From Dechloromonas sp. (GTDB taxonomy: Bacteria > Pseudomonadota > Gammaproteobacteria > Burkholderiales > Rhodocyclaceae), in NCBI GenBank assembly GCA_017302355.1, contig JAFLDQ010000003.1:1-61510 (forward strand): DNA of 61,510 bases, read 5' to 3'. Positions 1 through 61,510 of this stretch are shown piece after piece (positions within the stretch are counted from its first letter, which is position 1; every line of letters starts with the position of its first letter). Under the pieces are notes generated by a model that worked only from the letters and a program-made list of their open reading frames with translations, was not told where the DNA came from and searched no databases. The translations under genes were made by a program, and so were the position numbers.

Positions 1-1
1 G

Positions 2-58
2 GAAGGCAAGGCCGAAAAAGCCATGAAGGAGAAACTTGCCGCGTTGCGTGGCCAATAG
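2..58 (+). CDS. C-terminal tail of an upstream gene (partial)
   Basis: An open frame enters from the left edge and ends at TAG 56-58, giving a short Lys/Glu/Ala-rich tail that ends KLAALRGQ. Only 18 residues are visible, so the family cannot be named. It sits 3 nt upstream of csx16 on the same strand, so it is probably the preceding gene of the same cas operon, possibly a type III effector subunit. That last point is inference from position only. Confidence 0.5.
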   Translation, partial: EGKAEKAMKEKLAALRGQ

Positions 59-61
59 CCC

Positions 62-364
62 ATGACCACCTGGTTCATCACCCGCCACCCCGGCGCCCGG
101 CAATGGGCGCATGAGCAAGGGCTGGACATCGACCGTTACGCCAGCCATCTCGACCCGGCGCAGGTCGCGGCCGGCGATACCGTCATCGGCTCGCTGCCCG
201 TCCACCTTGCCGCCGCCGTCTGCGAGCGCGGCGCCCGCTACGTCAATCTCTCCCTCGATCTGCCCGAGCATGCGCGGGGGCGCGAACTTTCGACAGAAGA
301 ACTCTCCGCCTTCCGTGCCCGGCTCGAAGCCTTTTCCATCACCAGGTCCACCCACACGCCATGA
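62..364 (+). CDS. csx16: CRISPR-associated protein Csx16 (VVA1548 family)
   Basis: This 100-residue protein begins MTTWFITRHPGA and contains GDTVIGSLPVHLAA (about 38-51) and LSLDLPEHARGRELS (about 63-77), the pattern of the Csx16 family found beside type III CRISPR systems. Csx16 has been proposed to be a ring nuclease, a small enzyme that degrades the cyclic oligoadenylate alarm signal made by Cas10. That role is family knowledge from memory, not shown here. It starts 3 nt after the upstream stop and overlaps the next gene by ATGA (361-364), indicating translational coupling. The N-terminal domain of the next gene is a clear paralogue of it. Confidence 0.88.
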   Translation: MTTWFITRHPGARQWAHEQGLDIDRYASHLDPAQVAAGDTVIGSLPVHLAAAVCERGARYVNLSLDLPEHARGRELSTEELSAFRARLEAFSITRSTHTP

Positions 365-1866
365 CCACCGCCTTCGTCACCCGTCACGCCGGAACCATCG
401 ACTGGGCGCAGAGCGAACGCCTGCTGCCCGAAGGCAGCGTCATTACGGCGACATTCGACGCCGAGGACGTGCAGCCTGGCGACCTCGTCATCGGCACGCT
501 GCCCGCCCACCTTGCCGCCCGCATTTGCGAGCGCGGCGGACGCTACCAGCACCTGACGCTGGACCTGCCAGAAAACCTGCGCGGCCAGGAGCTCACCGTA
601 GCCGAAATGCGCGCCTGCAACGCCCGTCTCGAAGAGTTCCATATCCAGCGCAGCACCGTGCGCCCGGGCGGCAGCGAGCAGGTCGTGCACATCGTGCTCG
701 CAAGCGGTGAAAACCTCCCCAACCTGATCCCCGCCCTGGCGCCGGCATTCAAGGCCGGGCAAGTGATCATCCTGGCCAGCAAAGCCATGCGCGCCAATGC
801 CGACAAGCTCCGACACGGGCTGCATGCGGCCGGCCTGCCCGAAAGTGACATCCGGCTGCGCGACGACTGCCCCGACCACGACCTCGCCGACATCATCACC
901 CGGGCGCAACATTACGCCGCCGGCATCGCTGCCGAATACCCGGCCGGCCGCCTCATCCTGAACCTCACCGGCGGCAACAAACTCATGACCATCGGCTTTC
1001 TGCAGGCCTTTCGCGCGTGCGCGGAGATCATCTATTGCGATACGGAACGCAGCCGCATCGACTACTTTCACCCGATCGGCCGCGCCAGCGAAAAGCTGCC
1101 GGTCAACCTGCTCGGACTCGCTCCCTACCTGGCCGTACAAGGCTTCAAGCTGCGGCCGGCAAGCCCCGACACCGGCGGCATTACGGCGCGCCAGCAACTC
1201 ACCCAGGCGCTGGTCGATGGGGCGCCCCGCATGGAACGCTTGATCGGCGACCTCAATAAAGCCGCGTTCTTCTACCGTGAAGGCAGATCGGAGCGCGCCC
1301 GGCTTGACACGCCAAGCCACGCCAATGACAGAAAACTCGTCGATTTGATGGTCGACCGCGGCTTGCTCAAAGGAACCGGTCACCACCTGGCCATCGTCGG
1401 CGACATTGCCGCCAGCTACCTGGGCGGCGGCTGGCTCGAGGAATGGTGCTGGCTGATCGGCAAGGAACTGGAACAAGGCGAGCCCGGTAGGCGCCTGCAT
1501 GCCAAGCGCTGGGGAATCAACCTGCAGATCGACCCCTGGAACCAGCCCGACATTCCCGGCCGCGGCCAGCATCCCCTCAATGAGCTGGATGCGGTTTACG
1601 TCCATCGCAACCGCATGTTGCTGATCGAATGCAAGAGTGGCGTGCAAATCTCCGAGCGTGGCGAAAGCCAGGACATTCTCAACAAGCTCGAAACGCTGGG
1701 CAAACATGTCGCCGGGCGCCTCGACACCAAGTGGCTGCTCACCGCCCGCCGGATCGATCGCAACACCCAGGCATTGCAACGTGCGAAGGAATACGGAATC
1801 CACATCGTCAAGCCGGACGATCTGGCCGATCTCAAGAGCGCGATCCTGGCCTGGATGACCCGGTAA
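361..1866 (+). CDS. Csx16-like domain fused to a CARF-nuclease (Can2/Card1, DUF1887-like)
   Basis: This 501-residue protein has three visible parts. Residues 1-103 repeat the Csx16 pattern (MTTAFVTRHAGT, GDLVIGTLPAHLAA, LTLDLPENLRGQELT). Residues about 106-255 look like a CARF domain that would bind cyclic oligoadenylate, with NLTGGNKLM at 201-209. Residues about 380-501 carry a PD-(D/E)XK nuclease pattern: E408-L-D410, then a strand leading to E423-C-K425. The linker has GGWLEEWCW, typical of DUF1887. Can2/Card1 enzymes are cOA-activated nucleases; that is family knowledge. The N-terminal addition is the unusual part and would put a predicted signal-degrading module on a signal-activated nuclease. 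It is coupled to csx16 upstream, and cas6 starts 2 nt after its stop. Confidence 0.82.
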   Translation: MTTAFVTRHAGTIDWAQSERLLPEGSVITATFDAEDVQPGDLVIGTLPAHLAARICERGGRYQHLTLDLPENLRGQELTVAEMRACNARLEEFHIQRSTVRPGGSEQVVHIVLASGENLPNLIPALAPAFKAGQVIILASKAMRANADKLRHGLHAAGLPESDIRLRDDCPDHDLADIITRAQHYAAGIAAEYPAGRLILNLTGGNKLMTIGFLQAFRACAEIIYCDTERSRIDYFHPIGRASEKLPVNLLGLAPYLAVQGFKLRPASPDTGGITARQQLTQALVDGAPRMERLIGDLNKAAFFYREGRSERARLDTPSHANDRKLVDLMVDRGLLKGTGHHLAIVGDIAASYLGGGWLEEWCWLIGKELEQGEPGRRLHAKRWGINLQIDPWNQPDIPGRGQHPLNELDAVYVHRNRMLLIECKSGVQISERGESQDILNKLETLGKHVAGRLDTKWLLTARRIDRNTQALQRAKEYGIHIVKPDDLADLKSAILAWMTR

Positions 1867-1868
1867 CC

Positions 1869-2864
1869 ATGCTCCCCCTCGCCCGCTACCGCTTCCATCT
1901 GCGCGCCGTCACCCCGCTCAATCTTCCCGAGTGGCCGGGGTCCGCGTTGCGCGGCGCTTTCGGGCACGCGCTGCGCAAGCTCGCCTGCATGACGCGGCAG
2001 AAGGAATGCGCTGGTTGCCCGCTGCGCGGCGCCTGTCCCTACCCTGCGATCTTTGCTCCGCCGCCGGTGGCCCATCCGCTGCAGAACTTCAGCCAGCCGC
2101 CCGCCCCCTACGTCATCGAACCCGCCGGCTGGGGCGCGCGACGCCTCGCCGCCGGAGAGCGCCATCATTTCGACATGGTGCTGGTCGGCCGCGCGCTGCG
2201 CGAACTCCCGCTCGTCGCGCTCGCCTGGCGTCACGCCCTGCGGAACGGCATCGGCCCCGGCGACGGCCGGGCGGAAATCTCCGCAATCGGCTGGCTCGCC
2301 CCCGGCGGCGCCGAGCAAGTCGTTCACACCCCCGAATCCGGCAGTTTCCGGGAACACGAAGCGCTCGCCCCCCAGCCCCCCGCCGCCACCGGCCGGATGA
2401 CCCTCGACCTGCTCAGTCCGCTCCGTCTGCAGGAGAACGGACGCGCGCTGCCGCCCAATCGCCTCAGCGCCGAAGCCCTGCTCATGGCCAGCGTCCGCCG
2501 CGCCAGCCTGATGGCCGAATTCCATGGCCCCGGCGCCCCAGGTTGGGATTTTTCGGCGCTCAAAACAGCGGCTGCCGCGGTCGACAGCGAAAAACACCTC
2601 GAATGGCAGGACTGGACGCGACGCTCATCGCGCCAGCAGAAGACGATGCAACTCGGCGGCGTCGTCGGTTGCTGGACCCTGCGCGGCGACCTTGCCCCCT
2701 TCCTTCCCGCCCTGCATCTCGGCCAGTGGCTGCACGTCGGCAAGGAAACCGCATTCGGCCTCGGACGCTACACGCTGCGACACAACCCCGCGCATTCCCC
2801 GGAAAACCCGGAACGCGCCCTCCAGGCCATTGATTTGCAAGACGAAGTCGATGTACCGCAGTAA
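1869..2864 (+). CDS. cas6: CRISPR pre-crRNA endoribonuclease Cas6 (RAMP)
   Basis: This 331-residue protein (MLPLARYRFHLRAV) cuts repeat RNA to make crRNAs. Support comes from the RAMP-like start, the WPGSALRGAFGHALR segment, four cysteines (C40, C47, C50, C56) that could hold a metal, and the glycine-rich C-terminal GKETAFGLGRYTL loop typical of Cas6. I place the start at ATG 1869, 2 nt after the previous stop, although the open frame extends upstream. The stop TAA (2862-2864) lies inside the first CRISPR repeat, and the last sense codon CAG uses the first G of that repeat. There is therefore no intergenic leader between cas6 and the array. Confidence 0.9.
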   Translation: MLPLARYRFHLRAVTPLNLPEWPGSALRGAFGHALRKLACMTRQKECAGCPLRGACPYPAIFAPPPVAHPLQNFSQPPAPYVIEPAGWGARRLAAGERHHFDMVLVGRALRELPLVALAWRHALRNGIGPGDGRAEISAIGWLAPGGAEQVVHTPESGSFREHEALAPQPPAATGRMTLDLLSPLRLQENGRALPPNRLSAEALLMASVRRASLMAEFHGPGAPGWDFSALKTAAAAVDSEKHLEWQDWTRRSSRQQKTMQLGGVVGCWTLRGDLAPFLPALHLGQWLHVGKETAFGLGRYTLRHNPAHSPENPERALQAIDLQDEVDVPQ

Positions 2865-2896
2865 CAATCCAGCCCTGAAATAAAAGGGATTAAGAC
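2861..2896 (+). repeat. CRISPR repeat 1, also encoding the cas6 stop
   Basis: The first repeat is identical to the consensus and supplies the final base of the last cas6 codon and the TAA stop. Spacer 1 is 2897-2930. Confidence 0.95.
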
Positions 2897-5800
2897 TAGC
2901 GCGCGCGTCGTTATACGTGGCGCCGCTTGGGTAACAATCCAGCCCTGAAATAAAAGGGATTAAGACTGTGCATCAAGAGTATCGCGCGCAATGCGCGCGT
3001 AACAATCCAGCCCTGAAATAAAAGGGATTAAGACTGGTTGATTCTCCTTTATTGATGAATGGAACGGTAACAATCCAGCCCTGAAATAAAAGGGATTAAG
3101 ACTGGGACACGCGGCAAAGCGGATAACCACGACGGTAACAATCCAGCCCTGAAATAAAAGGGATTAAGACGACGAAATCGAGCGCCTGCTGCACCGTGGT
3201 ACGCAGTAACAATCCAGCCCTGAAATAAAAGGGATTAAGACCTATGGCCTCACCGAGTTCTGGGATGTGATCCGGTAACAATCCAGCCCTGAAATAAAAG
3301 GGATTAAGACCACCTGAAGTGCGGCTTTTGCGGCTTCCAATTCGTAACAATCCAGCCCTGAAATAAAAGGGATTAAGACCGCTCTCATCGGCGATGATGG
3401 AAAGCTTGATGAGCGTAACAATCCAGCCCTGAAATAAAAGGGATTAAGACCGTCAAGCTGATTGCAAGCGGAATAGACGTGTAACAATCCAGCCCTGAAA
3501 TAAAAGGGATTAAGACCAGTGGCATAATCGAAATACCCGGTGCCATTAGGTAACAATCCAGCCCTGAAATAAAAGGGATTAAGACGATTGCCTTCTGGTG
3601 CATTCTGGTTGATACGAGGGTAACAATCCAGCCCTGAAATAAAAGGGATTAAGACGCTCACAGTGCTTCCACCTTCGCGTGAAACTCGGTAACAATCCAG
3701 CCCTGAAATAAAAGGGATTAAGACCAGAGCGGCTTTAAGGTGTTCCGGCAGTTCCGAGTGTAACAATCCAGCCCTGAAATAAAAGGGATTAAGACAGACG
3801 ACCACGGCCTTGTGCAGCCTCTGACCTTTGGTAACAATCCAGCCCTGAAATAAAAGGGATTAAGACTCCGACGCGGACGCAACCACACACCAAACCTCCG
3901 TAACAATCCAGCCCTGAAATAAAAGGGATTAAGACGAGCCATGATCCACCTATCGCCCAAATCGCCACGGTAACAATCCAGCCCTGAAATAAAAGGGATT
4001 AAGACCAGCGAACGCAGATCACGCCCATCGATCCATGGGTAACAATCCAGCCCTGAAATAAAAGGGATTAAGACCAGGAAGTGTTTCATTTTCATTTCTC
4101 CAAGTTGGGTAACAATCCAGCCCTGAAATAAAAGGGATTAAGACGAAGCTCCTCTATGCCTCGGCAGTGGAGAACGTTGTAACAATCCAGCCCTGAAATA
4201 AAAGGGATTAAGACGCGTTCAGCCGCTTCGCGTTTAGCCGCTTCTGCGGCGTAACAATCCAGCCCTGAAATAAAAGGGATTAAGACAGGCGACCAGCGAT
4301 TGCTCTATGGTGCATGCGGGTGTAACAATCCAGCCCTGAAATAAAAGGGATTAAGACAGAATTCCATGAGATGCTTGGCGTATGCCTTACGTAACAATCC
4401 AGCCCTGAAATAAAAGGGATTAAGACACTTAGTAGCTCCTTTAATATTAGTAGTAGATACGTAACAATCCAGCCCTGAAATAAAAGGGATTAAGACAGGA
4501 TGGCCATCAGTACCTTCCCATTCTGCGCGTAACAATCCAGCCCTGAAATAAAAGGGATTAAGACGATCATGATGTCTTTCTCCTTGACTAGTTGCAAGTA
4601 ACAATCCAGCCCTGAAATAAAAGGGATTAAGACCACGTGGACGCGGTTGTCACAGGTGCGGGCGTACGTAACAATCCAGCCCTGAAATAAAAGGGATTAA
4701 GACGGGATGAGTTCGCCGATGTGTGTCATTAGGCGAAGTAACAATCCAGCCCTGAAATAAAAGGGATTAAGACTTGGCTTCGGTGCCGTTCTTGGCGTAG
4801 GCGCTGAGTAACAATCCAGCCCTGAAATAAAAGGGATTAAGACTCTACTACTGAAGAGTTTAATGAAATAACTAGGTAACAATCCAGCCCTGAAATAAAA
4901 GGGATTAAGACATTTTTCTTCATTGATAAATCAACTTTTCTGTGTAACAATCCAGCCCTGAAATAAAAGGGATTAAGACAGTAGTCGGAAGACGACATCC
5001 AAAACCCCGAGTAACAATCCAGCCCTGAAATAAAAGGGATTAAGACCCGGTAACGAGATAGAGCATAGGAAAGTCAGAGGTAACAATCCAGCCCTGAAAT
5101 AAAAGGGATTAAGACGAAGTCCATGTCAAACCCTTTCAGATCAAGGACGTAACAATCCAGCCCTGAAATAAAAGGGATTAAGACCAGTGAAGAAGGCGAT
5201 AAGCGACGCGAAAAGGGTAACAATCCAGCCCTGAAATAAAAGGGATTAAGACTCCAGAACGACATCCGAACCACGGGCATAAACGCGTAACAATCCAGCC
5301 CTGAAATAAAAGGGATTAAGACTTTGCTGGCGGAGGGATTTCATGGGAGTTTGCTGTAACAATCCAGCCCTGAAATAAAAGGGATTAAGACGCTTGTTGG
5401 AGTGCACCCCTGAGTTTGCGATGTAACAATCCAGCCCTGAAATAAAAGGGATTAAGACCCACATCGAATTTGTAATTCAGGATCAACGAACGTAACAATC
5501 CAGCCCTGAAATAAAAGGGATTAAGACGGTTCCGATAGCAATTGCTGTAATTGCCAATGCAAGTAACAATCCAGCCCTGAAATAAAAGGGATTAAGACCC
5601 GACCTGTGGATAACTCACTCGCGGCAAGTCACCGTAACAATCCAGCCCTGAAATAAAAGGGATTAAGACGCCGTCCTCGCCATCCACCCCGCCCCCACGC
5701 GGTAACAATCCAGCCCTGAAATAAAAGGGATTAAGACGCTTGAGCCAGATCGGATTCACCGCTCGCTCCGGTAACAATCCAGCCCTGAAATAAAAGGGAT

Positions 5801-7775
5801 TAAGACGACCCCGCCAGACGTACACCATCGAATAATCCATGTAACAATCCAGCCCTGAAATAAAAGGGATTAAGACCCCCGCCTGAGTGCATATGCACTA
5901 GATCCCCAGGTAACAATCCAGCCCTGAAATAAAAGGGATTAAGACCTTGGTCAAGCGGAAGGCTCTTGAGGTTGGCAGTAACAATCCAGCCCTGAAATAA
6001 AAGGGATTAAGACCAGCGGATTGCCGTTCAGCGTCAGCAGATCGGCCGTAACAATCCAGCCCTGAAATAAAAGGGATTAAGACTTCGGTTTTCCGCTCGG
6101 TTTTCGGTTTTCCGCTTGTGTAACAATCCAGCCCTGAAATAAAAGGGATTAAGACCAATGGTCATGTTGTTTCCTTCAGGTGGTTGGGTAACAATCCAGC
6201 CCTGAAATAAAAGGGATTAAGACCCGATATCAATGATCATCCGCACGTTGTTCGGTAACAATCCAGCCCTGAAATAAAAGGGATTAAGACGAATGTGAGC
6301 GGCAACGTCGCGGCATCTGATCTGTAACAATCCAGCCCTGAAATAAAAGGGATTAAGACAACATTCGGGGCGACGATGTGCACGTCGACTGTACGTAACA
6401 ATCCAGCCCTGAAATAAAAGGGATTAAGACTCCGGAAGTTGTTAATAAGCTGTTGGTTGCCGGGTAACAATCCAGCCCTGAAATAAAAGGGATTAAGACA
6501 TGTCGGCTTGCAGCAGTTCCGTAATGTGGTCGGTAACAATCCAGCCCTGAAATAAAAGGGATTAAGACGATGCGCCAACCGCGTTTCTTGGCTCGCGGTT
6601 CGTAACAATCCAGCCCTGAAATAAAAGGGATTAAGACTCCTGTGACCGTATGGCTCTTGACATCGGAAAACGTAACAATCCAGCCCTGAAATAAAAGGGA
6701 TTAAGACCTTCGTCACCAGCCGTCTTGGACAAATCCTGGGGTAACAATCCAGCCCTGAAATAAAAGGGATTAAGACATCCTTACCCCTTCCCTATCCCTT
6801 GACATCCTCTGTAACAATCCAGCCCTGAAATAAAAGGGATTAAGACCCTGCCCGCCATAGGGTTTGACCGCGATAGAGAGTAACAATCCAGCCCTGAAAC
6901 AAAAGGGATTAAGACGATAATCAGCCGCACGTTGTTTGTGCTGCGGAGTAACAATCCAGCCCTGAAATAAAAGGGAATAAGACTGACAGCCACGAGTATG
7001 AGCGCACCGGCCTCCGTAACAATCCAGCCCTGAAATAAAAGGGATTAAGACCGTGCAACAGGCGCGCACAGTCAAGTAATTCCTGTAACAATCCAGCCCT
7101 GAAATAAAAGGGATTAAGACACAACTCGTCGCACAGCTTTCTCACATCCGGCAGGTAACAATCCAGCCCTGAAATAAAAGGGATTAAGACTCGCCGCACG
7201 CTCGGCCTTGATGCGCAGGAGCTCGTAACAATCCAGCCCTGAAATAAAAGGGATTAAGACGCCGTGAGCCGCCAAAGCTTTTCGAGCATTCGGTGGTAAC
7301 AATCCAGCCCTGAAATAAAAGGGATTAAGACCGCCCTTCCAGCCGGCTTTACGGCATGCGACGAGTAACAATCCAGCCCTGAAATAAAAGGGATTAAGAC
7401 TTTGGCCAGTAGGCACTGTGGCGATTGCCATCGTAACAATCCAGCCCTGAAATAAAAGGGATTAAGACCTGGACTTCTCGCAGAACTTGGTCTTGGTTTG
7501 TAACAATCCAGCCCTGAAATAAAAGGGATTAAGACCCCCTGAACCAAGTAACAACACCCGTCATCCGGTAACAATCCAGCCCTGAAATAAAAGGGATTAA
7601 GACGATGTTGGCCAGTTCATCATCGTGCTGAATATCGGTAACAATCCAGCCCTGAAATAAAAGGGATTAAGACTGTGGCCATGGTGATTCCTTTATAGAG
7701 ATAGAGGTAACAATCCAGCCCTGAAATAAAAGGGATTAAGACTGCCCGGCAAACCAGGCATCCCAGCCAGTTCCT

Positions 7776-7953
7776 GTAACAATCCAGCCCTGAAATAAAA
7801 GGGATTAAGACCCTGCCTTGCTATGGGCCTTGGTGATGTCGATAGCGTAACAATCCAGCCCTGAAATAAAAGGGATTAAGACCCTGCCTTGCTATGGGCC
7901 TTGGTGATGTCGATAGCGTAACAATCCAGCCCTGAAATAAAAGGGATTAAGAC
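7776..7953 (+). repeat. Tandem duplication of a repeat-spacer unit
   Basis: Spacer 72 (7812-7846) and spacer 73 (7883-7917) are identical 35-mers beginning CCTGCCTTGCTATGG, each bounded by consensus repeats. This is a unit duplication within the array, most likely by recombination between repeats. Confidence 0.95.
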
Positions 7954-9430
7954 CGGGTAGATCATCTCGTTGCCATAGACGCTGCGGTAACAATCCAGCG
8001 CTGAAATAAAAGGGATTAAGACTCGCGGATTGTTGTGGTCATGTCAGTACCATTCGCGTAACAATCCAGCCCTGAAATAAAAGGGATTAAGACCGTGGGC
8101 ATAGCTGGGCTCGTAATCAGGTTCGGTAACAATCCAGCCCTGAAATAAAAGGGATTAAGACCTGATGGCGGTGGCGAGCCAGAGAGCGAGTTGAAGTAAC
8201 AATCCAGCCCTGAAATAAAAGGGATTAAGACAAATCGCTCTCGCCGGATGCGCCGCCCTTCGCGTTGTAACAATCCAGCCCTGAAATAAAAGGGATTAAG
8301 ACTCGTGGCCACCTCGTCTTGAAAGACTTTGGATGTAACAATCCAGCCCTGAAATAAAAGGGATTAAGACACCTCGTCTTGGAATGCCTTGGATGCGTAC
8401 AGGGTAACAATCCAGCCCTGAAATAAAAGGGATTAAGACGGCCTGCTCGGCGAACGAGTGGATGATGGTGGGGTAACAATCCAGCCCTGAAATAAAAGGG
8501 ATTAAGACAGGCCAGCCCGTTGCGATGTCGCATTCTACTTGGTAACAATCCAGCCCTGAAGTAAAAGGGATTAAGACGCTTCGGGGGTTGCAAGTTTTTC
8601 ACGTGACATGGTAACGATCCAGCCCTGAAATAAAAGGGATTAAGACGACGACGACTGCTTTACTGTGTGCTTTGGTGATGGTAACAATCCAGCCCTGAAA
8701 TAAAAGGGATTAAGACCTCGATAGTGGTGGTTTTTACCCAGCCTACGGTAACAATCCAGCCCTGAAATAAAAGGGATTAAGACTATTGAGATCCCAATCT
8801 ATCCGCGAACGCTGTTTGTAACAATCCAGCCCTGAAATAAAAGGGATTAAGACTGATGGTGCACATATCATCTTCAGACAAAGCAGTAACAATCCAGCCC
8901 TGAAATAAAAGGGATTAAGACTTGATCTAGATTATCTACCTTAATAGAACCATCTGGTAACAATCCAGCCCTGAAATAAAAGGGATTAAGACGAACGACC
9001 TCGCCCAAGCCGTATTCTGCGGCGGTAACAATCCAGCCCTGAAATAAAAGGGATTAAGACCCGGCTTGCGTCGGCTACCTCGTCGAATGATCCGGTAACA
9101 ATCCAGCCCTGAAATAAAAGGGATTAAGACTGGGGAGTCGGGCTGTCAACGTCGATGTCGAGCGTAACAATCCAGCCCTGAAATAAAAGGGATTAAGACC
9201 TTCTTATTACGTAAGGCGTAAAAGTAACCTCGTAACAATCCAGCCCTGAAATAAAAGGGATTAAGACTCAGTTGCAGGGTCAACCATGACGAGTGGAAGC
9301 GTAACAATCCAGCCCTGAAATAAAAGGGATTAAGACTCGTTCGGCTCCAGGCTGTCGAACTCGCGGCGGTAACAAGATTGTCCTGCCGGCACTTCGTTTA
9401 TCATTGGCCATCGCTTGCCGGAAGGGATTC

Positions 9431-9898
9431 ATGAAACGCCATGCCAGGATGCTTCTCGCCGCCCTCGCCCTGTCCGCCAGCGTGCCTGGCGCGGCCGAGG
9501 AAATCGGTTGCGCCACCACCGCCTGGAAGCTGATCGGCGCCAACCACCGGGTCTGTATCTACGCCTACGACGACCCGAAGGTCCCCGGCGTCACCTGCCA
9601 TATCAGCCAGGCGCGTACCGGCGGGGTCAAGGGCAGTTTCGGGTTGGCCGAAGATCCGTCGCAGTTCTCTCTCGCCTGCCGCCAGGTCGGGCCGATCACC
9701 CTGCCGGCCAATCTCCCCGAAGAGGATGTCGTCTTCAGCGAAAACACCTCGCTGATCTTCAAGGAAACCAAGATTACGCGCTTCGTCGACCGCAAGCGCA
9801 ATGTGCTGGTCTATCTGGCGATCAGCCGCAAGATCATCGAGGGCGCGCCGGCCAACGCGATCTCGTCGGTGCCGATCCAGCCGTGGGGCGGCAAGTGA
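9431..9898 (+). CDS. creA: CreA family periplasmic protein
   Basis: This 155-residue protein has a signal-peptide-like start (MKRHARMLLAALALSASVPGAAEE) and the conserved CreA blocks: WKLIGANHRVCIYAYDDPKV, GVTCHISQARTGGVKGSFGL, EDPSQFSLACRQVGPI and SSVPIQPW near the end. CreA is a widespread secreted protein of unclear function; its old name as a catabolite regulator is not well founded. I chose ATG 9431 because GGAAGGGA precedes it by about 5 nt and the signal sequence then starts properly; an open frame extends upstream to 9404. The cupin gene overlaps its stop by 4 nt (GTGA). Confidence 0.85.
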   Translation: MKRHARMLLAALALSASVPGAAEEIGCATTAWKLIGANHRVCIYAYDDPKVPGVTCHISQARTGGVKGSFGLAEDPSQFSLACRQVGPITLPANLPEEDVVFSENTSLIFKETKITRFVDRKRNVLVYLAISRKIIEGAPANAISSVPIQPWGGK

Positions 9899-10257
9899 GC
9901 GGCAGGACATCGTTGGGCGAGGTCGCGCCCTATGTCACCAGGGATGGCTCGGAGATTCGCGAACTGCTGCACCCTGGCGCGCATGCCGTGCGCAACCAGA
10001 GCCTCGCCGAAGCGGTCGTCCGCCCCGGCGCCGCGACGCTGCTGCACCGCCACGAAACCAGCGAGGAGATCTACCACGTAACGCGCGGCGCCGGCCGCAT
10101 GACGCTGGGTGCGGAAACGTTGGCGATCGCCGCCGGCGACAGCATCGCGATTCCGCCCGGAACGCCGCATCGCGTCGAGAATACCGGCGCCGAGGCGCTG
10201 CACATCCTGTGCTGCTGCGCTCCGGCGTATTCGCACGAGGACACGATCCTGCTCTGA
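9895..10257 (+). CDS. Cupin domain protein
   Basis: This 120-residue single cupin barrel has the metal-site pattern HRHETSEEIYHVTRGAGRM (about residues 46-64) and a second motif GDSIAIPPGTPHRVENTG. The spaced His, His, Glu and the later His would bind one metal ion. The substrate cannot be told from sequence. I place the start at GTG 9895, overlapping the creA stop (GTGA), because no ATG exists in frame before the motif and the open frame upstream runs through creA. The two genes are probably co-transcribed and end at the hairpin at 10301. Confidence 0.75.
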   Translation: MSGRTSLGEVAPYVTRDGSEIRELLHPGAHAVRNQSLAEAVVRPGAATLLHRHETSEEIYHVTRGAGRMTLGAETLAIAAGDSIAIPPGTPHRVENTGAEALHILCCCAPAYSHEDTILL

Positions 10258-10300
10258 GCCTTGCCGCCGCACGGCGGGCACGGAAGACGATCGTGAACGG

Positions 10301-10325
10301 AAAACGCCGCATTGCGCGGCGTTTT
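10301..10325 (+). terminator. Rho-independent terminator after the cupin gene
   Basis: A 10-bp perfect stem (AAAACGCCGC / GCGGCGTTTT) with a 5-nt loop ends in a T run. It could act on both strands and so may also end transcripts from pgsA, whose stop is at 10518. Confidence 0.75.
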
Positions 10326-10517
10326 GTATCGGTGCCTTGTGCACCGCTGATCGGGTTTCCCCGTCCGGGTACTACCTAGTCATCCCGAGGAAGTTGCATT
10401 CTCAATAATCGCTCTCCATGTGGTTAGCTATACGAAACTGCGATTCCTTTTTACGCCTGATCGGCCAAGAATGCAACAGGCTTCCCGCGTCTTTTTCACC
10501 TGGCGCGGCGCAGGCGA

Positions 10518-11096
10518 TCAATCGTCCTTGCTGCGCGCCGCGATTTCCGGCCAGGCCATCCTCAGGTAGTAGCCCATCGACCATAATGTGAGAAGCGCGG
10601 CGATCCAGATCAGCCCGTTCCCCAGGAGCCGGCAGTCGATTCCGGAGAACTCGTCGTAATAGAGGAGCATCGGAATCGCGACCATCTGCGCGACGGTCTT
10701 GATCTTTCCCAGCATCGATACCGCGACGCTCCTCGAGGCGCCAATCCTGGCCATCCATTCGCGCAACGCCGAGATGGTGATTTCGCGGCCGATGATGATG
10801 GCGGCGACGATCGCATCGGCCCGCCCCAGTTGCACCAGGATGATCAGCGCCGCCGCGACCATCAGCTTGTCGGCCACCGGATCGAGAAAGGCCCCGAACG
10901 CCGAGGTCTGGTTCCACCGGCGCGCCAGAAAGCCGTCGGCCCAGTCGGTGACCGCCGCGGCGATGAACAGGGAAGTGGCCACGACATCGCGCTCGTGGCC
11001 GGTCACCCAGCCGGCGGGCAGATAGTAGACGGAGATCAGCAGGGGGATGGCGAGGATGCGCAGCCAGGTCAGCAGGATGGGCAGGTTCAAAGGCAT
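10518..11096 (-). CDS. pgsA: CDP-diacylglycerol-glycerol-3-phosphate 3-phosphatidyltransferase
   Basis: This 192-residue inner-membrane enzyme makes phosphatidylglycerol phosphate, the first committed step to PG and cardiolipin. The CDP-alcohol phosphotransferase motif is complete: D51, D54-G55, A58-R59, G68, D72 and D76 in DWADGFLARR...GAFLDPVAD. Several hydrophobic segments follow. I start at MPLNLPILLTWLRIL (ATG at 11096) because this is the usual family N-terminus and the longer frame overlaps uvrC. Its start lies 4 nt downstream of the uvrC stop, so the pair is one operon, as is common in proteobacteria. Confidence 0.93.
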   Translation of the reverse strand: MPLNLPILLTWLRILAIPLLISVYYLPAGWVTGHERDVVATSLFIAAAVTDWADGFLARRWNQTSAFGAFLDPVADKLMVAAALIILVQLGRADAIVAAIIIGREITISALREWMARIGASRSVAVSMLGKIKTVAQMVAIPMLLYYDEFSGIDCRLLGNGLIWIAALLTLWSMGYYLRMAWPEIAARSKDD

Positions 11097-11100
11097 GGGT

Positions 11101-12912
11101 TCAATGTAGGGCTGCGAAAATCTTCTCGGCCTGTTCCCGGCTGATTCCGGGAACTTCGGCCAATTGCTCCGGCGATGCCGCAAGGACGCCAGTCAGACCG
11201 CCAAAACGCGCGACCAGCGCCTTGCGGCGGGCAGCACCGATGCCTGGGAGATCTTCGAGCCTGGAAGTCCTGCGGGCCTTGCCGCGCCGCGCCCGATGGC
11301 CGGTGATGGCAAAGCGGTGGGCCTCGTCGCGGATCTCCTGGATCAGGTGCAATGCCGGATGCTCCGCCGGCAATTGTAACGGCTCTCGCGCATCCGGGAA
11401 AACCAGCGTTTCCAGTCCGGGCCTCCTCCCCTCGCCCTTGGCCACGCCGATCATCGCCAGTTCTCCCAGGCCGAGGTCGGTGAGCGCCGCCTGGGCGCAC
11501 CCGACCTGCCCCTTGCCGCCGTCGATCAGGATCAGGTCCGGCGCCACGCCTTCGCCGCCCGCCACCCGCTCGTAACGCCGGCTGACGGCCTGGCGCATGG
11601 CGGCATAGTCGTCGCCGGGCTCGACGTTGCGAATGTTGAAGCGGCGATAGTCGGCCTTTTTCATGCCGTTTCCCTGGTAGACCACGCACGATGCAACGGT
11701 AGCCTCGCCCTGCGTGTGGCTGATGTCGAAACATTCGATGCGGTGGATCGCATCCGGCAGCGCGAGAACCTGCTGCAGCGCCAGCAGGCGCCGTTCCTGC
11801 TGGGCCGATGCCTGATTCCGGGCGACGATTGCCAGCCGGCCGTTGTGCACGGCCATGTCGACCCATGCCCGCTGCCGGAGCGAACGCGCCTCGCTGACCG
11901 GCGCCGCCCGCCCGGCGAGCTCGGCCAGCAGTTGACCGGCATCGCTGCCTTCCTCATGTTCCGGCAAGGGCTGCGCGATGACCCGGGCGGGCGCCGGGTG
12001 GGCGGCATAGTGCTGCCGGATGAATGCCGCGACCGCCTCGGCCGGCGAACAGTCGCCGGCATTGACCGGAAACTGCGGCCGGTCCCCGAGATGCCTGCCC
12101 CCCCTGACCATGGCCAGGTTGACGCAGATCTGCCCGCCTTCGCGCAGGGCGACGATGATGTCGATGTCCTCGCCCTTGCTGCTCGAAACGTATTGCTTTT
12201 CCTGGACCTGGCGCAGGGACTGGATCTGGTCGCGATACACCGCCGCCTGCTCGAATGCCAGCCTCGCCGATGCCGCCTCCATCGCTTTGGTCAGTCTCCC
12301 GATGACCTCCTGCTGGCGACCGAGAAGGAACATCGACGCCAGTTGGACGTCGGCCGCGTATTCTCCGGGGCTGACATGCCCGACGCAGGGCCCGCTGCAG
12401 CGCCTGATCTGGTAGAGCAGACAGGGGCGCGAGCGATTGGCGAAGACCGAATCCTCGCAGGTCCGCAGCCGGAACATCTTCTGCAGCAGCTGGATGCTGT
12501 CGCGAATGGCCCATGCCGACGGGTACGGGCCGAAATAGTCGGCCCGGCGATCCGGGTTGCCGCGAAAGAAGCCGAGCCGGGGGAATTCGTCCCGGCTGAG
12601 GACAATGTAGGGATAGGACTTGTCGTCGCGGAACAGGATGTTGTAACGCGGCGACAGGGACTTGATCAGGTTGTTTTCGAGAAGCAGGGCTTCCGCCTCG
12701 GTCCGCGTCGAAGTGGTTTCGACCGCCGCGATCTGGCGGACCATGTGGGCGATGCGCGGACTCGGCAGGTTTTCCCGGAAATAGGATGAGACCCGCTTCT
12801 TCAGGTTCTTCGCCTTGCCGACGTAGAGCACGGCGCCCGCGGCATCGAGCATCCGGTAGACGCCGGGCAGTTCGGTCAGCGAGGCGAGGAACTCGCGGGC
12901 GTCGAAAGTCAT
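11101..12912 (-). CDS. uvrC: UvrABC system protein C (excinuclease subunit C)
   Basis: This 603-residue protein makes the dual incisions of nucleotide excision repair after UvrB loading. It has the N-terminal GIY-YIG nuclease (LPGVYRMLDAAGAVLYVGKAKNLKKR, about 15-40), a UVR UvrB-binding segment around residues 200-235, the RNase H-like C-terminal nuclease with ECFDISHTQGEATVAS and LILIDGGKGQV, and a helix-hairpin-helix pair near 550-600 (LEDLPGIGAARR, VPGISREQAEKI). Length is normal. It is followed 4 nt later by pgsA. Confidence 0.97.
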   Translation of the reverse strand: MTFDAREFLASLTELPGVYRMLDAAGAVLYVGKAKNLKKRVSSYFRENLPSPRIAHMVRQIAAVETTSTRTEAEALLLENNLIKSLSPRYNILFRDDKSYPYIVLSRDEFPRLGFFRGNPDRRADYFGPYPSAWAIRDSIQLLQKMFRLRTCEDSVFANRSRPCLLYQIRRCSGPCVGHVSPGEYAADVQLASMFLLGRQQEVIGRLTKAMEAASARLAFEQAAVYRDQIQSLRQVQEKQYVSSSKGEDIDIIVALREGGQICVNLAMVRGGRHLGDRPQFPVNAGDCSPAEAVAAFIRQHYAAHPAPARVIAQPLPEHEEGSDAGQLLAELAGRAAPVSEARSLRQRAWVDMAVHNGRLAIVARNQASAQQERRLLALQQVLALPDAIHRIECFDISHTQGEATVASCVVYQGNGMKKADYRRFNIRNVEPGDDYAAMRQAVSRRYERVAGGEGVAPDLILIDGGKGQVGCAQAALTDLGLGELAMIGVAKGEGRRPGLETLVFPDAREPLQLPAEHPALHLIQEIRDEAHRFAITGHRARRGKARRTSRLEDLPGIGAARRKALVARFGGLTGVLAASPEQLAEVPGISREQAEKIFAALH

Positions 12913-12924
12913 GCCGCCTCCGGG

Positions 12925-13572
12925 TTACCCGAGTCGCGCCCTGACACCGGCGAAGACGGCCTCGAAGCTCTCCCGCGACAGGCGTCCCGTCCGCCAGTTG
13001 TAGCCGCTGCAATGGTAGCTGTCGACCAGCAGGCGGCCATCCGGCAAGGCATGGCTGACGTTGTGCCCGAACACGCGGTTCGCCGGCTTGAGGCGGCAGG
13101 CGCGCAGCACTGCCTGGTGGGCGATGGCCCCGAGGGCGACGATGACTTTCAGGCGCGGCATGGCGGCCAGCTCGGCCACGAGATGGGTATTGCATTCGTG
13201 GATCTCGGCGGCCGTCGGCTTGTTGGCCGGCGGCAGGCAGCGCACGGCATTGGTGATCCGGCAGTTGACCAGGCGCAGCGCCGGATTGGCCCGGTTGTCC
13301 GGCCCGAGAGGCGCGGCGGCGGTGGCAAAGCCGAAGCGGTGGAGGGCCGGATAAAGCAGTTCTCCGGCGACGTCGCCGGTGAACGGACGACCGGTCCGGT
13401 TGGCTCCCTTTTCGCCCGGGCCGAGTCCGACCACGAGCAACTCGGCGTCCAGCGGGCCGAAGGCTGGGACCGGCAGGGCATGCCATTCGGGATCGCGCCG
13501 GCGGATCGTGGCGAGGTGCCCGGCCAGGCGCGGGCAGGCGATGCAGTCCTGCGGATCGTGGAATGACGGCAT
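12925..13572 (-). CDS. Uracil-DNA glycosylase, family 5 (UDGb-like)
   Basis: This 215-residue protein (MPSFHDPQDCIACPRL) excises uracil or deaminated bases from DNA. Four cysteines consistent with an Fe-S cluster are visible (the CIACPRL pair, then CRITNAVRC). The active-site block GLGPGEKGANRTGRPFTGD lacks the catalytic Asp of family 4 and fits the GL(A/G)PG pattern of family 5. The C-terminal HCSGYNWRTGRLS supports this. I start at ATG 13572; the frame is open much further upstream but that runs antisense through earP. It lies 12 nt upstream of uvrC on the same strand, giving a small repair operon udg-uvrC-pgsA. Confidence 0.85.
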   Translation of the reverse strand: MPSFHDPQDCIACPRLAGHLATIRRRDPEWHALPVPAFGPLDAELLVVGLGPGEKGANRTGRPFTGDVAGELLYPALHRFGFATAAAPLGPDNRANPALRLVNCRITNAVRCLPPANKPTAAEIHECNTHLVAELAAMPRLKVIVALGAIAHQAVLRACRLKPANRVFGHNVSHALPDGRLLVDSYHCSGYNWRTGRLSRESFEAVFAGVRARLG

Positions 13573-13587
13573 GACGGCGATGGTAGC

Positions 13588-14679
13588 ATGGCGTCCATGC
13601 AGCTTCACTGGGACATCTTCTGCCACGTCATCGACAACCAGGGCGACGTCGGCGTGTGCTGGCGGCTCGCCCGGCAACTGGCCGCCGAACATGGCAAGCG
13701 GGTGCGACTCTGGCTCGACGACCTGGGCAGCCTGCAATCGCTGTGTCCCGCCGTCGCGGCGGCGAAGGACGAACAGCTTTGCCAGGGCGTCGAAATCCGG
13801 CGCTGGGCCGGGAATATCGCGGTCGACCGTGTCGGCGAGGTCATTATCGAGGGCTTTGGCTGCAAGCTCCCGGAAAACTACCTGCGGGCGATGGCGGCGG
13901 CGGCGACCCGGCCGTGCTGGATCAATCTCGAATACCTCTCCGCCGAATCCTGGATCGACGGCTGCCACGGCATGGCTTCACCCCACCCCACCCTGCCGCT
14001 GGTCAAGTATTTCTACTTTCCGGGCTTCTCGGCCGCCAGCGGCGGCCTGCTGCGCGAGCACGACCTCCTCGCGCGACGCGATGCGCTTGCGGCGCGCCTT
14101 CGCGCGCCCGCTGGCATCGACATCAGCCTGTTCTGCTACGACGATGCTCCGGTGGGTGAGCTGCTCGAGGTTCTGGCCGGTTCGCCGGATCCGGTTCGCG
14201 TCCATGTCGCGCCCGGCAAGCCGCTGGCTGCCGTCCAGGCTCATTGTGGCGGAAACGGCCCGTGGCGCTTCGGCGAGCTGCGCGTCATTCCGTTCGCGCC
14301 CCTGCCCCTGGATGACTACGATGCGTTGCTGTGGCGCTGCGACCTGAATTTCGTTCGCGGCGAGGATTCCTTCGTCCGTGCGCAATGGGCCGGCAAGCCA
14401 TTGGTCTGGCAGCCCTACGTCCAGGAAGCCGGCGCCCATCTGGTGAAGCTGGAAGCCTTTCTCGACCGCTACACGGCCGGCATGGATCGATTCGCCGCGA
14501 CGGCCACGGTCGACCTGCTCAAGGCATGGAATTCGACCGGCCGGCTTCGCCGCGCCTGGCCGGACTTTCTCGCGTCGCGGCGGGAAATCACGGCGCACGC
14601 GCGCCGCTGGGCCGATCGTCTCGCCGGGCAGCCGGATCTGTGCGCCGCCCTCGTCAGATTCTGTGCCGGCAAGGTATAA
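13588..14679 (+). CDS. earP: EF-P arginine rhamnosyltransferase EarP
   Basis: This 363-residue GT-B enzyme transfers rhamnose from dTDP-L-rhamnose to Arg32 of EF-P. The family start [20 protein letters not shown] includes the acceptor-site Asp region, and the donor-site block [19 protein letters not shown] is intact. ATG 13588 and ATG 13597 are both possible; the second (MQLHWDIF) is closer to the usual N-terminus. It is divergent from the udg gene and immediately precedes efp, which carries the matching Arg32. This pair is the expected arrangement in betaproteobacteria. Confidence 0.95.
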
Positions 14680-14719
14680 TTATCGGCTCACATTTTTCAG
14701 CTTTTTTGGGAAAACCCGA

Positions 14720-15277
14720 ATGAAAACCGCACAGGAACTCCGCTCCGGTAATGTCATCATGGTCGGATCGGCCCCGCTCGTCGTCCAGAAGGCCGAATAC
14801 AGCAAGTCCGGCCGTAACGCCTCGGTCGTCAAGATGAAGCTCAAGAACCTCCTGAGCGGCGCCGCTTCGGAAGCGGTCTATCGGGCCGACGACAAGTTCG
14901 AGGTCGTCGTCCTCGAGAAGAAGGCGGTGACCTATTCCTACTTCGCCGATCCGATGTACGTGTTCATGGACGCCGAGTACAACCAGTTCGAGGTGGAAGC
15001 GGAAAACATGGTCGATGCCCTGAAGTATCTCGAGGACGGCCTGTCCTGCGAAGTGGTCTTCTACAACGGCAAGGCGATTTCCGTCGAACTGCCGAACAGC
15101 GTCGTCCGCGAAGTGATCTACACCGAACCGGCGGTCAAGGGCGACACCTCCGGCAAGGTATTGAAGCCGGCGCGCCTTGCCACCGGTTTCGAGTTGCCGG
15201 TTCCGGCCTTCATCGGCATCGGCGACAGGATCGAGATCGACACCCGGACCGACGAGTACAAGAGCCGCGCCAAGTAG
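14720..15277 (+). CDS. efp: Elongation factor P
   Basis: This 185-residue translation factor relieves ribosome stalling at polyproline. It shows the KOW-like N-domain and the tip loop SKSGRNAS with Arg at position 32, the residue rhamnosylated by EarP, plus two OB domains ending [18 protein letters not shown] start at [11 protein letters not shown] (ATG 14720); the frame is open upstream but overlaps the end of earP. It is followed by a strong terminator. Confidence 0.97.
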
Positions 15278-15302
15278 ATCGCGACCCGTTCATCGCATGG
15301 AT

Positions 15303-15326
15303 CGGGCAGCTTCGGCTGCCCGTTTT
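15303..15326 (+). terminator. Rho-independent terminator after efp
   Basis: An 8-bp stem CGGGCAGC / GCTGCCCG closed by a TTCG tetraloop is followed by TTTT. Confidence 0.9.
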
Positions 15327-15348
15327 CATTCATCGCGCCGCTTGCCGG

Positions 15349-16365
15349 TCAGGTCGTCAAGCTTGCAATGATTTCCTGCGCCCGGCGGTAGCGCGGGTCA
15401 GACTGAAGCGCCTGCCAGTCCAGGGCCGCCTGCCTCGGCAACAGGGCTTCGACGCGCCTGCCTCTGTCCGGGTCGACTTCCGGATGCCAGTTCGCCAGGA
15501 TCTCGCCGACGGCATCCGGGGAATTGCACACGAGCAACATGTCGCAACCGGCACGATAGGCCGCGGCGACGCGATCGAGCATGCCGCCGGCGACGCCGGC
15601 GCCCTGCATCGACAGATCGTCGGTGAAGACGACGCCGTCAAACTTGATGTCGTTCCTTAGGTATTGTATCCATCTGTTTGAAAATACGGCAGTATTGCAG
15701 TCCATGCAATGGTAGATCACATGGGCGGCCATGACCGCGTCGAGGGCGAGCCGGCGGTAGGCAAGCAGGTCGTCCTGCATCGCCTCCAGACTGCGGTCAT
15801 CGACAGGAAGTTCGACATGCGAGTCGGGAATCACGTAGCCGTGCCCCGGAAAATGCTTGCCGCAGCTGCCCATGCCCCCCTCGGCCATGCCGGCGGCCAG
15901 CGCTCCGGCGAGCGCGATGACGGCATCGGGCTGACGATGGAAGGCGCGATCACCGATCACCCGCGACGGTCCGTAGTCGAGGTCGAGGACCGGCGCAAAC
16001 GAATAATCGACGCCGCGCGCGCGCAGCTCGGCGGCGAGCACGTAGCCGACCTGGCGGGCCGCATCGCGTGCCGCATCGGGCTGCCTGTCCCAGAGCCGCC
16101 CGAGGGCGGCCATCGCCGGCAGCCTAGTGAATCCTTCGCGAAAGCGCTGCACCCTGCCGCCTTCATGATCGACGGCGATCAGGAAGGGGCTGCGCAGCGC
16201 GTGGATGTCGCCGGTCAGCGCCGCCAGTTGCCCGGGATTCTCGTAGTTTCGCGAAAACAGGATGATCCCGCCGACCAGCGGATGGGCGAGGCGCCGGCGA
16301 TCGAGATCGCTGAGTCGCGTGCCGGCGATGTCGATCATCAGCGGGCCGAGGGCGTGTGGTTTCAT
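15349..16365 (-). CDS. nagZ: Beta-N-acetylhexosaminidase (GH3)
   Basis: This 338-residue cytoplasmic enzyme removes GlcNAc from anhydro-muropeptides during cell wall recycling. The GH3 signature includes AVDHEGGRVQRFR (about 65-77), GKHFPGHGYVIPDSH (about 169-183) with the catalytic His loop, and the nucleophile Asp in FTDDLSMQG (D249). Length is normal. It is the last gene of a minus-strand run: its start overlaps the acpS stop by 4 nt, as is usual for this cluster. Confidence 0.96.
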   Translation of the reverse strand: MKPHALGPLMIDIAGTRLSDLDRRRLAHPLVGGIILFSRNYENPGQLAALTGDIHALRSPFLIAVDHEGGRVQRFREGFTRLPAMAALGRLWDRQPDAARDAARQVGYVLAAELRARGVDYSFAPVLDLDYGPSRVIGDRAFHRQPDAVIALAGALAAGMAEGGMGSCGKHFPGHGYVIPDSHVELPVDDRSLEAMQDDLLAYRRLALDAVMAAHVIYHCMDCNTAVFSNRWIQYLRNDIKFDGVVFTDDLSMQGAGVAGGMLDRVAAAYRAGCDMLLVCNSPDAVGEILANWHPEVDPDRGRRVEALLPRQAALDWQALQSDPRYRRAQEIIASLTT

Positions 16366-16745
16366 GGGCGTTCCAGGAGGACACAGGCGATGGCGTATTC
16401 CGCTTCATCGCTCAGCGAAAGGTGAACCGTGAATCCCTGATTTTCGATCAATTCCGCCAGTTGACCGCAGAAGCCGAGAAGCGGCTTGCCCAGTTCGTCG
16501 TGCCCGATGGCGATTGCCGTCAGGACGGCCGGCGGGCGCACGCCAGTGCCCAGCGCCTTGCAGAAGGCTTCCTTGGCGGCAAAGCGCTTGGCGAGAAAGC
16601 GGCCCTTGGCGGCGACGGCAGCCCGTGTGAATTCCGCGACTTCCTGCGGCGCCAGCAGCTTCTCCACGATCCTTTGGCCATGCCGCTCCCACATCCGCTG
16701 CAGGCGCTTCACCGCGACGATGTCGGTGCCGATGCCGTGGATCAT
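16362..16745 (-). CDS. acpS: Holo-[acyl-carrier-protein] synthase
   Basis: This 127-residue phosphopantetheinyl transferase converts apo-ACP to holo-ACP. It has the N-terminal GIGTDIV with D8 and the Mg-binding helix [15 protein letters not shown]. It overlaps pdxJ by 4 nt upstream and nagZ by 4 nt downstream, so the three are translationally coupled. Its substrate AcpP is encoded in this window at 31007-31243. Confidence 0.95.
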
Positions 16746-17497
16746 TCGCCGCGCTCGGCGGCTTCGCGCATCAGCTGCTTCATTTCGCGGACAGCTTCGC
16801 GCAAGCCGACGAAAACCGCGCGGCTGACGATGGCGTGGCCGATGTGCAATTCGCGCACCCCGGCCAGCCGGGCGACCGCCTGGACGTTGTAGTAATTGAG
16901 CGCATGGCCGGCATTGAAGCGCATGCGGAGTTCGCGAACGCGCTGACCGGCTTGACGGATCTTGGCCAGTTCGGCGGCCACGGCGGGCGCCGCGAAGTCG
17001 CGGCCCATGGCATGGAAGGCATGGGCGTAGGGACCGGTATGGATCTCGCAGACGCGGGCGCCGATGCGGGCCGCCGCTTCGATCTGCGGCATCTCGGCAT
17101 CGATGAAGACGCTGGTCATGATTCCGGACTCGCTCAGACGGGCAATGACATCGACGAGCCGGGCTTCCTGAGCCAGAATGTCGAGCCCGCCTTCGGTGGT
17201 CACTTCGTGGCGGCCTTCCGGCACCAGCATCGCCATCTCCGGCTTCAGTCCGCAGGCAATGCCGACCATCTCGTCGGTCGCCGCCATTTCGAGATTGAGC
17301 TTGATCTGGGTCAGGTCGCGCAAGCGGCGGACATCGGCATCCTGGATGTGCCGCCGATCCTCGCGCAGATGAACCGTAATGCCGTCGGCTCCCCCGAGAT
17401 GCGCCTCGACCGCACCCCAGACGGGATCAGGCTCGTAGGTGCGGCGCGCCTGGCGCAGCGTGGCGATATGGTCGATATTGACCCCAAGTTCGATCAT
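16742..17497 (-). CDS. pdxJ: Pyridoxine 5'-phosphate synthase
   Basis: This 251-residue TIM-barrel enzyme makes pyridoxine 5'-phosphate from deoxyxylulose phosphate and aminoacetone phosphate. Its start is [19 protein letters not shown] (ATG 17497), followed by [40 protein letters not shown] and [13 protein letters not shown]. An open frame continues upstream to 17665, but its residues do not match the family. Normally recO lies just upstream in this cluster; here about 1 kb of foreign-looking sequence separates them. Confidence 0.95.
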
Positions 17498-17796
17498 GGC
17501 TCCCCTGCATTTCCATCGAGTTACGGTACGCAGCCGCGCAGTCATTCCATTTCCAAGCCAACCGTGACCTTGTCGCCTTTGCCTTGCCATACCTGCGCTG
17601 TCGGTGGCACGTCCTCGCGTCACAATCGATCGGGAAATGGAATTACACGTTGCCATCTTCCACAAATTGCGGTTCAGCCACTTGTCCGGCTGCCTGGATG
17701 GCGATTGCCAGACGGTATTCTAGCCCAGCGCGGTGCATCGCGACATCAGCCGGCCATCAGGCCGGATCAGCAAGCAGGCAAAGGCGCCAATGACTC
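17498..17796. other. Intergenic stretch without a recognisable gene
   Basis: About 300 nt upstream of pdxJ hold only short frames. I see a 6-bp hairpin CCGGCC-ATCA-GGCCGG at 17750-17765 and no convincing product. It probably contains the pdxJ promoter and debris from the event that truncated higB. Confidence 0.5.
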
Positions 17797-17943
17797 ATCG
17801 CGACCCGGCTCGGCGACTTCATCAGTTATTACCGGCCGGTGGTTTCGGTCGCCTACCACTACCAGGCGGTCTACGTGAAATTCATCGGCACACACAAGGC
17901 CTATGACACCATAGACGCCGGGACTGTAGAGATGGAGGTCTGA
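17797..17943 (+). pseudogene. 3' remnant of a HigB-type toxin
   Basis: The plus frame ending at TGA 17941-17943 reads LGDFISYYRPVVSVAYHY, then QAVYVKFIGTHKAYDTID. The core VAYHYQAVYVKFIGTHKAYDTID is the conserved C-terminal half of HigB mRNA interferases. An in-frame TGA lies upstream (about 17790) with no start codon between, so only about 49 residues remain and the N-terminal half is gone. The antitoxin gene begins 1 nt after this stop, which is the normal higB-higA order. Confidence 0.7.
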
Positions 17944-17944
17944 C

Positions 17945-18328
17945 ATGGACATTCGCCCGATCCGTACCGAAGAGGATTACAAGGCCGCGCTGCGCGAAGT
18001 TTCGGCCTATTTCGACGACGAGCCAGCCCCTGAGACGCCCGAGAGCGACCGCTTTGAAGTTCTGCTGACGCTCGTCGAAGCCTACGAGGCCAGGCACTAC
18101 CCGATCGATCTGCCCGATCCCGTCGAGGCGATTAAGTTCCGCATGGACCAGGCCGGGCTGACGCCCAAGGATCTGGTGCCGATGATCGGCCGGCTCAATC
18201 GCGTCTACGAAATCCTGAACCACACCCGGCCCCTGACGCTCGGCATAATCTGGCGACTGCATGAGAAGCTGGGCATTCCCACCGAATGCCTGATCCAGCC
18301 GCCAAAGTCCCGACTCGCGGCCTGGTAG
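17945..18328 (+). CDS. HigA-like antitoxin, HTH family
   Basis: This 127-residue protein has an acidic N-terminal region (MDIRPIRTEEDYKAALREV) and a helix-turn-helix core around residues 65-110 (FRMDQAGLTPKDLVPMIGRL, then NRVYEILNHTRPLTLGIIW). HigA proteins bind toxin through one region and repress the operon through the HTH. It appears intact, but its toxin partner just upstream is truncated, so it may be an orphan antitoxin. Its TAG stop is the first codon of the palindromic element at 18326, so its C-terminus may have been set by that insertion. Confidence 0.75.
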   Translation: MDIRPIRTEEDYKAALREVSAYFDDEPAPETPESDRFEVLLTLVEAYEARHYPIDLPDPVEAIKFRMDQAGLTPKDLVPMIGRLNRVYEILNHTRPLTLGIIWRLHEKLGIPTECLIQPPKSRLAAW

Positions 18329-18484
18329 CCTGCCCCACAGATAACGAAACATGAAAACTTGTCTTTGCGCCGCAGGCTTCGTTGCTCATCCTCGCAATAG
18401 CTGCGGCTATTGCTGCGGTTCGCGCCTCGCCGGCAACGCAAATCCCGCGTTTTCATCTTGTTCCGCAATCTATGGGGCAGGCTA
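18326..18484. repeat. 159-bp imperfect palindrome, MITE-like
   Basis: The left end TAGCCTGCCCCACAGAT (18326 onward) matches in inverse the right end ATCTATGGGGCAGGCTA (ending 18484). The symmetry continues inward: GAAAAC and TTTGCG on the left match CGCAAA and GTTTTC on the right, and the centre is a hairpin CAATAGC / GCTATTG. No coding frame is supported. The whole stretch could fold as one long hairpin, as do miniature transposable elements or structured intergenic repeats. Confidence 0.6.
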
Positions 18485-18566
18485 CTAGCCCTTCCAACTC
18501 CGCGCATTTCGCCCCACCGCATTCACGCAGTCGGTCGTGGACCGCAGTCTCGCGGACCCCGTGCTT

Positions 18567-19295
18567 CTAGAGATCCTGCAACTCCTTGAATATGCGGCGT
18601 GTTTCCAGTTCTTTGCCACCGAGATAATAGGCCATCAGCGTCCGCATCAGCTGCTTGGCTTCGCCGCGCGATCGCGGATCCGAGAAGTCCTCCACCGCCA
18701 GATCGAGCAAGGTCTTGCCGCTGACCACCTGGGCCGCCCCGCCCGCGTGCTCCAGCCGCACCGGCCCCTGTTCCATGCGGTAGGTGTAGTGGGCCGCGGC
18801 AATGATTTCACTGCCGCTGCTGTCATGATTCAAGGTCAGTCCGTAGCCGAGTTCCTGCAGCAGGGCCTTCTCGAAGCGGCGCAGACCGGCCTCGCGCTCC
18901 CCGGCGCCGGCATCCTCGGCCAGCCGCGAAAGCATTTCCGAATAGCGCGCGAAGAGCTTCTCGTGGGCATCCTCGCGCGGCAGCAGGTGCATCAGCAATT
19001 CGTTGAGGTAGTAACCGCAAAAAAGGGCCGGGCCTGCCAGCAAGGGTTGCCCGCCCTGCCATTCGGCCTTCATCAGGGTCAGGACTTCGCCCTTGCCCGC
19101 CCAGCCCAGTTCAAGGGGCTGGAACGCCATCAACAGGCCGCGGATCGCCGAGCGCGGCCGGCGCGCACCGCGTGCCAGCAGCGCCATGCGCCCGAAATCG
19201 CGGGAAAACACTTCGACGATGAGACTGGTTTCCCGGAACGGGTACGCATGCAGGACGTAAGCCGGCTGGCCATCGACTTTGCTGCGCAGGTTCAT
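18567..19295 (-). CDS. recO: DNA repair protein RecO
   Basis: This 242-residue recombination mediator acts with RecR to load RecA on SSB-coated DNA. It has an N-terminal OB fold ([20 protein letters not shown], about 11-30), [15 protein letters not shown] and a helical C-terminal half with [18 protein letters not shown]. There is no obvious Cys4 zinc site. It overlaps the era stop by 4 nt, so the two are coupled. Confidence 0.94.
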
Positions 19296-20176
19296 TCGTA
19301 GCCAAGGCTCTTCAGCAGGCGCGCATCGTCGTTCCAGCCAGACTTGACCTTGACCCAGACCTCGAGATGGACCTTGCCGCCGAACAGGCGCTCCATGTCC
19401 TGACGGGCCTCGCTGGCAATCCGCTTGAGCGCTTCGCCACCCTTGCCGATGACGATTGCCTTGTGGTTGTCGCGGTCGACGACGATTGCGGCGAAAATCC
19501 GCCGCAAATTGCCTTCGATCTCGAATTTCTCGATCTCGACCGTCGTCGTGTAGGGCAATTCATCGCCGACCAGACGGAAAACCTTTTCCCGGATGTATTC
19601 GGCGGCAAGAAAGCGTTCGCTCCTGTCGGTCAGCTCGTCCTCCGCAAACATCAGCCCCTCGTTGGGCAGATGTTTGCGCGCTTCGGCAAGCAATTCCCCG
19701 GTCTGCCGCCCCTTGGCCGCGCTGATCGGCACCACCGCGGCGTAATCGTGCTCCGCGGAAACACGGGCGATGAAGGGCAACAGCGCCATGCGGTCCTTCA
19801 GGCAATCGGTCTTGTTGACCACCAGGATGACGGGCCGATCCTTCGGCAGCAGCCTGACCACCGCCTGATCCTGGGCGTCATAGCGACCCGCCTCGACGAC
19901 GAAGAGCACCAGATCGACATCGCCCATCGCCTGCGTCACGCCGCGATTCATGGTCCGGTTCAGGGCGTTGCCGAACCTCGTCTGGAAACCCGGCGTATCG
20001 ACGAACACGTATTGCGCGTCGTCGCTGGTGACGATGCCGGTGATCCGGTGCCGGGTGGTCTGCGCCTTGCGCGAGACGATGCTGATCTTCTCGCCGACGA
20101 GATGGTTGAGCAGCGTCGACTTGCCGACGTTGGGACGGCCAACGATGGCGATGTAACCGGAACGTGTCTTGTTCAT
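19292..20176 (-). CDS. era: GTPase Era
   Basis: This 294-residue GTPase binds 16S rRNA and is needed for 30S assembly. The G1 loop [10 protein letters not shown] is at about 13-22, G3 is VDTPGFQTR and G4 is NKTD. The C-terminal KH domain contains [18 protein letters not shown]. It sits between rnc and recO, the standard order. Confidence 0.97.
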
Positions 20177-20183
20177 CCCAGGA

Positions 20184-20855
20184 TCATGCCCCGAGCGCCT
20201 TCAGTGCGCTGTCGGCGGCGGCCTGCTCGGCCAGCCGGCGGCTGTTGCCCTGCCCGAGGGTGCGCAAGGCCGGGTTGCCGATTTCGCAGGCAACCTCGAA
20301 GCGCTGTTCGTGCGCGGCGCCGCTGGCCTCGACGACGTGATAGCGCGGCAATGGTTTCTTTCGCGCCTGCAGCCACTCCTGCAGACGGGTCTTGGCGTCC
20401 TTGTTCGGCTGCCCCGGCGTCAGTTCGTCGAACAGGGGGAGGTAAAGGCGAGCGATGACCGACTGCGCCACCGCGAAACCGCCGTCGAGATAGACGGCTC
20501 CAATCAGCGCCTCCAGGGTATCCGCCAGTATGGAAGGGCGCTGGCCGCCACCGCTTTTCAGTTCGCCCTCGCCCAGACGCAGGTAGCTGCCGAGATTCAG
20601 CGTCACGGCCACCCTGTGCAACGCATCCTGGCGAACCAGATTGGCGCGCAACCGCGAAAGCTCGCCTTCCGCCAGATGCGGATGGCGCCTGAACAGCGCC
20701 ACCGCGATCACGCAGTTGAGAACTCCATCGCCGATGAATTCGAGCCGCTCGTTGTTGGGGTTGCCGAAGCTGCGATGCGTCAGGGCCGTCTGCAGCAACT
20801 CGCGATCGCCAAAGACATGCCCCAGTGACGCCATCAGCGCCGACAAGTCGGTCAC
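20184..20855 (-). CDS. rnc: Ribonuclease III
   Basis: This 223-residue double-strand-specific RNase processes rRNA precursors and other RNAs. The nuclease signature [14 protein letters not shown] is at about 34-47; E39 and D43 are present, with Gly where Ser is more usual. [15 protein letters not shown] is the second metal-binding block, and a dsRNA-binding domain occupies the C-terminal third ([19 protein letters not shown]). It lies 7 nt downstream of the DUF4845 gene on the same strand. Confidence 0.96.
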
Positions 20856-20862
20856 CTGCCGC

Positions 20863-21213
20863 TCAGTCGGCGGTCGAACCCTTGTAGTTGATTACCAGAC
20901 TGACATTGCCGAAGAGCGGAATCCGCTTGTCGTAGTCGAATGCAATGACGATCTTCCCCTGGTCCTTGGAGACATCGAGCTGTTCCGGCTTGAAGTCGAG
21001 CTGGTCGATATTGGCGAAGTTGTCGAAGGTCTTTCTGACATCGGCGACGGTCGCGTCGGGCCCGACCTTGTTGGCCGTCGCCTTGATATCCTTGAGAATC
21101 TTGTAGTACTCGACCGTCGTCGGCGCCACCTTCATTCCCAGCACGGCCACCAGCGTTATCACGACGCCCCAGAAAATGAGCCCGGAAAGAGCGACTCCAC
21201 GTTGATGTTTCAT
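20863..21213 (-). CDS. DUF4845 domain protein
   Basis: This 116-residue protein has one N-terminal membrane segment (GVALSGLIFWGVVITLVAVLGM) and a short periplasmic domain (TTVEYYKILKDIKATANKV, then RIPLFGNVSLVINYKG). The family is found between lepB and rnc in beta- and gammaproteobacteria and has no established function. Placement in this operon supports the family call. It begins 8 nt after the lepB stop. Confidence 0.88.
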   Translation of the reverse strand: MKHQRGVALSGLIFWGVVITLVAVLGMKVAPTTVEYYKILKDIKATANKVGPDATVADVRKTFDNFANIDQLDFKPEQLDVSKDQGKIVIAFDYDKRIPLFGNVSLVINYKGSTAD

Positions 21214-21221
21214 TTCTTCTC

Positions 21222-22919
21222 CTACTTGAAGGAACCAATCCGGCTGGGACTGCTCAGGTTCAACCAGATAAAAAATGCCTTGCCCACGATGTTCCGCTCG
21301 GGCACGAAACCCCAGAATCGGCTGTCACGGCTGTTGTCACGGTTGTCGCCCATCACGAAGTAATGCCTGTCGGGCACCTTGCAGATGACGCCGGCCGCAT
21401 TGTAGGTGCAATTCTCCCTAAACGGAAACCGGGTCGCATCGGGTATGAAGGCCGGCGCATCACTGTCGTTCAGGTACTTGTACTCGACATCGCCCATTCT
21501 AGCGACATATTGTTCCGAGTAGTAGAGACGTTCCGGATGATGGTAGTCGAAAACCTTCGTCGTCTCGACAGGCAGACCGTTGATGGTCAGACGCTTGTTC
21601 TGATAGGAAACCGTATCGCCCGGCACCCCGACGACGCGCTTGATGTAGTCGAGCGAGGGGTCCTCCGGGTAGCGGAAGACCATGACGTCGCCCCGCTGCG
21701 GCGAATTGATGGCGATGATCTTCGTGTTGATCACCGGCAGGCGGATGCCGTAGGTGAACTTGTTGACCAGGATGAAGTCGCCGACCTGCAAGGTCGGAAT
21801 CATCGAACCCGAGGGGATCTTGAAGGGCTCGAAGAGGAAGGAGCGCAACAGGAAGACGATCAGGATGACCGGGAAGAAACTGGCGCCCCATTCCACCCAC
21901 AGCGGCTCCTTGACCGCGTCGTCGGACTCCCCTTGCGCATCGCGGGCGAAAGGCAGTTTGGCCGCGAATCCGGTGGGTCCGCCTTCGGCGCCTTGCGCCC
22001 GGCCCGCAGGCGAGGTCCGAGCAAGCGAAACCTTTCGGGCGACCTCCTCGACGTCCTTGCCGCTGAATTCCTTCCTGTCGTTGAGATAGCCGGAGAGCAG
22101 CAGGTGATCGCAGAGTGAATTGATGCGCCCGGGAATTCCCCCCGTGGCGGCGAATATGGCGGCATGCCCATCCTCGGTGAAGCTCGGAGAACCGCTCGAC
22201 CCGGCGCATCTCAGCCGGTGCTCGATGTAGGCGCGCGTCTCCGCCGCGTTCATCGGCTCGATGTGGTAGGAGGCAATGATCCGCTGCCTGAACTGCGTCA
22301 GTCCGGGACTCTGCAGGATTTCACGGAATTCGGGTTGCCCGACGAGAAAGCTGCGCAGCAGGGGCTGGTTGCCGAACTGGAAGTTCGACAGCGTGCGCAA
22401 CTCCTCGACGGCCTTGATGCTCAGATTCTGCGCTTCGTCGACGATCAGCAGACAGCTCTTGCCCTTGCTGGTCAGGCCGATCAGAAAGGCTTCCAGGGAG
22501 TGCATGACGTCCGATTTGTCGACCCCCTTGGTGTGGATGCCGAATGCGGTGCCGACCAGGCGCAAGGTGTTGTCGGCATCGCCGCGGGCGCTCACCAGAT
22601 GCGCCGCGATGACCTTGTCCGGATCCAGGCTGTCGAGCATCCGGCGAATGATCGTCGTCTTGCCCACGCCCAGTTCGCCGGTAATGACCACGAAACCTTC
22701 GTTCTCCTGCATGCCGTACTCGAGATACGCGGTGGCGCGCAGATGCGCCTCGCTCGGAAAATAGAACTGCGCATCGGGGTTTGCCAGGAAGGGCTTGCTG
22801 CTCAAGCCATAGAAAGACGCGTATTTCCGCTCGCGCAATTTCCGGAATTTCAGCACGTCGACCGCGTAAAGCGCCCCGGTCACGACCGTCAGCACGAAGA
22901 GAATAAGGGCAAAATTCAT
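21222..22919 (-). CDS. lepB: Signal peptidase I with an inserted AAA (ExeA/XrtA-type) ATPase domain
   Basis: This 565-residue protein is about twice normal LepB length. Residues 1-33 (MNFALILFVLTVVTGALYAV...) are the ordinary first membrane segment of LepB. Residues about 35-300 are a complete ATPase of the ExeA or PEP-CTERM/XrtA-associated type: FYGLSSKPFLANPDAQFYF, Walker A GELGVGKT (81-88), Walker B LLIVDEAQ (157-164), FLVGQPEFRE and a winged C-terminal part. After a 35-residue linker the LepB sequence resumes: second membrane segment (about 345-362), SGSM with catalytic S372, YIKR with base K427, and GDNRDNSRDSR (524-534). Both halves look functional and the frame is unbroken. The insert falls in the cytoplasmic loop between the two membrane segments, where ATP is available. 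Confidence 0.92.
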   Translation of the reverse strand: MNFALILFVLTVVTGALYAVDVLKFRKLRERKYASFYGLSSKPFLANPDAQFYFPSEAHLRATAYLEYGMQENEGFVVITGELGVGKTTIIRRMLDSLDPDKVIAAHLVSARGDADNTLRLVGTAFGIHTKGVDKSDVMHSLEAFLIGLTSKGKSCLLIVDEAQNLSIKAVEELRTLSNFQFGNQPLLRSFLVGQPEFREILQSPGLTQFRQRIIASYHIEPMNAAETRAYIEHRLRCAGSSGSPSFTEDGHAAIFAATGGIPGRINSLCDHLLLSGYLNDRKEFSGKDVEEVARKVSLARTSPAGRAQGAEGGPTGFAAKLPFARDAQGESDDAVKEPLWVEWGASFFPVILIVFLLRSFLFEPFKIPSGSMIPTLQVGDFILVNKFTYGIRLPVINTKIIAINSPQRGDVMVFRYPEDPSLDYIKRVVGVPGDTVSYQNKRLTINGLPVETTKVFDYHHPERLYYSEQYVARMGDVEYKYLNDSDAPAFIPDATRFPFRENCTYNAAGVICKVPDRHYFVMGDNRDNSRDSRFWGFVPERNIVGKAFFIWLNLSSPSRIGSFK

Positions 22920-22929
22920 TCGTTGAATC

Positions 22930-24720
22930 TCAGCTATCGACCCGCAGGATGGCGAGGAAGGCCTCCTGCGGGATTTCCACGCTGCCGACCTGCTTCATGC
23001 GCTTCTTGCCGGCCTTCTGTTTCTCCAGAAGTTTTCTCTTGCGTGTGATGTCGCCGCCATAGCACTTGGCCAGCACGTCCTTGCGCATCGCCTTGACGTT
23101 CTCGCGGGCAACGATATGCGATCCGATCGCCGCCTGAATCGCCACGTCGTACATCTGACGGGGAATCAGTTCGCGCATCTTGGAGGCCAGTTCGCGGCCG
23201 CGATACTGCGAGTTGGCGCGATGCACGATCAGCGACAGCGCGTCCACCTTCTCGTTGTTGATCAGGATGTCCAGCTTGACCACATCGGCCGCGCGGTATT
23301 CCCGGAACTCGTAGTCAAGCGACGCGTAGCCTCTCGAGCACGACTTCAGGCGGTCGAAGAAATCCATCACCACTTCGGCCATCGGAATTTCGTACACCAG
23401 CTTTACCTGCCGGCCGTGGTAATGCATGTCGATCTGATTGCCGCGCTTCTGGTTGCACAGCGTGATGACGTTGCCCAGATAGTCCTGGGGCACGAAGATC
23501 GTCGCGGTGATGATTGGCTCGCGCACCTCTTCGACCTTGGTCAGTTCCGGCAGCTTGGCCGGGTTTTCGACCTGGACGACCGTGCCGTCGCGCATCACCA
23601 CCTCGTAGACGACGGTTGGCGCAGTGGTGATCAGATCCTGATCGAATTCGCGCTCCAGTCGCTCCTGGACGATTTCCATGTGCAGCAGGCCCAGGAATCC
23701 GCAGCGGAAACCGAAGCCGAGCGCCTGCGAAACCTCGGGCTCGTAGTGCAGCGAGGCATCGTTGAGTTTCAGCTTTTCCAGCGATTCGCGCAGGGAGTCG
23801 TACTGATTCGACTCGACCGGGTAGAGTCCGGCGAACACCTGCGGCTTGATTTCCTTGAACCCCGGCAAGGGTTCGCTCGCCTTGCGGTCGGCCGTGGTGA
23901 TCGTGTCGCCGACCTTGGCCGCCCGCAGTTCCTTGATCCCGGCAACGACGAACCCCACTTCGCCCGCGCGCAAGGCTTCGCGCGAGACCGACTTCGGGGA
24001 AAACACGCCCACCTGTTCGCACAACTGCTGGGCGCCGCTCGCCATGAAGAAGAGCTTGTCCTTCGGGCGGATGACGCCATCAACCACGCGCACGAGCATG
24101 ACGACGCCGACGTAGTTGTCGAACCAGGAGTCGATGATCAAGGCCTTGAGCGGCCCTTGCGGATCGCCCTTGGGCGGCGGAATGCGTGCAACGACCGCTT
24201 CGAGGATATCGTCAACCCCCAGACCCGTCTTGGCCGAGGCGAGGATGGCGTCGGTTGCGTCGATGCCGATCACGTCCTCGATCTCCTGTCGCGCATTATC
24301 GGGGTCAGCCGAGGGAAGGTCGATCTTGTTCAGCACCGGAACGACGTCGACGTCGAGGTCGAGCGCCGTGTAGCAGTTGGCGACGGTCTGCGCCTCGACA
24401 CCTTGCGAGGCGTCGACAACCAGAAGGGCGCCTTCGCAGGCAGACAATGAACGCGACACCTCATACGAGAAATCGACGTGTCCCGGCGTATCGATCAGGT
24501 TCAGATTGTAGACCTTGCCGTCACGCGCCTGGTATTGCAGCGCCGCGGTCTGCGCCTTGATGGTGATGCCACGCTCGCGCTCGATATCCATCGAATCGAG
24601 CACCTGCGCCTCCATCTCGCGATCCGAGAGCCCGCCACAGAGATGGATGATGCGATCGGCAAGCGTCGACTTGCCGTGGTCGATATGGGCGATTATGGAG
24701 AAGTTGCGGATGTGATCCAT
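22930..24720 (-). CDS. lepA: Elongation factor 4 (LepA)
   Basis: This 596-residue translational GTPase acts on stalled or mis-translocated ribosomes. The G1 motif is [14 protein letters not shown] (about 9-22), G3 is DTPGHVDF, G4 is NKIDLP, and the LepA-specific C-terminal domain ends with [20 protein letters not shown]. Length is normal. lepB follows 10 nt later, the classical lepA-lepB pair. Confidence 0.98.
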
Positions 24721-24730
24721 CGATGCGAGA

Positions 24731-24757
24731 AAAAAAGGGCGCTGTTGCGGCGCCCTT
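24731..24757 (-). terminator. Rho-independent terminator between the grx gene and lepA
   Basis: Read on the minus strand, an 8-bp stem AAGGGCGC / GCGCCCTT with a 7-nt loop runs into at least six T residues. It would end transcripts of the rpoE-degP-glutaredoxin block just before lepA, so lepA needs its own promoter in the short remaining gap or read-through. Confidence 0.85.
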
Positions 24758-24780
24758 CCTTGTTCAGAAGGCCTTGAATT

Positions 24781-25026
24781 CTAGCGGATTCCCGCCAAGT
24801 ATTCACGGGTTTTGGCCTCGTCCAGAAAGTAATGGCAGATTTCCCTTTCGCCATGCAACAGGACGGGCACCAGTTCATCATATCTGGCTGCGAGAAGCGG
24901 ATCGCCATCCACATCGACAACCGTCACCGACGCGCCGAATTCCTCCGCCAGCGGCGCCAACGCCAACTCCATCTCGCGACAGAGGTGGCAGTAGCTCCGG
25001 CTGAGAAGGGTCAGGTCAATTGCCAT
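24781..25026 (-). CDS. Glutaredoxin-family protein
   Basis: This 81-residue thioredoxin-fold protein has a redox pair C14-H-L-C17 (SYCHLCREME) and the cis-Pro segment ELVPVLLHGE. Such proteins often sit between degP and lepA in betaproteobacteria; the substrate is not known. Its start overlaps the degP 3' end by 11 nt, so it is coupled to degP. Confidence 0.88.
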   Translation of the reverse strand: MAIDLTLLSRSYCHLCREMELALAPLAEEFGASVTVVDVDGDPLLAARYDELVPVLLHGEREICHYFLDEAKTREYLAGIR

Positions 25027-26434
25027 TGAGGCCCTTGATGGTCACGAAGGACTGCATTTCGCCACGGCGGATCAGGAGCGTGATGTTGCCGCCCTTCTCG
25101 AACTGCGCCAGCAACTTGTTGAATTGCTCGACGGTCGTGACCTCGGTCGTCGCCCCCTTGCTGATCAGCGCGATGATGACGTCGCCAGGACGCAGATCGG
25201 CCCGCGCATGGGCGCCGCGAACATCCTGGATCAGCAGGCCGGAGGACATCCTGAGTTCCCGCTTCTGCTCCGCGGTCAACTCGCTCACCACCAGTCCGAG
25301 GCGATTGGCCTGTTGCTCCGCGGGCTTGCCCCCACGGGAAGGCCGGCTCGAAGCCACCTTCTCGTCGCTCATCTCGCCCACGGTCACGGGGATTTCGCGG
25401 GTCGCGCCCTTGCGCCAGACCTGCAGCGTCGACCGGGTTCCCGGCCTGGTGGCGCCCACCATGCGCGGAAGGTCGGCGGAAGCATTGATCGGCTTGCCAT
25501 CGAACTTGAGGATGACATCGCCCGGCTCAAGTCCCGCCTTGTCGGCCGGCCCGCCCTTCTCGACGGAATTGACGACGGCGCCCATCGGCTTGCTCAGCGC
25601 CAGCGACTCCGCCAGTTCCTTGCTGACTTCCTGAATCACGACGCCGAGGCGACCGCGGCTGACCTTGCCCGAGACGCGCAACTGGTTCTGGATGTCCATG
25701 GCCACGTCGATCGGAATGGCGAAGGAGACGCCCATGTAGCCGCCGCTGCGACTGTAGATCTGCGAATTGATGCCGACGACCTCGCCGCGCAGGTTGAACA
25801 GAGGGCCGCCGGAATTTCCGGGATTGATCGCGACATCGGTCTGGATGAAGGGGACGTAGTTTTCCTGCGGCAAGGAGCGACCCTTGGCCGAAACGATACC
25901 CGCCGTGACCGAGTTGTCGAAGCCGAACGGCGAACCGATCGCGACCACCCATTCGCCGACCTTGAGTTGCCCCGGCTCACCCATCCTGACGGCCGGCAGC
26001 CCGCCGGCCTCGATCTTCAGCAGCGCGACGTCGGAACGCTTGTCGGCGCCGATGATCTTCGCCTTGAATTCGCGCTTGTCGGTCAGGCGCACCGTCACTT
26101 CATCGGCGCCTTCGACGACATGGGCATTGGTCAGGATGTAGCCGTCGCCGCTGATGATGAACCCCGAGCCAAGCGACTTGTTCTCGAACTCGCGCGGCGT
26201 GGCGCCTCCCGGTCCCCGGGGGATGAAGCGCTTGAAGAATTCGAAGGCCGGGTCGTTCTCGTCGAACGGAAACGGCGTTCCCTGGCTGCCGCGCATCACC
26301 TGCGTCGTGCTGATATTGACGACGGCCGGCCCCTGTTTCTCGGCGAGTTCGCTGAAGTCCGGCAGACCGCGCGTCTGCGCAAGCGCGGCGGAAGAAACGA
26401 GAAGGAACGACAGGATGGCCAGAAGACGTTTCAT
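25016..26434 (-). CDS. Do-family periplasmic serine protease (DegP/MucD)
   Basis: This 472-residue envelope protease and chaperone has a signal peptide (MKRLLAILSFLLVSSAALAQ), the HtrA catalytic triad in TNAHVV, SDVALLK and GNSGGPL, and two PDZ domains (from about 270, with GAVVNSVEKGGPADKAGLEPGDVI, and from about 370). I start at ATG 26434, where the signal peptide begins; the frame is open 9 codons further. It sits downstream of rpoE and rseC, so control by the envelope-stress sigma factor is expected from family knowledge. Confidence 0.95.
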   Translation of the reverse strand: MKRLLAILSFLLVSSAALAQTRGLPDFSELAEKQGPAVVNISTTQVMRGSQGTPFPFDENDPAFEFFKRFIPRGPGGATPREFENKSLGSGFIISGDGYILTNAHVVEGADEVTVRLTDKREFKAKIIGADKRSDVALLKIEAGGLPAVRMGEPGQLKVGEWVVAIGSPFGFDNSVTAGIVSAKGRSLPQENYVPFIQTDVAINPGNSGGPLFNLRGEVVGINSQIYSRSGGYMGVSFAIPIDVAMDIQNQLRVSGKVSRGRLGVVIQEVSKELAESLALSKPMGAVVNSVEKGGPADKAGLEPGDVILKFDGKPINASADLPRMVGATRPGTRSTLQVWRKGATREIPVTVGEMSDEKVASSRPSRGGKPAEQQANRLGLVVSELTAEQKRELRMSSGLLIQDVRGAHARADLRPGDVIIALISKGATTEVTTVEQFNKLLAQFEKGGNITLLIRRGEMQSFVTIKGLNGN

Positions 26435-26457
26435 GGGCGTTGTACCTCGTGGATTGC

Positions 26458-26895
26458 TCAAGACGAACGGGAAACGATGCGGGGATGAATTTCGGGAAAG
26501 CCGGTGGCCGCTGCCGTACGGCGACGAACATGCAGAAAGGCGAGAAGCAGACCGGCCAGGGCGCCCAGCATCGCGCCCGGATCGTCTCCGAGAAACATCC
26601 CGACGACGGCGCCGGCGATGGTTGCGGTCAACGGCAGAACATAGGCCAGATTCGCGCTCCGGCGGACGCTGCCCGCGGCCAGGGCGATCGTCACGCGATC
26701 GCCGACCCCGGCGCCGATCTCGTTGGCGACGCGATAGGTCTTCGGCGTGGAACAGAACATCCGGGTCAGCTGCTGACCGCCGCAGCCGCCCGCCTCATGG
26801 CAGCGCCCGCACCCACCCTGCTCCACCTCGACCAGGGCGTCGTCCCTGTCGATCTCACGAACGATGGCGCGGACCGTGCTTGGTTCGGGATACAT
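26458..26895 (-). CDS. rseC: RseC/MucC-like SoxR-reducing system protein
   Basis: This 145-residue inner-membrane protein has an N-terminal cysteine cluster (GGCGRCHEAGGCGGQQ, about 27-42), then CSTPKTYRVAN, then two membrane helices (AYVLPLTATIAGAVVGMFLG and MLGALAGLLLAFLHV). RseC is a modulator in the sigma-E pathway and the related RsxC system. It starts 3 nt after the rpoE stop. The usual genes between them, rseA and rseB, are absent. Confidence 0.9.
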   Translation of the reverse strand: MYPEPSTVRAIVREIDRDDALVEVEQGGCGRCHEAGGCGGQQLTRMFCSTPKTYRVANEIGAGVGDRVTIALAAGSVRRSANLAYVLPLTATIAGAVVGMFLGDDPGAMLGALAGLLLAFLHVRRRTAAATGFPEIHPRIVSRSS

Positions 26896-26898
26896 CGA

Positions 26899-27498
26899 CT
26901 ACCAGCGGCGATCCGGCGCGATATCGAGCAAGGGCCGCAGTTTCAGGGCCACCGCCTCACGGGCGCGGAAGATTCGCGAGCGGACGGTACCGATCGGGCA
27001 ATCCATCCTGTCCGCGATTTCCTCATAGGACATCCCGTCAATCTCGCGCAGCACGATCGCCCGGCGCAACTCCTCCGGGAGCGCATTGATGGCGGAATTG
27101 ACGGTTTCGCCGATCTGCTTGGACATCAGTAGACTTTCCGGGGTGTTGATGTCGCGCAACTGATCGGCGGACTCGAAGGTCTCGGCTTCCTCGCTGTCGA
27201 ACTGCGTTGACGTCGGTGCGCGCCGGCCCTGGGCGACCAGGTAATTCTTGGCGGTGTTGATGCCGATCCGATAAAGCCAGGTATAGAAGGCGCTGTCGCC
27301 GCGAAACGACGGCAAGGCGCGGTAGGCCTTGATGAATGCTTCCTGCGTCACATCCTCGATTTCCCCGGGGTCGCGAATGAAACGCGACAGCAGACGTCCC
27401 AGCTTGCGCTGATACTTGCCCACCAACCGCTCGAAGGCGTGTCGATCACCCGCTTGCGCCTGCTCGACCAGTATCTGGTCGATCTCGCGCTCGCTCAT
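26899..27498 (-). CDS. rpoE: RNA polymerase sigma factor RpoE (ECF family)
   Basis: This protein of about 199 residues has region 2 (FERLVGKYQRKLGRLLSRFI, DVTQEAFIKAYRAL, AFYTWLYRIGINTAKNYL) and region 4 (LPEELRRAIVLREIDGMSYE, IADRMDCPIGTVRSRIFRAR) of the extracytoplasmic-function sigma factors. I prefer ATG 27498 (MSEREIDQ, the family start) over ATG 27510, which would add four residues. It leads rpoE-rseC-degP-grx. No anti-sigma gene follows. Confidence 0.95.
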   Translation of the reverse strand: MSEREIDQILVEQAQAGDRHAFERLVGKYQRKLGRLLSRFIRDPGEIEDVTQEAFIKAYRALPSFRGDSAFYTWLYRIGINTAKNYLVAQGRRAPTSTQFDSEEAETFESADQLRDINTPESLLMSKQIGETVNSAINALPEELRRAIVLREIDGMSYEEIADRMDCPIGTVRSRIFRAREAVALKLRPLLDIAPDRRW

Positions 27499-27671
27499 CA
27501 GCTCTTGCATGCTCTGTCAGATTTTCACCGGTCTCGTCGTCGAGCGGAGTATAGCCCAGCCGAATTCCTCGGGCCGATACGTAGTTGACCTTAATTGTGA
27601 CCATCTGTAACGGCAGGAGCCCTCTTTGCCGTGCTATATTCCGCTCCTTGCAATCCTGCCAGAGTAGAGCG
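27499..27671. promoter_or_regulatory. Divergent promoter region of rpoE and nadB
   Basis: The 173 nt between the divergent starts must hold both promoters. A -10-like TATATT at about 27644 could serve nadB and TATACT on the minus strand near 27553 could serve rpoE, but neither has a clear -35, and I do not see an unambiguous sigma-E consensus. Confidence 0.4.
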
Positions 27672-29249
27672 TTGCAGAATTTCGATGTCCTGATCATCGG
27701 CAGCGGCCTCGCCGGACAATCCGCCGCGCTTCGCCTGGCGGAGCATTGCCGGGTGGCGCTTGTCAGCAAGCGCAGTCTCGAGGATTCGGCTTCGGGCTGG
27801 GCGCAGGGCGGCATTGCCGCCGTTCTCGACAGCAAGGACTCGATCGAGGCCCATATCCACGACACCCTGGTCGCCGGCGCCTGGCTCAATGACGAGAAGG
27901 TGACACGATTCGTCGTCGAAAACGGGCGCCGCGCGATCGAATGGTTGATCGCCCAGGGCGTCCCCTTCACCCAGGATGATTCCGGATACCACCTGACGCG
28001 CGAAGGCGGACACAGCGCACGCCGGGTCATCCACGTCGCCGATGCGACGGGGTCGGCGGTTCAGGAAGCCCTGACCCGGCAGGTGCGCGCCGCCCGCAAC
28101 ATCACGGTTCTTGAAAACCATATCGCCATCGACCTGATCACCGGCGCCAAGCTGGCTACCGGCGAGAACCGCTGTTACGGCGCCCACGTGCTCGACAGTC
28201 GAACCGGCGACGTCGTCACCATCGGCGCTCCCAACACCCTGATCGCGACGGGGGGCGCCGGCAAGGTCTATCTGTACACGACGAACCCCGACACGTCCAC
28301 CGGCGATGGAGTGGCAATGGCCTGGCGGGCCGGCTGCCGGGTCGCCAACATGGAATTCATCCAGTTTCACCCGACCTGCCTGTATCACCCGCAGGCCAAG
28401 TCCTTCCTGATTTCCGAGGCGGTGCGCGGCGAAGGCGGGCTGCTCCGGCTACCCGATGGCACCCGCTTCATGCTGATGCATGACAAGCGCGCCGAACTCG
28501 CGCCGCGTGACATCGTCGCCCGCGCCATCGACTTCGAGATGAAGAAGCGCGGCCTGGACTGCGTCTATCTGGACATCACCCACAAGGGCGAGGAATTCAT
28601 CCGGGCACATTTCCCGAACATCCATGCCCGTTGCCTCGAACTGGGCATCGACATCGCCAGCGAGCCGATTCCCGTGGTGCCCGCGGCCCACTATACCTGT
28701 GGCGGCGTCATCAGCGACCTGCGCGGGCGAACGGACGTCAAGGGCCTATATGTCGCCGGCGAAGCCTCATGCACGGGGCTTCATGGCGCCAATCGACTGG
28801 CCTCGAACTCGCTGCTCGAATGTCTGGTCTTTGCCGAAGCCGCGGTCAACGATATCCTGGGCCGCAAAACCGGCCGGCCTCCGCGCTTGCCGCAATGGGA
28901 TGAAAGCCGCGTCACCAATGCCGACGAGGAGGTGGTCATTTCCCATAACTGGGACGAATTGCGTCGCTTCATGTGGGACTACGTCGGCATCGTCCGCACC
29001 ACGAAGCGGCTCAAGCGGGCGCAGAACCGCATCCGTTTGCTGAAGTGGGAAATCGAGGAGTTCTACGCCAATTTCCGGGTCAGTCATGACCTGATCGAAC
29101 TGCGCAATCTGGTCGTCACCGCCGACCTGATCATCCGGTGCGCCATGCGGCGCAAGGAAAGCCGCGGACTGCACTTTTCCCGTGACTATCCGGAGACGCT
29201 GCCGAACGCGAAGGGCACGATTCTCAGGAATCGTCTGAGCCGTCGCTGA
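27672..29249 (+). CDS. nadB: L-aspartate oxidase
   Basis: This flavoprotein of about 525 residues oxidises L-aspartate to iminoaspartate, the first step of NAD synthesis. It has the FAD-binding [17 protein letters not shown] start, [54 protein letters not shown] and [20 protein letters not shown] place the start at TTG 27672 ([12 protein letters not shown]); an ATG at 27585 is in frame but adds 29 residues unlike the family. Its 3' end overlaps the convergent ygfX gene by 26 nt. Confidence 0.93.
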
Positions 29250-29658
29250 CGGAAGCGCGCCAGCGCAGCCAGACCCGCAGGCGTCGGAAATCCTCTGGCG
29301 CCACGCAATCCGGAGCGACGACGATCAGCCATATGCCTTGCGCATGAGCCAGACGCATGACCGTCAGCCAGGGATGCGCTGTTGCGCCGGGCAGCAGGCG
29401 AACCGGAGAGAACTCGGACGCGCCGATGGCCAGACCGCTGAGGCTGCCGTCTTCGTCGATGCGCAGGGTCTCGATTCGCGGCCGCAAGCCTCGTGCCGCA
29501 GCGAATGCGGCGAGCACGAGCGCGACTGCAACCAGCCAGGAAGCGACTGGCGGCCAGGCGACCCGTTCAATGGCAATCAGGCCGATGGCGGTCGAAACCA
29601 GCAGGACGCCGCCGATCAGGCGCGAGCGGCGCAGTCCGACCGTGATCGGAAAGCGCAC
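29224..29658 (-). CDS. YgfX/CptA-like membrane protein
   Basis: This 144-residue protein has two adjacent membrane helices (about 15-30 and 35-55), then a soluble domain with [11 protein letters not shown] and [19 protein letters not shown], and ends [11 protein letters not shown]. This is the YgfX architecture. YgfX genes lie next to nadB or sdhE in many proteobacteria; in E. coli the protein was described as a toxin-like inhibitor of cytoskeletal proteins, which need not hold here. Convergent overlap with nadB. Confidence 0.75.
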
Positions 29659-29692
29659 CGTTCCCTGCCGTCGGTCGCTCTTTCAGGCCAGA

Positions 29693-30934
29693 TCAGACGC
29701 GTTTGAACGCGACGGTGCCGTTGGTGCCGCCAAATCCGAAGGAGTTCGAGAGCGCGGCGTCGATTCGCATCGGACGCGCCTGATTCGCGCAATAGTCGAG
29801 GTCGCAGCGCTCGTCCTGGTTGAAGATGTTGATGGTCGGCGGCGAAATCTGATTGTAGATCGCCAGCGTGGTGAAGATCGCTTCGATCCCGCCGGCTGCG
29901 CCAAGCAGGTGGCCGGTCATCGACTTGGTGGAATTGACCACGACATCTTTCGCGCAGTCGCCGAAAGCGCTCCTGACCGCCATCGTTTCCGCGACGTCGC
30001 CGAGCGGCGTCGAGGTGCCGTGGGCATTGACATACTGGATGTCGGAAGGAGCCAGTCCGGCATTCTTCATCGCCGCCAGCATGCAGCGGCGGGCGCCGTC
30101 GCCGTTCTCGGCCGGTTGCGTCATGTGATAGGCATCGGCGCTCATGCCGTAACCGGCAACTTCGGCGTAGATCCTTGCCCCCCGGGCCCTGGCGTGCTCG
30201 TACTCTTCGAGCACCATGCAGCCGGCGCCTTCACCGAGAACGAAGCCGTCGCGGTCCCTGTCCCAAGGCCGGCTGGCGGTCGCCGGGTCGTCGTTGCGGG
30301 TGGACAACGCGCGGGCGGCACAGAACCCCCCCAGCCCAAGCGGCGAGACGGTCGATTCCGCACCTCCGGCGACCATGATGTCGGCGTCGCCGTACTCGAT
30401 GATGCGTGCGGCCTCGCCCACCGAATGGGTTCCGGTCGAGCAGGCCGTCACCAGCGAGATGTTCGGACCCTTGAAGCCGTACATGATCGACAGGTTGCCG
30501 GAAATCATGTTGATGATCGAGCCGGGAACGAAGAATGGCGACACCTTGCGGACGCCGCCGCCATTGTATTCGTCCTTGGTCACCTCGATCAGCGGCAGGC
30601 CGCCGATGCCTGAGCCGATCGCCACCCCCACGCGCTCGCGGTCGGCAACATTTTCCTTGTCCAAGCCGGCATCACGCACCGCCTGAATTCCCGCCGCCAT
30701 GCCGAAATGGATGAAGGTGTCCATGCGGCGCGCGTCCTTGGACGAAATGTAGGCGGTAACGTCAAAGCCCCTGACTTCGCCGGCAATGTGCACCGGAAAG
30801 GTGGACGTGTCGAACTTGCTCACCCGGACGATGCCGGAGCGGCCGGCAACGATGTTCCGCCAACCTTCCTCGACGGTATTTCCGACCGGACTAACCAGAC
30901 CCAGACCAGTGATTACGACTCTGCGACGTGTCAA
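29693..30934 (-). CDS. fabF: 3-oxoacyl-[ACP] synthase II
   Basis: This 413-residue condensing enzyme elongates acyl-ACP. The active-site Cys is in VTACSTGTHS, and the two His are in NAHGTSTPLGD and SMTGHLLGAAG; the end is FGFGGTNGTVAFKRV. I choose TTG 30934 because GGAG lies 6 nt upstream and the protein then begins LTRRRVVITGLG at the family position; a TTG nine codons further upstream has no such support. It is the last gene of the fab cluster, separated from acpP by a hairpin. Confidence 0.95.
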   Translation of the reverse strand: MTRRRVVITGLGLVSPVGNTVEEGWRNIVAGRSGIVRVSKFDTSTFPVHIAGEVRGFDVTAYISSKDARRMDTFIHFGMAAGIQAVRDAGLDKENVADRERVGVAIGSGIGGLPLIEVTKDEYNGGGVRKVSPFFVPGSIINMISGNLSIMYGFKGPNISLVTACSTGTHSVGEAARIIEYGDADIMVAGGAESTVSPLGLGGFCAARALSTRNDDPATASRPWDRDRDGFVLGEGAGCMVLEEYEHARARGARIYAEVAGYGMSADAYHMTQPAENGDGARRCMLAAMKNAGLAPSDIQYVNAHGTSTPLGDVAETMAVRSAFGDCAKDVVVNSTKSMTGHLLGAAGGIEAIFTTLAIYNQISPPTINIFNQDERCDLDYCANQARPMRIDAALSNSFGFGGTNGTVAFKRV

Positions 30935-30959
30935 AGTGAACTCCGAATGCAAACGCGCC

Positions 30960-30983
30960 AAGGCCGGCCATCGGGCCGGCCTT
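30960..30983 (-). terminator. GC-rich hairpin between acpP and fabF
   Basis: A perfect 10-bp stem AAGGCCGGCC / GGCCGGCCTT with a 4-nt loop lies between the two genes. On the minus strand it is not followed by a T run, so it is more likely an attenuator or an mRNA-stabilising hairpin than a full terminator. It would let acpP be expressed above fabF. Confidence 0.5.
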
Positions 30984-31006
30984 GTCGCTTGATCAGACGA
31001 TAGGAA

Positions 31007-31243
31007 TCAGGCCTTGTTGGCCAGGATGTAGTCGACCGCCTGCTGGACCGTGGTGATCTTCTCCGCCTGTTCGTCAGGAATCTCACACTCGAATTCCTCT
31101 TCGAGAGCCATGACAAGTTCGACGGTGTCCAGCGAATCCGCCCCGAGATCGTCGACGAAAGAGGACTCGTTCTTGATGTCCGCTTCATTGACGCCCAACT
31201 GTTCGGCGACAATTTTCTTGACGCGCTCTACGATGTTATCCAT
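31007..31243 (-). CDS. acpP: Acyl carrier protein
   Basis: This 78-residue acidic helical protein carries growing acyl chains on a phosphopantetheine attached to the Ser of [20 protein letters not shown] (Ser about 37). The acpS in this window would modify it. It sits between fabG and fabF, the standard position. Confidence 0.98.
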
Positions 31244-31316
31244 TAGAAAAACTCCTTCCCCTAGGGGGTGCGTAAAAAAACGTGGCTAGTTTATCAAAAG
31301 CCGGGGCTTCGGGAAA

Positions 31317-32057
31317 TCAATCCATGAACATGCCGCCATTCACATGCACGGTCGTGCCCGTGACATAGGCGGCAGCCGGTGAGACAAGAAAGCCGACGGC
31401 GCCGGCGACGTCTTCCGGAGTGCCGGCGCGACCGAGCGGAATCGCGGCCAGCATGGCCTCCTTCTGCTCGTCGGTCAAGGCGTGCGTCATGTCGGTAGCG
31501 ACAAAGCCCGGCGCCACGCAGTTGACCGTGATGTTGCGGCTGCCCAGTTCCCGCGCCAGCGATCGCGTGAGACCGGCAACCCCGGCCTTCGCCGCGCAGT
31601 AGTTGGCCTGGCCCGGATTGCCGGAATAGCCGACAACCGAGGTTATATTGACCACGCGGCCGAAGCGCGCCTTCATCATTCCGCGCATGACGCCGCGCGT
31701 GAGACGGAAGACCGCCCTGAGATTGGTGTCGATGACGGCGTCCCACTCGTCGTCCGCCATGCGCATCGCCAGATTGTCGCGGGTGATCCCGGCATTGTTG
31801 ACGAGGATGGTGATGGGGCCGAATTCCTTCGCGACATCTGCCAGGACGGCATCGGTCCGGCTGTTGTCGGTGACGTCGAGCATGATCCCCTTGCCCTTGA
31901 CGCCGGCTTCGGCGAGACACGCGGATATCCTGCCGGCCCCGTCTTCACTGGTCGCCGTGCCGATCACGGTCGCGCCCTGCCTGCCGAGCTCCAGCACGAT
32001 GGCCCGGCCGATGCCGCGGGTGGCGCCGGTAACGAAGGCGATCCTGTCGTTCAGCAT
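31317..32057 (-). CDS. fabG: 3-oxoacyl-[ACP] reductase
   Basis: This 246-residue short-chain dehydrogenase reduces 3-oxoacyl-ACP using NADPH. It has TGATRGIGRAIVLELG at the cofactor site, NNAGITRDNLAMRM, VVNITSVVGYSG and the YxxxK pair in NYCAAKAGV. It lies 3 nt after the fabD stop. Confidence 0.97.
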   Translation of the reverse strand: MLNDRIAFVTGATRGIGRAIVLELGRQGATVIGTATSEDGAGRISACLAEAGVKGKGIMLDVTDNSRTDAVLADVAKEFGPITILVNNAGITRDNLAMRMADDEWDAVIDTNLRAVFRLTRGVMRGMMKARFGRVVNITSVVGYSGNPGQANYCAAKAGVAGLTRSLARELGSRNITVNCVAPGFVATDMTHALTDEQKEAMLAAIPLGRAGTPEDVAGAVGFLVSPAAAYVTGTTVHVNGGMFMD

Positions 32058-32060
32058 GAT

Positions 32061-32987
32061 TTACTCCAGACCCAGGCTGGCATTGATGGCGGCGGCATCC
32101 GCCAGCGCCACACCGCCGACCCCATCGGCGCAGCGCTTGGTCAGGCCGGCCAGAACCTTGCCCGGACCGCACTCGGCCACGGTCGACACGCCCATGGCAG
32201 CCATTTTCTGGATGGTCTCGACCCAGCGTACCGGGTGGTAAGCCTGGCGCACCAGCGCATCCTTGATGCGCGCCGGTTCGCTCTCGATGGCCACATCGAC
32301 ATTGTTGATCACCGGAACGGCGGGTGTCCGGAAATCCAGTTCGGCCAGACGCGCCGCCAGTTTGTCGGCGGCGGGACGGATCAGCGACGAATGGAACGGC
32401 GCGGAGACCGGCAGCGCCTTGGCCATCCTGGCGCCACGCGCCTTGCAGGTTTCCATGGCGCGCTCGACAGCCGCCTTGTGGCCGGCGATGACCGTCTGGC
32501 CGTTGGCATTGAAATTGACCGGCTCGACCACCTCGCCCTGGGCGGCCTCGGCGCAGGCGGCGGCGACGCCCGCATCATCGAGGCCAAGGATGGCCGCCAT
32601 GGCGCCTGCGCCGAAGGGAACGGCTTCCTGCATGGCAGCCGCGCGCAGGCCAACGAGCGGCACGGCATCCTTGAGTTCGATGACGCCGGCGGCAACCAGC
32701 GCAGAATACTCGCCGAGACTGTGGCCGGCGACGACAGCGGGCATCCGGCCGCCCCTCTCGCGCCAGAGCCGCCAGGCAGCGATGCCGGCGGTCAGCATCA
32801 CCGGCTGCGTATTCACCGTCCGGGCGAGGACTTCCGCCGGGCCATCGGCGACCATCGTCCACAAGTCGTCGCCGAGGGCGCCGGAAGCCTCGTCGAAGGT
32901 TGCACGCACCACGGCGGCATCGCCGTAGGCTGCCATCATGCCAACGCTCTGTGAGCCCTGGCCTGGAAATACGATAGCGAAAGACAT
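32061..32987 (-). CDS. fabD: Malonyl-CoA-ACP transacylase
   Basis: This 308-residue enzyme loads malonyl groups on ACP. It starts MSFAIVFPGQGSQSVGMM, has the nucleophile Ser in VVAGHSLGEYSALVAAG and the catalytic His in SAPFHSSLIRPAAD. It lies in fabH-fabD-fabG order with short spacing. Confidence 0.97.
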   Translation of the reverse strand: MSFAIVFPGQGSQSVGMMAAYGDAAVVRATFDEASGALGDDLWTMVADGPAEVLARTVNTQPVMLTAGIAAWRLWRERGGRMPAVVAGHSLGEYSALVAAGVIELKDAVPLVGLRAAAMQEAVPFGAGAMAAILGLDDAGVAAACAEAAQGEVVEPVNFNANGQTVIAGHKAAVERAMETCKARGARMAKALPVSAPFHSSLIRPAADKLAARLAELDFRTPAVPVINNVDVAIESEPARIKDALVRQAYHPVRWVETIQKMAAMGVSTVAECGPGKVLAGLTKRCADGVGGVALADAAAINASLGLE

Positions 32988-33005
32988 CTGATTCCCTCTC
33001 CCCGA

Positions 33006-33968
33006 TCAGAATTCGAGCAGCGCCGCGCCCCAGGTAAAGCCGCCGCCCACACCTTCCAGCAACACCCGCTGACCCTTGCGGATGCGTCCGTCACGGACGG
33101 CTTCGTCAAGCGCCAGCGGCACCGAAGCAGCGGACGTATTGCCGTGCCGATCGACGGTGAAGATCACGTTGTCGCGGTCAACGCCGAGTTTCCTTGCGGT
33201 CGCTTCCATGATACGGATATTGGCCTGATGCGGAATCAGCCAGTCAACCGCGCAGGCCTGGGTGCCCGCATCCAGACAAACCTCCTCGGCGACCTCGGCC
33301 AGCACCCGCACGGCGAACTTGAAGACCGCCTGACCATCCATGCGCAGGAACGGATCGCCGATGACCTGGCCTCCGCACACCTGCCCCGGAACGTTCAGGA
33401 TGCCATTCTGGCTGCCGTCGGCATGCATCGCCGTCGCCAGTATCCCCGGCTCTTCGGCAGCCTCGAGGACCACCGCGCCCGCCCCGTCGCCGAACAGGAC
33501 GCAGGTGCCACGATCGTTCCAGTCGAGAATCCGCGAAAAGACCTCGGCTCCGATGACCAGCGCCTTGCGGTGGCTACCGGAGCGTATGAACTTCTCGGCA
33601 ATCCCCAAGGCGTAGACAAAGCCACTACAGACGGCCTGGACGTCGAACGCGGCAGCGCCCTTGCTGCTGCCCAGCCTGCCCTGGATGAGGCAGGCGGTAC
33701 TGGGAAAGATGAAGTCCGGAGTCGAGGTCGCAACGATGATCAGGTCGATCTCGCCTGCCGCAACACCGGCCATCTCCAGCGCCTGCTGCGCGGCGACCAG
33801 ACCCAGATCGCTGGACGTCGTGCCCGGCGCCGCCAGGAACCGGCTGCGAATGCCGGTACGCGAAACGATCCACTCGTCATTGGTGTCGATGCCACTCGCC
33901 GCCAGGTCGTCATTGCTGACTGGCTTGCCGGGAAGGCAACTGCCAGTACCGGTCACGCGTGCATACAT
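33006..33968 (-). CDS. fabH: 3-oxoacyl-[ACP] synthase III
   Basis: This 320-residue enzyme starts fatty acid synthesis by condensing acetyl-CoA with malonyl-ACP. It has the active Cys in [13 protein letters not shown], His in [14 protein letters not shown], Asn in [15 protein letters not shown], and ends [13 protein letters not shown]. Its ATG is directly adjacent to the plsX stop. Confidence 0.97.
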
Positions 33969-35000
33969 TCAGGCGCCCTCCCCGGCTTTGGCAACTTGCG
34001 CATCAGCCACTGCCCCGATGCGTGCGGCGATCCGCTCGAGAACACGATTCTCGACCGCGTCGAAGGCGCGGCCGATGGCGTAGCCAAAGGCAAACGCGTC
34101 GGCCGATCCGTGGCTCTTGACGGAAATGCCGCGCAGGCCCAGCAGGATGGCCCCGTTGTAGCGGCGATGGTCGAAGCGTTGCTTGAAATTGTTGAGGACA
34201 GACATCGCAATGACGGCCGCCAGCTTCGTCAGCCAGTTGCGCTTGAACTCGCCGCGCAGCGAGGAGCCCAGCATCTGCGCCAGTCCCTCCGACGCCTTCA
34301 GGGCGACATTGCCGACGAAACCGTCACAGACGACGACATCGGCATCGCCCTTGTAGATTCCGTCGCCCTCGACGTTGCCGATGAAATTGAGATCGGACGC
34401 GCGGAGAAGTTCGGCGGCGGCCTTGACCGCTTCGTTGCCCTTGATCTCTTCCTCGCCGATGTTGAGGATGCCGACGGTCGGGCAATCGCTGTGCTCCAAC
34501 GCGGCGACGAGCATGGCGCCCATGATGCCGAACTGGAGCAGATGTTCCGGTCCGCAGTCGACATTGGCGCCAAGATCGAGCATGTGGGTATGCCCTTTGG
34601 CGGTCGGCACGGCCGCACAGATCGCCGGTCGCTCGATTCCCGGCATCATCTTCATGACAAACCTCGAAATCGCCATCAGCGCGCCGGTATTGCCGGCCGA
34701 AACGCAGGCATCCGCCTCGCCGTTCTTGACGAGGTTTACCGCCACCCGCATCGACGAATCCTTCTTGTTGCGCAAGGCAAGGGAAGGCGATTCGTGCATC
34801 TCCACCACTTCCGAAGCATGGACGACGCGCAGCCGGGAACTTGCGGCCCACTTCCCCAGCAGCGGCTGCAGCGACTCCTCGCGGCCGACGAGGATCAGGC
34901 TGGCGGCCGGATGGGCTTCGAGAAAACGCAGGGACGCCGGCACCGTCACCGACGGTCCGTGGTCTCCTCCCATGCAATCGATGGCGATGCGGGCTGTCAT
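33969..35000 (-). CDS. plsX: Phosphate acyltransferase PlsX
   Basis: This 343-residue enzyme makes acyl-phosphate from acyl-ACP for phospholipid synthesis. It begins [20 protein letters not shown] and contains [34 protein letters not shown] and [18 protein letters not shown] choose ATG 35000 rather than the longer frame to 35042. rpmF lies 49 nt upstream. Confidence 0.96.
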
Positions 35001-35049
35001 GGCAAAAGGCAGGCGACCCGGGACGAACCGCCTGCCCTTCATTCAACGA

Positions 35050-35229
35050 TCACTCGCCCTTGGCCTTGAGCACCTTCCTGCCGCGATAAACGCCATTCGG
35101 CGATACATGGTGGCGCAGATGCACTTCGCCGGTGGTCGGCTCGACGGCCAGCGGCGGATTGGACAGGAAGTCGTGAGCGCGATGCATGCCACGCTTGGAA
35201 GGGGATTTCTTGTTCTGTTGAACAGCCAT
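35050..35229 (-). CDS. rpmF: 50S ribosomal protein L32
   Basis: This 59-residue protein begins [20 protein letters not shown] and ends with [14 protein letters not shown], the L32 pattern. It lacks the paired cysteines seen in zinc-binding L32 forms. It lies between yceD and plsX, its normal place. Confidence 0.97.
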
Positions 35230-35247
35230 GTCAGTACTCCAAAAAAA

Positions 35248-35793
35248 TCAGTTCGGCTTGCCTCGGAGGCCGGCCAGCCGGGCGAACGGATGAACCCGCT
35301 CGCCGGCATCGGCCGCGCCCGGCAAACCACATCTTTCATGCCTTGGCGCAACCGGCACGACCAGGAGGATTTCGTCCTCCACCAACTCGGTCACATCCAG
35401 TCCGCCCGCCACCGGCAGGAAATCGCGCGTGTCGTCTTCCAGCTCGTCCTGCGACATCTCGGCGTCCTCTGCAAGAAGTTCCAGAAGATTGTCGACATGG
35501 AGATCGAAGGGAATGGCTTCCAGGCAACGCTGACAGGCCAGCGGGAGCGATCCCGAAACCGTCACGTGCAGCAGCGCCTCGCCGCGCTCTCCCGCCAGCC
35601 CCCCGATGTGGAAGCTCACCTCTCCAGCAATCTCCGCCAGCAGGTCATGCAGGCGATCAAGGCTCGAAAGTTCCAGCGTTCCTTCAAGGACGCGGCCTTC
35701 CCGGGAAAACGCGAATGCGTCGGAAATCCTTTTCAATCTCAGGCTGTTGCGACTCAAACCGGCAATGATATTATTTCTCGCCCGCCAAGTCAA
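35248..35793 (-). CDS. yceD: YceD/DUF177 family protein
   Basis: This 181-residue protein carries VSGSLPLACQRCLEAIPFDL in the middle and an acidic stretch AEDAEMSQDELEDD, as in the YceD family, whose members precede rpmF and are linked to 23S rRNA accumulation. The precise start is uncertain: ATG 35793 reaches into the divergent intergenic region and a later start near MTWRARNN or just after it is possible. It heads the yceD-rpmF-plsX-fab operon. Confidence 0.85.
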   Translation of the reverse strand: MTWRARNNIIAGLSRNSLRLKRISDAFAFSREGRVLEGTLELSSLDRLHDLLAEIAGEVSFHIGGLAGERGEALLHVTVSGSLPLACQRCLEAIPFDLHVDNLLELLAEDAEMSQDELEDDTRDFLPVAGGLDVTELVEDEILLVVPVAPRHERCGLPGAADAGERVHPFARLAGLRGKPN

Positions 35794-35848
35794 AACCTAA
35801 GTGCTACTTCAAGAAAAAGGGGCAACCCCTTGTTGTATTGGAACTTTC

Positions 35849-36430
35849 ATGTCACAAACCCTGATCCTCGCGTCGACGTCCCGGTATCGCCGTGAATTGC
35901 TGGCCCGTCTCGGCTTGCCGTTCGAAGTCGCCAGCCCGCAGACCGACGAGTCTCGTCTGCCCGGCGAGAGCCCTCAGGGAATGGCGTTACGTCTCTCCGA
36001 AGCCAAGGCGCGTGCGGTCGCCGGCGCCCATCCGGACGCCCTGATCATCGGCAGTGACCAGGTGGCCACGGTCGACGGCCTGATCTACGGCAAGCCGGGC
36101 AGCCACGAACGCGCGGTCGAGCAATTGCGCGCCCTCTCCGGAAAGACGGTCGATTTCCATACCGGGCTCTGCCTCTACAACGCGCGCACCGGCTGCGCCG
36201 AGGCATGCGGGGTGTCAACCCTGGTCACATTCCGCGACCTGACGAATGAAGAGATCGAGCGCTACCTGCGCCGCGAGCCGGCCTACGATTGCGCCGGATC
36301 CGCCCGGTCGGAAGGTCTCGGCATCGCGCTTCTGAGCCGTATCGCCGGCGACGATCCGAATGCGCTGATCGGTCTGCCGCTGATCGCCCTCTGCATCCTG
36401 CTGCGAAAACAGGGCGTGACGCTTCCCTGA
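35849..36430 (+). CDS. Maf-family nucleotide pyrophosphatase (YceF type)
   Basis: This 193-residue protein ([22 protein letters not shown]) has the Maf blocks [35 protein letters not shown] and [13 protein letters not shown]. The conserved DQVA and the residues around it fit the YceF subfamily, which hydrolyses 7-methyl-GTP. I start at ATG 35849 because earlier in-frame residues do not fit. The next gene begins in its stop codon (TGATG). Confidence 0.9.
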
Positions 36431-37137
36431 TGGCCGGGACGCTCTATCTGATACCCGTACCACTGGGCCCGACAGCGCCCGAGGAGTCGCTGCCGGCGAG
36501 CGTGCTGTCCACCGTTCGGCCCCTCGCCCACTTCATCGTCGAGCAGCCGAAAAGCGCCCGGGCCTTCCTGAAGGCGATCGCCACCGACGTGCCGCTGCAG
36601 GAATTGCAGCTTGCCGAGCTCAACGAGCATACCCCGCCGGAGGCTCTGGAGCGCCTTCTGCTACCCTTGCGCGCCGGTCATGACGTGGGTCTCCTCGCGG
36701 AAGCGGGCTGCCCGGCCGTCGCCGATCCCGGCGCCAACCTGGTCGCTCTCGCCCAACGGGAAGACATCCGCGTCGTCCCGCTGATCGGCCCCTCCTCGCT
36801 GCTGCTGGCGCTGATGGCATCCGGCCTGAACGGACAGCGTTTTGCCTTCCACGGCTATCTTCCGGCCAAGGAAAGCGAGCGGACGAGAGCCTTGCGCGAC
36901 CTCGAGAGCGAATCGCGAAAGCGGCGGCAAACGCAGATCTGGATCGAAACGCCCTACCGGAACCGACAGTTGTTCACAACCGCCCTGGAGGTCTGCGATC
37001 CGGGAACCCGCCTCACCCTGGCAACCGACCTGACGCTGTCCGGTGAATCGATCGTGACACGGACGATCCGGGAGTGGAAGGAGCAGGCACCGCCGGCGAT
37101 CGAGCGGCGTCCGACGGTATTCCTGCTGCTGGCGTGA
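36430..37137 (+). CDS. RsmI-like SAM-dependent methyltransferase (tetrapyrrole methylase fold)
   Basis: This 235-residue protein begins [20 protein letters not shown] and has DVGLLAEAGCPAVADPGANLV and VVPLIGPSSLLLALMASG, the motifs of the RsmI fold. It is shorter than RsmI and has VPLG where RsmI has TPLGN, so it is more likely the paralogous family found beside maf in betaproteobacteria. The target is unknown. It overlaps maf by 1 nt and is convergent with sppA. Confidence 0.75.
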   Translation: MAGTLYLIPVPLGPTAPEESLPASVLSTVRPLAHFIVEQPKSARAFLKAIATDVPLQELQLAELNEHTPPEALERLLLPLRAGHDVGLLAEAGCPAVADPGANLVALAQREDIRVVPLIGPSSLLLALMASGLNGQRFAFHGYLPAKESERTRALRDLESESRKRRQTQIWIETPYRNRQLFTTALEVCDPGTRLTLATDLTLSGESIVTRTIREWKEQAPPAIERRPTVFLLLA

Positions 37138-37143
37138 GCAGTT

Positions 37144-38106
37144 TCAGCGCAGGCTGACGCCAGCCATGCCTTCGGAAAACCCCTTCCACAGGCTGTTGAC
37201 CGCGCCCGTTCCAAGGCGCCGGGCAAAGCGCTCGGCAATATTGTCCCTGACCGAATAATCGAGCACCTTCTCGGCCTTGATCACGTCGCGCGCCACGGAA
37301 TCGACACTGCCGAAGTCATCGGCCAGACCCAGCTTGACGCTCTGGTCACCGGTCCACATCAGCCCCGAGAACATTTCCGGGGTTTCCTTGAGACGCGCGC
37401 CGCGGCCGGCCTTGACCACGTCGATGAACTGCTGGTGGATGTCGTCGAGCATGAGCTGTGCGTGCGCCGTCTGATTCGGATTCGGCGGCGAGAACGGGTC
37501 AAGAAACCCCTTGTTGTTCCCGGCCGTCAACAGGCGCCGGTCGACGCCGAACTTGTCCATCGTCCCGGTGAAGCCGAAGCCGTCCATCAGGACACCGATG
37601 GATCCGACGATACTGGCCTTGTTGACGTAGATCTTGTCGGCGGCGACAGCCACAAAGTAGCCGCCGGAGGCGCAGATGTCCTCGACCACCGCGTAGAGCG
37701 GCTTCTCGGGGTGTTTCGTGCGCAACCGGCGAATCTCGTCATTGATGATTCCGGCCTGAACGGGGCTGCCACCCGGACTGTTGATGCGCAGGATCACCCC
37801 GGCCACGTTCTTTTCCTTGAACGCGCTTTGCAGCGATTCGATCATCTTCTCGGCATTGGACACGCCTTTCGTCTCGATGATGCCGGTCACGTCGATCAAC
37901 GCCGTATGGCGTTCCTGATGCGATGCCTCGGTGCCCCAGTCGACCAGCGCGACGAGAACGAGAGCAAGATACCCGAAACCGAGGAACTTGAAGAAGATTC
38001 CCCAGCGCCGCCGGTTCTTCTGCTCTTCGAGTGTCAGGAACAGCAGCTTCTCGAGCGTCTTCCGCTCCCAGTCCGGGGAATTGTTGGGAACTTGGGGGTT
38101 ATCCAT
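37144..38106 (-). CDS. sppA: Signal peptide peptidase SppA-like S49 protease
   Basis: This 320-residue membrane-anchored protease has one N-terminal helix (about 36-60, WGIFFKFLGFGYLALVLVAL), then RINSPGGSPVQAG and the nucleophile block EDICASGGYFVAVAADKIY. Such short forms are self-compartmentalising proteases with a Ser-Lys dyad. I start at MDNPQVPNNSPDW (ATG 38106); the longer frame adds unrelated residues. The Rieske gene overlaps its 5' end by 8 nt. Confidence 0.92.
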   Translation of the reverse strand: MDNPQVPNNSPDWERKTLEKLLFLTLEEQKNRRRWGIFFKFLGFGYLALVLVALVDWGTEASHQERHTALIDVTGIIETKGVSNAEKMIESLQSAFKEKNVAGVILRINSPGGSPVQAGIINDEIRRLRTKHPEKPLYAVVEDICASGGYFVAVAADKIYVNKASIVGSIGVLMDGFGFTGTMDKFGVDRRLLTAGNNKGFLDPFSPPNPNQTAHAQLMLDDIHQQFIDVVKAGRGARLKETPEMFSGLMWTGDQSVKLGLADDFGSVDSVARDVIKAEKVLDYSVRDNIAERFARRLGTGAVNSLWKGFSEGMAGVSLR

Positions 38107-38458
38107 GAACGTATTCTTGTACCAAAAAGACCTGACCATCCGCCTCGTCGACCGCAAGCGCCTCCAGGCCCTTGCCCTGACAGCGCCCGCCAAGGCGCCG
38201 GCCGGAGTCCGGAGCATAAAGCGCGCCATGAACCGAGCAGATCAAGTATAGCTTGGAATCATCGAAGAACTCTCCCGGCAGCCAGTCAAGTTGTGCGGGA
38301 ATGTGGCCGCATTCGTCGAGATAGGCGAAGACCTTCCCGCGAAAGCGAACGGCGAAGGCAGCGGCCTCGCGCCCGGCGTGGCTCACCCGGAAGCGGAACC
38401 CGGCGACCGCCTCGACGAGGCCGGCGCTGCCGCAGATCAGGCGTTCGCCCGGAGCCAT
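38099..38458 (-). CDS. Rieske [2Fe-2S] domain protein
   Basis: This 119-residue protein has the Rieske cluster ligands C50-G-H52 and C74-S-V-H77 (AYLDECGHIPAQLDW, YLICSVHGALYAPDSG). It has no membrane segment or catalytic domain, so it is a free-standing ferredoxin-like Rieske protein with unknown partner. I start at ATG 38458 (MAPGERLICG). It overlaps the gph 3' end by 22 nt and the sppA start by 8 nt, so the three genes are tightly coupled. Confidence 0.88.
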   Translation of the reverse strand: MAPGERLICGSAGLVEAVAGFRFRVSHAGREAAAFAVRFRGKVFAYLDECGHIPAQLDWLPGEFFDDSKLYLICSVHGALYAPDSGRRLGGRCQGKGLEALAVDEADGQVFLVQEYVHG

Positions 38459-39087
38459 GCTGCGAGTTCGGCAACCGTAGGCAGGCAAGCCAAGGGGCTG
38501 TGTTCGAGCAGATGATCGTGAGGGTGCGCACCGTAGGTGACGGCGAGACCGGCGACCCCAGCATTCTGCGCCATCAGGAGGTCGTGCGAGGTGTCGCCGA
38601 TCATCAGGGTCGTCTCGCTGGCGACGCCGAACTCCGCCATCAGTTCCTCGAGCATCTGCGGATGAGGCTTGGAATGGCATTCGTCGGCACAGCGCGACGC
38701 CTGAAACAGCGCACGCAGCCCGGAATGATCGAGTGCCCGTTCCAGCCCCAGGCGGCTCTTGCCGGTGGCAATCGCCAGGATGTGGCCTGTTGATTGCAGT
38801 CCGGCCAGCACCTCGGGGATTCCCTCGAACAAGGTCAGTCGATGATCCGCACCGAGATAGTGGAAGCGGTAACGATCGGCCATCGCCGGATAGCGCTGCG
38901 GCGGCAGATCCGGCGCCGCATGGCGCAGCGCATCCACCAGACCGAGACCGATCACATGCCGGGCCTGGTCGTCGCTTGGCGGGGGATGGCCAAGGTCACG
39001 GCACGCGGCCTGGATCGCCTGGACAATCGCTCCCGCCGAATCGAGCAGCGTGCCATCCCAGTCGAAAACCACCAGTTCGTATTTCAT
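38437..39087 (-). CDS. HAD-superfamily phosphatase, phosphoglycolate phosphatase-like
   Basis: This 216-residue hydrolase has the nucleophile motif FDWDGTLLDSAG (D9, D11), the Lys loop in CADECHSKPHPQMLEELM and MIGDTSHDLLMAQNAG. Related genes are called gph and lie next to rluC in betaproteobacteria; the true substrate is not shown by sequence. It is 5 nt downstream of the rluC stop. Confidence 0.88.
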   Translation of the reverse strand: MKYELVVFDWDGTLLDSAGAIVQAIQAACRDLGHPPPSDDQARHVIGLGLVDALRHAAPDLPPQRYPAMADRYRFHYLGADHRLTLFEGIPEVLAGLQSTGHILAIATGKSRLGLERALDHSGLRALFQASRCADECHSKPHPQMLEELMAEFGVASETTLMIGDTSHDLLMAQNAGVAGLAVTYGAHPHDHLLEHSPLACLPTVAELAAWLRANA

Positions 39088-39092
39088 GGGCT

Positions 39093-40100
39093 TCAGAGCC
39101 GTTTCCCGAGGATCTGTTCCAGATTGTCGGCGCTGAATTCACGTGCATTTTCGCGGTCGACCGCGGCAACATGGCCGACGATGGCTTCAGGCAAAGGGGC
39201 GGTGCATTCGAGCGCCGCCCCGCTCAGCGGGTGGCGCAGCGCCATCCGCCAGGCATGCAGGGCCATGCGCTTGAGCCCGGCGCGCTTGAGATCCCGGTTG
39301 AGCGCGAAATCGCCGTATTTCTCGTCGCCGAGAATCGGAAAGCCGAGATGGGCCAGATGCACGCGGATCTGATGCGTCCTCCCGGTCTTCAACTGCGCCT
39401 CGAGAAGGCTCATGTCGGGCCAGCGCGCCAGCAACCGGAAGACCGTATGCGCCGCCTTGCCCTGCGGACTGACCGACACCCGCCGCTCGCCCTCCTCCGT
39501 CAGGCACTTGTGCAGCGGCAGCCTGACGTGTTGCGTGCCGTTCATCCAGCGCCCCCGGACCAGCACCAGATAGCGTTTGTCGGCCCCCGCGCCGTGTTCG
39601 CGGAACATGTCATGCAGTGCTGTCAACGCCAGCCGCTTCTTGCCGATCAGCAGGACGCCCGAGGTTTCGCGGTCGAGACGGTGTGCCAGCTCGAGAAACC
39701 TGGCGTCGGGGCGCTGCCGGCGGAGCGCCTCGATGACGCCGAAACTGACGCCGCTGCCCCCGTGCACCGCGATGCCGTCGGGCTTGTCGATGACCAGCAT
39801 GGCCTCATCCTCGTAGAGGATCGGCAGATCGATGCGTTGCTTGGCCGCCTCGTCGACCTCGCCCTCGGGCCTTTCGGCAATCCGCAGCGGCGGCAGGCGC
39901 AGAACGTCGCCCACGCACAAGCGATAGCCCGCGGCTGCCCGCCGGCCATTCACCCGGACTTCGCCGCTGCGCAGGATGCGATAGACGTGGCTCTTCGGCA
40001 CACCCTTGCAGACACGGATCAGGAAGTTGTCGAGACGCTGCCCTGGATCGTCTTCGCCGATCACCAGATGGGTGACGGATTTGTTACCGGCGCCGTTCAT
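39093..40100 (-). CDS. rluC: 23S rRNA pseudouridine synthase (RluC)
   Basis: This 335-residue enzyme has an S4 domain (DDPGQRLDNFLIRVCKGVPK) and the catalytic Asp block LELAHRLDRETSGVLLIGKK, followed by GRTHQIRVHLAHLGFPILGD. RluC modifies 23S positions 955, 2504 and 2580 in E. coli. I start at ATG 40100 (MNGAGNKSVTHL). It is divergent from rne, as in many proteobacteria. Confidence 0.94.
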   Translation of the reverse strand: MNGAGNKSVTHLVIGEDDPGQRLDNFLIRVCKGVPKSHVYRILRSGEVRVNGRRAAAGYRLCVGDVLRLPPLRIAERPEGEVDEAAKQRIDLPILYEDEAMLVIDKPDGIAVHGGSGVSFGVIEALRRQRPDARFLELAHRLDRETSGVLLIGKKRLALTALHDMFREHGAGADKRYLVLVRGRWMNGTQHVRLPLHKCLTEEGERRVSVSPQGKAAHTVFRLLARWPDMSLLEAQLKTGRTHQIRVHLAHLGFPILGDEKYGDFALNRDLKRAGLKRMALHAWRMALRHPLSGAALECTAPLPEAIVGHVAAVDRENAREFSADNLEQILGKRL

Positions 40101-40495
40101 TTTGCAATATACTGCCCACGCTTCATGTCCCGGGCTGCAAGAGATCCTTGAGCCGTCAGACCGCTTGCTTCGCGCCCCGGGCGCGACCGTCACGCGGCAG
40201 GCTCCGAAGTCTCCCTTGACCAGTCGGTCAAGCCAGACCAGCGTGAAGCGACTGGTTAAGTTCACTCACCAAAAGTAGTGATGGTAATGGATAAGCCCAC
40301 CGTAAGCACGCACGGATTGCCCGTCGCAGGAATTTTCAGGTCGCGCCTTTCAATACAACAAACCGCGACCAGGTATGGATCAGCACTTTCATCGTCGCTT
40401 TTGCCCTCTCACGCATGACGCAACCCGATAACTGACTGCCGCTGCCTGCACGGGACTCCCTTGCAGCGTGCCTTGGTGCGCTGGAGCCCCAAATC
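40101..40495. promoter_or_regulatory. rluC-rne divergent region with a long rne 5' leader
   Basis: These 395 nt contain no supported gene. In other proteobacteria the rne leader is long and folded, and RNase E cuts it to control its own level. I can see GC-rich inverted segments (for example around 40430-40480) but no match to a specific known element. A GGAG lies 10 nt before the rne ATG. Confidence 0.45.
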
Positions 40496-43189
40496 ATGAA
40501 ACGCATGCTTTTCAATGCGACACAGGCCGAAGAACTTCGTGTCGCCATTGTCGATGGTCAGAAGCTGATTGACCTCGACATTGAATCGGCCTCCAAGGAA
40601 CAGCGCAAGAGCAACATCTACAAGGGTGTCATCACCCGCATCGAACCCAGTCTTGAAGCGTGCTTCATCGATTACGGGGCCGAGAGACACGGTTTTCTGC
40701 CCTTCAAGGAGATCTCCCGCAGCAATTTCCAGCCCGGCGTCGAGGCCAGCCGCGCCAAGATCAACGAGGCGCTGAAGGAAGGCCAGGAGCTGATCGTCCA
40801 GGTCGACAAGGACGAGCGCGGCAACAAGGGGGCCGCCCTGACCACCTATGTTTCACTTGCCGGCCGCTACCTCGTCCTGATGCCGAACAATCCGCGCGGC
40901 GGCGGCGTTTCCCGTCGCGTCGATGGCGACGAGCGGGCCGAACTGCGCGACACGATGGATCGGCTCGCAGTGCCCAGCGGCATGAGCCTGATCGCCCGCA
41001 CGGCAGCCATCGGCCGCCAGGCGGAAGAACTCCAGTGGGATCTGAACTATCTGCTGCAACTGTGGAACGCCATCGAAGGCGCTGCCCGGCAGCAGAGCGG
41101 CGCTTTCCTGATCTATCTCGAAGGCAGCCTGGTCATTCGCGCCATCCGCGACTACTTTCAGCCCGAGATCGGCGAAATCCTGATCGATACCGACGAGGTA
41201 TACGAACAGGCGCGCGCCTTCATGGGCACCGTGATGCCGGCCAACGTCAACCGCGTCAAGCGTTACCGCGACGGCGTGCCGCTCTTCTCCCGCTTCCAGA
41301 TCGAGCACCAGATCGAAACGGCCTTCGTCCGTCAGGTCAATCTGCCCTCCGGCGGCGCGGTCGTCATCGACCATACCGAAGCGCTGGTCGCCGTCGACGT
41401 CAATTCCGGGCGCGCCACCCGGGGCGCCGACATCGAGGAAACGGCGTTCAAGACCAACATGGAAGCCGCCGAAGAACTGGCTCGCCAACTTCGCCTGCGC
41501 GACCTTGGCGGCCTGATCGTCATCGACTTCATCGACATGGAGAACCAGCGCAATCAGCGCGAAGTCGAGAACCGCCTGCGCGACGCACTGCGTTTTGACC
41601 GCGCCCGCGTGCAGATGGGCAAGATCAGCCGTTTCGGCCTGATGGAACTGTCGCGCCAGCGGCTGCGTCCGGCGCTGGCCGAAACCAGCTACATCTCGTG
41701 CCCGCGCTGCACCGGCACCGGCCATATCCGCTCCGCTGAATCCGCCGCGCTGCACATCCTGCGCATCCTGGAAGAGGAAGCGATGAAGGAAAACACCGGC
41801 GCCGTGCATGTCCAGGTTCCGGTCGATGTCGCCACCTTCCTGCTCAACGAGAAGCGCCCCGATATCCAGGCCATCGAGTTGCGCCACAAGGTGACCATCC
41901 TGCTCATCCCGAACATCCATCTCGAGACGCCGGCTCATACGATCACCCGGCTGCGCCACGACGACCTGAACAACGAGGATCTGCGCGAGCCTTCCTACAA
42001 GATGGTCGATGTGCCGCTCGAGGAGGCGCTCAAGCAGGCCACCCAGCAGGAAGCCGCCAGGCCTCGCCAGGAGGCCGTCATCAAGGGTATTTCCCCGGAG
42101 CAGCCGGCGCCGGATCTCTCCCAGACACCAACCGCCGCGCCGGTTCAGGCAAGCGTCCCGCCACCGGCGCATGCGGGACAAGGCGTGTTTGCAAGGATCA
42201 TGGCGTTGTTCCGCAAGACGCCGGCGCCGGTTCCATCGCGACCGGCTGTCGAACCGCCGACGATGGCGGACGAAGCACAAAGCCCGGGCCGTAACGAGCG
42301 CGGACCGGTTCGTGACAGCCGCCGCAGCGGCAGGAACGCCGGCGGTCGCCGCAGCGAGGAAGCCGGTGAACGCCCCGGCGAGCGCCAGGAACGGTCTGCC
42401 GGCCGCGGCGAACGCATTGCCGAGAAGACCCCGCGTGAAGAAACCGGGGCACCCGTGGGCGAGCGCCCGGAACGTCGCCCGCGCGGCGAGCGCAAGGAAC
42501 GCTCGCCGCGGCAGCAGCCTGAAACCGTCGAGAACAGGCCGATTCCGCCGGTGATCGCCGGCGAGATTGCGGCAGGCAACCTCCAGCCCGCTGCCAGCGG
42601 AGGTCAGGAGAGCGCCGCCACCAGTGAAGAGCAGGCCAGCCGCCGCCGGGGGCGCAGGGGCGGCCGCGGCCGCGGCGAGAGGCGCAACGAGGCGGACCAT
42701 GGCGTCGTGAATGAGGTCGCGGAAACGGCGCCCGATGTCCATGTGCCGCCCGGCGAGGAACCGGTGGTAGTCGTGATTCCTCCGGTCGCGGGTGAAACCG
42801 TGGTTGTCGATGAGACTCCGGCGGAGCCGGCGCCAGTCGAGGCATCGCCGACGGTCGCCGAAGCTGCGCCGCTGGTCGTCGAGGCCGTTCCGGCCGCGCC
42901 GCCGAGTCCAATCGTTGCGCCCGAGGCTGTTGCGGTCGACGCTGCCGAAAGCGGCAAAACCGTCCCACCGCCGGCGCCCGCCCCTGTCGTGCCGGCGGGC
43001 GCCCTCGAGACGGCGCTGATCGAGAGCGGGCTCATCCTGGTGCAGACGACCGTGCCGGCGGCAGTGGTTTCAGCCGAACCGGCGCCCCGGCTTGGCCGGC
43101 CGCGCAAGCAGCAACCGCACGCCGCGGCGGCCGATGAAGGGCCGCTGGTCATGATCGAAACCGCCAAGCAGGCGGACCAAACCCGATGA
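40496..43189 (+). CDS. rne: Ribonuclease E
   Basis: This 897-residue endoribonuclease starts [20 protein letters not shown], has the S1 domain (about 35-120), the RNase H-like and DNase I-like catalytic parts with [13 protein letters not shown] and [20 protein letters not shown], and the zinc-link cysteines in CPRCTGTGH. From about residue 520 on the protein is low-complexity: Pro/Ala-rich, then Arg/Glu/Gly-rich segments ([15 protein letters not shown]) that are expected to bind RNA and degradosome partners. Ends at a strong terminator. Confidence 0.97.
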
Positions 43190-43191
43190 GC

Positions 43192-43222
43192 GAGGGGCGC
43201 CAGCGGGCGCCCCTCTTCCTTT
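43192..43222 (+). terminator. Rho-independent terminator after rne
   Basis: A perfect 10-bp stem GAGGGGCGCC / GGCGCCCCTC with a 4-nt loop is followed by TTCCTTT. Confidence 0.85.
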
Positions 43223-43235
43223 CCTCGCCGGGTCC

Positions 43236-43718
43236 TCAGGTGCTGGCGAAACGCAGCCTGAGTTCCTCGATCAATCCCTCCGCCCCATCCTCGATCATGT
43301 CGAGGACCAGGTCGAACCCATGCCCCAGGCCATAGTAGGGATCGGGGACTTCGTCATCGTCGAAGTTCCGGGCGTACTCCATGAACAACTTGAGCCGCTC
43401 GTGCCTGTCGACTGGCGCCATGCGGCGCAGGCTATCGAGATTGCTCTTGTCCATTGCCAGGATCAGGTCGAAGTATTCGATATCCTGTGCCGCCACCTTG
43501 CGGGCCCGCAACTGCGACAGATCGTAACCCCTCGCCGCCGCTGCCCGTTGCGTTCTCGAATCCGGCGCCTCACCGACATGATAACCGTGCGTCCCGGCAG
43601 AATCGACTTCAACAAACTCTGCCAACATATTGTTTTGTAGATATTTACGCAAGACGCCCTCGGCCGTTGGAGAACGGCAGATATTGCCCATGCAGACCAG
43701 CAACACCCGATAGCTCAT
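43236..43718 (-). CDS. Low-molecular-weight protein tyrosine phosphatase
   Basis: This 160-residue phosphatase has the P-loop [10 protein letters not shown] with C9 and R15 and the acid-loop [13 protein letters not shown]. In bacteria these often act with tyrosine kinases of exopolysaccharide export, but no such gene is nearby. Its start overlaps the uvrB stop by 4 nt. Confidence 0.94.
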
Positions 43719-45787
43719 TTCATCTCGTCTCCATCGCGGTCGTGCGGCGCCGCACCGAACACCCGCTCCCGCAGGCGAAACAATTCATCGCGGGCATTCG
43801 CCGCATTCTCGAATTCCAGATTTCGCGCTGACTCGAGCATCACTTTTTCCAGCCGCCTGATTTCCCTTGCCACCGTCTTCTCATCCATGATCTCGTAGGC
43901 CGCCCGCTCCTGCGCCGCCTTCAGTTCGCTCTGGGCGGACTCGGCGTCATGGACGCCGTCGATCATGTCCTTGATCGTCTTCGACACGCCGCGCGGAGTG
44001 ATTCCGTGTTCACAATTGAAGAGAATCTGCTTCGCGCGGCGCCGTTCCGTTTCACCAATGGCCAGATCCATGGAATGTGTAATCGTATCAGCATAGAGGA
44101 TCGCTGTGCCATGGATATGGCGCGCGGCGCGTCCCATTGTCTGGATCAGCGAGCGCTCCGAGCGCAGGAACCCCTCCTTGTCGGCATCGAGAATCGCAAC
44201 GAGCGACACCTCGGGGATATCAAGCCCCTCGCGCAGGAGATTGATGCCGACCAGCACGTCGAACACGCCCAGACGCAGGTCGCGGATGATCTCCACCCTT
44301 TCGACCGTGTCGATGTCCGAGTGCAGGTAGCGCACCCGGACCCCGTTGTCCGCCAGAAAGTCGGTGAGATCCTCGGCCATGCGCTTGGTCAGCGTGGTCA
44401 CCAGCACTCGCTCGCCCGCCGCCTCCCGTTGACGGATTTCCGCCAGCAGGTCGTCGACCTGGCTGGATGCCGGGCGCACCAGCACCTTCGGGTCGATCAG
44501 CCCGGTCGGACGCACCAGTTGCTCGACGACCTGTCCGGCGTGCCGGTGTTCGTAGTCGGCCGGCGTCGCCGAGACGAAGATCGTCTGCCGCAGGTGGGCC
44601 TCGAACTCGTTGAACCGCAAGGGGCGGTTATCCAGCGCCGACGGCAGGCGGAAACCATAGTCGACCAGATTCTCCTTGCGCGAGCGATCACCCTTGTACA
44701 TGCCGCCAACCTGGCCGATGGTGACGTGCGACTCGTCGATGAACATCAACGCATCGGATGGCAGGTAGTCGATGAGGGTCGGTGGCGGTTCACCGGCCCG
44801 GCGGCCCGAAAAATGCCGCGAGTAGTTCTCGATGCCCTTGCAGAAGCCGATCTGGTCGAGGAGTTCGACGTCGAAACGGGTGCGCTGCTCGATGCGCTGG
44901 GCTTCGACCAGCTTGTTGTTGAGGGTAAAGAAGTCGATGCGCTCGCGCAGTTCTTCCTTGATCGCCTCGATGGCGCGCAGCACGGTTCCCCGGGGCGTCA
45001 CGTAATGCGACGCCGGGAAGACGGTGAAGCGCAGCGCCTTGTGCAGCAGCTGGCCGGTCAACGGGTCGAAGAACCGCAGGCCCTCGATTTCATCATCGAA
45101 AAGGGAGACACGGATCGCATGCTCGGCATGCTCGGCGGGAAAGATGTCGATCACGTCGCCGCGCACACGGAAGATCCCGCGGTGGAAATCGATGTCGTTG
45201 CGCTCGTACTGCATCTCGGTCAGCCGCTTGACGATGGCCCGCTGGTCCAGGCGGTCGCCGACACGCATGGTCAGGATCATGTCGTGGTACTCGTCACGGT
45301 CGCCGATGCCGTAGATGCAGGAAACGGTGGCGACGATCACCACGTCCCGGCGCTCGATCAGGCTTTTCGTGGCCGACAGCCGCATCTGCTCGATGTGGTC
45401 GTTGATCGAGCTGTCCTTCTCGATATAGAGATCGCGCGAGGGGACGTAGGCCTCCGGCTGGTAATAGTCGTAGTACGAAACGAAGTACTCGACGGCGTTT
45501 TCCGGGAAGAATTCCTTGAACTCCGAGTACAGTTGGGCAGCCAGCGTCTTGTTGGGCGCCAGCACAAGGGCCGGGCGGCCGGTACGGGCGATCACGTTCG
45601 CCATCGTATACGTCTTGCCGGAGCCGGTAACGCCGACCAGCGTCTGATAGGACAAACCATCGTTCAGACCCTCGACCAGCAGGCCGATCGCCTCGGGCTG
45701 GTCGCCGGCGGGGAGGAAGGGCTGATGCAGCCGAAACGGACTGCCAGCGAAGGAGGCCACCGGATCGCCGGTCTTCGTTTCGCTCAT
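43715..45787 (-). CDS. uvrB: UvrABC system protein B
   Basis: This 690-residue helicase-like subunit verifies DNA damage and loads UvrC. It has Walker [16 protein letters not shown], the beta-hairpin region [26 protein letters not shown], helicase motifs [17 protein letters not shown] and [16 protein letters not shown], and the C-terminal UVR helix pair ([20 protein letters not shown]). Full length. uvrC is elsewhere in this window. Confidence 0.98.
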
Positions 45788-45863
45788 GCTAGAATTTTAC
45801 GGTTTTGGTCGCACGGTGACACTGCCGCGCGAACAATATTTCCACTATTTCATGGAGTTCCCT

Positions 45864-47072
45864 ATGTCCCTGTCGATCTTTGCCGCGGTGGAAATGGCCC
45901 CGCGCGACCCCATTCTCGGACTGAATGAAGCCTTCAACGCCGATCCTCGCGACACCAGGGTCAATCTCGGCGTCGGCGTCTATTTTGATGACGACGGCAA
46001 ACTTCCGTTGCTCGCTGCCGTCAGGATCGCCGAGGAGGCTCGCCTGAAGGCTGCCCCGCCGCGTGGCTATCAGCCGATCGAAGGCGCGCCTTCCTACAAT
46101 CAGGCCGTACAGAACCTGCTGTTCGGCAAGGACTCCCCACTGCTCGCCAATGGCCAGGCAATCACTGCCCAGGCGCTTGGCGGCACCGGTGCGCTGAAGG
46201 TCGGCGCCGACTACCTGAAGCGCCTGAACCCCGAGGCGACGGTCCATATCAGCGATCCTTCCTGGGAAAACCACCTCGCCCTCTTCGAATCCGCCGGCTT
46301 CGTCGTCGAAAGCTATGCGTACTATGACGCCGCCACGCGCGGCGTCAACTTCGCCGGCATGAAGGCGTCACTCAATGGCCTCGCCGCCGGTTCGATCATC
46401 GTTCTCCACGCCTGCTGCCACAATCCGACCGGCGCCGACCTCTCGCCACCTCAATGGGATGAAGTGGTCCAAATCTGCAAGGAAAAGGGCCTGGTACCGT
46501 TTCTCGACATGGCCTACCAGGGATTCGCCGACGGAATCGATGCGGACGCGGTCGCGATCCGGGCGTTCGCGGCCTCCGGCCTGCAGTTTTTCATCGCCAG
46601 TTCCTTCTCGAAGAGCTTCTCGCTCTACGGCGAGCGCGTCGGCGCGCTCACCATCGTCACCGCGAGCAAGGAAGAGTCGGCGCGCGTCCTCTCGCAGGTC
46701 AAGCGTGTCATCCGCACCAACTACTCCAATCCGCCGACCCACGGCGGCGCGCTCGTTGCCGGCGTGCTCGCCTCGCCGGAATTGCGCCAGATGTGGGAAA
46801 CCGAACTGGCCGGAATGCGCGACCGCATTCGCCGCATGCGCGCCAGCCTGGTCGATGCGATCAGGGCGCAGGGCGTGGAGCAGGACTTCTCGTTCATTGT
46901 CGAGCAGCGCGGAATGTTCTCGTACACCGGATTGACGGCTGCGCAGGTGGAGCGCATGAAGGAGGATTTCGGCATCTATGCGGTGTCGACCGGACGCATC
47001 TGCCTGGCTGCACTGAACTCGAAGAATGTCGATTATGTCGCCAAGGCAATCGCCACGGTGACCAACGGCTGA
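45864..47072 (+). CDS. tyrB: Aromatic amino acid / aspartate aminotransferase
   Basis: This 402-residue class I PLP transaminase begins MSLSIFAAVEMAPRDPILGL. The PLP Lys lies in SSFSKSFSLYGERVGA, and HACCHNPTGADLSPPQWDEV and RGMFSYTGL are conserved. Sequence fits the AspC/TyrB branch; exact substrate preference is not resolved. I start at ATG 45864, which has GGAG 6 nt upstream; the longer frame to 45786 would run into the divergent uvrB start. Confidence 0.92.
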   Translation: MSLSIFAAVEMAPRDPILGLNEAFNADPRDTRVNLGVGVYFDDDGKLPLLAAVRIAEEARLKAAPPRGYQPIEGAPSYNQAVQNLLFGKDSPLLANGQAITAQALGGTGALKVGADYLKRLNPEATVHISDPSWENHLALFESAGFVVESYAYYDAATRGVNFAGMKASLNGLAAGSIIVLHACCHNPTGADLSPPQWDEVVQICKEKGLVPFLDMAYQGFADGIDADAVAIRAFAASGLQFFIASSFSKSFSLYGERVGALTIVTASKEESARVLSQVKRVIRTNYSNPPTHGGALVAGVLASPELRQMWETELAGMRDRIRRMRASLVDAIRAQGVEQDFSFIVEQRGMFSYTGLTAAQVERMKEDFGIYAVSTGRICLAALNSKNVDYVAKAIATVTNG

Positions 47073-47092
47073 TCCCGGCGGGCGAAAATCCA

Positions 47093-47120
47093 GGCGAGGC
47101 AGCTGCCTCGCCTTCTCTCT
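47093..47120 (+). terminator. Terminator after tyrB
   Basis: The palindrome GGCGAGGC-AGCT-GCCTCGCC is followed by TTCTCTCT. It may serve both tyrB and the convergent gene ending at 47130. Confidence 0.75.
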
Positions 47121-47129
47121 GCCTCCGGG

Positions 47130-48770
47130 CTAGCGAACGCTGGCCTGCAGATTGGGAAGCTTCCCGCTGACCGTCACCGTTTGCGTCAATGACGAGGCCG
47201 ACGTCTGCATGGTCACCTGGAGGCTGCTTTCAACCTGGCGGTCGCGCGTGGCGACAAACTGGCCGGTTGCGGTAAACATGCCGGCATTCATCGCCAGGTT
47301 GCGCCCACGGATCTGCCGCGGATCGATGCTGACGTTGACCGTCAGACGATCGAATTTCGTGCTTCCGGCACGAACCGTGGAACCACGGCCGCGGCGCGCA
47401 GTTTCACCCAGATCAACCCCGTTGAAGACGCCGCGCAGTACCATGGCATCAAGCACGGCATCCGTGCTCGCCCACATCGAATCCCAGTCACGGCCGGCCC
47501 CGCGCAGACGGAAGTTCCCCATCAGGTCCCCCTCGAGAGCGAGCGAGGGTGCGAAAAGGGCAGTCATCCTGCGGCAATCGACGCGTTCAAGCGCCGCATC
47601 GCCGGCCATCAGCAGTCCGTGGTTCCATTCGACAAGCCAGTTGCCCCGGACCACTCCGCCAAGCGTCTGCAGGTCGAAACTGTCGACGACCAGCCTGCCC
47701 TTCTGCAACAGGCCGGTCGCGTGCAGTGAATCGAAGGTCACTGGCGGCACGTCGGCAGGACGCCAGGCAAATCCTTCGATCATGAGCCTGGGTCCCAGCG
47801 GCGTCGGCTCAGCCGTGATGCGCAAGGTATTATCGACGGTCCGCAGGGAAGCCCTCTCGATCCCGCCGTCAGCACGAAAAGCGACATCACCACCCAGTTG
47901 ACGGAGATTCAAAGGCCCGGCAGCAACAGACAGATTCTCCACGATGACCTGCTGGATCAGCCATTTCGGACGGATCTTCTGCCCCCCCTTGTCGGCCAGC
48001 GACAATCCGACCAGGTGATCGGCAACAACCGTTCCGCCCGAAATCTCAATGCGCGACAGGGTATGGACGCCGGACCCGAGCATCGCGAACAACGAATGAA
48101 CACGAACCTTCTCAAGGACCGTTTCCCCTCGCTCGCCGACTCGCACATCCGAAAGCAGCAAGCCAGGCTGTGGCAGCAGAATCAGCCTGACCTCGCCGAC
48201 TCTTGCCGGCACCTGCCAGACCCGCGCCAGTTCGCTTTCGATGGCGGGCTTGAAGCGGTCATATGGGAAGAACAGAACGATTGCCATGGCGACAAGCGCT
48301 ACGGCGATCAGCCCAAATCCCACGTATGGCAAGGGTAAACGCCGTCGCTTCGGCGAAGTCGCCTGCGGCGCCGAGTCTTCTCCGGCAACATCAGCTGCGA
48401 CTCCGGCAGGGAGAACCGGCGTGCCGAATGTGGAAAAACCGCTGGGAGCGCCCGGCAAGTCGAGTTGACTCGATGATCCGGGGCTGGATGACGACGCAAC
48501 CGGAGGCTTGAGTTTCTCGAGTTGCAGCTTGCTCTGCTGCCAGACCGACACCGCCTCCAAGGTTGGCGCAATATACCCGCCCTGCTCCAGATCACGCAGC
48601 GCATTCTCGACCAGTCGGGAATCGTTGAGCTTCGCGCCCAATTCTGCAACGGTCATCTTGCCATCGACCAGCACAAGGACCATCCGCAAATCGCGACGGG
48701 CCACACGCGTCCGTTGCCGAACCGCCTCATCCCCGATGGGGGTCTTTGCGAAAACCAGATTCTGGTCCAT
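47130..48770 (-). CDS. AsmA-like membrane protein of unknown function
   Basis: This 546-residue protein has an N-terminal soluble domain of about 85 residues that looks winged-helix-like (MTVAELGAKLNDSRLVENAL, then RDLEQGGYI), a Ser/Pro-rich linker, one membrane helix (about 150-172, LPYVGFGLIAVALVAMAIVL) and a C-terminal periplasmic region of repeated beta-strands as in AsmA-like proteins (VRLILLPQPGLLLSDVRVG, IEISGGTVVADHLVG, TATGQFVATRD). AsmA relatives are proposed to move lipids across the periplasm. The DNA-binding-like N-terminus is my reading and is uncertain. Stand-alone gene upstream of tRNA-Asn. Confidence 0.6.
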   Translation of the reverse strand: MDQNLVFAKTPIGDEAVRQRTRVARRDLRMVLVLVDGKMTVAELGAKLNDSRLVENALRDLEQGGYIAPTLEAVSVWQQSKLQLEKLKPPVASSSSPGSSSQLDLPGAPSGFSTFGTPVLPAGVAADVAGEDSAPQATSPKRRRLPLPYVGFGLIAVALVAMAIVLFFPYDRFKPAIESELARVWQVPARVGEVRLILLPQPGLLLSDVRVGERGETVLEKVRVHSLFAMLGSGVHTLSRIEISGGTVVADHLVGLSLADKGGQKIRPKWLIQQVIVENLSVAAGPLNLRQLGGDVAFRADGGIERASLRTVDNTLRITAEPTPLGPRLMIEGFAWRPADVPPVTFDSLHATGLLQKGRLVVDSFDLQTLGGVVRGNWLVEWNHGLLMAGDAALERVDCRRMTALFAPSLALEGDLMGNFRLRGAGRDWDSMWASTDAVLDAMVLRGVFNGVDLGETARRGRGSTVRAGSTKFDRLTVNVSIDPRQIRGRNLAMNAGMFTATGQFVATRDRQVESSLQVTMQTSASSLTQTVTVSGKLPNLQASVR

Positions 48771-48851
48771 GGGGGCAAAAAGATTTTTCGGGCAGTATAT
48801 CCTGATTCCCTTGACTGGAATGTTCTTACTGACTAAGATGCGCCCCTCTGT

Positions 48852-48927
48852 TCCTCGATAGCTCAGTCGGTAGAGCGCCGGACTGTTAATCCGTAGGTCC
48901 TTGGTTCGAGCCCAAGTCGGGGAGCCA
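48852..48927 (+). tRNA. tRNA-Asn (GTT)
   Basis: The 76-nt cloverleaf has acceptor strands TCCTCGA / TCGGGGA (one T-G pair), D-arm with GCTCAGTCGGTAGAGC, anticodon loop CTGTTAA with GTT at 48885-48887, T-arm GGTTCGAGCC and an encoded CCA at 48925-48927. Confidence 0.97.
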
Positions 48928-48935
48928 GATAAAAC

Positions 48936-48972
48936 AAAGCCTTACAAGATTTCGGTCTTGCAGGGCTTTTTG
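48936..48972 (+). terminator. Terminator after tRNA-Asn
   Basis: Stem arms AAAGCCTTACAAGA and TCTTGCAGGGCTTT pair around a TTCG-containing loop and run into TTTT. Confidence 0.85.
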
Positions 48973-49010
48973 CTTTTGTGGCAATTCCTGTGTAGTCGTG
49001 CCGCAAAACC

Positions 49011-49096
49011 TCAAGACGCTTTCGTCTTGTAGCGGTCGGCGAATTTGTCCATTGCGCTCTGAATGTGCGCGCCGTTCTGGTGGCCGTAGTATCGTA
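49011..49096 (-). pseudogene. C-terminal tail of an integrase-like gene
   Basis: The minus frame ending at 49011 reads VRYYGHQNGAHIQSAMDKF, then ADRYKTKAS and a stop. The RYYGHxN...IQxAMDK pattern resembles the end of tyrosine recombinases or integrases, and the location just behind a tRNA 3' end, a common attachment site, fits. The rest of the gene is cut off by the IS630 element. The family call is tentative. Confidence 0.35.
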
Positions 49097-49097
49097 C

Positions 49098-50269
49098 CGC
49101 ATTAATTACGAAACATAATGCGTGGCCATTTTCATGTCCGCGTCTTGCCGAGAGAACGTCCACGCGATACGGTGCTGCTCGTCATTTCGGCGTCTTTGCC
49201 ATGCATCGACTTCGCGGGTAAGCGTGTCACGGTCGGGGAGGCGCCGGTTCAGGCATTGACGGTCAAGAATGCCGATCTCGATTTCCGCCATGTTGAGCCA
49301 GCTGGCGTGCTTCGGCGTCTAGTGAAAGACCACACGTCGCAGCAGTGTGTTCGCCGCCCGGATTCCAGGCACTTCCTCGAAACACTTGCGGAAATGCGTG
49401 TTGAGGTTGTCGAGCACAAGATGAATGCGACGCGCCGTCGCGTAGACCTGTTCGAGGAGGTATTGGACAAATGCCACGAAATCCGTCTTGGTGCGACGAT
49501 CGGTAATCTGCACGGTGCGTCGCCCGCCCTGGGGTTCGATCGCCACGAACAGGTTGCAGGTACCGCCCCGCACGTACTCGTAATCCAGTCGCATCGGCCT
49601 CCCAGGCTTGATCGGCACGGGTTGGCGCGAATCCTTCAGCAACTGCTTGCTCTTCTCGTCCAGGCAAATGACCGGCTCTCTCGCCCGGAACGGGCGGCCA
49701 TACAGATCCAGCAGATCATACATTCGCCGCCGGTACTCTTCCGTCAGTCGGCCGACACGCCACATCAGCTTGCGCCACGGCTTGATGCAGTTTTTTTAGC
49801 AGCCGGCGAATCGTCTCGCGGCTGATCGGTCCGACATTGGCCAGTGAATGCGCCGCCTGTTCAAGTAATTCGAGTGTCCAGCGCGTGGCGCCCTCCGGTG
49901 GCGACGAACAGGCCAAGGATGAAATCTGTGCTGCGACATCCGCACCGTATTGGATGGGCCTGCCCGGCCGCGCGGCATCGCACACCGCGTATTCCACCCC
50001 GCCCTCCCGATACGCCGCCCGCGTTCGCCAGATCACGGTCCGCCCTATGCCCAAAACCGCCATGATCTGGGATTCCGGGACGCCGCGATCCAGCGCCGAA
50101 AGAACATGCGCCCGATTTACCTCCCGTGCATGGCGCAAGCCTTTCGCTCGGTACGACTCGAGCAACTCTCGGTCCTCGTCCTTGAGATGCAGTTCCGTCT
50201 GTCGCATAGCCAGTTCCTCATCAGAGCGTGGGTATGAAACAGCATAATACATGTTTGGTTATTTATGCG
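49098..50269 (-). mobile_element. IS630-family insertion sequence (decayed)
   Basis: Imperfect terminal inverted repeats of about 18 nt are visible: 49098-49115 against 50252-50269 (TGTTTCGTAATTAATGCG versus TGTTTGGTTATTTATGCG, 15 of 18 matching). They enclose one transposase reading direction. Exact ends are approximate. Confidence 0.75.
49106..50207 (-). pseudogene. IS630-family transposase, frameshifted and with a nonsense codon
   Basis: The N-terminal part (MRQTELHLKDEDRELLESYR, HTH with GRTVIWRTRAAYREGG) is followed by a frame change at a run of seven A residues (49791-49797 on the plus strand); the C-terminal part resumes in another frame as CIKPWRKLMWRVGRLTEEYR. The DDE core contains VICLDEKSKQLL, LVLDNLNTH and then an in-frame TAG after RRVVFH, where TPKHASWLNMAEIEIGIL continues. 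The A7 shift could be a natural slippage site, but the nonsense codon in the catalytic DDE region suggests the element is dead. Confidence 0.85.
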
Positions 50270-50439
50270 TTGCAATACTAGCACTTACAGGCTGCTGACG
50301 ACATCTCGTGTCGCACCGCAAACCAGCGATGCTGACTTGATTACAAATCGAGCCTCTTGCAAAAGTTTCATCTGAGAAGTTCAAGGCCGTATCCCTGGAC
50401 TGTGAATGAACCTCAACAAATGCGGTGGTCACGGTAGCT
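50270..50439. other. Stretch between two insertion sequences
   Basis: 170 nt with no recognisable gene or motif; probably a remnant of the original intergenic sequence or of an older element. Confidence 0.5.
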
Positions 50440-50457
50440 TGGACGGCCACCGGGGTG

Positions 50458-50685
50458 GAATAAGCTAAGGGCTGAACCGTAGAGATGGTTTTGACTTTCC
50501 CGGATTTTATCCCGATCAGGTCGAGCGCTGTGGAGCTTGTGGGCAGCCGCCGACCTGTGGGCAAGCGGTGGGCAACGCGGAGCGTTGTCCATGGCTTGTC
50601 CATAGGGGACCGCGCTTGCGCGGTCAGGCGGGAACCGGCACAGCCGGCTGTCCACAAATCCACAGTGCATCGCCTTTCTCGCATA
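50458..50685. other. Structured non-coding stretch inside the IS3 element
   Basis: This region holds three GTGGGCA words, a GGGCAACGC / GCGTTGTCC hairpin, a GACCGCG-CTTG-CGCGGTC hairpin, a CCGGCACAGCCGG stem and CTGTCCACAAATCCACAG. No frame is convincing. I cannot say whether it is an IS feature or a captured sequence. Confidence 0.5.
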
Positions 50686-51519
50686 TCACGCTCTCATCGG
50701 TTGCGCTTCCGCCAGGGCGTCGAAGTAGGTTTCGTCCGGAGTCTTCCAGCCCAGCGACTGATGCGGGCGCCGGCGGTTGTACCAGTCAAAGCAGTCGGCG
50801 AGGCTCTTTCGTTGCTCGATACCGTTGTCGCAGGGGCGCAGATAGACCCATTCGTGCTTTACCGTCCACCACAGTCGCTCAACGAAGATGTTGTCGTGGC
50901 AGCGTCCCCGACCGTCCATGCTGATCCGAATCTTGTGTTCGGCGAGCACGCCGGCAAATTCGGCGCTGGTGAATTGGCTGCCCTGATCGGTGTTGAAGAT
51001 TTCCGGTGTGCCGTAGCGGGCAATGGCTTCCCTCAGTGCCGCCGTGCAAAAATCGCTCGTGAGCGTGTTGGAGAGGCGCCAGCTCAGCACCTTTCGTGTC
51101 GCCCAGTCCAGGATCGCGCACAGGTACAGAAAGCCGTGCCGCATCCGGATGTAGGTGATGTCGGTGGCCCAGACCTGGTTCGGCCGGTCGATGGTCAGGC
51201 CGCGCAGCAGATACGGGTAGATCTTGTGCTCGGGGTGCGGCTTGCTGATGTTGGGCTTGGGGCCAACGGCCCACAGACCGAGTTTCTTCATCAGGCGCCG
51301 GATGCGGCGGCGACCGACCAGGATGCCTTCCCGCTTGAGCATGATCTGCAGTCGCCGACTGCCGTAGATCGGGTGCGCGGTGAAAAGTTCGTCCAGTCGC
51401 TTGAGCAGGTCGAGTTCTTCCTTCGATTCAGGCTTCGGCCGGTAATAGACGCTGCTGCGGGATACTCCCAGCAGCCAGGATTGCCGGGTAACGGACAGCG
51501 CGCTTCCCGTCTCGATCAT
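50686..51519 (-). CDS. IS3-family transposase, OrfB (DDE domain)
   Basis: This 277-residue protein has the IS3 HTH_21 part (HPIYGSRRLQIMLKREGILV) and the rve integrase core: WATDITYIRMRHGFLYL (first Asp), FNTDQGSQFTSAEF (second Asp) and NIFVERLWWTVKHEWV (Glu), ending YNRRRPHQSLGWKTPDETYF. All three acidic residues are present, so it may be active. Its ATG overlaps the orfA stop (ATGA); in IS3 elements the fused product usually arises by -1 frameshifting. Confidence 0.95.
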   Translation of the reverse strand: MIETGSALSVTRQSWLLGVSRSSVYYRPKPESKEELDLLKRLDELFTAHPIYGSRRLQIMLKREGILVGRRRIRRLMKKLGLWAVGPKPNISKPHPEHKIYPYLLRGLTIDRPNQVWATDITYIRMRHGFLYLCAILDWATRKVLSWRLSNTLTSDFCTAALREAIARYGTPEIFNTDQGSQFTSAEFAGVLAEHKIRISMDGRGRCHDNIFVERLWWTVKHEWVYLRPCDNGIEQRKSLADCFDWYNRRRPHQSLGWKTPDETYFDALAEAQPMRA

Positions 51520-51821
51520 TGCACGCCTTTCAGCAGGCGGGCAATGGCGGGCTGTCCGGCCAAGAAATCCCGTTCGACCTGTAGCTGGCCAATCTTGCGG
51601 TCCAGGTGGTCGATCACGGCCTGTGGGTCGGCCGCCTTCTTGTTGCCCCGCTCGAACAGATCCTTGGCGTTTTTCACCAACTCCTGCTTCCAGGTGCTGA
51701 TCATCGTCGGATGCACGCCGTACTCGCAGGCCAGCTCCGCCAGGGTCTTGTCTCCCGACAAGGCCGCCATCGCGACTTGTGCCTTGAATTCAGCGCTGTG
51801 CTGCTTGCGCTTTGCTCCCAT
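51516..51821 (-). CDS. IS3-family transposase, OrfA (HTH)
   Basis: This 101-residue protein (MGAKRKQHSAEFKAQVAMAA) has an HTH_Tnp_1 domain (LAELACEYGVHPTMISTWKQ) and a leucine-rich coiled coil (IDHLDRKIGQLQVERDFL). It binds the IS ends and pairs with OrfB. Confidence 0.95.
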   Translation of the reverse strand: MGAKRKQHSAEFKAQVAMAALSGDKTLAELACEYGVHPTMISTWKQELVKNAKDLFERGNKKAADPQAVIDHLDRKIGQLQVERDFLAGQPAIARLLKGVQ

Positions 51822-51904
51822 GTTTCACGTTCCTTTCAATCGGTCGCCTTTAGCTTATCCGACTGTCCGAAAATGCGTGACCACCGCATCTCCAAGGAAT
51901 AACC

Positions 51905-52312
51905 ATGTTCGAGACGATCGTCCACTGGACCACCGCTGCCCTGGAACTTGCGGGCATCTTCGTCATGACCGGCGGGATGCTGGTGGCCTCGCTGGTGGCG
52001 CTCGCCCGCGCGGCGCGCGGAATGGCCGGCAGCCATCTGTACGAGTGGTATCGCCAGACGCTGGCGCGCGCCATCCTGCTCGGCCTCGAGTTCCTCGTTG
52101 CCGCCGACATCATCAACACCGTCGCCGTCGACCCGAGCTTCAGGAGCGTCGGCGTTCTCGCGCTGATCGTCCTCGTCCGCACCTTCCTCAGCTTCACCCT
52201 CGAACTCGAAATCTCCGGCCGCTGGCCCTGGCAGGCCAGGCCCGAACCCGCCGTGCCGGCGGCCGCGACCGGCGCGGGCGGACAGCCGGAAGCCAGGGAC
52301 CGCCGCTGCTGA
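51905..52312 (+). CDS. DUF1622 membrane protein
   Basis: This 135-residue protein has three membrane segments (about 10-33, 55-72 and 80-98) and LARAILLGLEFLVAADIINT, then a conserved FLSFTLELEISGRWPW: the DUF1622 pattern. Function is unknown. AAGGA lies 7 nt before the ATG. The IS3 element ends about 35 nt upstream, so its native promoter may have been lost. The C-terminal tail after residue 105 is low-complexity. Confidence 0.8.
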   Translation: MFETIVHWTTAALELAGIFVMTGGMLVASLVALARAARGMAGSHLYEWYRQTLARAILLGLEFLVAADIINTVAVDPSFRSVGVLALIVLVRTFLSFTLELEISGRWPWQARPEPAVPAAATGAGGQPEARDRRC

Positions 52313-53151
52313 ACATCACCCCTTTCCCGGCGCTCGCCTGCCCCCTCGACGGGGCGCCCCTGTCGTGCACGGGGTCGGCCTGGCGCTGCCCCGCCGGCCA
52401 CAGTTTCGACGTGGCCGCCCAGGGCTACACGAACCTGCTGCCGGTGCAGAGAAAGCGCTCGCTCGATCCGGGTGACAGCAAGGAGATGGTCGCCGCCCGC
52501 CGGCGCTTCCTGGCGGCCGGTCATTACCAGCCGATCGCCGACGCCGTCGCCGGCGCGCTGCTCGCCGGGCTGCCGGGCGATGCCAGTTGTCTCGATGCCG
52601 GTTGCGGCGAGGGCTATTACCTGCGCCGTCTGGCCGCCGCGGCGGGCGCGGGGCAAAGGCTGGCCATCCTCGGGCTGGACATTTCCAAGTGGGCCGTGCT
52701 CGCCGCCGCGAAGCAGGACCGGCGGCCGAACTGGGTGGTTGGCAGCAACGCCAACCTGCCGGTCCTGTCGGGAACGCTGGACCGCGTACTGTGCCTGTTC
52801 GGCTTCCCCGTCTACGCCGAGTTCGCGCGGGTGCTCAAGGCGGGGGGCGAGCTTGTCCAGGTGGATGCCGGGCCGGGGCATTTGCGGGAACTGCGGGAGA
52901 TCATCTATCCGGCGCTGAAGCCCGAGCGCGCCACCGGCGCGCCGACCCCGCCCGGTTTCCGGCGCCTCGGCACGAAAACGCTCGGCTATTCCGTCGCGCT
53001 GGCCGGCGCCGAGCCGATCGCCGACCTGCTGACGATGACCCCGCATCTCTACCGCGCCAGCGCCGAGGGACGCGCCCGAGCCGCGGCGCTCACCGCGCTG
53101 ACGCTGACGGTCGATGTCCGTCTCGCCCGTTTCGCGCGCGATGCCGGTTGA
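52309..53151 (+). CDS. RlmA-type 23S rRNA guanine-N1 methyltransferase
   Basis: This protein of about 280 residues has an N-terminal zinc-ribbon-like part (ACPLDGAPL, WRCPAGHSFDVAAQGYTNLL), the diagnostic PVQRKRSLDPGDSKEMVAAR, the SAM site CLDAGCGEGYYLRRL and LCLFGFPVYAEFARVL. RlmA/TlrB enzymes methylate a guanine in 23S helix 35. No ATG, GTG or TTG lies near the expected start; the frame runs in from upstream and the best candidate is CTG 52306 or 52309, the latter overlapping the DUF1622 stop (CTGA), with AGGGA 8 nt upstream. Confidence 0.85.
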   Translation: MNITPFPALACPLDGAPLSCTGSAWRCPAGHSFDVAAQGYTNLLPVQRKRSLDPGDSKEMVAARRRFLAAGHYQPIADAVAGALLAGLPGDASCLDAGCGEGYYLRRLAAAAGAGQRLAILGLDISKWAVLAAAKQDRRPNWVVGSNANLPVLSGTLDRVLCLFGFPVYAEFARVLKAGGELVQVDAGPGHLRELREIIYPALKPERATGAPTPPGFRRLGTKTLGYSVALAGAEPIADLLTMTPHLYRASAEGRARAAALTALTLTVDVRLARFARDAG

Positions 53152-53350
53152 TGCCCTGCCTGTCCGCCGTTTGAATTCTGGCCCTTTTTCGCGGTCGACC
53201 GCGGCAGGTGCGAACGCTGGGCCAGGCCACAGCGGCTGCCGACAGGCCAACGTGGAAAAGCGGCCGCTCCGGGTCTAGAATGGGCGCCGAGGCAAGCCAG
53301 CCGATTCCCGCCAGCCAGCCACCCGTTTCCAACAACTTCCGGAGAACGAC

Positions 53351-53836
53351 ATGAAGGGCGACCAGAAGATCATCGACATCCTCAACGACCTGCTGACCGG
53401 CGAACTCACCGCCGTCGACCAGTACCTGATCCATGGCGAGATGTACGCCGACATGGGCCTCGATCAGTTGGCCGGGAAATCGATCCACGAGTCCGACCAC
53501 GAACGCCAGCACGCCCGCGCGCTGATCCAGCGCATCCTCTTCCTCGAGGGCACGCCCGATCTCGCGAAACGCGAGCCGCTGAATGTCGGCGGGAACGTGC
53601 CGGAGATGCTGCAGGCCGACCTCGCCGTCGAGTACAAGGTCGACGGCGAACTGAAGAAGGCCATGGCCGCCTGCGAAAACGCCCAGGATTATGTCAGCCG
53701 CGACATGCTGGCCGTGCAACTAGAAGACACCGAGATGGACCACGCCTACTTCCTCGAAAAGCAGCTCCGCCTGATCGAACTGGTCGGCCTGCCCAACTAT
53801 CTGCAGAGCCAGATGGGCTCCGGCAGCCCGGCTTGA
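53351..53836 (+). CDS. bfr: Bacterioferritin, ferroxidase-type subunit
   Basis: This 161-residue four-helix subunit has the di-iron ligands E18, E51, H54, E94 and a C-terminal E128...H131 pair ([15 protein letters not shown]). Position 52, the haem-ligand Met in haem-binding bacterioferritins, is Arg here (HERQHA). It should therefore oxidise and store iron but not bind haem at the subunit interface by itself. The neighbouring subunit has the opposite pattern. Confidence 0.93.
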
Positions 53837-53846
53837 GGAGCGCGCG

Positions 53847-54329
53847 ATGAACGGCGACAAGAGGATCATCGACGCCCTGAACAAGGTGCTGAAAAACGAG
53901 TTGACCGCGATCAACCAGTATTTCCTGCACGCCCGCATGTTCCGCCACTGGGGCCTGGAGAAGCTCAACGACTACCAGTACCGGCAGTCGATCCGCGTCA
54001 TGAAGGAGGCCGACGAACTGATCGAGCGCATTCTCTTCCTCGAGGGCCTGCCCAACCTGCAGATCCTCGGCAAGCTGCTGATCGGCGAGGATGTCGTCGA
54101 ATGCCTGCAGGGCGATCTCCGGTACGAGCGCGAAATCCAGCGTCCGCTGCTGGTCGAGGGCATCGCCCTGTGCGAGCAACTCCAGGACTACGTCAGCCGC
54201 GACCTGCTCGAAGACCTGCTCGAACACTGCGAGGAAGCGATCGACTGGCTGGAAACGCAGCAAACCCTGATCGGGAACGTGACCCTGCCGAATTACCTGC
54301 AGGCGCACATGGACCCAGGCGGCGACTGA
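53847..54329 (+). CDS. bfr: Bacterioferritin, haem-binding subunit lacking the ferroxidase site
   Basis: This 160-residue subunit starts 10 nt after the first. It keeps the haem-ligand position Met52 ([19 protein letters not shown]) and E18 and E94, but position 51 is Val, position 54 is Glu, and the C-terminal pair that would be E127/H130 reads Cys/Ala ([13 protein letters not shown]). It should bind haem but not form a di-iron centre. Paired subunits of this sort form mixed 24-mers in Neisseria and some other bacteria, so these two genes likely do the same. Confidence 0.92.
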
Positions 54330-54355
54330 TCCGGCGCGGCCCGGCGGCGCACGCC

Positions 54356-54386
54356 AAAGCCACGGTTTCCCGCCGTGGCTTTTTTT
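54356..54386 (+). terminator. Terminator after the bacterioferritin pair
   Basis: A 10-bp stem AAAGCCACGG / CCGTGGCTTT with a 7-nt loop is followed by a run of T residues. Confidence 0.88.
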
Positions 54387-54406
54387 CGCCTGCGACACAA
54401 ATGCTA

Positions 54407-54451
54407 TTGACAGTCATTCGCATCTGTGTAAGATGCGAATTATTCTCATTA
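54407..54451 (+). promoter_or_regulatory. bfd promoter with a Fur-box-like site
   Basis: TTGACA (54407-54412) and TAAGAT (54429-54434), 16 nt apart, make a good sigma-70 promoter. GCGAATTATTCTCATTA (54435-54451), immediately after the -10, resembles a Fur box. Iron-dependent repression of bfd is known in other bacteria and would fit. Confidence 0.6.
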
Positions 54452-54475
54452 AGCACCGTCGATGGATACCGCCGC

Positions 54476-54670
54476 ATGTATATCTGTGTCTGCCAAGCCG
54501 TGACCGACCGTCAGATTCGCGAAGCGGCGACGGGCGGCGCGCGCACGCTGCGGGATCTGCGCCGGGAACTCGGCATCCTCCGCGAATGTGGTAACTGCGC
54601 AACCTGCGCCCGCGACTGCCTGCGCGAAGCACACGCGACCCCGCCCGTGTTCGACCCGGCCGGCGCCTGA
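54476..54670 (+). CDS. bfd: Bacterioferritin-associated ferredoxin
   Basis: This 64-residue [2Fe-2S] protein begins MYICVCQAVTDRQIREAA and has C4 and C6 plus the second cysteine pair in ECGNCATC, the Bfd pattern. Bfd reduces haem-bacterioferritin to release iron when iron is scarce. It follows the two bfr genes but has its own promoter with a Fur-like site, so it should be made when stores must be opened. The frame is open upstream; ATG 54476 is the family start. Confidence 0.93.
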   Translation: MYICVCQAVTDRQIREAATGGARTLRDLRRELGILRECGNCATCARDCLREAHATPPVFDPAGA

Positions 54671-54867
54671 CAGCGGGGCTGCCTGCTCCCTCCGCGGCCC
54701 ACGACGCCCGCGATCTGATTCGGCTCGCCGCCTGCATGGCGCGCTCCCGCCGCTCCCAGCCGGCTTGAGTTTCCCGCCATTTCGCCTATAGTGGAGCGAC
54801 CTGCCTCCAGCGCCTGTTCGACCAGCGGCCGGACAGGCAGGCAAGCTTGCGCAATGAGGAGAATCTC

Positions 54868-55881
54868 ATGACCATCTGCATCGGTAGCGAGGAAAAGCGC
54901 GTTGGTCTGGCGCTTTCGGGCGGCGGCTTCCGGGCCGCGGCTTTTCATCTTGGGGCATTCCGCAAGCTGGAACAGATCGGCCTGCTGTGGAAGCTCGACC
55001 TGCTCACCTGCGTCAGCGGCGGCAGCATCGCCGGCGCCTTCCTCGCCTGTCACTGGGGCGAAGACGATGCCCTCGACAAACTGGAGGACTATCTGCGGAC
55101 CCGGTCGATCGCCGTCTCGTCGTTCATCGGCGGCGCCCTCGATCCTTTCCACAGCCGGCTCGACAAGCTTGCGGACAGCTACGAACGCGACCTCTATGGC
55201 CAGCGCACGCTCGGTTCGCTGCGCAACGGGCCGCGTCTGTATCTCAATGCGACCAACCTCGCCACCGGCAACCTGTTCTTCTTCGTTGGCGGCGGCCCCG
55301 CCGGCAAGGCCGAGATGGGCGAATGGGAACTCGGCACAACCGACGCCCCGGACTTCCCGATCAGCCGCGCGGTTGCCGCATCGTCCGCCTTTCCGCCGGT
55401 CTTTCCTCCGCTCAAGATCGATCGGTCCGAGTACCCGGCGGCCGGGGTCGACTATGTCACCCTCACCGATGGCGGCGTATATGACAACCTTGGCGTCAAT
55501 CCGCTGTTGCGCAAACGCAATGCGCTCGACTACCTGATCGTCAGCGACGCCGGCAAGCCCTTCGCGATCGACGAGCGGCCGACCGAGGCCGGCTCCATCG
55601 TGCTGGCGGCGGCGATCGGCATCCTGATGGAACAGGTTCGCGGCCTGCAGTTCAAGCGGCTCGAGCTGAATGCCGGCGCCGAGGGGGGAGCCCGCCCGGT
55701 ATGGTTCTCGATCGACAGCACGGTGGGCGAGGAACGCGAAGGCGACGCCACCTTCGCTTCCGCCATCGGCACCAACCTGAAACGACTCTCGACGGCAGAG
55801 ATGACCGTGCTCGCCCGACACGCCGGCGCCCTGCTCACCCACCGGCTGCAGACCTACGTGCCCGAACTTCTCGGCGCTTGA
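54868..55881 (+). CDS. Patatin-like phospholipase
   Basis: This 337-residue protein has the patatin oxyanion loop ALSGGGFRAAAFHLG (about 15-29), the nucleophile elbow CVSGGSIAGAFLA (Ser within SGGS, about 49-52) and the catalytic Asp in LTDGGVYDNLG. The two catalytic elements are present, so it is probably an active lipid acyl hydrolase. GAGGAG precedes ATG 54868 by 6 nt. It is the first of three same-strand genes with gaps of 25 and 27 nt, which suggests one operon. In known defence systems such lipases act by damaging the cell membrane; that role here is inference. Confidence 0.88.
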   Translation: MTICIGSEEKRVGLALSGGGFRAAAFHLGAFRKLEQIGLLWKLDLLTCVSGGSIAGAFLACHWGEDDALDKLEDYLRTRSIAVSSFIGGALDPFHSRLDKLADSYERDLYGQRTLGSLRNGPRLYLNATNLATGNLFFFVGGGPAGKAEMGEWELGTTDAPDFPISRAVAASSAFPPVFPPLKIDRSEYPAAGVDYVTLTDGGVYDNLGVNPLLRKRNALDYLIVSDAGKPFAIDERPTEAGSIVLAAAIGILMEQVRGLQFKRLELNAGAEGGARPVWFSIDSTVGEEREGDATFASAIGTNLKRLSTAEMTVLARHAGALLTHRLQTYVPELLGA

Positions 55882-55906
55882 AACCTTGCCCGGCGAGGGA
55901 ACCACG

Positions 55907-58900
55907 ATGACAGACGCCCCTTCCGGAAGCTTCTCCGACGAATCCGTGCGGCCGCTGCTCGAACTCGGCCGCACCGACCCGGCCCCGGAAGTCCGCCTCG
56001 CCGCCCTGACGGCGGCCTCGCGCTTCCCGCTCGGACCGGCAGCCTGGCGCAATCTGGCCGAGGCCTGCCCGCAGATGGTCGGCACGGCGCCCGCAGGTTC
56101 GCCGGTGCGCCGGGCAGCCTTGACCTTCGCGGTCGACGTCCCTCTCCTCTCGGTACGACAGGAGCTCCGCCGGATGGCCGAGGATCCGGCCGAACCCGAC
56201 CGCGACGCCATCGCCTCGGCCCTCGCGGAAGCGGGCGACCCGTCACGCATCCGCGCCCTGGTCGAACGCGCGGCCAGCGGCGATCCGGATGCCTTCCGCC
56301 TGCTGGCCATCGCCCCTCTTGAAGACACCTCGCTGACCCCCGCCGACCTGCCGCCCTGCCCCGAGGCGGCATTCTGGCGTGCCCTGGCGATCGGTCGACT
56401 CGGCGGCTTCGCCGCGCTCGAGGATGTTTTCGCCCCCGAAGCCCCGGAACCCGACCTGTTCTGGGGCAGCCCGTGGACCGCCTACGACCGCATCGCGACG
56501 ATTCGCCCGATCCCCGAACCGCTGCGCGATGCACTTGAACGCCTGCTCGCCGGCCTCGACCGGCCGGACACACCATTGCCCCATGAACTCCTCCGCGCCC
56601 TGCGCCTGACCGTCTGGGCCGCCACTGGCATGGCCGATGCGCAAGGCTATCCACTGCCCCCGCCGCGCCCCTTCGCGCCGGTTACGGCCCCCGAGCCGTT
56701 CCGCACCACCAAGGGGGTGACGAGCGTCCTGACGGCGCACATGGGCGCCCGCCAACCCGAACACGACGATGGCCAGATCGCCTGGATGATCGCCGATACG
56801 CCCGGCGATCGCCTGATCGGCGAGGTTGTCGCGCTCGTCCGGCGCGACTGGCCGGCGACGGTGCGCGTGCGCCTGCTCGACATCCTCGGCAAGACCGCCG
56901 ACTGCCAGGCCGGCTGCGCCCCCACGCCATTCCGCGGGGCGGGAGGCGGTGCGACACCCGCACTCCGGCGCGACCTGATCGACGACCGGCTGCGCAGCAG
57001 CGCCCGGCCGCCGAGCCCGCCAGCGCCGTCCGCACCGGCCAGTCGTCCGCGCGAAATCGCCTTCGACATGTCCGGCGCCGGCGATCTCCTTTCGGCCAGC
57101 CGCTCGGCGCCAACCGCGGCGCCCCCTGCCTCCCCCGCGCCCGGCGCGGGAAGCGTCGAATACCATGCCGCCAGCCGTGGCGCACCGCCCCCACCTCCCG
57201 TTCAAGCCACGCCGCCGGATACCGACGAGCGCCGCGTCCGGGCGCGGATACTCCATGCCGGCCAGAAACGCGATACCTTCGTTGCCGGCGCCGCCAACAC
57301 CATCCGCTGCTGGGTCGGCCTGCCGGAGGACGACGGCGCGGCCACCTCGGATACGGCGATCCCAACCGTTCCCATCCCCGCGCGGGGCCTGGAACTCACC
57401 GTCGAGCTGTGCTGGGAGGATCAGCGCGCCAGCACCACGCTGCTGCTCCCCGCCTCGCGCGGCGCGCGCAGCGGCGATTGCGATCTGCACATCGAGGTGC
57501 CCGCCGACAAGGCCTACGTCAGCGCCGAGATCATGTTCCGTTATCGCGGGCGCTGCTTCGAGGCGGTCCGGATCGAAGCGGCGGCGCTGGCCCCCGGCGA
57601 GCAGCCCAGACCGCGCGATATCCTGCGCATCAGCACCCAGCTCAGCCGCCGCGAGGTCATCGCCATTGAAGACGCCAAGCCGTGTGATGCAACCCTCGTT
57701 TACGGCCAGGCGCCGGCGCCGGGGCAACCCGTGCCTCCCAAGGGCAGCCTGCGTGTCTTCGACGGCTCCGGCGGACGCGACTACAGGTTCGATCCGCCGG
57801 GCCAGGCCATCGAAAACCTCAACGCCGCGCTCTTCTCGACCGAGAAGTCGCTGGTTCGCCGTCGGGCCGCCACGCCAGGCAGCGAAGCCGCGCTGGATGT
57901 CACCGACGAGGAAGTCCGCGTCCTGTTGCGCGACATGGCGCGTTTCGGCGCCAGCCTCTACAACCAGCTTGACCTACAGGAATTTCGCGACCCTGGCGAC
58001 CGCATCCAGTTCCTGACCTTCGACCCCGACATCGTGCTGCCGCTCGAATTCGTCTACGACCGCGGTTTCCCGGTCGATGCCGCCCCCCTCTGCGATGGCT
58101 GGCGGACAGCACTGGACGCCGACACCGGCATCTGCCCCGCCTGCGGCAACGCCCCGTTGACGCCCAAGGAGCGGAGCCACGCGAAAACCATCTGCCCGCT
58201 CGGCTTCTGGTCGCTGCGCAAGGTCATCGAGCGCCTGAATCCCGATAGTGCCGCCAGCGCCTCCGCCCCGACGGTGGATCGCCGCCGCCTGCCGGCCATC
58301 GACTCGGCCGTTTTCGCCAGTAGCAACAAGGTGCCAGAAGAGGAGCGGACAGCCACCTGGACAACGATCCGGGGACAGATTGCCAAAGCGACCCTCGCCC
58401 GCCATTGGGACGAGTGGTACGACGCGGTACAGAAGCACCCCCGCCTGCTGATCGCGCTGCCGCATCATGACCTGGAGAATGTGGAAGACTTTCTCGAAAT
58501 CGGCGACGAAGGCTTCGGTCTCGATCTTGCCCGGCTGCGGCGCGGCCAGATTCGCCCGGAATACGTCAACCCGGACGGCCGCGAGCCGGGACCCATCCTG
58601 TTGTTGCTCGGTTGCCGGACCGGCGCCGAATCGGAACTCGGCTACGTCCAGCTGGTGCGCGAATTCCAGAAGCTCAAGACCGCCATCGTCCTCGGCACCC
58701 TGGCCCAGATCCTCGGGCGCCATGCGGCGCCGCTCGCCCGCGAACTGGTGACGCAGCTGATCGAGGTCAACGACCCGGAGGCCGACTTCGGCTCCCTGAT
58801 GCGCCGCGTCCGCCGCCGCATGCTGGGCCGGGGCTATCTGCTTTCCCTCTGCCTGATCGCCCTCGGCGACGCCGAATGGCGGCTGACGCCGACGCCGCGG

Positions 58901-58927
58901 CCGGCGTCCGCCGCCCCCTCGCCGTAG
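55907..58927 (+). CDS. HEAT-repeat and CHAT-protease-like protein
   Basis: This 1006-residue protein has an N-terminal helical repeat region of HEAT type (DPAPEVRLAALTAASRFPLG and later repeats, to about 360), a Pro/Ala/Ser-rich linker (about 365-440), a beta-rich domain (about 445-600, VRARILHAGQKRDTFVAG, CWVGLPEDD, FRYRGRCFEAVRIEAAAL) and a C-terminal part that fits a CHAT caspase-like protease: LPLEFVYDRGFPVD, a Cys cluster (CPACGN and CPLGFWSLRKVIERL), LLIALPHHDLEN with H853/H854, LLLLGCRTGAESE with C903, and AIVLGTLAQILGRHAA. The His and Cys positions match a catalytic dyad. I infer a protease or protease-like signalling subunit. Starts at ATG 55907 with GAGGGA 6 nt upstream. Confidence 0.72.
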   Translation: MTDAPSGSFSDESVRPLLELGRTDPAPEVRLAALTAASRFPLGPAAWRNLAEACPQMVGTAPAGSPVRRAALTFAVDVPLLSVRQELRRMAEDPAEPDRDAIASALAEAGDPSRIRALVERAASGDPDAFRLLAIAPLEDTSLTPADLPPCPEAAFWRALAIGRLGGFAALEDVFAPEAPEPDLFWGSPWTAYDRIATIRPIPEPLRDALERLLAGLDRPDTPLPHELLRALRLTVWAATGMADAQGYPLPPPRPFAPVTAPEPFRTTKGVTSVLTAHMGARQPEHDDGQIAWMIADTPGDRLIGEVVALVRRDWPATVRVRLLDILGKTADCQAGCAPTPFRGAGGGATPALRRDLIDDRLRSSARPPSPPAPSAPASRPREIAFDMSGAGDLLSASRSAPTAAPPASPAPGAGSVEYHAASRGAPPPPPVQATPPDTDERRVRARILHAGQKRDTFVAGAANTIRCWVGLPEDDGAATSDTAIPTVPIPARGLELTVELCWEDQRASTTLLLPASRGARSGDCDLHIEVPADKAYVSAEIMFRYRGRCFEAVRIEAAALAPGEQPRPRDILRISTQLSRREVIAIEDAKPCDATLVYGQAPAPGQPVPPKGSLRVFDGSGGRDYRFDPPGQAIENLNAALFSTEKSLVRRRAATPGSEAALDVTDEEVRVLLRDMARFGASLYNQLDLQEFRDPGDRIQFLTFDPDIVLPLEFVYDRGFPVDAAPLCDGWRTALDADTGICPACGNAPLTPKERSHAKTICPLGFWSLRKVIERLNPDSAASASAPTVDRRRLPAIDSAVFASSNKVPEEERTATWTTIRGQIAKATLARHWDEWYDAVQKHPRLLIALPHHDLENVEDFLEIGDEGFGLDLARLRRGQIRPEYVNPDGREPGPILLLLGCRTGAESELGYVQLVREFQKLKTAIVLGTLAQILGRHAAPLARELVTQLIEVNDPEADFGSLMRRVRRRMLGRGYLLSLCLIALGDAEWRLTPTPRPASAAPSP

Positions 58928-58954
58928 CCCCCCCACCTGAAAGGCTATCTGCCC

Positions 58955-60145
58955 ATGTTCCGCATCGAGATGCTCCCCGCCGCCCACGGCGACTGCCTGT
59001 GGCTCGAATACGGCAGCAGCCGGGAAATCCATCGCATCCTGATCGACGGCGGCCCGGGCCATGCCTACCCGGCCCTGCGCGAACGCATCCTGCACCTGCC
59101 CGCCGACGAGCGCCGCTTCGACCTGCTCGTCATCACCCACATCGATGCCGACCACATCGAGGGCATCATCCGCCTGCTGCTCGACGCCGAAGCGCTTGAC
59201 TGCCGTTTCGACCGCATCTGGTTCAACGGCCGCGACCAGCTCAATGCCGTTCCCGACCCCGCCGGCGAACCTCTGGGCGGCGTTCAGGGTGAGTACCTTG
59301 GCATGCTGATCGCCGACTACGAGCAGCGCACCGGCACGCAAGTGTGGAACCTTGGCTTTGCCGACCGCCTGGCCGCCATCGACCGCAGCAAACCCGCGCT
59401 GCCCGAAGTCGACCTTCCCGGCGGCTGCCGGCTCACCCTGCTGTCACCCGATCACGAGCGTCTGCTTGATCTCAAGGACAAATGGGCCGACGAACTGAAA
59501 GCCGCCAGGATGCGCTCGGGCAGCATTGCACAACTGCGCGAGCGGCTCGCCGACAGCCGCTCCCTGCGTCCGCTCGGCGACGTGCTCGGTGCAGACGAAG
59601 AATTTGATTTCAACGGGTCTGACAGCGACGAGACGGACATCGGCTTCGCCGACACGCTCGGCGGCGGCGCCGGCGAACCCGGCGCCAATGCCCCGTTCGG
59701 CGGCGACCCCGGCCGCGCCAACGGCAGCAGCATCGCGCTGCTGCTCGAATACCCGGCGGCGAAACCGGAGGTGCGCCTGGTGCTCGCCGGCGACGCCTGG
59801 GCTTCGGTGCTCGAAGCTTCGCTCGACCGCCTGCTGGCGCCGGGCGACCGCCTCGCCGTCGACGGCTTCAAGCTGCCCCACCACGGCAGCGTCGCCAACG
59901 TCAGCGAGTCGCTGCTCGCCAGGCTGCGTTGTCCCAACTACCTGATTTCGACCAACGGCGCGATCTTCAGGCATCCGCACGCCCGTTGTGTCGAACTGTT
60001 GCTCAAGGCGCACGGCGGCCCCGGCAAACCCCGGCTGCACTTCAACTACCTTGTGGCCTCCACCGAGGCGTGGAGCCACAAGGCCGACCAGGTCGCCCGA
60101 GGCTACCTCGCATTTCACCCCAAGGGCCTGTCGCTGACCTTCTGA
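58955..60145 (+). CDS. Metallo-beta-lactamase-fold protein (ComEC/Rec2-like)
   Basis: This 396-residue protein has MLPAAHGDCLWLEYG, LIDGGPG, the metal-site motif LVITHIDADHIEGIIRLLL, VLAGDAW and LPHHGSVANVS, as in the MBL family of ComEC C-terminal domains and related hydrolases. The canonical HxHxDH reads HIDADH here, with Asp in place of the second His, which is common in this subgroup. A low-complexity acidic/Gly-rich loop lies around 220-255. It is the third gene of the patatin-CHAT-MBL set, 27 nt after the second, with AAAGG upstream. Nuclease or phosphodiesterase activity is a guess from the fold. Confidence 0.85.
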   Translation: MFRIEMLPAAHGDCLWLEYGSSREIHRILIDGGPGHAYPALRERILHLPADERRFDLLVITHIDADHIEGIIRLLLDAEALDCRFDRIWFNGRDQLNAVPDPAGEPLGGVQGEYLGMLIADYEQRTGTQVWNLGFADRLAAIDRSKPALPEVDLPGGCRLTLLSPDHERLLDLKDKWADELKAARMRSGSIAQLRERLADSRSLRPLGDVLGADEEFDFNGSDSDETDIGFADTLGGGAGEPGANAPFGGDPGRANGSSIALLLEYPAAKPEVRLVLAGDAWASVLEASLDRLLAPGDRLAVDGFKLPHHGSVANVSESLLARLRCPNYLISTNGAIFRHPHARCVELLLKAHGGPGKPRLHFNYLVASTEAWSHKADQVARGYLAFHPKGLSLTF

Positions 60146-60285
60146 GCACGGGCAAATCGCCGGCATTTTCGCCGTCGACCGCAACCGGCGCCGACGCCGG
60201 CAATCCGGCGCGCCAACCGGGGGTCTTGCGGCAACGGCCTCGCCGTGGCGTCCGCGACACGATCGACAGCAAGGCACGCTGGCGC

Positions 60286-61155
60286 TCAAACCGCCGCCGT
60301 CGCCAGCGGATGGCGGCCGAACCAGTCCAGCGCCGCAGCGGCGACCGCCTCCGGGCGCTGCAACGGTATCCAGTGGCCGCAATCGTCGATGCGACGATAC
60401 TCCCAGGCGCCGTCGACGAGCTTGCCCGAATCCCGCATCTGCGCCTCGGTCAGGTAACGGTCGCCGCTACTCCACATCCCCAGGGTCGGCACGGCGCAGC
60501 GCGGCCAGGCACCGAACAGAACGCCCATCAGGTTGGCGCGGTACCAGTTCATTCCCGCCGTCAGCCGGCCCGGGCGCGACATGTCGCGAACGACCGCGTC
60601 GTGGTGAGGATGGCCGGCCGCCAGCCAGTTGCGCAGTCCATGTCCCCGATTGCGCAGGAACCAGGCTTCGGCCAGGCCGCGGAACTGGAAGCCCAGCACG
60701 TACAGACCCTTGCCGATCTTCTGCGCGAATCCGGCGCGCCCGTAAGCCTGCGGATGGCCGACCGAAACCGCCACGAGGTCGCGCACCCGCGCGGGATGGG
60801 CAAGGGCAAGACACCAGCCGATGACGGCGCCCCAGTCATGTCCGATCACATGCACCGGGCCGGCGATCCCCAGCGCGGCGAGCAGGCGCGGGATGTCGGC
60901 GACGATGGCGTCGATCCGGTAATTCGCGACCCCCGCCGGCGCGTCGGATTCGCCGAAGCCGCGCTGGTCGAAGGCGATCACGCGGTAGCCGGCGGCGACC
61001 AGCTGCGGGGTGACGTCCCGCCAGACGGTCAACGAATCGGGAAATCCGTGCAGCAACAGCACCGGCTCACCCTCCCCGGCGACCTGCGCGTTCAGGGTGA
61101 CATCGCCGACGCGGATGCGCAGCGGCGTTTCGGCTTTCATCGGCGCGTCGGTCAT
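60286..61155 (-). CDS. Alpha/beta hydrolase, epoxide hydrolase-like
   Basis: This 289-residue enzyme has the oxyanion motif LLLHGFPDSLTVWRD, GFGESDAPAG, the nucleophile elbow VIGHDWGAVIGW (Asp, as in epoxide and haloalkane hydrolases), a cap domain with a YRANLMG segment and the catalytic His in CGHWIPLQRPE. Asp as nucleophile favours an epoxide hydrolase. Two starts are possible, ATG 61155 and ATG 61140. It is convergent with the MBL gene. Confidence 0.88.
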   Translation of the reverse strand: MTDAPMKAETPLRIRVGDVTLNAQVAGEGEPVLLLHGFPDSLTVWRDVTPQLVAAGYRVIAFDQRGFGESDAPAGVANYRIDAIVADIPRLLAALGIAGPVHVIGHDWGAVIGWCLALAHPARVRDLVAVSVGHPQAYGRAGFAQKIGKGLYVLGFQFRGLAEAWFLRNRGHGLRNWLAAGHPHHDAVVRDMSRPGRLTAGMNWYRANLMGVLFGAWPRCAVPTLGMWSSGDRYLTEAQMRDSGKLVDGAWEYRRIDDCGHWIPLQRPEAVAAAALDWFGRHPLATAAV

Positions 61156-61228
61156 CGCCGCTTTCCAGGGGAAAGGACCCATTATAGGGGAGAGTCGCCA
61201 TGGCCAATGACCGCCGCCACATGTTTGC

Positions 61229-61510
61229 AGGGCAATCGCATGAATCTTATACAAGACCGAGGAGTTGAGCGCGGTAGGAGTCGGATGTTGCGGCGATGAG
61301 TCGTCGGACTTTGAGTCCGCCCTTGCGCGTGACGGGATCGAGGCGGATGAGGTTGAGGGCGAAATGGCGCATGATGGCGAAGTTGTGGGCGGCGTGCTGG
61401 GTTCGGGCGCGCATCTGGTCGTCGCCAAAGATGACATCCATGCACCAGTGCAAGCTGTTTTCGACCCGCCAGTGCTGACGAATCGACCGGTTCAGGCGTG
61501 CTGCATCGGC
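61229..61510 (-). mobile_element. ISAs1-family insertion sequence, one end only
   Basis: The end of an element of the ISAs1 family enters from the right edge. CAGGGCAATCGCATGAATC at 61229 is likely the terminal inverted repeat. The other end lies outside the window. Confidence 0.55.
61247..61510 (-). CDS. ISAs1-family transposase, C-terminal part
   Basis: The minus frame, open to the window edge, reads RQHWRVENSLHWCMDVIFGD, then DQMRARTQHAAHNFAIMRHF, then ALNLIRLDPVTRKGGLKVRR. The VENSLHW...D-V-F-x-D-D pattern is the conserved end of ISAs1 transposases. The N-terminal two thirds are beyond the edge, so integrity cannot be judged. Confidence 0.9.
   Translation of the reverse strand, partial: ADAARLNRSIRQHWRVENSLHWCMDVIFGDDQMRARTQHAAHNFAIMRHFALNLIRLDPVTRKGGLKVRRLIAATSDSYRAQLLGLV

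Follow-up and report, generated by a model that had tools for sequence, protein, structure and literature searches.

The window, which is the whole stretch of 61,510 nucleotides of Dechloromonas DNA that was analysed, carries on its minus strand a single unbroken open reading frame of 565 codons (21222-22919, ATG start) in which a signal peptidase I and an ATPase are fused. Only 10 bases separate its start codon from the lepA stop codon, and the gene order on this strand is lepA, the fusion, a DUF4845 gene, rnc, era and recO, where all names other than DUF4845 are those we presume. The fusion also lies between lepA and rnc in G298, which is one of the two genomes of the genus found to encode it, the other being G417. 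The features of the locus and of the protein are the following:

22930-24720, minus strand: presumably lepA (named from sequence and gene order), immediately upstream of the fusion, with the same order in G298
21222-22919, minus strand: lepB-ATPase fusion gene, 565 aa (open reading frame, Pfam and NCBIfam matches, 23 full-length homologues)
22830-22919, minus strand: residues 1-30, LepB N-terminus with the first membrane segment and the basic stretch KFRKLR (alignment, hydropathy)
22029-22823, minus strand: residues 33-297, inserted AAA+ ATPase of the TIGR03015 type (profile match, motifs, AAA+ fold matches)
21912-22028, minus strand: residues 298-336, linker of variable sequence and length among fusions (fusion alignments)
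21225-21911, minus strand: residues 337-565, the whole S26 catalytic domain, preceded by the second membrane segment (profiles, alignment, matches to E. coli LepB structures)
20863-21213, minus strand: DUF4845 gene (PF16137 match), immediately downstream of the fusion
20184-20855, minus strand: presumably rnc, for ribonuclease III (named from sequence and gene order), downstream
19292-20176, minus strand: presumably era (named from sequence and gene order), downstream

Elsewhere in the window, dense direct repeats at 2861-9338, with copies at multiples of about 69 nt, resemble a CRISPR array and would make about 90 units if continuous. At 361-1866 and 1686-2864, both on the plus strand, an N-terminal Csx16-like (Cas_VVA1548) part is joined to a Card1-like CARF nuclease, with Cas6 adjoining, and the genes of both proteins lie beside the repeat array. 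Three adjoining genes at 54847-60145 (plus strand) may form a defence cassette: one encodes a patatin-like phospholipase, another a protein of 1013 aa whose only match, to HEAT, is weak, and the remaining one a metallo-beta-lactamase-fold protein that matches the LmuA defence model (E 3.6e-56). The open reading frame at 50686-51519 (minus strand) presumably encodes an IS3-family transposase.

Profile searches identified both partners of the fusion. In Pfam, AAA_22 matches residues 72-202 (E 4.8e-23) and Peptidase_S26 matches residues 341-552 (E 1.1e-56), and PF10502 scores 191.9 bits against a cut-off of 22.9. Among the NCBIfam models, TIGR03015 covers residues 33-297 with 360.6 bits (curated cut-off 324.5), and the signal peptidase I model TIGR02227 covers residues 346-554 with 169.9 bits (cut-off 47). 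Walker A reads GELGVGKT (residues 81-88) and Walker B reads LLIVDEAQ (residues 157-164), while S372 lies within PSGSM and K427 within DYIKR; we take the latter two residues to be the catalytic Ser-Lys dyad. The original prediction of an ATPase of about 265 residues lying inside LepB after its first membrane segment, with intact Walker motifs and followed by a complete catalytic domain, is thus upheld, with an ATPase of the XrtA type; the strand had been left unstated there. Hydropathy peaks at residues 1-25 and 339-369, with the basic stretch after the first, suggest two N-terminal membrane segments around a putative cytoplasmic loop. The known topology of LepB puts the loop between the membrane segments in the cytoplasm, where the ATPase is accordingly predicted to lie. 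A first structure model, made from 30 aligned rows, was poor (pLDDT 54). We do not trust the placement of the domains in the model made from 119 rows, because of its pLDDT of 71.7, its pTM of 0.42 and an alignment that is uneven in the LepB part; in this model, the helix of the first membrane segment extends to residue 37 (with moderate confidence only). The architecture is a new one, made of known parts.

We searched for similar proteins among 5.8 billion sequences, scoring the 8000 candidates with the most words in common. The best 120 matches listed include 23 further full-length fusions (P0002-P0024), which cover 99-100% of the query at 72-99% identity; the other matches in this list are fragments and separate ATPases. 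The mean column identity across the alignment of the 24 fusions is 85%, and ten of them are much alike (P0013 and P0015-P0023, each of 558 aa and 72% identical to that of the window). The fusion was found in 1 of the 395 sampled genomes of the family and in 2 of the 76 of the genus (G298 and G417), and a scan of contigs revealed none among the best 80 loci listed. Several of the sampled genomes are partial, and some rows lack any LepB match, so that these absences are not all true. The same fusion, which the original prediction proposed to seek in related genomes, is therefore present elsewhere, within the same operon in G298.

These homologues decide whether the fusion might be an assembly chimera or a mis-called gene. 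There are two observations in favour of such an artefact. The frame of the fusion of G417 is broken within the linker, and P0027 (396 aa) resembles a chimera, since it follows the fusion up to the Walker B region and then a free ATPase. The latter is probably a chimeric metagenome contig. The break in G417 falls in a 20-kb stretch that contains 19 ambiguous bases, and the readable parts of that fusion agree with an intact protein, P0006; we therefore regard the break as a sequence error. With 23 full-length homologues at 72-99% identity and the same operon in G298, misassembly, an outcome that the original prediction had said would refute it, is ruled out, and an artefact of either kind is extremely improbable. 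The original prediction knew of no described protein like this one. Our literature search, which covered titles and the openings of abstracts and left subscription papers largely outside, likewise found no LepB-ATPase fusion, and there is nothing on one in the excerpted text of PMC9360617.

Under the best explanation of the locus, the fusion would serve a Dechloromonas/Azonexus-like bacterium as its housekeeping signal peptidase of type I. A Peptidase_S26 search of G298 gave two matches: the fusion (200.2 bits) and a protein of 64.8 bits among conjugation-like genes, which we take to be the conjugation protein TraF (the names of the neighbouring genes are also presumed). This search found no full LepB-type match in G298 besides the fusion, which is likely to cleave signal peptides in this bacterium and, because it is the only such match, most likely processes the ordinary ones. 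A normal lepB being the true gene, another outcome that had been envisaged, is not borne out there. In G417, the search for a second lepB gave, besides the fusion at 193 bits, S26 matches of 89.2, 80.9 and 40.1 bits (C1:1308146-1308658, 2109659-2110069, and 2065194-2065619, respectively), all three of them weaker. The description of the fusion as the only LepB is thus limited to G298. Among the unfused relatives, a single S26 match occurs in G389 and likewise in G416.

The boundaries of the insert can be located by comparison with unfused proteins. The LepB of eight Dechloromonas/Azonexus-like genomes aligns to residues 1-30 or 1-31 and to about 337-565 of the fusion, and the identity over residues 1-30 is 77-87% in all eight. 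Two close unfused proteins, L017 and L006, read KFRKLR-ATN-AKEPLWVEW, and the fusion reads KFRKLR-ERKYASFYGL...KEPLWVEW. The insertion site is thus exactly after KFRKLR29, where the unfused relatives have a few residues. Whereas the loop of LepB (S26, TIGR02227; E. coli structures 1b12 and 1t7d) amounts to a few residues in these close relatives, that of the fusion holds a 265-residue AAA+ domain and a linker. Most free ATPases start with MYESFYGL (56 of 92) or MYEAFYGL (20 of 92), and that of G417 with MYEDFYGL, which places the start of the insert at or next to the first codon of a free ATPase. The free ATPase of G298 has 408 aa and a C-terminal tail that is absent from the fusion.

The phylogeny of the ATPases was rooted with four ExeA-like paralogues; all our trees come from quick searches, with SH-aLRT as the only support. 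The 12 fused ATPases form one clade (99) inside 56 free ones and group with 11 of the latter, including the ATPase of the EPS locus of G417 (96). A tree of 126 rows without outgroup agrees, with a support of 99-100 for the fused clade over both trees. The rooting is weak because a very long branch leads to the ExeA outgroup; branches are also long within the fused clade. Repeated independent fusions are disfavoured, since the fused ATPases are one clade and share a common junction, and a single origin of the fused domain is preferred for the same reasons. The simplest reading is that the insert would be a copy of the lineage's own EPS-locus (XrtA-type) ATPase, which starts near the first codon of the latter, ends near its residue 266, and leaves out the C-terminal tail. 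The cytoplasmic loop of LepB, itself very short, would have received this copy in frame, once in the lineage. We regard the identity of the fusion and its single insertion as almost certain, as far as sequences can tell. In the LepA/Rnc/Era tree, which places them among Azonexaceae, the window groups with G417 (100) and G298 with L017 (90), which is unfused, and the four share a node with a support of 99; in the LepB tree the unfused L006, L017, and L039 group with five fusions of the G298 type (95). The fused state thus makes no clean species clade, and one has to assume that the fusion was lost, transferred, or replaced by an unfused allele.

We compared the constraints on the different parts of the gene using Nei-Gojobori counts with 1000 bootstraps, taking the window, G298, and G417 two at a time. 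The dN/dS of the inserted ATPase is 0.248 (0.172-0.341), 0.176 (0.115-0.274), and 0.196 (0.132-0.274), and that of the LepB part is 0.093, 0.100, and 0.062 in the same pairs. The linker gave 0.63 between the window and G298 (39 codons) and 0.80 and 1.32 in the other pairs (13 and 12 codons). Of six pairs of free ATPases, three gave 0.026-0.069 with synonymous sites near saturation, two yielded no value, and one was left out. The inserted ATPase is clearly under purifying selection, and this comparison indicates that the constraint is apparently weaker than on its free relatives. Among 92 free ATPases (P0030-P0121), 164 positions show a conservation of at least 97%; the 14 fusions compared all keep 89 of these, and the other 75 vary in some or all of the 14. 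All 24 fusions retain an intact Walker A (GxxGxGKT) and Walker B. The same is true of the SGSM.PT, DYIKR, and GDNRDNS.DSR boxes of the peptidase in the 24 full-length fusions, in whose alignment S372 and K427 are invariant. The GxPRRIN motif, presumably the site of the arginine of AAA+ sensor 2, departs from this sequence in 9 of the 24, including that of the window (first arginine in 6, second in 3), whereas PRRIN is present in all 89 free ATPases that match the pattern (3 of the 92 lack a pattern match). The window has PGRIN, and P0002, which is 99% identical, has PRRIN. A full hydrolysis cycle is doubtful in some fusions.

The ATPase of the fusion resembles the EPS-locus ATPases of the TIGR03015 family in its nearly full-length profile match, its two Walker motifs, and its descent in sequence. 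It differs from them in lying outside the EPS locus, between membrane segments and without the C-terminal tail, in apparently evolving faster, and in the alterations of GxPRRIN. By its position, it is a paralogue and not an equivalog of this family, because it lies within LepB in the lep operon, and both G298 and G417 encode a free-standing member elsewhere, by a gene of its own. It is also 30-31% identical to four ExeA-like paralogues in G298, G417, G389, and G416, those of the outgroup, for which the label ExeA is our presumption. ExeA/GspA, the assembly ATPase of type II secretion, has a related domain, and both ATPases are cytoplasmic and linked to the membrane, as predicted for the fusion. 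According to PMC4098917, ExeA crosses the membrane with one transmembrane domain and binds peptidoglycan through a periplasmic domain, and its cytoplasmic ATPase is needed in A. hydrophila for the formation of the ExeAB complex and for the multimerisation of the secretin. The fusion has a signal peptidase domain in the place of the periplasmic one, and no peptidoglycan-binding Pfam match at E 0.001. Folds of the MuB and TnsC type of AAA+ proteins match the fusion as well (13-18% sequence identity in the rows listed); these proteins act on DNA, but nothing in the fusion suggests DNA binding.

Both fusion genomes, G298 and G417, retain a free ATPase in an EPS-type locus. TIGR03015 matches over the cut-off are found in 37 of the 76 genomes of the genus, with two copies only in these two, and the unfused relatives G389 (L017) and G416 (L006, only 2.3 Mb) have neither the fusion nor a TIGR03015 match over the cut-off. 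Names of genes in these loci are presumed unless they come from family searches. In G298, the EPS locus with the XrtA-type ATPase (C1:13827-20523) lacks an exosortase at the place where G417 has its own. A different fusion of a TIGR03015-type ATPase, with a PF02350 epimerase domain, occurs in P0043 (704 aa). We take PF02350 to be of the WecB type, and in the EPS locus of G298 the open reading frame after the ATPase is, by our reading, wecB.

Linkage to an exosortase/PEP-CTERM system had been put forward in the original prediction. It is in line with the naming of the ATPase family after the XrtA/PEP-CTERM system and with the content of G417, where an exosortase match starts about 5.9 kb after the start of the EPS ATPase and four PEP-CTERM matches exceed the cut-off. 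Profile searches of G298, whose fusion is nevertheless intact, gave no exosortase match and no PEP-CTERM match over the cut-off, and at the position of the exosortase of G417 it has two overlapping genes that we read as glycosyltransferases. Parts of the exosortase/PEP-CTERM system are thus matched in one fusion genome and not in the other, which weakens the suggested link; a dedicated coupling of the signal peptidase to exosortase XrtA for PEP-CTERM proteins is very unlikely. These data hint that the XrtA-type ATPase may belong with EPS rather than with the exosortase. Since both fusion genomes keep the EPS-locus ATPase, the EPS locus would be the better link for the fusion. In Aquincola, floc formation requires EPS genes and a PEP-CTERM gene (PMC9850573).

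The reading that we prefer, and hold tentatively, is that the fused domain is an ATP-binding module for oligomerisation or docking that ties the signal peptidase to the assembly of the EPS-export ATPase. The domain would face the cytoplasm, bind ATP, and assemble in an ATP-dependent manner like its relatives ExeA, MuB, and TnsC. Assembly with itself or with the free EPS ATPase would cluster LepB or dock it to the EPS export machinery, such that the signal peptides of envelope and matrix proteins would be cut where this machinery is built. ATP would be spent on assembly and not on cutting, which fits the retention of the ATP-binding motifs while GxPRRIN drifts. Docking is consistent with the two complete domains scoring over their cut-offs, with Walker motifs and Ser-Lys dyad kept in all 24 fusions, with the TIGR03015 copy numbers of fused and unfused genomes, with the precedent of the cytoplasmic ATPase of ExeA (PMC4098917), and with the fold matches to MuB and TnsC. 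Against it, the co-occurrence with the EPS ATPase comprises no more than G298 and G417 on the fused side and, on the unfused side, G389 and G416, the latter of only 2.3 Mb; the constraint on the fused ATPase looks weaker, with 75 of the 164 conserved positions varying; the fusion lacks the C-terminal tail, through which the free ATPase might bind; and unfused relatives interleave with fused ones in the trees. It is possible, if doubtful, that cutting or its placement is itself ATP-dependent, with AAA+ rings or filaments formed with the free EPS ATPase gathering the main signal peptidase at the matrix-export machinery.

The ATPase could instead be a tolerated passenger, kept only so that its folding spares the essential LepB, and drifting towards a pseudo-ATPase scaffold. 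The apparently weaker constraint, the drift of GxPRRIN, the long branches of the fused clade, and the existence of close unfused relatives would all be expected of a passenger. This is somewhat unlikely, because dN/dS is clearly below 1 (upper bounds of 0.341, 0.274, and 0.274) and constraint on the fold alone would hardly be expected to preserve Lys, Thr, Asp, and Glu, the catalytic residues, everywhere, with both Walker motifs intact in 24 of 24 fusions. To our knowledge, LepB-type signal peptidases work without nucleotides, and the control of cleavage by nucleotide that the original prediction suggested is possible for the fusion. A true allosteric switch, in which ATP binding or hydrolysis in the loop moves the second membrane segment and the catalytic domain and gates cleavage by energy state, is unlikely. 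In its favour, both membrane segments are attached to the ATPase, the first continues as a helix to residue 37 in the structure model (at moderate confidence only), and the Walker motifs are kept in 24 of 24 fusions. But the linker, with its variable length and sequence and its dN/dS (0.63, 0.80, and 1.32 over 39, 13, and 12 codons), would be a poor lever, GxPRRIN is altered in 9 of the 24 fusions, and constant cleavage is expected to be needed where the fusion is the only full LepB.

A housekeeping enzyme has thus acquired an AAA+ domain, and selection has retained this domain over considerable divergence. Some close relatives have the plain enzyme, so that comparing similar bacteria can test what the domain does. 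The TIGR03015 ATPase is apparently little studied; a search of the literature by name gave a single paper, on biofilm genes of Klebsiella. Its fusion to a protein of known function provides a clue that this family may work at the membrane, near exported proteins.
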